Shown: piece by piece, positions 1-43,862 of the stretch
How positions within the stretch are numbered: the stretch's first letter is position 1
Layout: each line of letters opens with the position of its first letter
NCBI GenBank assembly: GCA_019359415.1
Contig: JAHHHH010000065.1
Span: forward strand, 1-43,862
DNA: 43,862 nucleotides
Direction of reading: 5' to 3'
Source of the DNA: Iphinoe sp. HA4291-MV1
GTDB taxonomy: Bacteria > Cyanobacteriota > Cyanobacteriia > Cyanobacteriales > Nostocaceae
Notes under the pieces: model-generated
Database searches by the model: none
The model's input: only the letters and a program-made list of their open reading frames with translations
Told to the model about the DNA's origin: nothing
Made by a program: the position numbers and the translations under genes

Positions 1-2
1 CT

Positions 3-113
3 AGAACCTATGAAGAATTAGATTGTGCCATTACAAATGCACTCTTAACAGTGACTCATCAAGACATTATTGGATGGTTTACCCACTGTTGCTACTATAT
101 TGCACCCAACTGA
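3..113 (+). pseudogene. IS630-family transposase, C-terminal remnant
   Basis: An open frame enters from the window edge and encodes about 36 residues beginning RTYEELDCAITNALL and ending in TGA at 111-113. The YEELD...A(I/L)...V(T/S)..DI..WF.HC pattern resembles the C-terminal tail of cyanobacterial IS630-type transposases. The following bases, about 104-122, read on the other strand as TATAGCGGTTCTCAGTTGGG, which looks like the terminal inverted repeat of such an element ending at a TA dinucleotide. The rest of the element lies outside the window, so it may be complete there. The IS end sits exactly at the 3' end of the next, opposite-strand gene and probably supplies its stop codon. Confidence 0.6.
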
Positions 114-119
114 GAACCG

Positions 120-1122
120 CTATATTTCCAGCCTGGGTAGCATATCAGCTTCTACTGCACGAGGGTAATTGACCAGTATTTGCGTACCAAGGCTATGTTC
201 CCCATACTCAGCCAGAGTTTTGATTCCTAAGCCGACTGTTAAGTTATATTCACCTGGTGCTAGTGCATCTTCCCCTTTTCTACCTTTAAAGGAAGATGTC
301 GCCAGCACCATGTCGTAACCAGTCTTACCGTTGTCCCTAATTAACGCTTCTCCTACTTGCTCAAGTCTAAAGGGAGCTAATGTTCCCTTAGCAATCCGGG
401 CTACAGGGTTTTCCTCTTGCTCTTTGATGCCTAATCGAAACTGGAATGGAGTGTTGCTGCTGCTTGTAAGTTCTTCTGCCAAGTCTAGACTGATTTTGCC
501 GTAACAGTCACCTACCAGGTTTTTTGCCACATCTGGTGGTAAAAAGCCTCCGTTTTCCCCAGTTGCGTCATCTATTACCAAAATACGTAGATTCTTAAGT
601 TCCTTGAAGTCCCGACAAGGAGTGAACAGCAGCGAACCGTAGGCTGCTCCGTCTGAAGCATTAGGGTAAATGCGCTCGCGCACTTTGTCGTCACTAGCAA
701 AGTACATTCAGTAGACCGAAAACTTTTGTCAGTCAACGCAAGAATGAGGGTTTGGGGCGATGTTTTGGGCACAGGGTCGAGCGATCGCTTACCTTAGCAG
801 GAGAACTCATCTACAACCCTATTGCTCAAAACGCAGATGATACGGGCATTCTGGCGGATTGTATACAATCCGCCAGAATGCCCCAATGGTAAGCCTTCTA
901 GAAATCTTTTCGGTCTACTGACATTCGTTCTCCAGCAGCAAACTGTAGTGTCTTGCCCTCATATTCCCCCAAGTCTTGGGCTATTGTAGAACCAGGATAA
1001 ACTGTGCCGATAGCAAATTCAACATCAGGATATAAGTACTCAGCTAAGGAATTTTTTATCTTCTCTTCTACCCCAGTATCTTGCTTGAGCTTTGTATCAA
1101 AGTGTTTGAGGGTTAGAGTCAT
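120..1122 (-). pseudogene. Hypothetical gene split by a MITE and truncated by an IS end
   Basis: Two minus-strand frames (N-terminal part 1122 to about 921, C-terminal part 708 to 120) are halves of one gene. Removing the 212-bp element at 709-920 plus one copy of its ACATT duplication joins ...FAAGERM to YFASDDKV... in frame, giving 261 codons. The C-terminus ends LPRLEI-stop where the IS630 terminal repeat begins, so the true C-terminus is probably lost as well. The reconstructed protein is soluble, with no signal peptide or membrane segment. I do not recognise the family. Both disruptions imply the gene is non-functional here. Confidence 0.65.
709..920. mobile_element. 212-bp MITE, family A, copy 1
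   Basis: A non-coding element bounded by perfect inverted repeats CAGTAGACCGAAAA (709-722) and TTTTCGGTCTACTG (907-920) and flanked by 5-bp duplications ACATT (704-708 and 921-925). It contains a HIP1 octamer and a perfect 40-bp palindrome at 844-883. It interrupts the minus-strand gene at 120-1122. Near-identical copies lie at 10530-10741, 12702-12913 and 19875-20086. No transposase with these ends is in the window, so mobilisation must come from elsewhere. Confidence 0.93.
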
Positions 1123-1240
1123 AGTTTAGCTGAAGGTGTGAGCAAACTTATATCCAGATTGGATTACAGAATTTGCTATTGATATCTGCCTTCCGAGGGA
1201 AATTTCCAAAACTTGTTTCATTCTTGACATAAGTTAAAAT

Positions 1241-1451
1241 CAGTAGATCACAAAGTTTTTTAGAAGCCCTGCCACATCAGCATTCCACCAAAACACTCGG
1301 ACACAATAAAAGAACCTATTAATCAACATTTCAGCCAATACCGTTAGTTGCCCCAAAGCGATCGCTCTTAAACTAAAGCTGTTTGTCTCCTTGTCAGCGA
1401 GGGCACAAACCCTCATTCTTACGTCAGTTTCGGAAAGTTTGTGATCTACTG
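1241..1451. mobile_element. 211-bp MITE, family B (diverged relative)
   Basis: Bounded by CAGTAGATCACAAA (1241-1254) and its perfect inverted complement TTTGTGATCTACTG (1438-1451), with 5-bp duplications AAAAT at 1236-1240 and 1452-1456. Length, duplication size, the CAGTAGA end and an internal stretch with ACCCTCATTCTT match family A, but the rest has diverged and the long palindrome is absent. It lies between genes, just upstream of the small gene at 1481, where it may have displaced or supplied promoter sequence. It contains a HIP1 octamer. Confidence 0.85.
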
Positions 1452-1480
1452 AAAATACAATTGCTGAGTACTGTCAACCT

Positions 1481-1687
1481 ATGAGTAACCAAAAACTACC
1501 ACTATTGACTCGTGAGCAGTCTATGCGCTGTTTGATGCCTTCTGAACTCATGAGTGAGGGGTATATGGAGGCTGATGACTTTTATGATCCAGTACAAGAC
1601 GAAGATGACTCAGAAGGTCTAACAATTGCTGAATTGTATAGAAACAGTACTCCTTATGTGGTGACTGGTGAAGAAGAGGAATTTTAA
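1481..1687 (+). CDS. Small acidic hypothetical protein
   Basis: A 68-residue protein, very acidic in its second half (runs such as QDEDDSEG and the GEEEEF end), with no membrane segment or recognisable motif. It begins with ATG at 1481 shortly after the family B MITE and no strong Shine-Dalgarno is visible. The opposite strand and other frames offer no better gene. It is probably real given codon use, but I cannot assign a role. An acidic small protein on mobile DNA could be an inhibitor or DNA mimic, which is a guess only. Confidence 0.45.
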   Translation: MSNQKLPLLTREQSMRCLMPSELMSEGYMEADDFYDPVQDEDDSEGLTIAELYRNSTPYVVTGEEEEF

Positions 1688-1725
1688 GATATGTGTAATT
1701 AACGTCCACTTGACAAATCAACTAT

Positions 1726-1755
1726 ACTTAAGACTACAGTACTTAAGACTACAGT
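1726..1755. repeat. 15-bp direct tandem repeat
   Basis: ACTTAAGACTACAGT occurs twice head to tail (1726-1740 and 1741-1755). A TTGACA-like hexamer lies just upstream at about 1710-1715, so this may be part of a promoter or operator, but no plus-strand gene follows. The rest of 1756-1961 is low-complexity G/A-rich and C/T-rich spacer. Confidence 0.6.
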
Positions 1756-1961
1756 ATTTTTATTCCATGAAAAATTTGATTGATAAAGAGGCAAGGGAGC
1801 AGCTTCGCCCTTGATCAAGGGAGAAGAAGAGGGGGAGCTTTCTTGCAGGGTGCATAGGAGAAAATAATTTACTTTGAAGCGCCTCTCCCCCTCTCAGATC
1901 TCCCAGGCGTAGTGTGGGAGGGTGCTTCTTTCCCCCTGCCCCCTACTTCTTAGTTGAGACA

Positions 1962-2324
1962 TCAGTACTCATTTGGTAACATCAAAACTCTCTGAATCAG
2001 GTAAAGTTTGATGCTAAGTAGTGGAAAGTCCGTGTACTCAATTTCTTGTCGTAGGATCTCTTTATCTGTATCCCACTCACAAATCAAAGTGCCTGATTCT
2101 TCCTTGACTAACAAATGCCAAATCTGAAAATATTGCAGCTTGGTATTAGACAAAAATGTCTGAGTTTGATGCGAGGCAATTGCATCTATTAGCCAATAGG
2201 CTTCGGTAGTATCAGCGAGGTATTTAACTCCTTCTGTAAACCCGATGCCTAGCCAATGTTTGTAAATAATATCCGAACCAGTAAATTGCTTGATATCAGC
2301 AGTGATTTGAGCCGGATTTTTCAT
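1962..2324 (-). CDS. DUF6876-like protein
   Basis: A 120-residue protein starting ATG at 2324. The order ...IKQFTGSDIIYKHWLG..FTEGVKYLADTTEAYWLIDAIASHQ... matches my memory of the DUF6876 family (QFTG, then Y/W-H near 25, then a GV.YLA...AYWL(I/L)D.IA core), which is common on cyanobacterial plasmids and other mobile elements. Length is typical. No catalytic residue is known to me and no function is established. It stands alone, with a hairpin (2381-2412) and a long gene-free stretch upstream. Confidence 0.65.
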   Translation of the reverse strand: MKNPAQITADIKQFTGSDIIYKHWLGIGFTEGVKYLADTTEAYWLIDAIASHQTQTFLSNTKLQYFQIWHLLVKEESGTLICEWDTDKEILRQEIEYTDFPLLSIKLYLIQRVLMLPNEY

Positions 2325-2380
2325 AATTTTTGGCTCCTAATTCCTTTCATTTATTTCTTAGGCGTTAGCCGTGCTCAAAT

Positions 2381-2412
2381 AACTTTTGGTGAAGGAAGTA
2401 TCACCAAAAGTT
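2381..2412. other. Perfect 12-bp inverted repeat (hairpin)
   Basis: AACTTTTGGTGA (2381-2392) and TCACCAAAAGTT (2401-2412) are perfectly complementary around an 8-base loop. It lies about 57 bp upstream of the minus-strand gene at 1962-2324, so it could be an operator, a 5' leader hairpin or a terminator. No T run follows on either strand, which argues against a standard rho-independent terminator. Confidence 0.6.
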
Positions 2413-2866
2413 AGTGGTTCTTATTGATTGCAAATAGGAGATTTCTCGCCTAAAAGGGAACTCTTAACGGGCAACAGGCAACAGGGAAATCCCCATTAAA
2501 ATTAGGGGATTTAAACAAGAACGCTTTGTTGAATCGACGCCAGACGCTACAAGCCGGGAAACCCTAGTCGAGCGCTGGCGCAGCTATGCGTCTCTCAACA
2601 AATCTTTTTCTTCCGCATAAATAAATTTAGGGTACGAGGGTCTTACACGTATCAAAAACAGCCAGCCTTCAAACTACGAGTACACAACTACGTCCTATAA
2701 CTTTGCCTGTCGCCCATTCTTGAGGGTTACAATTGCTTTTGATTGCAACATGCTGTTCAAAAGTATATCTAGGTGAGAGTGCTTGATTGTGAGTGAAGGT
2801 GATTGTTATGGTGTTTATGGTTTGATTTAACGCTTCTCTTGAGACTATTTGGACTGCAAATACAGG
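2413..2866. other. Gene-free stretch with cyanobacterial repeat debris
   Basis: No credible gene. It contains purine-rich spacer (ACAGGCAACAGGG type) and, around 2533-2600, GC-rich text (GACGCCAGACGCTACAAGCC) of the sort dispersed as short palindromic repeats in Nostocales genomes. No clear promoter could be assigned. Confidence 0.5.
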
Positions 2867-3148
2867 CTATACAAATGCAGTTTTTGGCAGCGATTGTATC
2901 AGGTGTAAGTATTGCTTTTTTGGAGAATTGGACAGAAAGTAGATACGGAAAGAACCATCTGCGTAAAGCTTGAGATCTCGTAGTTCAAACTGAATATCTT
3001 GTGTCAAGAGCCATTGTTTTACAGTAAGGTGGTATTCTGCTACGAACGCGGCGGGAAAGTAGATGCGTCCTGTTTTAGCACCAGTTCGCTTATGGGTCAC
3101 AACTTGGAATTGGGGTTGAGTAAGAACCTCTGCCATAGGAAATCTCAA
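2867..3148 (-). CDS. Small hypothetical protein
   Basis: A 93-residue basic protein. The start is ATG 3148 or, four codons in, ATG 3136 (MAEVLTQPQFQ), and neither has an obvious ribosome site. It has a predicted mixed alpha/beta pattern (FQVVTHKRTG...GRIYFPAAFVAEYHL...FELRDLKLYADGSFRIYFL) and no membrane segment. The family is not recognised. Confidence 0.45.
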   Translation of the reverse strand: MRFPMAEVLTQPQFQVVTHKRTGAKTGRIYFPAAFVAEYHLTVKQWLLTQDIQFELRDLKLYADGSFRIYFLSNSPKKQYLHLIQSLPKTAFV

Positions 3149-3291
3149 TTAATTAATAGAACTCGTGGCAATTGTCAATGAACGCACATTTTTGGGTAAA
3201 GGGGAGCATGTTAAAGGGTTTTTATCTTTTGCAGTGAACAGTTACCAAGGAAGCGCAGTACCAGTTTTTAGCGGGAGGAAGGAGACCCCAT

Positions 3292-3368
3292 CAGTTATCA
3301 GTTACCAATTATCAGTTATCACTGTTCACTGCTTACTGTTCACTGTTCACTGTTCACTGTTCACTGTT
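3292..3368. repeat. Short tandem repeats (TCAGTTAYCA and CTGTTCA units)
   Basis: A run of degenerate decamers (ATCAGTTATCA / GTTACCAATT) passes into at least four tandem heptamers CTGTTCA at about 3333-3367. Such short tandemly repeated repetitive sequences are typical of heterocyst-forming cyanobacteria. The open frame over this stretch is repeat-derived and I do not call it as a gene. Confidence 0.75.
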
Positions 3369-3413
3369 TTAATTTTCCTTACCCCTACCCTTTTCCTCAT
3401 CTGAACAAGAAGT

Positions 3414-4238
3414 CTATTCTCCCTGCTCCATGTACCCACACAATTCACCCACTTTCAGAAAGTATTTCTGCAAACGATGTGCATCATCACCTTGAAAAAA
3501 TAGACTTGCAAGGTTGCTTGTACTTCCGTTTGAGAGCAGGTAAATTCTCACACCTTTTTCGTTATCTTTAGTTACAGAATTGGAGTTTGCTTCTAAATCA
3601 ACATAGGCAATAGCATTCAAATTGATAACTACATCCCCAATTCTCAACATAATTTCACTCCTGTTTTTGTATAGAATTAATTGGTCTTTCCATCTACAGA
3701 CTGCTTTGTTTTTCTGCTTATAAACTTCATCCATGCCATTGTTTGCGGACGTGATATAGCAACCTGTAATTCTTACAACAGCGCCATAGATTCCTTCAAA
3801 GCCATGACATCGGAATACTGCATCCATGCGAGGGACAATACCCTCGACATCCACCTTGTCCACGACAAACACAAATTCATCGCCGCTATTGAGTTGAGAG
3901 ATGAATTCTACTCCACGCCACTGTCGAATTTCAGCTAATGCTGTAGCGATCGCTTTATTTACTGCCTCTTCTCCGACATCATTATTGCGCTTGCCCATCC
4001 CGATAACATCACAACAAACCATCACCAACTGACCCGATGCAGCACGACGGCGGTTGTGTTGTAAGAACTCGTTACCCCGCACTTCGGCACCAGCACGGTT
4101 GTAGCATCCGAAATTGGAGTTGGTGTAAGCTTTTTCCAGCTTTTCTCTGAGGAGCTTATTCTCTTGTAGTAGGGAAGTTAGGAGTTGATTAACTTGATAC
4201 GACGCAGTTTTTTCTACGACACATGAAACCTGATTCAT
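3414..4238 (-). CDS. GGDEF-like domain protein with coiled-coil start
   Basis: A 274-residue soluble protein, ATG at 4238. Residues about 15-40 form a leucine-rich coiled coil (LLTSLLQENKLLREKLEKAY). Residues about 70-180 resemble a diguanylate cyclase (GGDEF) fold: VMVCCDVIGMGKRNND matches the metal-binding 'D.D.FK.IND' segment and LNSGDEFVFVV matches the signature loop, with S-G-D-E-F in place of G-G-D-E-F. The C-terminal about 80 residues are an uncharacterised cyanobacterial module. With the altered first Gly and degenerate surroundings, activity is uncertain and it may bind rather than make c-di-GMP. It is a single-gene unit. Confidence 0.6.
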   Translation of the reverse strand: MNQVSCVVEKTASYQVNQLLTSLLQENKLLREKLEKAYTNSNFGCYNRAGAEVRGNEFLQHNRRRAASGQLVMVCCDVIGMGKRNNDVGEEAVNKAIATALAEIRQWRGVEFISQLNSGDEFVFVVDKVDVEGIVPRMDAVFRCHGFEGIYGAVVRITGCYITSANNGMDEVYKQKNKAVCRWKDQLILYKNRSEIMLRIGDVVINLNAIAYVDLEANSNSVTKDNEKGVRIYLLSNGSTSNLASLFFQGDDAHRLQKYFLKVGELCGYMEQGE

Positions 4239-4431
4239 GCGAAATCAATTCTTTGGGTTAATTTTTCGTTCTTTAAAAAGCCGTGAGGCAGCAATATCAA
4301 AAAAACTAGAGTGGCAAAGTTAACTAGAGAAGGACGAGCAGGGGAGCAGGGGAAGAAAGAAAAACAAGCTTCATTACCTCGACGAATCAATAATAAGATG
4401 GAAACGCTATCTACATACCATAGAATAAATT

Positions 4432-4668
4432 ATGATAGAAAATCCAATTTATGATACCCCCCCCAAAACAAGCTTTGTTTCTCATCTGCCAGATTTGATA
4501 ACAGAAGAAGATTATCTTGGTAGTCCTGAACAAAAAAAGATCCGTGTACGAATTAATGTCAATGATGAAGGAGTTGATATCCTAGGTGATAGTATGTACG
4601 CTCACCTGGTAGAAGAATTAATGGCTCAATTAGGTGCAGATGAGATTGAGCGAATGCTATGTGGTTAG
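4432..4668 (+). CDS. Small hypothetical protein upstream of the conflict cassette
   Basis: A 78-residue acidic protein (ATG 4432). The second half, KIRVRINVNDEGVDILGDS...LVEELMAQLGADEIERMLCG, suggests a beta-hairpin followed by a helix. No family recognised. It is 141 bp upstream of the RING-like gene on the same strand, so it may be co-transcribed with the cassette, but the gap makes this uncertain. No strong ribosome site is visible. Confidence 0.5.
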   Translation: MIENPIYDTPPKTSFVSHLPDLITEEDYLGSPEQKKIRVRINVNDEGVDILGDSMYAHLVEELMAQLGADEIERMLCG

Positions 4669-4809
4669 TTCAATACAATAAACATCTCCGGAAACTAATC
4701 TCAAACGCTTGTGTTGTCTAAGTTGATGTTGAATTTCTGGAGAGGTCTAATGTAATTTAGTTTATTCATATCAGCCTTTGTTAGCATTTAACCTGAGTTT
4801 GATGCTGTT

Positions 4810-5403
4810 ATGACGGAAGAAACCAAAAGCTTGCTTAACTTGCGTAGCGACTTTGACCAGGGAGTTAGCGTTGCTATGGACCCAGTTAATAACACTGCGA
4901 TTCACAGAGGTGGTCAAGGGATAACTACCCTAAATTCTTATTGGTTGCACCAGCGCTGTCGAGTTTGCTCTCATACCTTCCGATTGGGTGATGAAGTACA
5001 TATTACTGAGGATGGAACTGTTCAACACAATAGCGCTTTGTTGCCTTGCAGCTACACCCATGTAACGAACTTGGAATTTTCCGAAGAGACATCAGCTTTT
5101 TTCACGGGATTGGATAAAGCTTGTCCTCCACCCAAAGATATGCCTATTGTGCGGTTGGATGCTGGTCATCAGTTACTGGCTGAACCATTTGCAGGTTTTC
5201 AACGGCATACTTGTGTGGTGTGTAGTCATACCTTACGGCAAAATGATCGGGTTGTGATCTGTCCTTGTAGTCCTCATCAACCTTTGTGCAAAATAGCTGT
5301 CCATCGAGATATAGTTCATGGTCTTAATTGCTTAGAAGCATGGAATCCAGGAGCTAATGGACAACTTTACTGTCCTGTCACATCAAGAAAACTTTATGAG
5401 TAG
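4810..5403 (+). CDS. RING-like zinc-finger protein, candidate E3-type partner
   Basis: A 197-residue protein with two treble-clef-like metal sites. The first is C50-x2-C53...H73...C80. The second is C135-x2-C138, C151/C153, C160, H165, H170, C174 and C188, ending LYCPVTSRKLYE. The spacing of the second set (CxxC, then C/H pairs, then H..C and a final CPV) resembles prokaryotic RING/U-box-related domains found beside bacterial E1/E2 genes. Its stop (TAG 5401-5403) overlaps the E1 start in the string ATGAGTAG, indicating translational coupling. From context I infer an E3-like adaptor for the ubiquitin-like pathway. A plain structural zinc protein is the alternative. Confidence 0.6.
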   Translation: MTEETKSLLNLRSDFDQGVSVAMDPVNNTAIHRGGQGITTLNSYWLHQRCRVCSHTFRLGDEVHITEDGTVQHNSALLPCSYTHVTNLEFSEETSAFFTGLDKACPPPKDMPIVRLDAGHQLLAEPFAGFQRHTCVVCSHTLRQNDRVVICPCSPHQPLCKIAVHRDIVHGLNCLEAWNPGANGQLYCPVTSRKLYE

Positions 5404-6457
5404 TCGTTATGCTCGCCATGAGTTAATACCTGGTTGGAGTCAGCAACAATTGGCAGATGCGAGGGTAATTATTTTTGGTCTGGGAGCTTTAGGTAATGAA
5501 GTAGCAAGAATTCTTGCTATGTCTGGGGTTGGTAGTTTGCTTCTGTGTGACCCAGATCGAGTAGAAGAATCTAACCTAAGTCGCACAGTGTTGTTTCGTC
5601 AGTCGCATATTGGTCGTTTGAAGGTAGAAGCTGCAGCTGGGACTTTAGTGGAATTGAATCCCGGACTTTCCGTTGAAACGCGATCGCTACCACTGATTCA
5701 TGGTGTCGGGCTAGGGGAAATCCGAGACGCTCATCTGGTTCTTAGTTGTTTAGATAGTCGTTCCGCTCGTTTACAGCTTACGGGTCGTTGCCAATTGGTT
5801 AAAATTCCCTATATAGATGGAGGAACTCATCCTTGGGGAGGAGAAGTCAGACCTTACTTAGATCCGGATGGACCATGCTATGGATGCAGCCTCAGTCCAG
5901 AAGACCGTAGCATCACTGATGTTCCTTGGAGTTGTCTTGATACTAGAGCAGAGGTTTCTGTGGGAGCAGCAGTACCATCATCTGCTTTAGTAGGAACATG
6001 GATGGGAACAATTGCTGTCCGTTTTCTCATGAAGATGGCTTGTCCTTCTGGTACTTTAAGGATCGATAGTTCGCGAGGAACTACAGTAGTTATTCCACAC
6101 GTACGAGATTCTGAATGCCCCCTACATACATCAATCGATTTTGTAACCAAGATTGGTGTTAGTTATCAAGATACTATGGAAAAGTTACGTAGTTTCCTTC
6201 CGAAATCAGCAGTACCTCTTGTTTGGGAACCAGTACAAAAGCTTGTTGAATGTTCTCATTGCAATTTTTATGAAACACGATGGGGTCTTCCTTCTGTAGA
6301 TTCATGTCCCCAATGTCAAAAACCTTTAAGACCTAGAACAACCATTGAATTAGATGAAGCTCCAGGTTATGTGAAACTTGCAGAATTGGGCATTCCTCCT
6401 CGTGAAATACTTACGGTAAGAACAGTCAAGGGTTGGCAATGGTTTGAGTTAGAATAA
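5396..6457 (+). CDS. E1-like (ThiF/MoeB/HesA fold) ubiquitin-activating enzyme
   Basis: A 353-residue protein. I chose ATG 5396 (MSSRYARHELIPGW) because it overlaps the upstream stop and begins at the conserved RY.RH start of the family; an upstream in-frame ATG at 5357 lies inside the RING gene. The adenylation domain shows the nucleotide loop GLGALGNEVA (about residue 28), DPDRVEESNLSR (acidic, Asn and Arg contacts), GRLKVEAA and LSCLDSRSAR. C161/C164 (CYGC) form the usual zinc pair, and C180 in PWSCLD is the candidate catalytic cysteine. The C-terminal about 75 residues add a zinc ribbon (C286, C289, C304, C307). It should adenylate the C-terminus of a ubiquitin-like partner and pass it to the E2. 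The reading frame is intact. Confidence 0.85.
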   Translation: MSSRYARHELIPGWSQQQLADARVIIFGLGALGNEVARILAMSGVGSLLLCDPDRVEESNLSRTVLFRQSHIGRLKVEAAAGTLVELNPGLSVETRSLPLIHGVGLGEIRDAHLVLSCLDSRSARLQLTGRCQLVKIPYIDGGTHPWGGEVRPYLDPDGPCYGCSLSPEDRSITDVPWSCLDTRAEVSVGAAVPSSALVGTWMGTIAVRFLMKMACPSGTLRIDSSRGTTVVIPHVRDSECPLHTSIDFVTKIGVSYQDTMEKLRSFLPKSAVPLVWEPVQKLVECSHCNFYETRWGLPSVDSCPQCQKPLRPRTTIELDEAPGYVKLAELGIPPREILTVRTVKGWQWFELE

Positions 6458-6483
6458 TGGCAGCTTAGTTTTATGTACTAACG

Positions 6484-6611
6484 TAAGTTGCTAGTTAGTG
6501 CCCATAAACGGTATTATTAGGATACAAAAACCTCTTTTTCAAGTATTGTAAAGTACTATATTTTGAGATTTTGTACTTAAAATCAGGGACTTTTTGATAA
6601 CTAGCAACTTA
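6484..6611. repeat. 128-bp MITE-like palindromic element
   Basis: Perfect 14-bp terminal inverted repeats TAAGTTGCTAGTTA (6484-6497) and TAACTAGCAACTTA (6598-6611), with partial complementarity continuing outward. The interior is AT-rich and non-coding. A partial copy of the same end (ATAACTAGCAACTTGGG) is at about 31663-31680. It separates the E1 gene from the Trypco2-like gene and may break or create a transcription boundary in the cassette. Confidence 0.8.
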
Positions 6612-6711
6612 GGTTACTAGTATAAAACTTTATTTACGATTATCTAAGGTTTGTTTTATCATTTAAAGAAAATTAAGCTGAAAAATGCAAGTAATTTTTT
6701 AACAAGAAATA

Positions 6712-7092
6712 ATGGCTAACAATCAAGATAATACTATTGGTCTTGCAGAGTTAATCGAACAAGTTAAGGAGGAATTGCTCACACCACCTGCTGATTCAGA
6801 AGATGTTCCCCTTTTGAGTGTGGACTCAGTTGAATTAGAACTCCAAGTCACAGTCCAGCGCCAGAATGGAGGCAAAATAAAACTTAATGTGATGTCAATA
6901 CTTAGCGGTGAAGTTGCAGATAAAGTTAGCAAAGACAATATTCATAAAGTTAAAGTAACCTTATCTCCCTTAGTTGATAAACAAAAGCTTCTGGCTCTCT
7001 ATTTACAACGTCACCCAGAGAAGAAGGAAAAAATTATCGAAACTTCAACGGAACTCTTGAAAAATCTTAATGAACCTGGAGATGGGTTTTAA
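6712..7092 (+). CDS. Trypco2-like (trypsin-co-occurring domain) protein
   Basis: A 126-residue soluble protein. The start GLAELIEQVKEELLTP followed by a stretch ending VELELQVTVQR..GGKIKLNVMSILSGE and VTLSPLVD fits what I remember of the trypsin-co-occurring domain 2 family, small proteins encoded beside trypsin-like, CHAT or EAD effector genes in bacterial conflict cassettes. It lies 28 bp upstream of the CHAT gene, so co-expression with it is likely. A role as regulator or binding partner of the CHAT protease is inferred from context. Confidence 0.7.
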   Translation: MANNQDNTIGLAELIEQVKEELLTPPADSEDVPLLSVDSVELELQVTVQRQNGGKIKLNVMSILSGEVADKVSKDNIHKVKVTLSPLVDKQKLLALYLQRHPEKKEKIIETSTELLKNLNEPGDGF

Positions 7093-7120
7093 AATTTAAC
7101 GGCGTTGAGCATGAGCCATT

Positions 7121-8794
7121 ATGGAAGTCATAGAGTTTTTCCTGAACCCCTATAATGAGCGGGAGTTTGAAGTCATTAATACCCAATATGGTAAAACAAA
7201 AACAACGCTTCCTTTTTTTGATGGGGACGTTGACTACCGCACAACTTTGATTCGAGTCTTAGAAATCACAGCAAACGGAACAACAGAATTTAATCCTAAA
7301 CGCTTCAGTTTAGCAGAGCAAGAGTGGCTGGTAAAAACTGAAGTACTAACAGAAGATGGAAGAAAATTTAATCCTACCCCACATATATTGACTCATTTTG
7401 GTCAAAGACTTTATCAATCTTTATTTCCCGTCGCACAAAAATCAGAAGAAATTATTAAAGCTGCATTACAAAGAGCAAACCAAGCAGGAGAAGAATTACA
7501 TATTCAGTTTCGATTTGAAGCTGAGTCAGTAGAAACTAACCGCGCTGCAGATTATCCTTGGGAATTGTTGCATGATGGAAGACGATTTCTCGCTTGGCAT
7601 AAGGTTAGCTTTTCTCGTTATATTGCTTACAATGATTCTCCGCCTAATTTACCTTTAGTTAATAAAGTTAATGTTTTACTAGTTTCCTCAGAAGCTTTTG
7701 ATGCTGCTCAAGGCATGAAACAATTGGGACAGAGTGAGCGCCAAGCAATTAAAGACGGGTTGCAGTTAGCCTGTAAAGAAGGTCATATCCATCTTACAGA
7801 TTTAGCTGAAGAAATTGGGGGTACTCCTACTTTCAATGCTTTGCAAAAATACCTAACTGAACATCGAGGAGAACAGCAACCACACGTATTACACTTTGAT
7901 GGTCATGGTTTATATGGTAAGAAATGTTATGTGTGTGGCACAATCCACTCTGGAATCACACCCAATAAATGTCGAAATGAAGCGTGTGGAGAGAAGCTAC
8001 CTCTTGCACAAGGATATCTTGTGTTTGAAGATGAAAACGGTCAACCGGATTATGTGAGTGCTCAGAAACTGGGAGCAACTTTACATAATTTAACACCAAG
8101 TTCTCAAAAGACTGAGCATGGAAGTCTAGCTGTGATCGTGCTTAGTGCTTGTCAATCTGGGATGGCGGTTGCAGGAGATTCTGTGTTTAATGGTACTGCT
8201 CAGCAATTGATTCATCATGGTATTCCAGCAGTGGTAGCTATGCAGTATTCTGTGAGTGTTGAGGCTGCTAAAAACTTTGCAGAACAATTCTATCGTGCTT
8301 TAGGGCAAAAAGATTCTCTGAGTGCGGCTGTTAGACAAGCAAGAATTGCAATGGATATTGAAGGAAATCAGTGGTATCAACCAGTTTTATATTTGCGCTG
8401 GCATGATGATAATAATGAAGGAGGACAGTTGTTTAATGTATTGCAAAAATCAGCCTCCACCGTTCAGGCTAAAGAATCTAGTGTTTCTGCTAATATAAAA
8501 CTTGAACAAGATAAAATGAACTTAAAAAATCTAATAAAAAATGGAATTATCAACGAGCTAGCAATCTCATTTAAGGATGAAGATATGGCGAATATGTTAT
8601 TAAATATGATTGATTTTCCTGGTCATATGCGTCCTATTTTTCCACAAACAGGCAAAGTATTGGGTTATTGGCAAGGAATTTGTCAGCAAATTCAAAATGG
8701 TGTTTTACCCAGTGGGAATAATTTACAATTTCTGGTAGATGCAGCAGCAGATATTTTTCCGGCGAATCCTGTTTTTCAGAAATATCATAGTTAG
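7121..8794 (+). CDS. CHAT-domain protease with C-terminal effector-associated domain
   Basis: A 557-residue protein. Residues about 120-430 form a CHAT (caspase-HetF-associated) domain: FRFEAE...AADYPWELLHDG..FLAWH, the catalytic His265 in HFDGHG and Cys344 in VLSACQSG. Between them sits an insertion with four cysteines (C269, C272, C284, C289) that looks like a zinc knuckle. Residues 466-557 (MNLKNLIKNGIINELA...DFPGHMRPIFP...ILPANPVF-like) are an EAD related to those opening the next two genes. The family acts as a peptidase, and the EAD should recruit it by homotypic binding. The N-terminal about 110 residues are unassigned. The reading frame is intact. Confidence 0.85.
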   Translation: MEVIEFFLNPYNEREFEVINTQYGKTKTTLPFFDGDVDYRTTLIRVLEITANGTTEFNPKRFSLAEQEWLVKTEVLTEDGRKFNPTPHILTHFGQRLYQSLFPVAQKSEEIIKAALQRANQAGEELHIQFRFEAESVETNRAADYPWELLHDGRRFLAWHKVSFSRYIAYNDSPPNLPLVNKVNVLLVSSEAFDAAQGMKQLGQSERQAIKDGLQLACKEGHIHLTDLAEEIGGTPTFNALQKYLTEHRGEQQPHVLHFDGHGLYGKKCYVCGTIHSGITPNKCRNEACGEKLPLAQGYLVFEDENGQPDYVSAQKLGATLHNLTPSSQKTEHGSLAVIVLSACQSGMAVAGDSVFNGTAQQLIHHGIPAVVAMQYSVSVEAAKNFAEQFYRALGQKDSLSAAVRQARIAMDIEGNQWYQPVLYLRWHDDNNEGGQLFNVLQKSASTVQAKESSVSANIKLEQDKMNLKNLIKNGIINELAISFKDEDMANMLLNMIDFPGHMRPIFPQTGKVLGYWQGICQQIQNGVLPSGNNLQFLVDAAADIFPANPVFQKYHS

Positions 8795-8887
8795 ATTTAA
8801 AAAACCGCACCTTTACACAGACGCAGATAAAGCTAGATTTCATTAGATGACAACCGCTATAGCAAAAACGAATTTTATATTTTTAAA

Positions 8888-9856
8888 ATGACTTTAACAT
8901 TAAAGGATTTAATCAAAAATGGAATACTCAATGAATTAGCAAGCTTATTTCATGAGCAGGAAATGGCTGATATATTGTTGGACTTAATTGATTTTCCTGT
9001 TGCTATGCGTCCTATATTTCCTAATAACGGTAGGATTTTAGGTTATTGGCGAGAGATTTGTAACCAAATTCAATCTGGTGCTGTGCGAGAAGGAACTGAC
9101 TTACAGCCACTGATTGATGCTACTATAGAGATTTACCCTGCCAATCCTGTTTTTCATCCATATTGTAGCGATCGCACTCAACCTAATAATCCCAATAATC
9201 ACCCAAGCAACACGTCACGGTCTAGCAATACAGAAGCATATGACCCTAGAATGTTCCAAGACAGTACTGGAAGGGGGCGACGAGTTGTCATTGACGGGGT
9301 TAATAAAGATAGTTCAACGGAACGTCTCAATCATGACCAAATATTAGGCGATGCAAACATTCAAGAAGAGGATAACCTTGAATCTATTGTTTTCCCTACT
9401 CTCTCTAATAAGAGTTATCAATCAAAACGTCAGCTTCAAGTTTTCTTGTGTCATTCTTCTGATGATAAGCCCACAGTTAGAGAACTCTACAAGCAACTAC
9501 TTAACGAAGAATTTCAACCCTGGCTTGATGAAGAGAACATTTTACCAGGACAAAACTGGGAACTAGAAATAAAAAAAGCCGTGCAAAGTGCTGATGTAAT
9601 TATTATATGCTTATCGAAAAATTCTGTTAATAAAATTGGCTACATACAGAAAGAAATTAAATTCGCTCTAGATATAGCTGAACGACAGCCTGAAGGCTCA
9701 ATCTTTATTGTTCCTATGAAAATTGACAATTGCAATGTACCCCAACGTTTATCTGATTACCAATGGCTTGATTGGTTTACAAATCCAGCAGTAGGGTACA
9801 TCAAGTTATTAAAGGCGCTAAAACATAGAGCTAAAGAACTAGGATTTAATCAATGA
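8888..9856 (+). CDS. EAD - partial ubiquitin-like - TIR effector
   Basis: A 322-residue protein. Residues 1-92 are an EAD nearly identical to that of the next gene. Residues about 116-160 match the C-terminal half of the ubiquitin-like domain of the E2 gene (EAYDPRMFQDSTGRGRR...). Residues 183 to about 315 are a TIR domain: LQVFLCHSSDD, FQPWLDEENILPGQNW, ADVIIICLSKNSV, and a candidate catalytic Glu256 in YIQKEIKFAL. Bacterial TIR domains of this kind often cleave NAD+. The architecture looks like a product of partial duplication of the neighbouring gene, which supplies the EAD and the truncated ubiquitin-like segment. The start ATG 8888 (MTLTLKDL) is supported by the identical start of the next gene. 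Confidence 0.82.
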   Translation: MTLTLKDLIKNGILNELASLFHEQEMADILLDLIDFPVAMRPIFPNNGRILGYWREICNQIQSGAVREGTDLQPLIDATIEIYPANPVFHPYCSDRTQPNNPNNHPSNTSRSSNTEAYDPRMFQDSTGRGRRVVIDGVNKDSSTERLNHDQILGDANIQEEDNLESIVFPTLSNKSYQSKRQLQVFLCHSSDDKPTVRELYKQLLNEEFQPWLDEENILPGQNWELEIKKAVQSADVIIICLSKNSVNKIGYIQKEIKFALDIAERQPEGSIFIVPMKIDNCNVPQRLSDYQWLDWFTNPAVGYIKLLKALKHRAKELGFNQ

Positions 9857-9921
9857 TTAATTAGCAATCTATAATTCATATTTTTCCAATAGTCAAAAAA
9901 TTGTTATCTCTCAAATTAGAA

Positions 9922-11602
9922 ATGACTTTAACATTAAAGGATTTAATAAAAAATGGAATACTCAATGAGTTAGCTGCCTTATTTCATGAGCAGGAAATGG
10001 CTGATATGTTGTTGGACTTAATTGATTTTCCTGTTGCTATGCGTCCTATATTTCCTAATAACGGTAGGACTTTAGGTTATTGGCGAGAGATTTGTAACCA
10101 AATTCAATCTGGTGCTGTGCGAGAAGGAACTGACCTACAACCACTGATTGATGCTACTGTAGGGATTTACCCTGCCAATCCTGTTTTTCATCAATATTGT
10201 AGCGATCGCACTCAACCCAATAATCCCAATAATCAACCAAGCAACACGTCGCAGTCTAGCAGCAGTGCATCACAAACACAACAAGCAGACCATAACTTGT
10301 TCATTATCTCAATACAAGGTCGAGATGACGCAGCCCATCTTCTTGCATCAGCTCGAGTCGTCGCCCCAGGACAAAGCATATCACCTGAACATATCAGTTT
10401 GCGATTTTCCGGAAATGGTGTTGTGTTGCTAGGACTTAACAACTGTAATTCTGAAGCAGTTGCGTCTTTTGCTGGAGGACTTCAGACAATACTCCAATCT
10501 AATCAAAATTCGGTGCGTGTTAATATATTCAGTAGACCGAAAAGATTTCTAGAAGGCTTACCATTGGGGCATTCTGGCGGATTGTATACAATCCGCCAGA
10601 ATGCCCGTATCATCTGCGTTTTGAGCAATAGGGTTGTAGATGAGTTCTCCTGCTAAGGTAAGCGATCGCTCGACCCTGTGCCCAAAACATCGCCCCAAAC
10701 CCTCATTCTTGCGTTGACTGACAAAAGTTTTCGGTCTACTGATATTAACTGAAGACCCTCAACCTTATCTTATCAGCCGTTTATTTGTTGAAGGACCAGA
10801 TCAAGCAAGATTTGAGGTTTGTGATGTTAGTTCCGATACGACTGTAGGAGAAATTGCAAAAGGGGTTGCAGCAGAAGCATATGATCCTAGAATGTTTCAA
10901 GACAGTACTGGAAGGGGGCGACGAGTTGTCATTGACAGGGTTAATGAAGATGGTTCAACAGAACGTCTCAATCATGACCAAACATTGCACGATGCAAACA
11001 TTCAGGAAGATGATACCGTGAGTTTTGCTCCGGAAGCAACGGCTGGAGCGCTTCATCCCCAACTGCGTCAAGAAGCCTTAGCTCGTGCTAGATCCCAAAT
11101 TATTGCTTATGCTCAAGCCCATCCAGGTTTTCAAGTCTCTGCTAATAACCATCTAGTTCCTACTGATTACTTGTTGCAGTTTCATGCACCAGGATTTGCA
11201 CCACCCTTGGAAATAGGTGGAGAACCTCAACCAATTGATGAACATGAAGTTTATCTTGCTTTACCCGGTGCATTTCCAATGCAAGCACCCCAAGCTATTT
11301 GGCAAACTCCTATCTTTCATCCCAATGTAGATCCTCAATCTGGTTTAGTTTGTCTGGGGGATTTGGGCGATCGCTATCGTCCTGGTTTAGATTTTGGTAA
11401 GTTGTGTCAGTTGTTAATTGATATTGCCAGCTACCAGAATTATGCTGTTGATGAGGGGTACAATAAAGCAGCCCAAGAATGGGCAATTTCTGAGCAAGGT
11501 CAAATTGCCATTGAACAGCGAGGTGGACAGTGTGTCCTGCGTAAATTAATCCATGAAGTGCAAACCCCTCCTCAACTCAATATTAAACGGTTGAACGAAT
11601 GA
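9922..11602 (+). pseudogene. EAD - ubiquitin-like - E2 gene interrupted by a MITE
   Basis: Two plus-strand frames form one gene of 487 codons when the MITE at 10530-10741 and one ATATT copy are removed: ...SVRVNI joins LTEDPQPYLISRL... in frame. Order in the reconstructed protein: EAD (1-92), Asn/Ser/Gln-rich linker, uncharacterised domain (about 120-205), ubiquitin-like YukD-type beta-grasp (about 209-295), then an E2/UBC-like domain with the HPN motif (His394, codon 11318) and catalytic Cys405 (VCLG, codon 11351). I use ATG 9922, matching the paralogue start. As it stands the first part stops at 10656, and the E2 half could be made only from an internal start such as ATG 10892, which cuts into the ubiquitin-like fold. 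A free E2 might still form. Confidence 0.85.
10530..10741. mobile_element. 212-bp MITE, family A, copy 2 (in the E2 gene)
   Basis: Same element as at 709-920 in opposite orientation: terminal repeats CAGTAGACCGAAAA and TTTTCGGTCTACTG, duplications ATATT at 10525-10529 and 10742-10746, and palindrome at 10567-10606. The 217-bp net insertion is not a multiple of three and brings a stop at 10654-10656. Confidence 0.95.
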
Positions 11603-13009
11603 AGGAACGGGATGACTATAGGATTGAATTATACCGAGGGGCAGACCGCAAATTCTTCGGTACAATGCTGTTTTTGCCTATCGTGCAAGAATCTCTAGAG
11701 CGGTTACTCGGACGTTCTTTGCTTTTAAAATCGATACAAATCTTAATTCTTCAAGTGCCTGAAGAACCTTTGCCAATGGAATCCCCCATTGTCGAAAATC
11801 TGGTTCCTAATTTCGGATATACTTATGTCAAAGTGTATGAAGGGGGTTTTTTAACCTACCAACATCCCCATCGCCTTTATGATGTTTTAACCAAAACCTT
11901 GCAAACGAAATTGAGAAATCAGTACCCAGAGGAAAGTTGGTGGGGTTTTCGGCTAGATATTCCGGGAATGCCCCAAGTTTTCGCAGTCAGCAGGTTAAAC
12001 TCTAGAGCATCAGTAGTGTATTCTACACCACAGGTAAGAGAAAGTGTAGAGATTCGTTCCTATGCACCGGGAAAAAAGCCTAGTTTTACAGTTCGTCGCC
12101 TAGTTGAAGAGGAACCTCCCATAAAAACCCTGGCTGATTTTGGGATGATATCTCATCAAACAAATTCGCAAGTACAAGAATTTGGCAGTGAAACTAGTCA
12201 AAATATACATTCTGTCTTAGTAGAACTATCAAGGGAACAAGAAAACAATAAGAGAACAACACAAGAGAAAATTCTTGTCCCCAAAGTAACCCCATTTCAA
12301 AACCAAGTAGCCAAAGCACCAGTCAAAATTGTTTTAAAGCGATCGCTATACCAAGATTTATGTCATCAGCGTCCCTTTTCCCGAAAAGTTGAAGAAGGTG
12401 GCTTTTTGATTGGCAAAGTTTATCGAGATGGGGATGATGAGAATGTTTATTTGCTAGAGGTGAGCAACGCGTTAACTGCTCAACACACAGGAGCTTCTTT
12501 TCTGCATTTAACTTTCACAGGTGATTCCTTTGTTGGGGTGAAACGTACACTAAACCAAAATCACCCAGGAGAACGCCTTTTAGGTTGGTATCACACCCAT
12601 TTATTTCCAGCAACACCGAGTTTTGGCTTATCCTCTGTTGATGTGGAGCTACACTTTAGCACTTTTACTATACCTTGGCAATTAGCAGGATTGATTAATG
12701 TCAGTAGACCGAAAACTTTTGTCAGTCAACGCAAGAATGAGGGTTTGGGGCGATGTTTTTGGCACAGGGTCGAGCGATCGCTTACCTTAGCAGGAGAACT
12801 CATCTACAACCCTATTGCTCAAAACGCAGATGATACGGGCATTCTGGCGGATTGTATACAATCCGCCAGAATGCCCCAATGGTAAGCCTTCTAGAAATCT
12901 TTTCGGTCTACTGAATGTAGATGGTAATAAGCGCACTTTGCGTTTTTATGTCCGTCAAGGAGACAAAATGGTTCTTTGTCCATACTGGGTGATTGATGAG
13001 CGCCACTGA
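11599..13009 (+). pseudogene. JAB/JAMM peptidase gene interrupted by a MITE
   Basis: The start ATG 11599 overlaps the E2 stop (ATGA). Removing the MITE at 12702-12913 and one AATGT copy joins ...IPWQLAGLIN to VDGNKRTLRFYVRQ... in frame, giving 397 codons that end at TGA 13007-13009. Residues about 1-200 are an unassigned N-terminal domain. Residues about 250-397 are a JAB (JAMM) metallopeptidase: EEGGFLIGKVY carries the candidate Glu, H332-x-H334 is in GWYHTHL, and S345 and D348 are in SSVD. Such enzymes process or remove ubiquitin-like proteins. The present frame keeps all metal ligands but swaps the last about 30 residues for 61 MITE-encoded ones, so residual activity is conceivable though the final strand and helix are lost. 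Confidence 0.85.
12702..12913. mobile_element. 212-bp MITE, family A, copy 3 (in the JAB gene)
   Basis: Same orientation as copy 1 and differing from it at about one base by eye (TGTTTTTGGCAC against TGTTTTGGGCAC). Duplications are AATGT at 12697-12701 and 12914-12918, and the palindrome is at 12837-12876. Confidence 0.95.
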
Positions 13010-13877
13010 TACAGCATTGCAAGTCATTGAGTGGGCTATGATGAGCCAAGAAGCTAGAGGAACACCGCCCCAAGGAGATCTATCTGGTGTAGAAAAGTTA
13101 GCTCGTCCTTCTGCAACTCTTGTTCAAGCCCTAGAACAATTAACTGCTGTGACAGCAGCTCGGTTGCGATGGGAAATGCCTCCTTTAGGAGATAATCGTC
13201 CCATTGCTGTGGGAAACTTGATTATAGCAGCAGCTTTGGGTACTGCTCATCCTCAGTTAGCCCGCACATTACTCAAGGGAGTACCAACGCTATCTTGTTC
13301 AGGAGATTGGGTAGTACGCTATGGTTTAGTGACTCCAGCTCTATCATTTCTTACAGAAGAGATGGCTGACGATTACCGACAGATCTCACCCTTAACTGCT
13401 ATTTTAAATCGACCAATAGCAGGACAAGAAACTTTAGGTGTTAATTTGGCATTGCAACTGTTGAAAAACTCAACAGCTAAGTTATCCCTGACTTTACACC
13501 TAGCACAACCAACTACAGATATTAAAGTTCGTTGTTGGAGAACTGAGCTACTCAATCGTCTGCGCCTTGGTGGACAAACAGAACAAAGTTTTGTCCTTGA
13601 TGTGTATGAAGCAGCGATGATTTATCATCAGCAAGAGGTGATGAACCAAGTTAGAGCTGCTTATAGTACGATTAGCGATCGCCAAGCAGCAAGTGATGAA
13701 GAAAATTTGCGAGATGCTTTGTCAATAGCTAATTGGTGGAAACCTCTGTGGGCGATTGAGCGAGCAGATGTGAATCAGCTTCGTCAGCGTCGCTATCTTA
13801 GTTATGCTTATCGTGAGGGAATTAAATTATTTAATTTGTCTCAGAAAATGTTAGGTGATGTTGAACACGTATATTAA
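12996..13877 (+). CDS. Uncharacterised cassette protein
   Basis: A 293-residue, mostly helical soluble protein. ATG 12996 (MSATDTALQVIEW) is preferred over the TTG at 12993. It overlaps the JAB stop by 14 bp, so it was translationally coupled to the JAB gene, a link now disturbed by the MITE frameshift upstream. No catalytic motif, signal peptide or membrane helix seen. It is a good candidate for one of the unnamed 'X' components that accompany FtsH-like AAA and vWA genes in ternary conflict systems, inferred from position only. Confidence 0.65.
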   Translation: MSATDTALQVIEWAMMSQEARGTPPQGDLSGVEKLARPSATLVQALEQLTAVTAARLRWEMPPLGDNRPIAVGNLIIAAALGTAHPQLARTLLKGVPTLSCSGDWVVRYGLVTPALSFLTEEMADDYRQISPLTAILNRPIAGQETLGVNLALQLLKNSTAKLSLTLHLAQPTTDIKVRCWRTELLNRLRLGGQTEQSFVLDVYEAAMIYHQQEVMNQVRAAYSTISDRQAASDEENLRDALSIANWWKPLWAIERADVNQLRQRRYLSYAYREGIKLFNLSQKMLGDVEHVY

Positions 13878-13926
13878 GTCTGTAGTTGCATTAAAGCACA
13901 ACTACGAACGTCTGAATTTATAGATT

Positions 13927-15909
13927 ATGGGTAAACCACGTATTAAACTTGTTCCTTTAATAGATGTGGAACAGTTCCAAAACTTCCTATATAATGATGA
14001 TTCAGTAACATTGGGAGAGTTCCTGTGCCAATTTCCGGCTCTGAGTACTTCTCCCATTGATGCCAGTGCTATGGAGCAAAAACTAGGACAATTATTCATT
14101 ACGGTTGCGGAAGAACCACCAGATTGTCCCTTGTATCGTCCCCCTGGTTTGGTGATTGTTGGGAGACTCGCAACAAATGAAAAGCAATCTCCAAATCCAG
14201 TATCTCCGCCAGTTGATTCTGAACCACAAAAAATAGAAACTCAACCAGAAACTCTTTCTACACCTCCAGATGATGACTTCCCAAACGACATTAGCGAAAA
14301 AGATGCTGTTAGACTAGCTTATGCACAGGAGGTTGACACAACCGCATCGTTTCTCAGAACTGGGCTTTCAGTGCTGGTGGTGTGTGAAAAATTGGTAGTT
14401 GAACACCTCTGGCAAGAAATGGCTCGGCGAGCTAATCTTAATCCTATCGAGTTGACTGTTCCTGATGAGGAAGAAGGAAGCCTAGTACCTCGAAGTCTGC
14501 GCCAACGTCAACTAGCAACTCTCAAAAATTTAATTAATACTCTTAAGCAAGGGGATATTTTGGTTATTCCCCATCTCGATTTACTTGCAGGGGGGAGTGA
14601 TGCTAATTTACCTACAGAATCTAGAGAACTCATTGAATTAGTTTACAAACAAAGCGATCGCTTGATGTTGGCTTTTGCAGATCGCTCTCAAGATATTCCA
14701 GAGGTATTAGCCGCAAGATTTGCAGTGCGGTTGCGAATTAGTGGAGTATCCCGCACAGTTATTTATCCTAACGGAGAAGAAAAAAACATCGGTAGAGCCT
14801 TGGTAACTGCAGATGAAGTCGCCCATTTTCAAGATTTTGACCCCGAAGGACTGTATAAAAATATTGCAGGTATGAACCCAATACGCTTGCGTCATGCCAT
14901 TAAATATGCTGTACAGGAAGTGGCTGGAACAGAAAAAGTACCTGTCACCCGCCTCTATCAAGCAATCAGAGCATTTAAAGCGCAAACCTCCATCAATTTT
15001 GAAGTTCCTGATGTCACTTTTGATGATATCGGTGGGTACAAGGAACTCAAAGCAGAACTCAGCAAAGCTCTGCGGTTAATGACTGGTTCTTACAACCTAC
15101 CCAACGAGCAGTTACGTCGGGAACTCATTCCTAGGGGTTTTATTTTTCATGGTCCTCCGGGTACAGGTAAAACCCTATTTGCCAAAGCCATAGCGAACCA
15201 ACTCAACGCAACCATTCAAGTGGTTTCAGGACCAGAAGTCACTGATATGTACGTTGGTGAAAGCGAGCGAAAGGTACGGGAACTGTTTGCGGAAGCTCGA
15301 CGCAACGCTCCAGCGGTTTTGGTTTTTGATGAATTTGATTCTATTGCCACTAAGCGCTCTGGACGAGATGATGGTGGAAGCAGGGCAGGAAACGCCTTAG
15401 TTGCTCAAATTCTCACTGAAATGGATGGGTTTCGTCCTGATGTTCCCATACTAGTGATTGGTACAACCAACCGTCTTGATATTATTGATGAAGCACTGTT
15501 GCGTCCCAGCCGTTTTAAAGCCATTGCCATTAATCGACCCGATACCCAAGCCAGACGAGCCATTGCTCAGGTTCATGCTCAGCACTTTGGCATTGAGGTG
15601 TCTACAGAACTCATTGAGGTCATTGCAGCAGAAACTGAGGGGATGAGTGGAGATGATATCCGCTCCTTGTTTCGCGATGCTTGTGTTGGTTTGTACTGTG
15701 ATGAACCACCCCGTCCAGCAGATGCTCATCGCTTTGGTGAATTGGTGGGTTTACTGCGTAAGGCTGCTACAGAGCGGAATGCAAGTTTTGCCGAACGTCG
15801 AACGTCTGCGTTTGAAGGTGTTCGTCTTGGTGAGCGAGTTAGACCAACAGTAGCAATGATTTCCCTAACACCATCTCTCAGTCTAGACAACAACAAATCA
15901 GTAGAATGA
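13927..15909 (+). CDS. AAA+ ATPase of the FtsH/CDC48-like type, no peptidase
   Basis: A 660-residue protein. The N-terminal about 350 residues are an unassigned region with a Pro/Glu-rich linker (about 85-125). Residues about 365-600 are a classical AAA+ module: VTFDDIGG, Walker A GPPGTGKT (409-416), pore-loop region GPEVTDMYVGESE, Walker B VLVFDEFD (D468, E469), sensor-1 IGTTNR, and an arginine-finger region ALLRPSRFKAI. FtsH membrane helices and the HEXXH protease are absent, so it is an unfoldase or switch ATPase. It lies 49 bp after the previous gene, and its stop overlaps the next start (ATGA at 15906). It probably drives or gates the cassette through ATP hydrolysis. Confidence 0.88.
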   Translation: MGKPRIKLVPLIDVEQFQNFLYNDDSVTLGEFLCQFPALSTSPIDASAMEQKLGQLFITVAEEPPDCPLYRPPGLVIVGRLATNEKQSPNPVSPPVDSEPQKIETQPETLSTPPDDDFPNDISEKDAVRLAYAQEVDTTASFLRTGLSVLVVCEKLVVEHLWQEMARRANLNPIELTVPDEEEGSLVPRSLRQRQLATLKNLINTLKQGDILVIPHLDLLAGGSDANLPTESRELIELVYKQSDRLMLAFADRSQDIPEVLAARFAVRLRISGVSRTVIYPNGEEKNIGRALVTADEVAHFQDFDPEGLYKNIAGMNPIRLRHAIKYAVQEVAGTEKVPVTRLYQAIRAFKAQTSINFEVPDVTFDDIGGYKELKAELSKALRLMTGSYNLPNEQLRRELIPRGFIFHGPPGTGKTLFAKAIANQLNATIQVVSGPEVTDMYVGESERKVRELFAEARRNAPAVLVFDEFDSIATKRSGRDDGGSRAGNALVAQILTEMDGFRPDVPILVIGTTNRLDIIDEALLRPSRFKAIAINRPDTQARRAIAQVHAQHFGIEVSTELIEVIAAETEGMSGDDIRSLFRDACVGLYCDEPPRPADAHRFGELVGLLRKAATERNASFAERRTSAFEGVRLGERVRPTVAMISLTPSLSLDNNKSVE

Positions 15910-17420
15910 GCAATGAAGAATCATATCAACTCCTACAAAAAGCCGCCCAATGCTACCTCGAAGCTGGATGGCTCATAGAAGCCTGTCGAGTCTGGGAACA
16001 AATCGGCGATTACCACCAAGCCGCCCAAACCTACGAACAACAATCAAACTGGCAAAAAGCCGCCCAATGCTACCAAAAAGCTCAAAACTGGTCAAATGCT
16101 GCTCGTTGCTACCTGATGTGTGAACAGCCACAAGCAGCCGCCGATTGTTGGCTACAAGCAGGACAAATCCTGCAAGCCGCCTGGATTTGGGCAGATAAGC
16201 AAAAGCAATTTCACCGCACCCAAGCACAATTAACCAACATTGTTCCTCAAAACCAAACCCAAGCAATAGAAATAGAACTCATCACTGCCCGTTGTCAAGC
16301 CAGCACAGGCAAGAAAAGCGAAAGTGCCCTCATACTTAGAGAACAATTAGAGCCATTACTAAAACTACCCCAAAAGCATTTGTATGAATGGGCATTAACC
16401 ATCGCACAAGTACTAACTAGACCAGATTTAACAGCCCTGATATATGCTACAGCATACAGAGCAAAGATGCCTAATGCCTGTAAAGAATGGGAAAAATGGG
16501 CACTTTCAACCCTAGGAGATGCGACAGGAATACCCAAAGAAGAATCAACTGAGGAATCAGCCAGTTTTGAATTTGAAGTCGTCACCGTTAACCGTAAAGG
16601 TGAAATCATCAAACGAGTATGGCATCAAGCTAGATATTTCAGCGAACCCTTGGGAAATGGTATTGATTTAGAAATGGTTTACATACCAGGGGGGACTTTT
16701 ATGATGGGTTCACCAGAGGATGAGAAAGATAGCCAAAGCTATGAAAAACCTCAACATCAAGTGACAGTGCAACCATTCTACATGGGCAAATTCCAAATCA
16801 CCCAAGCACAATGGCGAGCGGTAGCGAACTTACCCAAAATTGAGCAAGACTTGAACCCAGAGCCTTCCAGATTAAAAGGAGAGAATCGCCCCGTGGAGTG
16901 TGTATCTTGGTATGATGCAGTGGAGTTCTGTGCCAGATTATCAAAAGCAACAGGCAAGGAATACAGATTACCCTCTGAAGCCGAATGGGAATATGCTTGC
17001 CGTGCTGGAACCATAACACCATTTCACTATGGGCAAACTTTAACCAGTCAATTAGTGAATTATGATGCCAGTTATACCTATGCAGAAGAAGAAGCAGGAG
17101 AATATCGAGAACAAACCACCCCAGTAGGCAGTTTTCCTCCCAACAGCTTTGGCTTATACGATATGCATGGGAATGTGTGGGAATTGTGTGCAGACCCCTG
17201 GCATAGTAACTATGAAGGAGCACCAAAGGATGGGAGGGTATGGACAGATAATGGTAATAATAATCATTCTTGTGTACTGCGGGGCGGCTCGTGGATCAAC
17301 CTTTCTAGGAATTGCCGCTCTGCGTACCGCTACAACTATCTTGCGCGCGACGTCATCTACAACCTTGTTGGTTTTCGAGTGAGTTGCGGGGTTGGGAGCA
17401 CTCTTCAGTGTGAGAGTTGA
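15906..17420 (+). CDS. TPR-like / FGE-domain protein 1, DGR variable protein
   Basis: A 504-residue protein coupled to the AAA+ gene (ATGA). Residues 1-120 are TPR-like helical repeats (AAQCYLEAGWLIEACRVWE, AAQTYEQQ, AAQCYQKAQ, AARCYLMCE). Residues about 245-500 are a formylglycine-generating-enzyme/sulfatase-modifying fold of C-type-lectin type: MVYIPGGTFMMGS, QPFYMGKFQITQAQWRAV, PVECVSWYDA.EFC, YRLPSEAEWEYACRAG, GLYDMHGNVWELC, VLRGGSW and VGFRVSCG. The C-terminal loop carries variable codons at 17295-17366. In DGR systems this fold displays diversified ligand-binding residues rather than modifying sulfatases. It ends GVGSTLQCES, differing from its two paralogues after the variable region. 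Confidence 0.87.
   Translation: MSNEESYQLLQKAAQCYLEAGWLIEACRVWEQIGDYHQAAQTYEQQSNWQKAAQCYQKAQNWSNAARCYLMCEQPQAAADCWLQAGQILQAAWIWADKQKQFHRTQAQLTNIVPQNQTQAIEIELITARCQASTGKKSESALILREQLEPLLKLPQKHLYEWALTIAQVLTRPDLTALIYATAYRAKMPNACKEWEKWALSTLGDATGIPKEESTEESASFEFEVVTVNRKGEIIKRVWHQARYFSEPLGNGIDLEMVYIPGGTFMMGSPEDEKDSQSYEKPQHQVTVQPFYMGKFQITQAQWRAVANLPKIEQDLNPEPSRLKGENRPVECVSWYDAVEFCARLSKATGKEYRLPSEAEWEYACRAGTITPFHYGQTLTSQLVNYDASYTYAEEEAGEYREQTTPVGSFPPNSFGLYDMHGNVWELCADPWHSNYEGAPKDGRVWTDNGNNNHSCVLRGGSWINLSRNCRSAYRYNYLARDVIYNLVGFRVSCGVGSTLQCES
17295..17366 (+). other. DGR-type variable region 1 (VR1)
   Basis: Twenty-four codons after RGGSW. Compared with VR2 and VR3, codons 1-3, 6, 13-16, 19, 20, 22 and 24 differ, always at positions 1 and 2 and never at position 3. 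Here they read ATC, AAC, CTT, AAT, TAC, AAC, TAT, CTT, GAC, GTC, TAC, CTT. Intervening codons (TCT AGG, TGC CGC TCT GCG TAC CGC, GCG CGC, ATC) are constant, as expected when only template adenines of AAY codons are randomised. Confidence 0.85.
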
Positions 17421-17548
17421 CAGGTGGGAATCTGTCGAGAGTACCGAAGAAGAGTCCAGCCTTATTCCTGTGATACTGGTGACAGTATCCGAAAATAAAA
17501 TTGAGTTGGGGAGCTTGGTAGGTTTTTAACCGAACAGTTCCTCAGCTC

Positions 17549-18440
17549 TACTAAACAAATTAAAAGTTAAAAGCCGCTTAAAATTAAATGTAAGAATTCA
17601 GGAGTCAGAATCCAGGAGTCAGAATAGTTAAAGAATCAGGAGAATATTTATCAATGAATATATCTCAGGATGCTAAACTCCTGACAAATTCACAGCTTCT
17701 GACTCCTGGGTGCTGAATTCTTACAATTAAACTAATCTCAGATTCTACAGTATAGAAAAAACCGAGCAGAGTGAACCCATCCCCAGACGAAGCGACTTCC
17801 ATAGAACTGCTACAAAAAGCCGCCCAATGCTACCTCGAAGCTGGATGGCTCATAGAAGCCTGTCGAGTCTGGGAACAAATCGGCGATTACCACCAAGCCG
17901 CCCAAACCTACGAACAACAAGCAAACTGGCAAAAAGCCGCCCAATGTTACCAAAAAGCTCAAAACTGGTCAAATGCTGCTCGCTGTTACCTGATGTGTGA
18001 ACAACCACAAGCAGCCGCCGATTGCTGGCTACAAGCAGGACAAATCCTACAAGCCGCCTGGATTTGGGCAGATAAGCAAAAGCAATTTCACCGCACCCAA
18101 GCACAATTAGCCAACATTATCCCTCAAAACCAAACCCAAGCAATAGAAATAGAACTGATAACTGCCCGTTGTCAAGCCAGCACAGGCAAGAAAAGCGAAA
18201 GCGCTCTCATACTTAGAGAGCAATTAGAGCCATTACTAAAACTACCCCAAAAGCATTTGTATGAATGGGCATTAACCATCGCACAAGTACTAACTAGACC
18301 AGATTTAACAGCCCTGATATATGCTACAGCCTACAGGGCAAAAATGCCTAATGCCTGTAAAGAATGGGAAAAATGGGCAATTTCAACCCTAGGAGATGCG
18401 ACAGGAATACCCAAAGAAGAATCAGCCGAGGAACTCGCAA
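17549..18440. repeat. About 892-bp segmental repeat, copy 1
   Basis: This block, covering 222 bp of upstream DNA and the first about 670 bp of the second FGE gene, matches 20698-21589 base for base by eye (constant offset 3149). It marks a recent duplication or gene conversion that carried the upstream region and the GTG start along. It begins abruptly at TACTAAACAAATT and ends at CTCGCAA. Confidence 0.85.
17590..17724. repeat. 135-bp inverted-repeat element (interspersed repeat)
   Basis: Ends GTAAGAATTCAG (17590-17601) and CTGAATTCTTAC (17713-17724) are perfect inverted repeats, and inside them CAGGAGTCAGAA occurs twice and its complement once, so it can fold as a long stem. A second copy lies at 20739-20873 upstream of FGE gene 3. 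The remaining gap 17421-17589 holds no gene. Confidence 0.75.
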
Positions 18441-19291
18441 GTTTTGAATTTGAAGTCGTCACCGTTAACCGCAAAGGTGAAATTATCAAACGAGTATGGC
18501 ATCAAGCCAGATATTTCAGCGAACCCTTGGGAAATGGTATTGATTTAGAAATGGTTTACATACCAGGGGGGACTTTTATCATGGGTTTACCACAGGAGGA
18601 GGAAAAAGATGATTGGAGTCAAGGAAAGGAAATTCCCCAACATCAAGTGACAGTGCAACCATTCTACATGGGCAAATTCCAAATCACCCAAGCACAATGG
18701 CGAGCGGTAGCGAATTTACCCAAAGTTGAGCGAGACTTGAACCCAGAGCCTTCTAGATTCAAAGGAGAGAATCGCCCCGTGGAGTGTGTATCTTGGTACG
18801 ATGTGGTGGAATTTTGTGCCCGACTGTCAAAAGCCACAGGTAAGGAATACAGATTACCCTCAGAAGCCGAATGGGAATATGCTTGCCGTGCTGGAACCAT
18901 AACACCATTTCACTATGGGCAAACTTTAACCAGTCAATTAGCGAATTATGATGCCAGTTATACCTATGCAGAAGAAGCAGCAGGAGAAAATCGAAGAGAA
19001 ACCACCCCAGTAGGCAGTTTTCCTCCCAACAGCTTTGGCTTATACGATATGCATGGGAATGTGTGGGAATTGTGTGCAGACCCCTGGCATAGTAACTATG
19101 AAGGAGCACCAAAGGATGGGAGGGTATGGACAGATAATGGTAATAATAATCATTCTTGTGTACTGCGGGGCGGCTCGTGGGACCACGATTCTAGGTATTG
19201 CCGCTCTGCGTACCGCGGCGCCTATGATGCGCGCGACGACATCTTCAACAATGTTGGTTTTCGAGTGAGTTGCGGGGTTGGGAGGACTTAG
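17771..19291 (+). CDS. TPR-like / FGE-domain protein 2, DGR variable protein
   Basis: A 506-residue paralogue of the preceding FGE protein, with the same TPR-like N-terminus and FGE fold. The start is GTG 17771 (MNPSPDEATSIELL), conserved exactly in the third copy; no canonical ribosome site is evident. It differs from copies 1 and 3 by a five- to six-codon longer loop after the first FGE strand (QEEEKDDWSQGKEIPQ) and by its variable residues at 19181-19252. It ends VSCGVGRT. Probably an interchangeable sensor or ligand-binding subunit for the AAA+ system. Confidence 0.87.
   Translation: MNPSPDEATSIELLQKAAQCYLEAGWLIEACRVWEQIGDYHQAAQTYEQQANWQKAAQCYQKAQNWSNAARCYLMCEQPQAAADCWLQAGQILQAAWIWADKQKQFHRTQAQLANIIPQNQTQAIEIELITARCQASTGKKSESALILREQLEPLLKLPQKHLYEWALTIAQVLTRPDLTALIYATAYRAKMPNACKEWEKWAISTLGDATGIPKEESAEELASFEFEVVTVNRKGEIIKRVWHQARYFSEPLGNGIDLEMVYIPGGTFIMGLPQEEEKDDWSQGKEIPQHQVTVQPFYMGKFQITQAQWRAVANLPKVERDLNPEPSRFKGENRPVECVSWYDVVEFCARLSKATGKEYRLPSEAEWEYACRAGTITPFHYGQTLTSQLANYDASYTYAEEAAGENRRETTPVGSFPPNSFGLYDMHGNVWELCADPWHSNYEGAPKDGRVWTDNGNNNHSCVLRGGSWDHDSRYCRSAYRGAYDARDDIFNNVGFRVSCGVGRT
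19181..19252 (+). other. DGR-type variable region 2 (VR2)
   Basis: Variable codons here: GAC, CAC, GAT, TAT, GGC, GCC, TAT, GAT, GAC, GAC, TTC, AAT. Third positions are identical to VR1 and VR3 in every column. The flanks (CGGGGCGGCTCGTGG before, GTTGGTTTTCGAGTGAGTTG after) are identical in all three copies, and the GC-rich 3' flank is the likely homing-initiation segment. Confidence 0.85.
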
Positions 19292-19686
19292 CCCTTTGCT
19301 CTTTTTTCCCTTTTCTCCTAAGAAACACAGGGAACTCTTAAGAAGGGAACTCTTAACAGGGAAGAAGGGAAAGAGGTGTTTCTTTCATTCGTTGCGGGCG
19401 TGTAATCGCGCCCCTTGGGCGCTCACATCTTGCACCAAGAAAAGTTTATTTAACTTTTACACACAGTACTAAGCCTCAAGTTCTTATTATTACGACAAAA
19501 GACAAGAAAAACCGTGTCACTTTCTTGCGCTGCTTTTAACTAAATCCGGGCTTATACGGTTAGGTGCAAGATCTGAGTTTTGCCCTTTTGCCCTTTTTTT
19601 ATTTTTCCCTTCTTTGTTGTTACATACAGTGGTTTGCAATTCAATGAGATACATTCGGACAGGCGAGGACACCCACCCCACAAGAA
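19292..19686. other. Gene-free spacer
   Basis: C/T-rich and purine-rich low-complexity text (CCCTTTTCTCC, GGGAAGAAGGG) without a credible gene. The same TTAGCCCTTTGCTCTTTTT run follows FGE gene 3. A short frame overlapping the FGE stop is not supported. Confidence 0.5.
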
Positions 19687-20209
19687 CTATTTATCCAAGT
19701 TTGAGTCAGAAAATAAAGATTCTAAATCTCGATAACCGCTAACCACCCGTGCAATCACAAGTCTATCTTCAAATAATCGATAAAAAATAATATAGCTATT
19801 CAAAGGTATTCCTCTAAGTGTCGGGTCAAAATTTGAGTAACTTCGTCCAATATTTGGAAACCTTGTGAGATATTCAGTAGACCGAAAAGATTTCTAGAAG
19901 GCTTACCATTGGGGCATTCTGGCGGATTGTATACAATCCGCCAGAATGCCCGTATCATCTGCGTTTTGAGCAATAGGGTTGTAGATGAGTTCTCCTGCTA
20001 AGGTAAGCGATCGCTCGACCCTGTGCCCAAAACATCGCCCCAAACCCTCATTCTTGCGTTGACTGACAAAAGTTTTCGGTCTACTGATATTGACACTTTT
20101 TATTAAACTCCTGAAGGAATCGTTCACCTGCTTCGATATCACGAGTTAGAAAATAATCTAAAATATCATCTAAATCACGACTGGCTTCTAATGAAATAGA
20201 GTATTGCAT
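19687..20209 (-). pseudogene. parE: ParE-type toxin gene interrupted by a MITE
   Basis: The minus-strand frame from ATG 20209 (MQYSISLEASRDLDDILDYF) is cut by the MITE at 19875-20086. Removing it with one ATATT copy restores a 101-residue RelE/ParE-fold toxin: ...FNKKCQ joins YLTRFPNIGRSYSNF, followed by LRGIPLNSYIIFYRL and IARVVSGYRDLESLF, to TAG at 19687-19689. The start overlaps the antitoxin stop (TAATG). Members poison DNA gyrase or cleave mRNA. The insertion removes the conserved C-terminal half, so the toxin is almost certainly dead. Confidence 0.85.
19875..20086. mobile_element. 212-bp MITE, family A, copy 4 (in parE)
   Basis: Same orientation as copy 2, terminal repeats CAGTAGACCGAAAA and TTTTCGGTCTACTG, duplications ATATT at 19870-19874 and 20087-20091, and palindrome at 19912-19951. 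Confidence 0.95.
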
Positions 20210-20475
20210 TATTCTTGACCCTCACGGGCTTGTCGTAACTTTCCTTCCAGCCGAGCCATTACCACCTCACTATCAAGCACCTCTCCCCGTTCAATTTGAG
20301 CAAGTCCAACAGCCACTTTTTGTCGAGTTTCTTCTTCCCAATTCTTGTACCCCTTTTCCCATTCTTCTAGTAGTTTTAACGCTTTAGTGACAACTTCTTC
20401 AGGATTCGTATATCTACCACTTGCTACTTGTGCTTGAATAAATTGCTCGTGTTCAGGTGCTAGTTGGATATACAT
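20209..20475 (-). CDS. parD: ParD-type antitoxin
   Basis: An 88-residue protein with a ribbon-helix-helix-like start (MYIQLAPEHEQFIQAQVASGRYTNPEEVVTKAL, given here as family pattern: beta strand, EqFI..qV.sGrY.n..EVV..AL.lLe) and a charged helical C-terminus that would wrap the toxin. It precedes the parE gene with a one-base overlap. It should bind its own promoter and neutralise ParE, and with parE broken it is an orphan antitoxin. Chance insertion in the toxin is tolerated because the antitoxin remains. Confidence 0.85.
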   Translation of the reverse strand: MYIQLAPEHEQFIQAQVASGRYTNPEEVVTKALKLLEEWEKGYKNWEEETRQKVAVGLAQIERGEVLDSEVVMARLEGKLRQAREGQE

Positions 20476-20624
20476 AAATTTTCTTCTAAATAATTAATTT
20501 TCTTACCCCTATTCTAATCCTAAAGCAGGAGCATCCCATGAATTATCTGTAGGGATTGAAATGTCATTGCGAGCGAAACGCAGTGAAGCGTAGAGCCTTT
20601 CCTGCGGAACGCTACGCGAACGGC

Positions 20625-20653
20625 ATAGCTGAGTCCCAAAGGGACTCAGCTAT
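20625..20653. other. 13-bp perfect stem with AAA loop in an interspersed repeat
   Basis: ATAGCTGAGTCCC-AAA-GGGACTCAGCTAT. It sits within repeat-like text (about 20553-20655, TCATTGCGAGCGAAACGC...) of a kind widely dispersed in cyanobacteria. The gap 20476-20919 otherwise holds the second copy of the 135-bp element and no gene. Confidence 0.7.
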
Positions 20654-20697
20654 CGCAAGAATCGTATTTTATGTTTTTTTCTGTTGACCTACCTACT

Positions 20698-21589
20698 TAC
20701 TAAACAAATTAAAAGTTAAAAGCCGCTTAAAATTAAATGTAAGAATTCAGGAGTCAGAATCCAGGAGTCAGAATAGTTAAAGAATCAGGAGAATATTTAT
20801 CAATGAATATATCTCAGGATGCTAAACTCCTGACAAATTCACAGCTTCTGACTCCTGGGTGCTGAATTCTTACAATTAAACTAATCTCAGATTCTACAGT
20901 ATAGAAAAAACCGAGCAGAGTGAACCCATCCCCAGACGAAGCGACTTCCATAGAACTGCTACAAAAAGCCGCCCAATGCTACCTCGAAGCTGGATGGCTC
21001 ATAGAAGCCTGTCGAGTCTGGGAACAAATCGGCGATTACCACCAAGCCGCCCAAACCTACGAACAACAAGCAAACTGGCAAAAAGCCGCCCAATGTTACC
21101 AAAAAGCTCAAAACTGGTCAAATGCTGCTCGCTGTTACCTGATGTGTGAACAACCACAAGCAGCCGCCGATTGCTGGCTACAAGCAGGACAAATCCTACA
21201 AGCCGCCTGGATTTGGGCAGATAAGCAAAAGCAATTTCACCGCACCCAAGCACAATTAGCCAACATTATCCCTCAAAACCAAACCCAAGCAATAGAAATA
21301 GAACTGATAACTGCCCGTTGTCAAGCCAGCACAGGCAAGAAAAGCGAAAGCGCTCTCATACTTAGAGAGCAATTAGAGCCATTACTAAAACTACCCCAAA
21401 AGCATTTGTATGAATGGGCATTAACCATCGCACAAGTACTAACTAGACCAGATTTAACAGCCCTGATATATGCTACAGCCTACAGGGCAAAAATGCCTAA
21501 TGCCTGTAAAGAATGGGAAAAATGGGCAATTTCAACCCTAGGAGATGCGACAGGAATACCCAAAGAAGAATCAGCCGAGGAACTCGCAA
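20698..21589. repeat. About 892-bp segmental repeat, copy 2
   Basis: Partner of 17549-18440, including the 135-bp inverted-repeat element (20739-20873) and the first about 670 bp of FGE gene 3. Confidence 0.85.
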
Positions 21590-22431
21590 CCTACGAATTT
21601 GAAGTCGTCAGCGTTAACCGCAAAGGTGAAATCATCAAACGAGTATGGCATCAAGCCAGATATTTCAGCGAACCCTTAGGAAATGGTATTGATTTAGAAA
21701 TGGTTTACATACCAGGGGGGACTTTTATCATGGGTTCTCCAGAGGATGAGAAAGATAGCCAAAGCTATGAAAAACCTCAACATCAAGTGACAGTGCAACC
21801 ATTCTACATGGGCAAATTCCAAATCACCCAAGCACAATGGCGAGCGGTAGCGAATTTACCCAAAATTGAGCAAGACTTGAACCCAGAGCCTTCAGAATTC
21901 AAAGGAGAGAATCGCCCCGTGGAGTGTGTATCTTGGTACGATGTGGTGGAATTTTGTGCCAGATTATCAAAAGCCACAGGTAAGGAATACAGATTACCCT
22001 CAGAAGCCGAATGGGAATATGCTTGCCGTGCTGGAACCATAACACCATTTCACTATGGGCAAACTTTAACCAGTCAATTAGTGAATTATTATGCCAGTTA
22101 TACCTATGCAGAAGAAGCAGCAGGAGAATATCGAAGAGAAACCACCCCAGTAGGAAGTTTTCCTCCCAATGGCTTTGGCTTATACGATATGCATGGGAAT
22201 GTGGAAGAATGGTGTGCAGACCCCTGGCATAGTAACTATGAAGGAGCACCAAATGATGGAAGGGTATGGACAGATAATGGTAATAATAATCATTCTTGTG
22301 TACTGCGGGGCGGCTCGTGGAACTTCTATTCTAGGTATTGCCGCTCTGCGTACCGCTTCGTCTGTGATGCGCGCGCCCTCATCAACAACGTTGTTGGTTT
22401 TCGAGTGAGTTGCGGGGTTGGGAGGACTTAG
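20920..22431 (+). CDS. TPR-like / FGE-domain protein 3, DGR variable protein
   Basis: A 503-residue third paralogue, GTG start at 20920. Its first about 223 codons match copy 2 exactly. The loop after the first FGE strand (GSPEDEKDSQSYEKPQ) matches copy 1 instead, and the following part returns to copy 2, so the gene is a mosaic. It alone reads GNVEEWCADPW where the others have GNVWELCADPW. It is separated from copy 2 by the parDE module, which runs on the opposite strand. Variable region at 22321-22392. Confidence 0.87.
   Translation: MNPSPDEATSIELLQKAAQCYLEAGWLIEACRVWEQIGDYHQAAQTYEQQANWQKAAQCYQKAQNWSNAARCYLMCEQPQAAADCWLQAGQILQAAWIWADKQKQFHRTQAQLANIIPQNQTQAIEIELITARCQASTGKKSESALILREQLEPLLKLPQKHLYEWALTIAQVLTRPDLTALIYATAYRAKMPNACKEWEKWAISTLGDATGIPKEESAEELATYEFEVVSVNRKGEIIKRVWHQARYFSEPLGNGIDLEMVYIPGGTFIMGSPEDEKDSQSYEKPQHQVTVQPFYMGKFQITQAQWRAVANLPKIEQDLNPEPSEFKGENRPVECVSWYDVVEFCARLSKATGKEYRLPSEAEWEYACRAGTITPFHYGQTLTSQLVNYYASYTYAEEAAGEYRRETTPVGSFPPNGFGLYDMHGNVEEWCADPWHSNYEGAPNDGRVWTDNGNNNHSCVLRGGSWNFYSRYCRSAYRFVCDARALINNVVGFRVSCGVGRT
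22321..22392 (+). other. DGR-type variable region 3 (VR3)
   Basis: Variable codons here: AAC, TTC, TAT, TAT, TTC, GTC, TGT, GAT, GCC, CTC, AAC, GTT. Together the three copies vary at 21 of 72 nucleotides, all in codon positions 1 and 2. Every position can be explained by adenine in an inferred AAY template. Confidence 0.85.
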
Positions 22432-22833
22432 CCCTTTGCTCTTTTTCCTCTTTTGCCCTTTTTAAATTTTTTTTAATTTTTTCACTTTTTGACACATTAT
22501 ATGGTAGGGTTCTTTGACAAAAACAAATTAGATAATAAATCTAATTCACATCGTTGAAAACCAGTAATTGTAAAAAAAATACTTCCAAAAAAGACGGCAG
22601 ATAAAAGGAGAGAAAAATATAAGGATTTGCAATTCAATCAGTGACATCTGTAAGGGTGCAAAGCCTTGCACTCCCAGATTGGGAGCAATTCACGCAGACG
22701 AAAACCGCCATAATTTACCAAACTCTTGTGGCGGACTACTAGAATAAATGTATAGAATTTCTTCGTAAATAACAGCTAGCTGGAGTAATCCTGTCGCTAA
22801 AGTAGAAAAAATGTCTCATATCTTTTAGTAGGC
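22432..22833. other. Gene-free spacer
   Basis: T-rich tract (22450-22490), then AT-rich DNA with two TTGACA hexamers (22489-22494 and 22514-22519) that lack well-spaced -10 boxes. A small inverted repeat GGGTGCAAAG...CTTGCACTCCC lies at about 22654-22675. A promoter for the last two cassette genes could lie here but I cannot fix it. Confidence 0.4.
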
Positions 22834-24495
22834 ATGGCAGACCCCCCCAAGTTCACAATCCGGCGGATAACCCCAGAGGAAAAGCCTCCATCAGAACCAA
22901 CAGTACCAATCCCCCCGCCTCCAATAAAACAAGAGCAAACCCCACCACCCCCATCAAAAACACCAATTCCCCAACCCTTATTAGACACATCAACAGGTGG
23001 GTATTTTTGCAGCGTCAACAGTGTTCTGGCTTTTCTCGGCTCCGTTTTTGGTACCAGGTTATCAGAAACAGCAGCCGTTCGTCGCACTCCACAGGGAACT
23101 TGGTGGGCAGAAGTAGCCGTTTCCCATGAACGCATCGCTCCCTTAATTTGGACAGCCGGAGGTCGTCCTTTTGCCCGTGAAAATCAGCTATGGGTAGCCT
23201 TGTCTCTATCAGGAGATTTACCTCCAGATGATTCTAACAGATCAAAATTGGATATTAGCTCCTGGACAATCGTCGATTTAGCAGAATTGCTCGCAGAAGC
23301 CAGCCTTCCCCCTAGTCGTTATCGAGGCGCTAGCGTTCTCGATGTTATCACCCCTGGTTCTCTCGGTCGCTGGATTTTGCGCCGTGCTACCGCTTTAGGT
23401 TTAGAAGTCACCCTGACACCAGCAGTGCAAAAACCCCTTAACAATCAGCAACAGAAAGATTCAGGAGTTTTGCTGATGCAACTGCGATACGCTTTGCGTC
23501 AAGCCTCCGGCTTATCGCCAGGAAACCGCACTATTCCCGCTGCCTTAGTCCATCGTTTAACGAGCTTACCTTATACAATTGTGGCAGCTTCCTCAACAGA
23601 TTCTGAGAGGGGAAGAATTTTGGTAGATGTGCGTCAGCGTCTATCTCTAGCTCCTAGTTTAATAGAGCCGATGATTCCCGAATCAGAAATTTGGGTACTA
23701 GGAACCGCAGATGTAGGGAACTGGCGACTCACGACTACCGGGAATCAGGTTGACGGTTCATTATTATTAGATGCACCTCAACTTCCCCAAGCGAAAGCTC
23801 CTTCCCAGACTACTGCTCAACTACCAGCACCTATCCCCGTGCAACTTGTCCCTCGTCCCGGAACAGGTCGGCAAGTTGATGCAGTCTTACTAGATGATAC
23901 AGAATTATCTTGGGTGCGTAACTTACTGATGGGAAGACCTATAGGAGAAATGGCATTTCTCTTACCAGGAGCAGGATACCACTTATTAACTGCTCCTGGA
24001 GGTTTACCAGCACAAATTCCCTTGGGCATTCCTTTAGTTTGGATTGGTCCCAGTGCGCTTTATTTAGAACTAGGTATGGATTTTTATCCCCCTTTACCCG
24101 ATGCAGCTCGTCAGCAACGTTTTCACCTCAATTCCCAAACAGCGGTTGTTGTGGCTCGAAACCAAACCTATCGTTTCAACACAGCACAAATGACCCCCGT
24201 TTGGGCGCTATGGGTGGGAGAAGCACCAAAGGTTCAGGAGGGGCTTTCAGCACAAGGGAAGAAATTGCTCAATAGTATTCCGCAACCGTTACAGCAGCAG
24301 GAAAGTAAGAAGGGAATATTAAGTATTTTTAAGCCTAAGCAGGTTAAGCGTGATGAGGGGGTGGGACTTTTGGAGCAAGCGCAGAAAGCGGAATTGAAAG
24401 GGGATTTGGTGAAAGCTGCAGCTTTGTTGGAGAAGGCGGGTTATGCGGGACAGGCGGGGCGGTTGTATGAACGGATGGCGACGGGTGGGAGATGA
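22834..24495 (+). CDS. Uncharacterised cassette protein with Pro-rich start and TPR-like tail
   Basis: A 553-residue protein. It begins with a FTIRRITPEEKPP motif and a Pro-rich linker (about 15-48). The central about 400 residues are unassigned alpha/beta sequence (GGYFCSVNSVLAFLGS..., TWWAEVAVSHERI.PLIWTAGGRPF...). It ends in a TPR-like helix pair (LLEQAQKAELKGDLVKAAALLEKAG...) that echoes the FGE proteins. A similar FTVRRLVEEEPP motif occurs in the JAB protein, suggesting a shared docking peptide. By neighbourhood it is likely an accessory component of an FtsH-like ternary system. The C-terminal helices could pair with the TPR-like part of the FGE proteins. Confidence 0.65.
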   Translation: MADPPKFTIRRITPEEKPPSEPTVPIPPPPIKQEQTPPPPSKTPIPQPLLDTSTGGYFCSVNSVLAFLGSVFGTRLSETAAVRRTPQGTWWAEVAVSHERIAPLIWTAGGRPFARENQLWVALSLSGDLPPDDSNRSKLDISSWTIVDLAELLAEASLPPSRYRGASVLDVITPGSLGRWILRRATALGLEVTLTPAVQKPLNNQQQKDSGVLLMQLRYALRQASGLSPGNRTIPAALVHRLTSLPYTIVAASSTDSERGRILVDVRQRLSLAPSLIEPMIPESEIWVLGTADVGNWRLTTTGNQVDGSLLLDAPQLPQAKAPSQTTAQLPAPIPVQLVPRPGTGRQVDAVLLDDTELSWVRNLLMGRPIGEMAFLLPGAGYHLLTAPGGLPAQIPLGIPLVWIGPSALYLELGMDFYPPLPDAARQQRFHLNSQTAVVVARNQTYRFNTAQMTPVWALWVGEAPKVQEGLSAQGKKLLNSIPQPLQQQESKKGILSIFKPKQVKRDEGVGLLEQAQKAELKGDLVKAAALLEKAGYAGQAGRLYERMATGGR

Positions 24496-24515
24496 GTAGA
24501 GAATAGTTAAGTAAA

Positions 24516-26273
24516 ATGTTTGAACGCTTCACAGAAAAAGCTATTAAGGTAATTCTGCTAGCCCAGGAAGAAGCTCGCCGTCTTGGGCATAATTTCGTGG
24601 GTATTGAGGAGATCCTCTTGGGTCTGATTAGAGAAGATACCGGAGTGGCGGCTAAGGTACTGAAGTCTATGGGTGTCAATCTCAAAGACGCTCGGATTGA
24701 AGTAGAAAAAATCATCGGTCGAGGCTCTGGCTTGGTTGCTGTGGAAATTCCGTTTACGCCACGGGCAAGGCGGGTTCTAGAACTATCCTTGGAAGAAGCG
24801 GGCCAATTAGGGCATAACTACATTGGTACCGAGCATCTGTTGTTGGGCTTAATCCCAGAAGGGGAAGGTGTAGGAGTTAGACTGCTAGAAGAGCTAGGGG
24901 TAGATCTGTCTAAAGTAAGAACCCAAGTTATCCGGCTGTTGAATCCAGACAACAGCCAGCCTCAAAATGCTGAACAGGAGAAAGCTCTTAATTATTTCAT
25001 TACTCGACAAGCACTAACAGTAGGACGACAAGTACAAGAAGATTTATCTATTGAAATTTCTCCTTTATCCAGTTACCCCTACTTTCTCTCGACTGCTTTA
25101 GCCCAAATGCACCGACTGGGCATTTATCCTCCATTATCCCTAATCCAAGACCTCCTCGACCTCACAGGTGGTCAAACCGTAAATAACCCCCTCGCTCAAC
25201 TAGCAAAAGACACTGAAATTTCCGAATTAATCGCCCTACACTGGTCTGCACCAGCTCGCATCGGACTCGTTGCACTACTACTCCATAAAATTCCTTTCCC
25301 TGGTTGGGAACCGCCATCCGATATTTCTCCCAGAGAAATCAGTACTGCTCTCCAAGCTGGTTTAAAAGGGGAACCCATCGAACCACAAGCCCCACCCCCA
25401 CCCATTTCCCTATTACACCAAGCAGCTAAACTTATTGATGAGCAACTCTTATCCTTACTCACAATTCTAGGTGAACAAGCGATCGCATCTGAACCAGCTT
25501 TACCCCTACGTTTACTTTCCCGTATCCCCAGTTTACCAGCTTTAAGTTCGCTACAACGCCAATTACTAGGAGTGCGGGTTTGTTTTGGCGACTATACAGG
25601 ACGCTCCATTGGAAATGCTCCCGGTGCAGAACGAGGACAAGTCACTGGTGTGGAGACATCTAGCCGCACTGATTGGAATTCCTTACTTCCCAGTCAATTA
25701 GCTTTACCGCAACCAGTTCTTAACTACCGTTACCAGCGAGGAGAATTGTTATTTCGCACCCGCCAACTCGCTGAACCACCACGTCTGCGTCCTACAGTTC
25801 TGCTCTTGGATGTCACTCCCTCTGCTTTTGGTCCCATTGAAGCGATTACCCGCACAGCTGCATTTGCTGTAGCTAACTCCTTACGACAAGCAGAAATACC
25901 CGTAGTCCTGATTACCACTGGCGAGGAGCAAGAACAGATAGTCCAACTTGACAATCCACAGGATTTGGTAGAAATTTGGACGCAACGAGCGATCACACCA
26001 GCCAATGAAGTCAGAAGTTTAAAGCTAGCGAATGCAATACGAACTAACTTACTGGATGAAAGTGGACTGGAACCAATTATATTATTATTCACTCATCCTT
26101 GGTTTGGCGCTGAGAAAAAAATATCTCGTATACAAGGACTGAGGGCACTATTTATTCAATATCCTTCTGTTCAGGTACAACCCGCTATTGCTAACTTATG
26201 CGAAAGATGGGAAAGCATAGGTGCTAAACAAACAACAGATTTAGGTCAAACTCTTGGATACTTAATGGGATAA
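24516..26273 (+). CDS. ClpN (Clp R) domain fused to a vWA-like domain
   Basis: A 585-residue protein starting 20 bp after the previous stop. Residues 1-145 are a double Clp N-terminal repeat almost like cyanobacterial ClpC ([33 protein letters not shown], and a second [14 protein letters not shown]), but no Clp ATPase follows. The middle is helical. Residues about 425-585 look like a von Willebrand A domain: [13 protein letters not shown] gives a partial MIDAS (D432, T434, S436) and IPVVLITTG and EPIILLFTH are core strands. The Clp N domain may dock substrates or adaptors and the vWA may engage the AAA+ ATPase. ClpN-vWA proteins fit the vWA member of ternary AAA systems. Confidence 0.8.
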
Positions 26274-27293
26274 ACCAACCCCAGGAATGAGTGTTCCACA
26301 AGACGGACATTGGTTACTCTGCATCAAATTTTCTACTAACTCAAAACCACGACGTTGAATTAAAACATTTTTACAATTATAACAAATAGTATCCTGGTTT
26401 CCCTGTCCTAACAAATTACCAAAATAAACATATCGCAATCCTTTTGCTAGTCCAATATCGCGAGCTTGGTATAGAATTTCCAACGGCGTAGGTGGAACAT
26501 TTTTCATTTGGTAAGCAGGAAAAAATCGCGTAATGTGCCACGGCGTATCAACTCCTAATTCTTGAGCAATAAACCCTGCAATATCTTCTAATTCCTCCGG
26601 TTCATCGTTAATTCCAGGAATAATGACTGTGGTTATTTCTAGCCAAATACCAAGAGACTTCATAAATTTTAGACTATCGAGGACAGGTTGTAAACGACCT
26701 CCAAAGTGTCGATAACTTTTGTCTCGAAAGGTTTTTAAATCTACATTGGCTGCATCTAAATAACACTGACACATTTCTAGCATTTCCTGACTCATAAAAC
26801 CATTGGTTTTAAACAAATTAAAAAGACCATTTCTATGAGCCAAACAAGCAATCTCATGAACATATTCAAAAAAGATAGTTGGTTCAACATAGGTATAGGC
26901 AATACTGCCACAACCCGCCTCCAGTGCATCTGTTACAATCCTCTCAGCAGAAGCTTCAACACCAAACTCTGCAAATTGCTCTGCTGACATTTGAGAAACT
27001 TGCCAATTCGTGCAGTACTGGCAATGAAAATTACAGCCAGCCGTTGCGAGAGAATAGGTAGTTGAACCAGGATAGAAGTGAAATAAAGGTTTCTTCTCAA
27101 TCCCATCTACATTTTGAGTGACAGTATGACCAAAGACTAGGGAATAAAGCAACCCTTCTCGATTTTCCCTTACTTGACAAATTCCTCTTTTACCCTTATC
27201 TATCAAACAGTAATGTGGACAAAGTTGACAAAAGACACGTCCATCCTGCTGTTTCTCATAGAGCATAGCTTCTTTCAGCTTTCCTACCGCCAA
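26262..27293 (-). CDS. amrS: AmmeMemoRadiSam-type radical SAM enzyme
   Basis: A 343-residue protein, ATG 27293. The radical SAM cluster motif C87-x3-C91-x2-C94 (CNFHCQYC) is intact. An N-terminal Cys-rich region (C22, C25, C29, C39 in FCQLCPHYC...GICQVREN) and a C-terminal CYNCKNVL...[10 protein letters not shown] zinc-like motif are as in the AmrS family, which also resembles pyruvate formate-lyase activases. The substrate of the family is not settled, and the usual partners AmrA (AMMECR1) and AmrB (Memo) are absent here. It converges with, and overlaps by 12 bp, the end of the ClpN-vWA gene. Confidence 0.88.
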
Positions 27294-27571
27294 TGTCCTA
27301 ATTTCCTTAACTCAGTTCTCAATCACTAAAGATATCGCAGTTGAAGAAGTCGTTTGAATTGGGGAGCAACGCCAAAAAGTAAAGTATGCTGACCTCATGG
27401 GAGTTTAAATCCTCGTCCAAAACCTACTCTGTTCCCTGTTAAGAGTTGCCTGTTCCCCGTTAAAGCGAGCACTAAAGTTCTACGATATTATATATAGTTT
27501 CAGAGTTTGAAATTGTCCTATTGAGTTTCTAGGTATTATTGGTGGGTTTCCGGCTTAAATCATTGTGATGT

Positions 27572-27967
27572 ATGGAATATACGCAACAGCAGCGAATTGA
27601 CCTTGTGATTGCTCAAGCAAAGCGCGATAGCTTTACAGAGCGAGAGATAGAATTCTACAATGAATTTCTTGCCTGGGCTGGCATCAAAGATGTCAGTACA
27701 ATGACTGAGCAAGATGCAGATAATCTGCTGAAGAGTTTGTCGGCATCGGATTGCTCTGGTGAATTTATAACTAATGTTGTCAACTACATTGCCATACACG
27801 CGCCTCGTCATGTGTTGGGACACGTTTTGTACAGCGATCGCGATGGAGATGGCATTCCGCTTATTGATGAATTGAAGCTTGGTCGCCATCCGTTTGTATA
27901 TGAGCAACCTCAACTACTGCAAACAAAGCAATCTCAACATAGGAAAACTCAAGATATAGAGTTGTAG
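27572..27967 (+). CDS. Hypothetical protein with a single EF-hand-like loop
   Basis: A 131-residue protein (ATG 27572). The N-terminal part is helical. Near residue 90 is DRDGDGIPLIDELKLG, an EF-hand/dockerin-type calcium loop (D-x-D-x-D-G...D-E), followed by a polar tail. The remaining sequence is not recognised. It is free-standing and could be a calcium-responsive binding protein. There is no signal peptide. Confidence 0.55.
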   Translation: MEYTQQQRIDLVIAQAKRDSFTEREIEFYNEFLAWAGIKDVSTMTEQDADNLLKSLSASDCSGEFITNVVNYIAIHAPRHVLGHVLYSDRDGDGIPLIDELKLGRHPFVYEQPQLLQTKQSQHRKTQDIEL

Positions 27968-28422
27968 TTTATCGTCGCTTCTCAATCGCGGAGAGGCTGC
28001 GCCAACGCTCCTGGGTGTGGGGTGTGGGGTGTGGGGAAGACTTGGACTTCGTCCCGCTCCGCTAACATGTTTTGTACATCCCACCCCAAGAGCAATTGGG
28101 TTCCGTGACCCCACCGTCTTACGGTGTCTACGGTTAGGTGGGGTCGGAATCCCCATCTAACCGAACCCTACACCCTACCCCCTACCCCCAACAAGAGCTG
28201 TTCAAATGTACATATACTTCAAGCTCGGACATTGCTAAGTGCCGCAGTCCTGGTCTCCCGCTCTCACGGTAACTGTCCGTCCCACGCCTGTTGGCGCAGG
28301 TATTGCGTGTGGAAGCTGGCACAAACCCATAATACGTGGTTTTCGGCTGCTTGGATGGAATAATTCAGGAAAATTTGCCTGGATTAAAAAAGACACTTCA
28401 AACTTTTTCCAGGTAATGTGCA
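27968..28422. other. Gene-free stretch with short repeats
   Basis: Contains tandem GGTGTGGG units (28014-28036), a CGTCCCGCTCCGCTAACA repeat-type string, and GGTTAGGTGGGG / CCCCACCGTCTTACGG inverted pieces around 28110-28160. A minus-strand stretch at about 28190-28370 has a frame (PASTRNTCANRRGTD...) that vaguely resembles the tail of a TnpB, but I cannot confirm it. Confidence 0.4.
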
Positions 28423-28762
28423 GCCATTCGCCAACTTTATGATTTAGGCTTGCAAGAGCAGGATATCCGTAACCTGTATCGATTTATTGATTAGATTATG
28501 ATATTGCCAAGAGGATTGGAAGCAGAGTTTTGGGAACAGTTCAAACAATTTGAACAGGAGCGCAGTATGACCTACATTACCACAGGCGAACGTATTGGCT
28601 ACGAACGTGGAGAACAAGAGGGCGAACAGAGGCTCATTCTACGGTTATTACAAAAACGGGTGGGAGAGATGCCAGACAAGTGCTCACCCAGGTTCAAGCT
28701 CTTCGCCTGGAACAGTTAGAGGCACTTGGCGAAGCTTTGCTAGATTTTACAGCAATTGAGAT
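28423..28762 (+). pseudogene. Rpn/PD-(D/E)XK transposase-like gene, C-terminal remnant
   Basis: The frame IRQLYDLGLQEQDIRNLYRFID is followed by an in-frame TAG (28495-28497, where relatives carry Trp) and then IMILPRGLEAEFWEQFKQFEQERSMTYITTG. After ...QKRVGEM a frameshift leads into VLTQVQALRLEQLEALGEALLDFTAIE. This is the C-terminal half (DUF4351-like end) of the recombination-promoting nuclease-like family abundant in cyanobacteria. Truncated 5', with a nonsense codon and a frameshift, and cut 3' near 28762 where a TnpB remnant begins. Confidence 0.7.
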
Positions 28763-28783
28763 TTTCTTCACAGCGCTCAGTTC

Positions 28784-29296
28784 TCAAGACGTTAAATTCT
28801 TGCCGACGAAAACTTGAACAACGCGGCGATTCTGAGTTTTGGCGTACGCAGTTTTCCTGCGTTCTAATTCACGTTTCTTACTGGCTGCTTTGAGATAGTT
28901 CCTGGATTTCTTCCATTGAGCTTTACCTTTCTTGACTTTCCCTTTCTTAACAACGGTTTTACGTCCTTTCCTTGCCTTGAAGTTCGGTTCAAAGTTATCT
29001 GGGTTGTTGACACGTTGAGAACGCTGCATCTTTTTCTGAAGTGCAGTTATCTCGTTTTGGAAGCTAGGTACTTTAAGCGCGAAAGGCAACAAGTCCGCGT
29101 GGTTATCACCAACAAAAGCAATGTTGTTAATGTTCAAGTCTAAGCCAACTAGTCCGTCAGAAACGTAGTTGTGAGGTTTCTGATAAGGCAATCCTTCATT
29201 AACTAGCTGCGCGTACCAACGGCGTTTACCATTCAAAACACGCCATAACAAACGCACATATTTGACTGGGGATTCAAGGGCATTTAACTTTACCAC
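28784..29296 (-). pseudogene. TnpB-like (IS200/IS605) fragment
   Basis: A 170-residue frame resembling the middle of a TnpB: RLLWRVLNGKRRWYAQLV, VSDGLVGLDLNINNIAFVGDN (RuvC-I Asp region), and KKGKVKKGKAQWKKSRNYLKAASKKRELERRKTAYAKTQNR, shortened here as the basic bridge region. N-terminus, the later RuvC residues and the zinc finger are missing. It ends in an unrelated tail (VQVFVGKNLTS). It abuts the drmB remnant on one side and the Rpn remnant on the other. Confidence 0.7.
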
Positions 29297-29657
29297 GGGC
29301 TATCAGGTGAAACTTTTCCAAGCGATCGCAAGCAGAACAAAAATGCCATTGGGGAAAGCGTAAAAATGGGAGAGTTAAATAAGCATTAAGCACTCCATCG
29401 CCTTTGTTGGGTTTTCTAAAGTCCGGGGGTAAGCGAAAATGCTCCACTCCCAGAGACTGCGCTAAACGCCATTCATCTACTCTAAATTCGGATTTATCAT
29501 CAGCTTCACTACCATCTTCACGCTCATACCAGTGATCGAGTCCAGCTGTAATTAAAGATGTGCCATCTGTTACCATTACCATTGCACCTACGCCAAAAGG
29601 GGCAATCAACTGAGCGCGTCTTATCGGACCTTTAGGCATTTTCTTCAGCTCCTTCAT
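29274..29657 (-). pseudogene. drmB: DrmB-like (DISARM) N-terminal remnant
   Basis: A 127-residue frame from ATG 29657 containing PIRRAQLIAPFGVGAMV, DGTSLITAGLDHWYERE, FRVDEWRLAQSLGVEHFRLPPDFR, LPFLRFPQWHFCSACDRLE and KVKCP. This matches the start of DrmB, a DUF1998-type core component of the DISARM anti-phage system with a CxxC-containing N-terminal half. The usual protein is about five times longer. It is cut by the TnpB fragment. No drmA, drmC or methylase is present, so this is a relic of a lost defence system. Confidence 0.7.
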
Positions 29658-29758
29658 TTAAATAAAGCTTAGTAATCTCTGCCTGACACAAACGACAACA
29701 GAAATTTGCTTCTACATTAGTAGTCTAGAAGCGGATGCCGCACGGCACAACCAGGTAA

Positions 29759-29938
29759 TTCGTTGCCACGCTCTGTATCGAAAACAGCTTACATTGGGTG
29801 CTTGATGTCACCTTTAATGAAGATGCCAGTCGGATACGCTCCGGGTATGCACCAGAAAATCTCGGTCTCTTGCGCCGATTAAGTGTTAACTTGCTCAAAC
29901 GCGAACCCTCAAAGTTGAGTCTGGCGATGAAGCGATAA
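29759..29938 (+). pseudogene. ISAs1-family transposase, C-terminal fragment
   Basis: The frame [17 protein letters not shown] followed by [27 protein letters not shown]...LSLAMKR ends at TAA 29936-29938. The ...IEN.LHWVLDV.F.ED..RIR.G.APEN...LRR.ALNLLK pattern is the conserved C-terminal end of ISAs1-type DDE transposases. Upstream frame is closed by stops, so only about 60 codons remain. Together with the neighbouring fragments it marks an insertion hot spot. Confidence 0.7.
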
Positions 29939-30044
29939 GCCGGAGGCTTGACGCAAAGCGATCGCATTTTGGACCGATCGCTGATTAAATGAAAGATAAG
30001 AGCTGAAAATGTAAAAGTTTAGAATGTACATTCCCTTCCCCTAA

Positions 30045-31046
30045 ATGCCCGACCCTCCACTTATCAATCCTCTGTTTCCTATTCCTCTTGCCCTTAAAAC
30101 TCCTCTTGCCTTAACCGAACATCCCGTCTGTGTCTACCTTTCACGCCTCTCCCCTGGATCTCGTCGTACCATGCGTAACTCACTTGATGCTATAGCACGA
30201 CTTTTAACCGATGGAGTGTGTGATGCTTTAACACTTAACTGGTCTATTCTTACCTACCAACACACTGCTTCAATCCGCTCTGTACTGCAAGAGAATTACA
30301 AGCCGACTACTGCAAACAAAATGCTCTCAGCTTTAAGAGGAGTCCTCAAAGAAGCTTTGCGACTAAACTTAATTGATGCAAAGGCATATGCAACTGCTGT
30401 TGATTTTGACAATATCCCACAAAAGCATGAACTTCGGGGACGGGCTTTAACCAATGAAGAAATTAAAGCGTTGTTGTCTGTTTGTTTAAGTGACCCCTCA
30501 CCCGCTGGATTTCGGGATGCTGCTCTGATTGTGTTACTTCGTGGTACGGGCATACGACGAGCTGAGGCAGTTGAGATAAAGCTCAGTGATTTTGACCCAA
30601 ATTCTGGAGCAATCCATATTAAGGGGGGCAAGGGGGAGAAAGACCGAACGGTTTATGTACCAGAAAGTGGGATTCCTACAATTCATAACTGGTTAGAAAT
30701 TCGGGGGAAGGAACCAGGGCATCTTATCTGCCATATTAATAGAGGTGGTCGCATTGTACTTCGCGGTTTAAAGCCACCAGCGGTTGGGCGAATATTAGAG
30801 AAACGAGCTTCTGAAGTGGCTCTTACCCCTGCTGGTAAACTTCTTCCGTTTTCTAGTCATGACTTTCGGCGTACCTTTGTTACAGAATTACTTGATAATG
30901 GTGTAGATGTCTCAACTGTTCAAAAGTTAGCCGGACATGCTGATGTCTCTACAACTGTCCGCTATGACCGAAGAGGTGAAGAAACAAAACGCAAGGCTGC
31001 TCAGACAATTGCTATTCCTTTCCCAACTAAACAAACGGTTACGTGA
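30045..31046 (+). CDS. Tyrosine recombinase / integrase (XerC/D-like)
   Basis: A 333-residue protein (ATG 30045). An N-terminal SAM-like DNA-binding domain (about 15-125) is followed by a catalytic domain with RGTGIRRAEAVEI (first Arg), GGKGEKDRTVYVP (Lys region), HDFRRTFVTELL (H-x-x-R), LAGHADVSTTVRYDRRGEE (second His and nucleophile Tyr). All catalytic residues appear present. It may resolve plasmid dimers or mediate integration. It lies beside decayed elements and upstream of a toxin-antitoxin pair, but no attachment site was found. Confidence 0.85.
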   Translation: MPDPPLINPLFPIPLALKTPLALTEHPVCVYLSRLSPGSRRTMRNSLDAIARLLTDGVCDALTLNWSILTYQHTASIRSVLQENYKPTTANKMLSALRGVLKEALRLNLIDAKAYATAVDFDNIPQKHELRGRALTNEEIKALLSVCLSDPSPAGFRDAALIVLLRGTGIRRAEAVEIKLSDFDPNSGAIHIKGGKGEKDRTVYVPESGIPTIHNWLEIRGKEPGHLICHINRGGRIVLRGLKPPAVGRILEKRASEVALTPAGKLLPFSSHDFRRTFVTELLDNGVDVSTVQKLAGHADVSTTVRYDRRGEETKRKAAQTIAIPFPTKQTVT

Positions 31047-31862
31047 AGAGGTCTGATGGTTTTTCCGCTCTTCTCCTGCAGTTGTGCTATGATTTCAACC
31101 CAACAAGTCACATTTTATAGAAATACAAATTTCTTGAGTACAAAAGAACACTTCACTTTTCTAAGACTTCCGTGTAGTACATATGTACAAATCACAATTG
31201 GGGCATTGCAGCCATTGTTCACGCTTGTCCAGTACCCAACACAGCAGAAATATGAGCAAATCAGGGTTATACAAAAGCGCCTGAAATAACTAAAGTTCGT
31301 AATTCACATTATGGCGAATTTGAGAGCGTGCGTAACTTCTATTCTCCTGGTGACAGTTTGAGCTAGCGGAACGTACTGAACTCTTTTGTTCTTTCTTATG
31401 CTTCATCGATATCAAGATTGATATCAACTGCGGTAGGACTGACTTTTCACCACTTTTTCGTTCTGCTATCAATTCTGATATCGACACTCATATCTCGACG
31501 ACAATCTTCTTCATGCCCTATCGCTTTTAATAAATCGTCGATTGACGCAGCGGAGGCAATAATTTCATTAACCATATTCCTCTCCGTTTTTTGTCCTGGA
31601 GGGGATTTTATTGCTTTTGCGATATGCACAACTCGTAAGCCAGAGGTTTATCGCCTGAATCAATAACTAGCAACTTGGGTTAGTAAGTAGTTAGACCCTC
31701 AGCATAGCTGTTTGTAACTCAAATAGGATTGCTATACATCTACAGGACTACAGAACTTTGTGAGACATTGTTGTTTCATTCCATAACAATCTTCAGGGTA
31801 AGGGAAAAATTTTTGCTATGATATCTAAACTCATGAAACAATGTGAATCTTTAAGGAGCACC
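31047..31862. other. Long gap with possible decayed minus-strand gene
   Basis: No convincing gene. Minus-strand frames at 31447-31629 (MVNEIIASAASIDDLLKAIGHEED...) and 31290-31487 lie in different phases over adjoining sequence and could be a frameshifted small gene, but I recognise neither. A partial copy of the TAACTAGCAACTT repeat end is at about 31663-31680. The antitoxin promoter is expected near 31760-31840. Confidence 0.4.
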
Positions 31863-32099
31863 ATGAAAAAGGTTACACTAACGGAATTGAGTAATAATAT
31901 TGATCGTCTACTGGATGAGGTACTAGAAACAGGTATTCCATTAGAAATTAACAAAAATGGAAAGTTGTTAAAAATTGTTCCTATAGAAAAAAAAGATAAA
32001 CTGAAAAATTTGACTTTTAAACCTGATGTCATTCAAGGAAATCCAGATGATTTAGTTAATATCAGTTGGGAGCAGGAGGTTAATATTGATTTATCTTGA
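31863..32099 (+). CDS. Phd/VapB-type antitoxin
   Basis: A 78-residue protein. ATG 31863 is preferred over the earlier in-frame ATG 31818 because AAGGAG (31853-31858) is placed properly and the family starts M..(V/T)TLTELSNNI. The segment TLTELSNNIDRLLDEVLETGIPLEINKNGKLLKIVP is the Phd/YefM fold DNA-binding part, and the C-terminal helix would neutralise the toxin. It overlaps the toxin gene by 14 bp. Confidence 0.8.
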   Translation: MKKVTLTELSNNIDRLLDEVLETGIPLEINKNGKLLKIVPIEKKDKLKNLTFKPDVIQGNPDDLVNISWEQEVNIDLS

Positions 32100-32466
32100 T
32101 ACTCATGTAGTAGTCTGGCTATATTCTGGTTTGACAGATAAATTAACTGATATTGCTAAAAGTTTAATTAATGACAATGAAGTTTATATTTCGGCAATTG
32201 TTCGATTAGAGTTACAGTATTTATATGAGATAAAACGTATTAAAGATGAACCGGATGTGATTATTTCCGATCTGTCCGCTCAAATTGGTTTAAAGATATG
32301 TAATAAAAACTTTAATGATATTATCGGCATTACTTTAACGATTACTTGGACTCGCGATCCTTTTGATCGGATTATCACGGCAAATGCTCTGTTAAATAAC
32401 AACATACTACTGAGCAAAGATCAAAATATTCTGAATAACTATCCGTATGCAAAATGGTATGATTAA
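32086..32466 (+). CDS. vapC: VapC-type PIN-domain toxin
   Basis: A 126-residue PIN-domain ribonuclease. The start is TTG 32086, supported by AGGAGG at 32074-32079. Acidic residues are in place: D5 in IYLDTHVVVW, Glu in ISAIVRLELQYL, and Asp in TRDPFDRIITA, followed by LLSKD. It should cleave RNA (often tRNA) when the antitoxin is lost and so stabilise the replicon. The reading frame is intact, unlike parE. Confidence 0.88.
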   Translation: MIYLDTHVVVWLYSGLTDKLTDIAKSLINDNEVYISAIVRLELQYLYEIKRIKDEPDVIISDLSAQIGLKICNKNFNDIIGITLTITWTRDPFDRIITANALLNNNILLSKDQNILNNYPYAKWYD

Positions 32467-32515
32467 AAGTGGCATTAATCGCTGCTAGCGGCGAGCACAC
32501 CTCATGCCGCTTTTT
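32465..32515 (+). terminator. Probable terminator of the vapBC-like operon
   Basis: AAAAGTGGCAT (32465-32475) and ATGCCGCTTTT (32504-32514) pair with one G-U, followed by a T run to 32515. It directly follows the toxin stop. A second short hairpin (GCTGCTAGCGGC) fills the loop. Confidence 0.6.
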
Positions 32516-32833
32516 AGCTTTAGATGGGGCTGTTGGCTCAAAACTTGGTAAGCGTAAGTAGGTGGGCGGGAAAATTTCTAAGTATGTAACGAAAACTTAA
32601 CCAGAAGAATTAGAGTTAAATTTTACGCGTTGTGTCCTGTAGTTTCCTCTTTCTCCCCTAGCTTTGACCCCATTAATTACAGCATTCAGCTTGCGTCTAA
32701 CTCCAGATCAAACATTCGTCCTGATATTTCATCGTTTTTCAAGTGTTGCCACTCCAACTCAATGGGGCCGTTAGGAACAATACGTTACGTGGGCTTTCTT
32801 ACTTTTCAGACATCCTCTTAAAATTACCGAAAA
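32516..32833. other. Gene-free spacer
   Basis: I see no supported gene or clear repeat here; short frames on the plus strand lack any conserved feature. Confidence 0.4.
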
Positions 32834-33659
32834 TTAATTTATTGCTTGCTGATTTAACCATGCTTCTAAATCAGCCACATTTGAAAAATCAAATAAAGCT
32901 TCTCCCAAATTTTCTAATTGATTGGCTCCTAATATTCGTATACGTTCTGTCAAAGATGAATCAACATCGCCAAAACGGCGATTTACAAGACGTAAAGTGT
33001 ACGTGAAGGCTTCTTGTTGTTTTCCCTTCTGCAATATATCTTGATAAATCACTGATTCTTGCATAATCTCCTCGCTCAATAATTGACGAATTAAATCTTT
33101 CTCAAACTTCAAACCTGCTAATATCTCTGTGTAAGCTGCAATATTCTGCCTTGTCTCCCTATCCGAAATTCTAGCAATACTCTGGGCAATTTGGGATAGT
33201 AACCCTTGAGGTGAATCTGTTCTCGTCAACGGTGAAGCGCGGTAATAATGCAGAATTCTTGAGAAATATTGCTGAATCTTGCTCCCACATTCGTATAACT
33301 CGATAACGATGAGTTGTCATCTCATTGACATATGCTTCGGTAAAAGCGATTTCGTTACTTGTCTCTTGCAAGAAAATTACTACTTGCGTTATTGGAACAT
33401 CATATTTTCGCACCAACCTAACAAAATAATCCAACATTCGTAAGGGAATGGGAGTTTCAGATTTTTGTGTTGTTTGAAATTCAAGATGTAAAATACGATT
33501 CTCTGTTTGTAAAAATGTTACAGAGTCGGCTCGAATTGGTTCGATGCTTAATTCAGTTTTTAAGACTTTGATTTTTCGCGGTTCATCAAGTAGCAACCAA
33601 CGCGCAAAATCCGTTGGATATTTTTCTGCTAATATTTTACAAACGTTGTCAAAAGCCAC
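32834..33659 (-). pseudogene. Rpn-like nuclease/transposase gene with a frameshift
   Basis: Two minus-strand frames are parts of one gene. The first, from ATG 33659, carries the PD-(D/E)XK-type core (FARWLL, PIRADSVTFLQ, LHLEFQTTQKSETPIPLRMLDYF). The second carries the DUF4351-like end (SQIAQSIARISD, EEIMQESVIYQDIL, NRRFGDV, ALFDFSNVADLEAWL). Around 33236-33241 one extra base in CCGCGCTT shifts ...NSALLP away from the expected SPLTRTDSPQG. Reconstructed length is about 275 residues, typical of the family. A sequencing error is the main alternative. Confidence 0.7.
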
Positions 33660-33978
33660 AAAAAATACCCAAGTTTATACTAATATAATTTTATAATTTT
33701 ATGACTACAAAATCAAATTTTAATTATATTTTCGCTAACTGATAGGGGAACAATACTTCTCGGTTAAAGGGGAAAGGGGAAAGGTTTGAATTCACCCCTA
33801 ACGTTTTACCCTTAACCAATTCCTGCAACCACAACAGAAGTTTTTAGTCTGAAGTTCCTCCGTGCATTTGTACTAACAAAACTCGAAACGCTTATAGTCA
33901 AACTACGAAAGCCGGGAGGATATTTTGATGCAACAACAGTCGAGATTGCTTATATTTTCTCAGGGTGCGGAATGTGGA
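33660..33978. other. Gap downstream of the conjugation operon
   Basis: AT-rich upstream of the Rpn-like gene, then purine-rich spacer (GGGGAAAGGGGAAAGG at about 33769-33784). No gene seen and no clear terminator for the operon. Confidence 0.4.
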
Positions 33979-36684
33979 TTACACCTCTAAATTTGATAAT
34001 TTTACTTTCGGTGCAGCTGCACTCGGTGAAGCAGTGCGCTCTGGAGAGTTGATGGTGGTTGTAGGCGTAAAGCGAGAGTTGATTTCAAGAGAACGCCAAG
34101 CCACCAAGTCTTTCATGATTTCTTTGAGTTCGACAAATTCCATCGTTGTTTCGCCTTTAGCTGAGGCTGAGGCGATTTTGTTAGTCATAATCTTGAAATA
34201 CATTTCGCGCTGGTTAGCGATCGCCACCTTGCCATTGTTCTGTTTGATGGCTTGTGCGATTTCCTCGTTGCCTTGATTCATGGCACCACTCCATTGTGAA
34301 CCACCTTTTTTGACCATATTTTGCCATTCCTCTGCAATATAGGGATGAATGCGTACGGGAATGTCGCCAACGCTTTCTACTTCTTTAGGCTGTTGGGAGC
34401 TACTAGCAGCTGACGGTGATGGTGACGCATTGTCCCCTAAAAATTGTCCAGCCCTATTACCACGCACGCCAGATCCTACAACGGGGGAAACCCCCGCAAC
34501 GGACTGGCTTGTAAACGTGGGGGCTTCCAGATCAACAGAACCTATTTCTCTGGACAATTTTTTATGTGTTAGACCCCGTGGCTGAATGCTATTGTCAAAG
34601 ATGCGCTCTAAGTCTAGTTTGTAAATGTTTTGGGCAATGAACTTGACTTGGTTAATATCGTAGTCAGAGATGTTCATCTTGGCAACTTCTTTGGTGATAC
34701 CAGCATCAGTTTTTTGCAGGTTAAATCTGACAAGCTCTTGCGTGCCAAGCCCTTGTGTCGTTTTGTAGAGTGAAAGACTAGCGCGGTTGTTCTCTAGGTT
34801 GCGAGTGCGGTGAATAGTGAATTCGCCTACAGTCAACTCATCAGTTTTTGCTTGCTGTAGGATGGTATTGAGTGTGCCAAGTAGCTCGGTTTGCTTGAAT
34901 GTTTCCAGAGTTTTGAGCGTGCCTGCTGGTGCGAGACTGCCAAGGGTGTTGGCGACTGAGCGGATGTCTTCAGATTGCAACGATGGCAGGGAATGCTTTT
35001 CCTCCAAGCGTTCGGCAACTATCAGAAACTCTTGCCTTTCAATGGGCAGCATGGCTTCTGATTGCTTAATGTTTTTTGGAGAGCCGTTTTTATCGAGCTT
35101 GAACTCAAAGAGTGGATTTTCAAAGCCTTTAGTTTCGTCACGGCGGTGGTGAATGCTGATATCAAAGCCGTCTTTTCTAATAATGAAGGCATCGCTGCGA
35201 TAAATTCTGGTACCGTCAGCTTCAATGTTGCCGTATTTTTTGAGCAATTCAGTTGCTGCAGTAGCAATTTGCTGATTCTCTGTATTGAGGCGCTGTTTTT
35301 CTAGTTGGCGATTTTTCATTTCGTAGACTGGGAGTTCTACTTGACGCGCCCACTGCTGTGCGCGGGGTTCGACATCATCACTTTGCAGTACTTCTGAGTA
35401 GGTGTAGCTAGCAGCTGGTTTTTTAGTATTTGTTGTTGGTTCTTCATTCTCTGTTGATGCATTTGTGTCATCTAAAAACTGATTTCTTCTACTTTTTGAT
35501 TTCTGTTCATTTGTAGTATTTTCTGTATCTTGTTGAGGTATCGACTTATTTGTTGCGGGTTGAAGTAACGGTAAATTCTTTGAATTAGCTGCATTAACTG
35601 TGTCTGATTCAGCTAAATTAGGCTCTTCAAGTGCAGATGCAGTTTGCTCTGTATTTTCTGATGTATATGTTTGTTCATTTAAAGATGCTGATAGATTAGT
35701 AAATTCAGTATCTGGTATGACTGATTCTGCTTTTGGTTCGGAAGTCGCTGAATTTTCAGTTGAAACTAATACTGCTATTTGGACAGCGTTTGCGGCATAG
35801 ATATCTTCATCTGGAGGACTATCAAACTCAGGTGGGTTGCTAATATCAATATCATCCAAAAAACCAACGAATCCTTCTGATGACAAACTTTGTATATTGT
35901 CGCTACTGTTATGGCTTGCGACATTAGTTTTTGATGGTTCCGTTGTCTCTTGCTTAGTTGAAGGAGATAATAGTTGTGACAATCCGTCATTAGTTATTGC
36001 TGATTGCTCAGTTGCATCAATGTTTTCTGCTGTTGCTATTGTCTCTGGGGGATTGACTTTTGATTCTAGTTCTGTACTATTTTGTAGTGCAGGATTAAAA
36101 TTGGCATTTTCTTCAGCATTCTTAACTATTTCTGATGATGGTGGCAGAAGTTTAACAAGCGGTTCTTTTGCAACTTCAATGATTTCATCTGTAGTAAGGT
36201 TTTCGGTAACCAGGTTAGTAATACATTTGCCCTCACTGCTTTGTTCGTAAAGGACGATGCCTTCTTCTGACTCAGTATAAGCAGTTATCTTAAGAGCAGG
36301 TTCGTTCTCCACTGCATGTTCACTTTCGGCATCAAAGTCAGGGACATCTTCTACTAAGCGTGTGGTGATTATTTGAGCTTGAAATTCAGATAGCCCCGAC
36401 TTCCTTTGCGAACTATTGGTTGTGTTTTCATTAGTTAAGTCAACACGGCTCCATTTCCACGCACCAGGACATTCGGGATCTTGTTCTAAGACGTAAGTGT
36501 CGGTGCCAACTTGAATTTCTACTTTGTCCAGTTCTTTTTTTTCATTGAGTTTTTCTAAAATAAGCTTGCTTAAAGCTTCAATAAGTTTGGCAATTTCTTT
36601 GCTGACTTCTAAGGTAGTATCTTTGGCTTTTTCTACTAAGTTTGTGTAAGAAGATGCTAGTTGTGGGGCGCGTTGGTCAAACAT
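33979..36684 (-). CDS. Large conjugation-operon protein of unknown function
   Basis: A 901-residue acidic protein, last in the conjugation operon. The N-terminal about 90 residues are helical with a short beta unit (VEIQVGTDTYVLEQDPECPGAW). Residues about 100-420 are a low-complexity Ser/Glu/Asn/Thr-rich stretch, probably disordered. The C-terminal half has two related beta-rich units (FIIRKDGFDISIHHRRDE... and FTIHRTRNLENNRASLSLYK...), each preceded by helices. No relaxase, helicase or peptidoglycan-hydrolase motif found. Likely a cyanobacterial transfer accessory; there is no signal peptide or membrane helix. Confidence 0.65.
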   Translation of the reverse strand: MFDQRAPQLASSYTNLVEKAKDTTLEVSKEIAKLIEALSKLILEKLNEKKELDKVEIQVGTDTYVLEQDPECPGAWKWSRVDLTNENTTNSSQRKSGLSEFQAQIITTRLVEDVPDFDAESEHAVENEPALKITAYTESEEGIVLYEQSSEGKCITNLVTENLTTDEIIEVAKEPLVKLLPPSSEIVKNAEENANFNPALQNSTELESKVNPPETIATAENIDATEQSAITNDGLSQLLSPSTKQETTEPSKTNVASHNSSDNIQSLSSEGFVGFLDDIDISNPPEFDSPPDEDIYAANAVQIAVLVSTENSATSEPKAESVIPDTEFTNLSASLNEQTYTSENTEQTASALEEPNLAESDTVNAANSKNLPLLQPATNKSIPQQDTENTTNEQKSKSRRNQFLDDTNASTENEEPTTNTKKPAASYTYSEVLQSDDVEPRAQQWARQVELPVYEMKNRQLEKQRLNTENQQIATAATELLKKYGNIEADGTRIYRSDAFIIRKDGFDISIHHRRDETKGFENPLFEFKLDKNGSPKNIKQSEAMLPIERQEFLIVAERLEEKHSLPSLQSEDIRSVANTLGSLAPAGTLKTLETFKQTELLGTLNTILQQAKTDELTVGEFTIHRTRNLENNRASLSLYKTTQGLGTQELVRFNLQKTDAGITKEVAKMNISDYDINQVKFIAQNIYKLDLERIFDNSIQPRGLTHKKLSREIGSVDLEAPTFTSQSVAGVSPVVGSGVRGNRAGQFLGDNASPSPSAASSSQQPKEVESVGDIPVRIHPYIAEEWQNMVKKGGSQWSGAMNQGNEEIAQAIKQNNGKVAIANQREMYFKIMTNKIASASAKGETTMEFVELKEIMKDLVAWRSLEINSRFTPTTTINSPERTASPSAAAPKVKLSNLEV

Positions 36685-36953
36685 GGCAGTACTGGCAATC
36701 TATCAAGAAGTACGGTGTTATAATGCTTGACGAAGACAAGCTGCTGGTCAAAGCGAATGACAATTAATGAGGGCTTGGCACCGTCGGTGGTAATGCTTGT
36801 GCAGTAAATACTGCTGGGATTGCTGCGGTCGTAGTGGTAAACTAGAATGTTGTCAAAGTAATGAGCTTCAACATAAGGTGGAAACTGATACGACCAGCGT
36901 AAAAATTGTTTGTATTTGTTGATTTAGTTCAAAAACTTCAGCGATAGTTCCAT
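36657..36953 (-). pseudogene. Small conjugation-operon gene with an in-frame TAA
   Basis: Directly after the coupling-protein stop, TAAATG opens a frame MELSLKFLN, then TAA (36924-36926), then continues in the same phase for another 88 codons (INKYKQFLRWSYQFPPYVEA...YFDNILVYHYDRS...IVIRFDQQLVFVKHYNTVLLD) to TAG 36657-36659, overlapping the next gene by 28 bp. The conserved-looking, stop-free continuation and operon-like junctions imply a real 98-residue gene with one nonsense codon. Alternatives are a downstream non-ATG start or a sequence error. The family is not recognised. Confidence 0.55.
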
Positions 36954-38708
36954 TTAAAAAAATCCTTGATACGCATCAACAGGCAAAGGTGCATTTCCTG
37001 CTTGTACGGGTGTTTGAGGCATAGGGAAGCGCTTGTTTACCTCAGCAACGCGCTTGTCTAAATCTTCTTGAGTTGGTCTTTTCTGCGTGCTTTTACATGC
37101 TAGCTGTTTGATAAGCTTAGACCAATTCGTATCGTTTTCTTCTTTGAGGTTGATAATAGCTTTCGGGACTTTAATATTTTTAAGCAGTGGTATGGAGCCT
37201 TCTTTATTGTTGCTGTAAGCTGGATTAATGAATACACACTTTCCTGGTGATAACTTTAAAAACTGAGCAGGCTCAAACAGTTTTCGTGTTTTTTCTTGGT
37301 CTGATATGGAAGTGCTAGACTTACCGCCTCCAGTACTGCGAGACTTTTGCTTATACTTAATTTCTTCATCGCCGAGATAAGCTGAGAACAAGCGTGCTGA
37401 TTCTTCCTCGCCGGGGTTGAAGACAAATTTGGTACCGCATGCACCTAAGATGGCGCGAGAAATTTCTTTGCCGTAGATTTTTTCGATTTGACCCATGTTC
37501 TGCCAACCCAGGATACCGCAGAATCCTTCTGAGCGTGATTCGTTGAGCCATTTAAACAAATCAGGTAAGAAAATTGATGGTAGCTCGTCAAGCGATACAA
37601 TCAATGGGTCTTTGCGTTTTTTGGCTATGCTACGAGCAATGGTCATATGAAGGATGCTTGTCATGAGTGGACCAACAGCATCTCTACGTTCTCGGTCTAA
37701 ACCGAAGATAATCATTTGCTTACGCTGCACTTCTAGGGGTAGTGTAGTTTTCCCCACGAAGCATCCGAGGGTGTTTTTCGCCATAAATCGGGTAAACATC
37801 AGCGATGCCGTACCCGCGATACCAGCTACGGTTTTCTCAGAACCAGAAGAGCTAAATAATTGACCAAATGCAATACGTATCCACGGATTTAGCTCTGCTG
37901 CCATTAGGCGTTCAACCATTTTTTGGCTGGATAAGATTGCAGCAGCTGTCATGATATCGGCGTACTCACCAAATTCTTTAGTAAGCATCAACACTGCTTG
38001 CGTCAGCTGGTCACCAGCAGGAACAAAGAAAGCATCTTCATTACTATTTCCAAGGATGCGGAAGTTTTTATTAATCACCGTAGCAAGCTGTCTTGCTGTT
38101 TCTGCATCGCCACTGTCGCGCAGAAAATCAATCGGGTTGCACACCTGCGATTCGGGAAATCCCGGTGCAAAAATATGCACATCATACCCCTTAGCCTTAG
38201 CATAACCTGCTATTTTAGCTTGTGACGGGTACTTGAAGTCATAGAGGACGATTCCGAATCCTTGGTCGATTGCAGAGTAAAGCATGGGGTCGATAGCGGA
38301 GAAAGACTTACCGCTCCCTGGTGCGCCAATAACTGCTGTGCCGCGCTGCACATCAGGGATGTACAAAGGGGTTCCGCCACTGCCTTTTGGCAGTTTCATG
38401 CCTTTATATTTGTGGATTCCAACGTATAAGGAAGCACTATCACATTTGGGACTGGTAATTTGTTTGAAAGCCTTCTTCTTAGCGTTTGCCGTTTCTTTAC
38501 CGCCACCCCAGTAACTCGTCGCTAGCTTGCTTTTTTTACCACCGTTAAACATTTGCAATGCAATGACTACTAGTATACCACCAGCAAGTAGCAATCCTTG
38601 AGGCGACCACAGTACGTTTGCGTATTTGCTGAATGTATCTGCGCTTCCCGTGCTGGCAGTACTAGGTTTGACTTCTTTGACAATTGTTGTTTCAGTGTTT
38701 TCAGGCAT
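36954..38708 (-). CDS. VirD4/TraD-type coupling protein
   Basis: A 584-residue protein. One membrane helix at about 38-53 (LLLAGGILVVIALQMF), then Walker A GAPGSGKS (128-135), IVLYDFKYPSQA, a Walker B DELPS in PLIVSLDELPSIF, and a TraG/TraD C-terminal motif with LGACGTKFVFNPGEEESARLFS. This is the ATPase that links the relaxosome to the secretion channel. Shorter N-terminal membrane region than proteobacterial VirD4 (one helix rather than two). The reading frame is intact. The gap of about 260 bp before the next gene suggests its own promoter or a leader. Confidence 0.85.
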   Translation of the reverse strand: MPENTETTIVKEVKPSTASTGSADTFSKYANVLWSPQGLLLAGGILVVIALQMFNGGKKSKLATSYWGGGKETANAKKKAFKQITSPKCDSASLYVGIHKYKGMKLPKGSGGTPLYIPDVQRGTAVIGAPGSGKSFSAIDPMLYSAIDQGFGIVLYDFKYPSQAKIAGYAKAKGYDVHIFAPGFPESQVCNPIDFLRDSGDAETARQLATVINKNFRILGNSNEDAFFVPAGDQLTQAVLMLTKEFGEYADIMTAAAILSSQKMVERLMAAELNPWIRIAFGQLFSSSGSEKTVAGIAGTASLMFTRFMAKNTLGCFVGKTTLPLEVQRKQMIIFGLDRERRDAVGPLMTSILHMTIARSIAKKRKDPLIVSLDELPSIFLPDLFKWLNESRSEGFCGILGWQNMGQIEKIYGKEISRAILGACGTKFVFNPGEEESARLFSAYLGDEEIKYKQKSRSTGGGKSSTSISDQEKTRKLFEPAQFLKLSPGKCVFINPAYSNNKEGSIPLLKNIKVPKAIINLKEENDTNWSKLIKQLACKSTQKRPTQEDLDKRVAEVNKRFPMPQTPVQAGNAPLPVDAYQGFF

Positions 38709-38971
38709 AGTAATAGTAACTAATTATCGAATTATTGAACTTTCTTTGACGATTTGTGACTGACCCTGGCGCTAGTCTCCGAGTTATTACGGAGACTATG
38801 CTTTGTATTCCTGCGGCACGCTTTGCGCTTACAAAATAAAAAAACAGCAAAAAGAATTGACTAAAAAGCGTGAATGTAGTAAGTAAATAGCATAACCAGT
38901 TAACTAAATGGAGAGTTTAGAGGATTCTAAGTCTCCTGCTATGCTATGAATAGATTTGGTGCAAGAGAATG

Positions 38972-40357
38972 TCATGGCTTTTGAGGTATATTCAGCGGAC
39001 TGCCTAGAATAATGGAGTCCATTTCTTTGTAGGTGAAGAAGGGCACTGGACCAATGAAGTAGGGGCTGCATCCTAAGTCGATAAAGCCGCCGCGCTTACA
39101 GATGCGGAAGAACATAGCAGTTGTGATACTCCCGGACGCTTCGTCAATGTTCCAGATGACTTGCTTGAATGCTTTGCCAAATGGGTGGCGACCAGTAGGT
39201 TCTTTGCCACCGTTGAGCTTGCCGAGAATACCAAATCCGCCTTTAACTTTTTGAAACTTGCCGCTTATCCACTGTGCCCCGGTGAGCGTGCTGCCTGCAA
39301 CTTCAATGTGAGCACAGTTTTTGGTGCAAGGAACGTTAAATCCTTCCTGGTAGCTGCCTGAGATAGACTTCCAGCGGTTGGCTTCCACGGACCGTAAGGG
39401 TAGATCTACCTTGCCGACAAAGCTAAAATCAGGCTGGGGAACGCCAGGAAATTCGCCAAAAGGTACAGAAGCCAAGCCTGGTACCTTGCCAATTGTTGTG
39501 TTTTGCCAGTTGTAGAAGTTTTTGAGAGGGGCTGACTCGATGCCGGGAATTTCAGTAAGCTTGTAATCAGAGAGTTTGATGTATTTGCCTAGTTCTGCTT
39601 CTTCCAGTTCGGAAAAAGCTGCAATTGCATTGCTGATTGTACCAGAATACGAACTTCCCGTGATTTTTTGGATAGCATCGTTAATAGGTGGGACATCGTT
39701 GACAAGCATATCGCCAAGGTTTGGTATAGCATCAGTCAAGTCGGCGATAGTTTGCCAGTCGGTTAGTTCAAAGCTATCTAACTTTAAACTTTTGACATTT
39801 GTGCCAGTGATTTGTGCTATCTCTTTAAGAGTTAGCTCTTCGATTTTGAATTCAGCAGCTTCAAAGTCACCAAGCTCCATGACATCAGCTAAGCTTTGCC
39901 CAGCATCCCAAGTACGCGTTTCTTTCATGCCTGGATTTTTGATGTTAGGAAACTCAACGCTCCCTGGTTCAGCAAACTTCATATCTTTGAAGGTGATGTT
40001 ATCCCAATCGGGAACAGGAATGCTACTGTCATACTTGGTATTCAGTGGCTGCTTCCCAGAAACAGTTTGAGCAACAGCCTTTTCCATGAAGATGCTGCCT
40101 ATGTTGATGGCGCTTCCTCCGATGAATTGGGACAACAAGCCATGTGCTGCAAGTCCCGCTGCTAATCCTAGTGCCATCAGGTATTTGAGATTATCAAATT
40201 TTTGGCTGTAATTGAGTTTTTGAGGCTTTGGCAGTGGTGGGAATTGCTTTTCGGCAAGGACGATAGCAGTGCAGGTTTCGGGGTTGGCTATAATTTCTGT
40301 AATTTCCGTTATTTTTATATTCTCAGTGTTTCTCATATTACTTTTTGTTTTCTGCAT
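38972..40357 (-). CDS. Conjugation-cluster membrane-anchored protein of unknown function
   Basis: A 461-residue protein with one hydrophobic segment at about 58-76 (YLMALGLAAGLAAHGLLSQF) after a polar N-terminus, then a long extracytoplasmic-type part with EIPGIESAPLKNFYNWQ, KVPGLASVPFGEFPGVPQPDF and cysteines in GFNVPCTKNCAHIEV and RICKRGGFIDLGCSPYF. Its start lies 20 bp inside the VirB9-like gene. Probably a cyanobacterial-specific component of the channel or pilus. No assignable domain. Confidence 0.65.
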   Translation of the reverse strand: MQKTKSNMRNTENIKITEITEIIANPETCTAIVLAEKQFPPLPKPQKLNYSQKFDNLKYLMALGLAAGLAAHGLLSQFIGGSAINIGSIFMEKAVAQTVSGKQPLNTKYDSSIPVPDWDNITFKDMKFAEPGSVEFPNIKNPGMKETRTWDAGQSLADVMELGDFEAAEFKIEELTLKEIAQITGTNVKSLKLDSFELTDWQTIADLTDAIPNLGDMLVNDVPPINDAIQKITGSSYSGTISNAIAAFSELEEAELGKYIKLSDYKLTEIPGIESAPLKNFYNWQNTTIGKVPGLASVPFGEFPGVPQPDFSFVGKVDLPLRSVEANRWKSISGSYQEGFNVPCTKNCAHIEVAGSTLTGAQWISGKFQKVKGGFGILGKLNGGKEPTGRHPFGKAFKQVIWNIDEASGSITTAMFFRICKRGGFIDLGCSPYFIGPVPFFTYKEMDSIILGSPLNIPQKP

Positions 40358-41279
40358 CTACTAGAATGTTGTTTTGTCGTGCTGGAGTTGGCTTTATCTG
40401 TCGAGTCTGTGTTATGGGATTTGGGGAAATGTAACGTTTACCTCCCAAAAGCATCAGCTTTTCTACCAACTGCATTGAAACCCCTGCTTGAATGGCAGCA
40501 ATTTCAACTTCTTGACCTTGCGATCGCAATTGGACTAAGTTGTTGAGCCTTTCCCACAAAGCATCGTTTGTGTTAATCAACTTTCTCTCAAGTGCAATAT
40601 GCATTCCTCTAGCGATATATCTGCTATCAGAAGTAGCTGTGTAGTCAGCTTTGGGTTTTGTTTCGACTTGGGGTTTGTTGGAGATAGGCTCACGGGGTCT
40701 TACACGTAAGAAATGAGCGGAACCCTCTTGGGTTGATCTGCCGAAACTACGATTTATCGTGGGGTTATTAGGGTTCCGCGAACTTCGTTCCGCTTCGCTA
40801 ACATTTCTAGGGGACAATGCGTCACGAATGATTTCAAGCTGGCTGTACTCGGGAGCGCCAGAACCGGATACGATACGAAAGTGATAGCTTTTGTGGCTAG
40901 AACCTGTTGCGGTGATGACGGTAAGGTGCGCTCCATAAGCAGCTTTTGGCAAGCTTGGAATTTTGATGCTTTCAATTTTGCGAATGTGGATGAGTCCGGC
41001 ACCAGGTTGAGAGCAGTTTCTGCCTAGTCCTTCCAAGCAGCCGTCAACATCAATGACGAATTGCGATGGGTCGTCAAGCCAGATTTTTTTGATGATTTCG
41101 CCCGTGTTGTAAAATGATATCGATACGCCATGACCAGACCATACTTTTACTGTTTGCAATTGTGCGTTGCTGCCGGTGACTTGTGATGCAGCAATTGTTT
41201 TGACAGTATTGGCAATGGCGCTTTGTGTGCTTGCTGCTACAATAGCAACAGCAGTTATTGCAAGAAATCCTGCTTTCAC
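40338..41279 (-). CDS. VirB9/TraK-like secretion protein
   Basis: A 313-residue protein with a signal peptide (MKAGFLAITAVAIVAASTQSAIA). The next about 130 residues have a VirB9/secretin-accessory beta pattern: VKVWSGHGVSISFYNTGEIIKKIWLDDPSQFVIDVDG, shortened here, then IHIRKIESIKIP and GAHLTVITATG. The second half includes a segment (about 160-180, SPRNVSEAERSSRNPNN) encoded by a dispersed-repeat sequence. The stop overlaps the next gene, and its start overlaps the VirB10 stop (ATGA). It should sit in the outer-membrane core complex with the VirB10-like protein. Confidence 0.75.
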   Translation of the reverse strand: MKAGFLAITAVAIVAASTQSAIANTVKTIAASQVTGSNAQLQTVKVWSGHGVSISFYNTGEIIKKIWLDDPSQFVIDVDGCLEGLGRNCSQPGAGLIHIRKIESIKIPSLPKAAYGAHLTVITATGSSHKSYHFRIVSGSGAPEYSQLEIIRDALSPRNVSEAERSSRNPNNPTINRSFGRSTQEGSAHFLRVRPREPISNKPQVETKPKADYTATSDSRYIARGMHIALERKLINTNDALWERLNNLVQLRSQGQEVEIAAIQAGVSMQLVEKLMLLGGKRYISPNPITQTRQIKPTPARQNNILVDAENKK

Positions 41280-43021
41280 AATTTTAATGACCTATCAACT
41301 TTTATAGTAATTTCTGTATTTTTAGGAACGTACCAAACATTCGGGCTATTCATGATTTCGTTGGTTGCCTTTTTGGTGCGTTCGCTAATGACTTCGCTCA
41401 CAGAGCCAAATGCGCCTTTGATGAATGCCCCAGAGAGGGAGCGGTGACCGTTGCGACTTCTGCGAGTGCGTGTGCCACCTAGAGGCAAATCTTCAATGAC
41501 TTCTTCATTGGGTTCACTGATTATTTCACCGACTTTAGCAAGACCAGCAATAACGCCGAGGGTGGTATCGTATCGTGCAATTGCAGATCCTTTATTGTGA
41601 TATTTATTTGCTATCAACGGATTGCCATTTTTGCCGAGAATGGCGATCGCACCACTGCTTACGGGATATTCGGTTTGGTCTTTCATAATCGCTGTGACTT
41701 CAGCGCGAACCACAGATGAGTTTTCAACGCCTAGCACTGTTATGCTGACTAAAGTACCAGCTTTTATTGCGACATCACCTGTATGACTCATGAGCGGCTC
41801 ATCAAGGCGGGCAACGAACTTAGTGGTATTTACTTGTTGGTTGTTGCTTGTATTTTGTGAGACAATAGGAGTGATAAGCGTAGCTTTTGCAAAGCTGCCT
41901 ACTACGAGGTACTGCGGTCCTTTTTCTTGTAGTATTTGCGCTTCTTCTGGAAGATAGTTGTAAATGACTTGTTGTGCTTCTTGAGGAAGCGGCTTTGATG
42001 CAACAGTTTCCTCTTTATTGATGGTTTGCGGTGTTTCCCAGCGGGGACGCAGTTCTTCAATTTGATTGGGAGTATTTGTTGCTTTTGTGCTGGTGTTGTT
42101 TGTGCTCTTTGTGCGTCGGCGGCTCTTTGTTGGCGAGATGCTGTTTGTATTAATTTCAGTTGTTGCTTCAGAATTGGCTGCATACGTAACAAGATTGTTA
42201 CTAGAGTTCCTAGAAACGTTAGAAGTGCTAGCATACTCAAGGCGACCAATGCTACCTAGGGTACGCAGCCTCTCGATTTCTGCTAGGGGGTCTTTGGCTG
42301 GACTGCTGCTTGCGACTATTTGCTGTTGTAGCGATCGCACGAGTGAAGGTTTCTGCTGCATTGGCATTGTAGCGATCGCTCTCCTTGAAGGAACGCTTTG
42401 TGCTATGTATCTAGTACTCGCTGGTGGTACCGTTACAACTGCGCGTTGCTGTTGCGGTGGTAGTGTTTGGCGGTAGACAATGCGTTGCGGTGGTGGAGAT
42501 GCAGACTTTGACTGCACCGTCTTTGCTGTAGAGGTGTTGATTTGTGCTTGTTGCTTAATTTTTAGTTTTTCTTCTGTCGCGACGGGCAGTGATGGCTGCT
42601 CTTGTTGCTTTTGGTTAACTTTGTTGAGTGCATCAAGCTCTTCTTGCTGCTTGGCAAGTGCTAGCTTGGCGTAGAGATCACCATCTTTATCTTCAAGTGG
42701 TGTTGCTGTTGGTGTTGGTGTAGCTTCTGGCTTCAGCGCGGTGTTTCTGCTACCACCGTTCATCATACTGTTGAAGACGAAAAAGATAGTACCAAATCCC
42801 AAAGCAAAAGGAACGGCTATGAAGCCCAAGCGCATCCAAGGGGAAGTAGTCGCAGTGTGTTTTGTAGATACCTTGGCTGGGTCTTCTTCTAGTTCATCAT
42901 TATTATATGTATCATCATTTTCATCACTTTCTACTTTTTTTGTACTTTCCTCTTCATCCATAGGCAACAAATTATCTATGGAATTTTCGTTGGTATTTTG
43001 GGTTGGTGTGACACTCATCAT
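41276..43021 (-). CDS. VirB10/TrbI-like secretion protein
   Basis: A 581-residue protein. It has an acidic cytoplasmic N-terminus (about 20-50), a membrane helix at 65-86 (LGFIAVPFALGFGTIFFVF), a long Pro/Gln/Ala-rich periplasmic linker and a C-terminal beta domain: VVGSFAKATLITPI, LDEPLMSHTGDVAIKAGTLV, VVRAEVTAIM and VWYVPKNTEITIKVDRSL. This is the TrbI/VirB10 plan, which spans the envelope and connects ATPases to the pore. Start ATG 43021 overlaps the previous stop. Confidence 0.8.
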   Translation of the reverse strand: MMSVTPTQNTNENSIDNLLPMDEEESTKKVESDENDDTYNNDELEEDPAKVSTKHTATTSPWMRLGFIAVPFALGFGTIFFVFNSMMNGGSRNTALKPEATPTPTATPLEDKDGDLYAKLALAKQQEELDALNKVNQKQQEQPSLPVATEEKLKIKQQAQINTSTAKTVQSKSASPPPQRIVYRQTLPPQQQRAVVTVPPASTRYIAQSVPSRRAIATMPMQQKPSLVRSLQQQIVASSSPAKDPLAEIERLRTLGSIGRLEYASTSNVSRNSSNNLVTYAANSEATTEINTNSISPTKSRRRTKSTNNTSTKATNTPNQIEELRPRWETPQTINKEETVASKPLPQEAQQVIYNYLPEEAQILQEKGPQYLVVGSFAKATLITPIVSQNTSNNQQVNTTKFVARLDEPLMSHTGDVAIKAGTLVSITVLGVENSSVVRAEVTAIMKDQTEYPVSSGAIAILGKNGNPLIANKYHNKGSAIARYDTTLGVIAGLAKVGEIISEPNEEVIEDLPLGGTRTRRSRNGHRSLSGAFIKGAFGSVSEVISERTKKATNEIMNSPNVWYVPKNTEITIKVDRSLKL

Positions 43022-43791
43022 TATTTCTTACCGAGATTCAAATCAACCATTTGGGTAATTTCCAAGCCAGAGAGGCGAGCGTTATAAATATGCTTGGCGA
43101 GTTCTGTTGTATCAGGAGGCACTTGTGGAATCCACACGGCTTGAACGGTGATAGTTTTGTTAAAGGTGATGCCTCTGCCTGTGTTGTTGCTGGCGTCAAA
43201 GCTGACAAGTGTGGCAACCATATCCACTTCCCACTTGCCTTCACTGATTTTGCGCGGTGAGCTGAAGTAACGCGGTACTAGCGATACTCTTACTGAACCT
43301 GTAAATATGCCGTCGGGTACCATTTGGGCTAGTTTTTTGAGGAAGTTGGCACGAAAATCTTGGTTTTCTGAAAGAGCAAACGCTGCTTCCCAAACTTCAG
43401 TAGGTATTTTGCGCGTAGCTCCATTTAAGATTTGGATATCAACACCCTTATCTGGTTTGGTAATAATCTCGCTTCCAACAGAGGATTCAGTAGATTGAAT
43501 CACCCCATCCCAGTTGAACATCTTAACCATGCTGTCAGAGACAAACTTTTTGATAGTGCTGTCGGTCCGTTCGTTAGGACTTACAGCTTTTGTAGTGATA
43601 GTTCTGCCATCTTCAAGCTGCACAAGGGTCATACCCTTGACAAAACGGTTTAAGCTAGAGTTGGCACCGAAAATAACAATGAGCATGAAAAACGACAGTG
43701 TGCCTATGCCACTCATATAGGCAATAGCAATGGCAATCTGACTTTTCCCGTTAAGTCTCTCTAGCAAGCAGCCAACCCTCACAGAGGTCAT
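43021..43791 (-). CDS. VirB8/TraE-like secretion protein
   Basis: A 256-residue protein with one N-terminal membrane helix (about 19-43) and a soluble extracytoplasmic domain with alternating strands (GSVRVSLVPRYFSS, KWEVDMVATLVSFDAS, ITVQAVWIPQVPPD). Size, topology and position before the VirB10/VirB9-like genes suit VirB8/TraE, an assembly factor of the inner membrane complex. Sequence motifs are weak, so this is a context-aided call. It may overlap an upstream gene. Confidence 0.6.
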   Translation of the reverse strand: MTSVRVGCLLERLNGKSQIAIAIAYMSGIGTLSFFMLIVIFGANSSLNRFVKGMTLVQLEDGRTITTKAVSPNERTDSTIKKFVSDSMVKMFNWDGVIQSTESSVGSEIITKPDKGVDIQILNGATRKIPTEVWEAAFALSENQDFRANFLKKLAQMVPDGIFTGSVRVSLVPRYFSSPRKISEGKWEVDMVATLVSFDASNNTGRGITFNKTITVQAVWIPQVPPDTTELAKHIYNARLSGLEITQMVDLNLGKK

Positions 43792-43862
43792 GCAATTTTA
43801 ACCAGCCCCGCCACAGTACCCCAATACCAATGGGTGTATTATGACGATGTTCCAAGTAACCC
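43751..43862 (-). CDS. Partial gene at window edge (conjugation operon)
   Basis: An open frame of 36 codons enters from the right edge (GYLEHRHNTPIGIGVLWRGWLK) and stops at TAA 43751-43753, 41 bp inside the VirB8-like gene in another phase. This kind of overlap is seen throughout this operon. Too short to identify. Confidence 0.35.
   Translation of the reverse strand, partial: GYLEHRHNTPIGIGVLWRGWLKLHDLCEGWLLARET

Follow-up and report, generated by a model that had tools for sequence, protein, structure and literature searches.

How did the ends of three tandem FGE genes come to differ in one defined subset of their codons, and is the process responsible still at work? The question is raised by the window, that is, the whole stretch of 43,862 nucleotides analysed here (contig JAHHHH010000065.1 of the cyanobacterium Iphinoe sp. 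HA4291-MV1). On its plus strand lie FGE1 (15906..17420; 504 aa, PF03781 at 200 bits), FGE2 (17771..19291; 506 aa, 195 bits) and FGE3 (20920..22431; 503 aa, 203 bits). FGE1 combines an N-terminus of helical repeats, TPR-like with TPR matches under the cut-off, with a C-terminal FGE/C-type-lectin (CLec) domain, and the other two share this architecture. Their variable regions VR1 (17295..17366, +), VR2 (19181..19252, +) and VR3 (22321..22392, +) were defined by codon alignment and by comparison with the templates (TRs) of relatives; VR2 and VR3 also have a VR-type 3′ end. All three are placed at the 3′ end of the FGE/CLec genes, as DGR variable regions require. A first-pass annotation of the sequence had proposed a present-day hypervariable recognition module, diversified by adenine-specific mutagenic retrohoming, within an AAA+/EAD conflict cassette.

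The pattern behind this proposal is borne out by the codon alignment of FGE1-3. Twelve of the 24 VR codons vary, at 21 sites, exactly as claimed. These sites are distributed 10/11/0 over codon positions 1/2/3, so that the differences are indeed confined to the first two positions, and the third base (C or T) is constant across copies in every variable codon. In the 460 alignable codons upstream of the VR, the corresponding distribution is 23/17/54 (Fisher p = 2.4e-7 for VR against upstream part). The flanks had also been described as identical. This holds from about 17240 to 17398 in FGE1 coordinates, apart from the variable codons, but the next base already differs (AGC in FGE1, AGG in FGE2 and FGE3), and shortly past it FGE1 diverges completely from the other two. 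Within the identical tract, the 52 third positions show 0 differences against about 6.1 expected (p about 0.0015, an optimistic value because the tract ends were picked after inspection).

If a DGR produced these differences, the variable sites should correspond to template adenines. The genome itself yielded no matching TR, and the templates of relatives were therefore used, so that adenine at the 21 sites is read by proxy from other species. An RT match at E <= 1e-50 occurs at 74 places in 56 of 218 genomes of the family, and the 30 places assigned to a locus were examined. Downstream of the RT, 29 of these 30 loci carry a repeat of at least 70 bases of upstream sequence, L136 aligning over 14 bases only; Avd of at least 100 aa is present in 26. 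Summed over all 30 loci, L136 and L135 (70 bases) included, TR/VR mismatches fall on template A in 411 cases and on other bases in 31, some of the latter being tails where automatic trimming ran past the repeat; 18 loci have no non-A mismatch at all. In the same-genus genome G004, for instance, contig 182 shows the order MoxR-like ATPase, vWA-FGE-like target (both names assigned by eye), broken avd, RT, TR and a conserved element.

The variable columns of FGE1-3 were compared with 33 TRs: 29 of the 30 RT-locus TRs (one was not picked up), a TR-like repeat on contig C12 of the own genome and three RT-less loci considered below. The closest, L142, is 78% identical at constant columns. It has A at all 21 variable VR sites and, counted by column, in 21 of 22 variable columns vs 11 of 92 constant ones (p 5.9e-14); the sole non-A variable column is the junction base, outside the VR. 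The other TRs have A in 15-22 of 20-22 variable columns, and the excess is found in 33/33 (p 2.0e-15 to 4.7e-4). Abundant differences at non-adenine template positions, which would speak against retrohoming, are not seen with L142. As far as can be judged from these patterns, adenine-directed DGR mutagenesis is the explanation of the 21 VR sites: the L142 match, the 411 vs 31 mismatches and an array in another genus (see below) all agree with it.

The gene neighbourhood is a predicted FtsH-type ternary conflict system with ubiquitin-like conjugation. All its genes are on the plus strand. Upstream of FGE1 are found an E1-like ThiF enzyme (5357..6457; PF00899, 147 bits), a Trypco2 adaptor (6712..7092; PF19631, 65.9 bits), a CHAT peptidase-like effector with EAD1 (7121..8794; PF12770, 90.5 bits; PF19955, 25 bits), an EAD1-TIR effector (8888..9856; PF13676, 89.9 bits; PF19955, 30.3 bits), an EAD1-YukD-like Ubl part shortened by a repeat element (9901..10656; PF20006, 51.1 bits; PF19955, 31.4 bits), an E2 (UBC) part standing apart from it (10892..11602; PF00179, 37.4 bits), a JAB peptidase with fvmJAB_N (11599..12885; PF20011, 186 bits; JAB 20.4 bits, under its cut-off), the FtsH ternary system marker fvmX1 (12993..13877; PF19998, 361.8 bits) and an FtsH-like AAA+ ATPase with a single AAA match (13927..15909; PF00004, 144.4 bits). 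Downstream of FGE3 follow an fvmX7 protein (22834..24495; PF20005, 172.3 bits) and a ClpN-repeat protein (24516..26273; PF02861, 121.5 bits), the presumed vWA component, recognized as vWA by eye and with no Pfam match to that domain. Hence fvmX1, fvmX7 and the FtsH-like AAA+, by which FtsH ternary systems are recognized, are all present, as is the Ubl conjugation set (E1, E2-Ubl, JAB) with an EAD1 effector, albeit with a split Ubl-E2 gene. A RING match stays below its cut-off (19.5 of 29.1 bits). The further traits looked for were a MoxR ATPase, a vWA protein and a second, inactive AAA domain; scanning 20 proteins of the window gave a single AAA match and none named MoxR. The reading as an AAA+/EAD cassette is upheld by Pfam matches to the AAA+, the EAD1 effectors and the fvm domains. 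In the other-genus genome G170, Ubl-E2 is one 484-aa ORF; here a repeat element bounded by inverted ends divides it, and the conflict system may therefore itself be declining.

The marker fvmX1 is found in 3 of the 218 family genomes. Among 388 genomes drawn from the order, the same three carry it, with one further match below the cut-off. All three have FGE genes inside the cluster: three in this genome, four in G170 and two in G024. In copies a-c of G170, VR sites are distributed 15/10/2 over the codon positions, vs 26/26/70 upstream (p 8.9e-7); adding copy d gives 17/11/4 (p 2.7e-6). At the third positions of the 12 codons, the G170 copies match FGE3 in 47 of 48 cases (upstream: 62-65%), while at first and second codon positions of the VR they match it at only 3-12 of 24. 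In the two-gene G024 array, the codon-position bias is not significant (p 0.12). These observations bear on the idea that the three ends were shaped with no DGR at all, either by positive selection acting on ordinary divergence or by conversion between paralogues. Conversion does occur among the FGE paralogues, since the tandem copies share long identical stretches. However, such processes would have to leave 0 third-position changes across 12 maximally different codons, place the variable sites on TR adenines, reproduce in another genus the same codons with the same third bases and account for the RNA element at FGE1 described next. This makes the idea scarcely credible.

Where FGE2 and FGE3 end as the VRs of relatives do, FGE1 continues into an element that follows TRs in relatives and was seen at all 30 RT loci examined. 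This DGR spacer-RNA (Sp) element (17397..17536, +) is joined directly to VR1 and keeps 26/26 consensus pairs. Its four-helix consensus comes from an alignment of 32 sequences, i.e. 31 of the 33 located elements (without L120 and L140) and the window copy. Both sides change somewhere in 13 of the 26 pairs, and 97.5% of cells pair, against 35-51% for slid structures. Double-change cells number 82 vs 24.4 in shuffles, and four of five covariation measures exceed the shuffles; the exception is further pair types (35 vs 33.2), reached by 90/500. It should be kept in mind that one alignment served both to derive the structure and to assess it, which works in its favour, and that the shuffles do not preserve relatedness. 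Rfam at the gathering score gave no match in the window or in loci L007 and L024. The spacer RNA of the BPP-1 DGR is reportedly the subject of work by Handa et al. in 2025. The Sp element is most likely, by analogy, its cyanobacterial counterpart, because the BPP-1 spacer, as described in the relevant part of the source, lies after the TR and is reported to fold, to recruit RT-Avd and to prime cDNA (PMC12875486).

The junction base was considered at 12 loci with an alignment across it: TR ends read AGC[GA]CT (10), AGAGCT (1) or AGTACT (1), and VR ends begin with AGG (12). As a marker of TR against VR, this base alone was rejected because other TRs carry AGGTCT or ATGTCT; the whole element is diagnostic. 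Three loci in the genus have a VR, a TR and the element with no RT. In one of them (G005:C166), template A accounts for 19 of 21 TR/VR mismatches and the junction for the remaining two; the second (G004:C190) has 13 at A, 2 at C and, in addition, a gap; the third (G002:C360) has 15 at A and another 16 at other bases, and is degenerate on account of the latter. These three loci look like further steps of DGR decay.

The simplest route to the FGE1-Sp arrangement would be a crossover between VR and TR, although a chimeric contig join is conceivable, in which VR1 was fused during assembly to the TR of an otherwise unassembled intact locus. The join does fall within sequence common to VR and TR of one DGR, and the order in relatives is VR-RT-TR-Sp. 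On the other hand, a contig with the RT and the start of the TR would then be expected, and none was found in the assembly; the three RT-less loci of the genus also show that this block is lost naturally. An assembly chimera is accordingly judged quite improbable.

What remains of the DGR elsewhere in the genome was searched for in its draft assembly (140 contigs, 95.35% complete). No intact DGR RT was found in it with the RVT_1 profile and a DGR RT query, no intact Avd, and, with the VRs as query, no TR matching them at non-A bases. Apart from the three VRs themselves, the VR query returned the C12 repeat, which does not match, and two hits of 17-20 bases at chance level. The DGR RT query added just one piece, 24 aa long and containing a stop, on contig C4, where it lies with a 30-aa Avd fragment beside an FGE gene; the RT fragment, though broken, has a DGR-like SQ stretch. 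Three RT matches obtained with RVT_1 were rejected as DGR RTs, the ORFs being group-II-intron-like with HNH-like tails as judged by eye. The repeat on C12 (L007:254-350), whose element is interrupted, was rejected as a template since its constant bases differ from VR1 and only 12 of 37 mismatches are at A; its constant bases also differ from the FGE ends on C4, C92 and C133. The 19-base constant run has 0 matches in viral contigs, phages gave no match, and three plasmid records have FGE-like matches at 67-84% identity. An intact DGR RT, an intact Avd and a matching TR, which together would make a complete working DGR, are thus all missing from the assembly, and the template with AAC/AAT codons expected beside a DGR RT and Avd does not appear in the 140 contigs. 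The claim of a present-day hypervariable module finds no support in this search. The lack of RT and TR in the complete genome had been put forward as grounds for abandoning the DGR reading altogether; in this 95.35%-complete draft the lack is nominally found, but the DGR origin stands, as FGE1 runs at its end into the RNA element located behind the TRs of relatives.

It may be imagined that the DGR is intact and active, with RT and TR in the unassembled part of the genome or on a plasmid, acting in trans on FGE1-3. Besides the incompleteness of the assembly, cyanobacterial plasmids carry DGR RTs of this type, 66-81% identical (6 records at >=60% identity), trans action is reported in the pertinent part of one study (PMC10907252), and the VR constant bases are still identical. 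Yet three kinds of DGR relic lie in the genome, FGE1 carries the Sp element with no TR, and none of the three genomes with such arrays has an RT at E <= 1e-50; this last point weighs little, since 162 of the 218 family genomes lack one anyway. An active DGR in trans is therefore regarded as unlikely. A more speculative idea, to which very little credence is given, is that FGE1 serves as a coding template: its message, in which a spacer RNA of intact fold adjoins the variable region, could recruit RT-Avd provided in trans, perhaps from a plasmid, and seed VR2 and VR3 from a receptor in current use. If true, a hit-and-run DGR would sample around a proven sensor of an FtsH/ubiquitin-like conflict system and not restart from a neutral AAY template.

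The account considered quite probable is that a DGR diversified three FGE sensors and was then lost, leaving a fixed receptor set. FGE1-3 would be the sensors of the FtsH-type ternary system, the end of their C-type-lectin domain being the DGR variable region. As the pattern and the intact relatives suggest, an AAY-rich template RNA would have been copied into cDNA by RT-Avd with its adenines misread, and this cDNA would have replaced each VR, the constant bases staying alike. Later the DGR, now absent from the assembled genome, would have been lost, and at FGE1 a VR-TR crossover would have deleted avd, RT and the remainder of the TR. Three fixed receptors with differing ligand-facing residues would result. 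If published models serve as a guide, the binding of a ligand may act through the AAA+/ClpN machinery and the EAD adaptors on the CHAT and TIR effectors. The past tense fits: the locus was DGR-diversified, and the DGR has apparently been lost. Four points are counted against this account: adenine at the 21 sites is read from TRs of other species, the G024 bias is not significant, the loss is judged from a draft, and the FGE1 join could be a chimera.

On this account, DGR-diversified sensors, hitherto tied to VMAP and STAND systems, are found in the FtsH/Ubl class too, and their footprint is seen in two genera. The locus would show how a diversifier is lost while its products persist as a tandem, fixed receptor set, so that 'generate, then keep' can be put to the test in bacteria. 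The post-TR RNA element, with its covarying pairs, also gives a handle for finding DGR loci, and scars with no RT or TR.

In the literature consulted, DGRs are tied to VMAP ternary and STAND systems. One study describes the DGR link for the VMAP ternary systems and calls the FtsH/Ubl ternary class rare in cyanobacteria (Kaur et al., 2020, PMC7159879). In sections of other papers, DGR targets are suggested to sense antigens, and degenerate loci are noted (Dore et al., 2024, PMC10907252); remote targets in cyanobacteria are described, some of them bearing TPR or other repeat domains (Vallota-Eastman et al., 2020, PMC7517822); and, for Nostoc punctiforme, high TR-RNA expression is reported with adenine-specific variation in targets by MoxR/vWA genes (2025, PMC12691664). 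No paper linking DGR targets to FtsH ternary systems came up in the literature searched. Like the cyanobacterial VMAP-ternary DGRs, so far as those sections describe them, the present locus has a C-terminal FGE/CLec VR, an adenine-directed pattern, a conflict neighbourhood, paralogous and remote targets and degenerate loci. It differs from them in its FtsH-type cluster with Ubl conjugation, in targets with a TPR-like N-terminus instead of vWA, three of them in tandem, and in that RT and matching TR were not found in the assembly. With the Ubl/ClpN variant of FtsH ternary systems, as outlined in the relevant text of PMC7159879, it shares FtsH-like AAA+, ClpN, E1, E2, JAB, EAD1-Ubl, a caspase-like effector and fvm domains; unlike that system it has no MoxR among the scanned window proteins, and the description in section 21 of that paper is without FGE sensors and DGR. 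The Sp element resembles the BPP-1 spacer, as presented in the portion of the source concerned, in being a folded RNA that immediately follows the TR in relatives, whereas here the element follows a coding VR. Finally, the three proteins differ from Treponema TvpA (PDB 2y3c) in their N-terminal part and host, but they have in it a homologous FGE/CLec variable protein (E 9.6e-22, from sequence only).

The element that follows the TR in cyanobacterial DGRs is a structured RNA with covariation, as seen in alignment A1, which brings together 31 such elements and the window copy joined to the VR of FGE1 (17397-17536); in the same-genus genome G004, it lies at L026:8020-8160 on contig C182. Scanning of three sources (the window, L007 and L024) gave no Rfam match at gathering score for this element. 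At the G004:C182 locus, Avd is interrupted (L026:9732-9826) and the RT frame is open. Three other loci of the genus, L025 (G004:C190), L027 (G002:C360) and L028 (G005:C166), have VR, TR and element with no RT between VR and TR. The G002 and G005 genomes have no RT at E <= 1e-50, and despite this the VR/TR pair of G005 (L028) is clean. A decayed DGR locus is also found in the own genome (L105:4500-5720, contig C4 of G000), where the end of an FGE target is followed by a tandem array of ~21-bp units, then by Avd and RT fragments.

The conflict cluster may be located on or near an integrative element, because the window contains an integrase (30045-31046) and a Type IV secretion coupling protein followed by ORFs judged by eye to be conjugation-like (36954-43791). 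A 214-bp perfect direct repeat occurs at 708-921 and 12701-12914, and the JAB gene (11599-12885, forward strand) ends within the second of these copies. At 10529-10742 and 19874-20087 lie two copies of a MITE-like element whose terminal inverted repeats are 20 nt long, both sitting inside 225-bp perfect repeats. The first copy interrupts the EAD1-Ubl-E2 gene (EAD1-Ubl part, 9901-10656; E2 part, 10892-11602; both forward), the counterpart of which is a single ORF in G170, a genome of another genus with a homologous FGE array.
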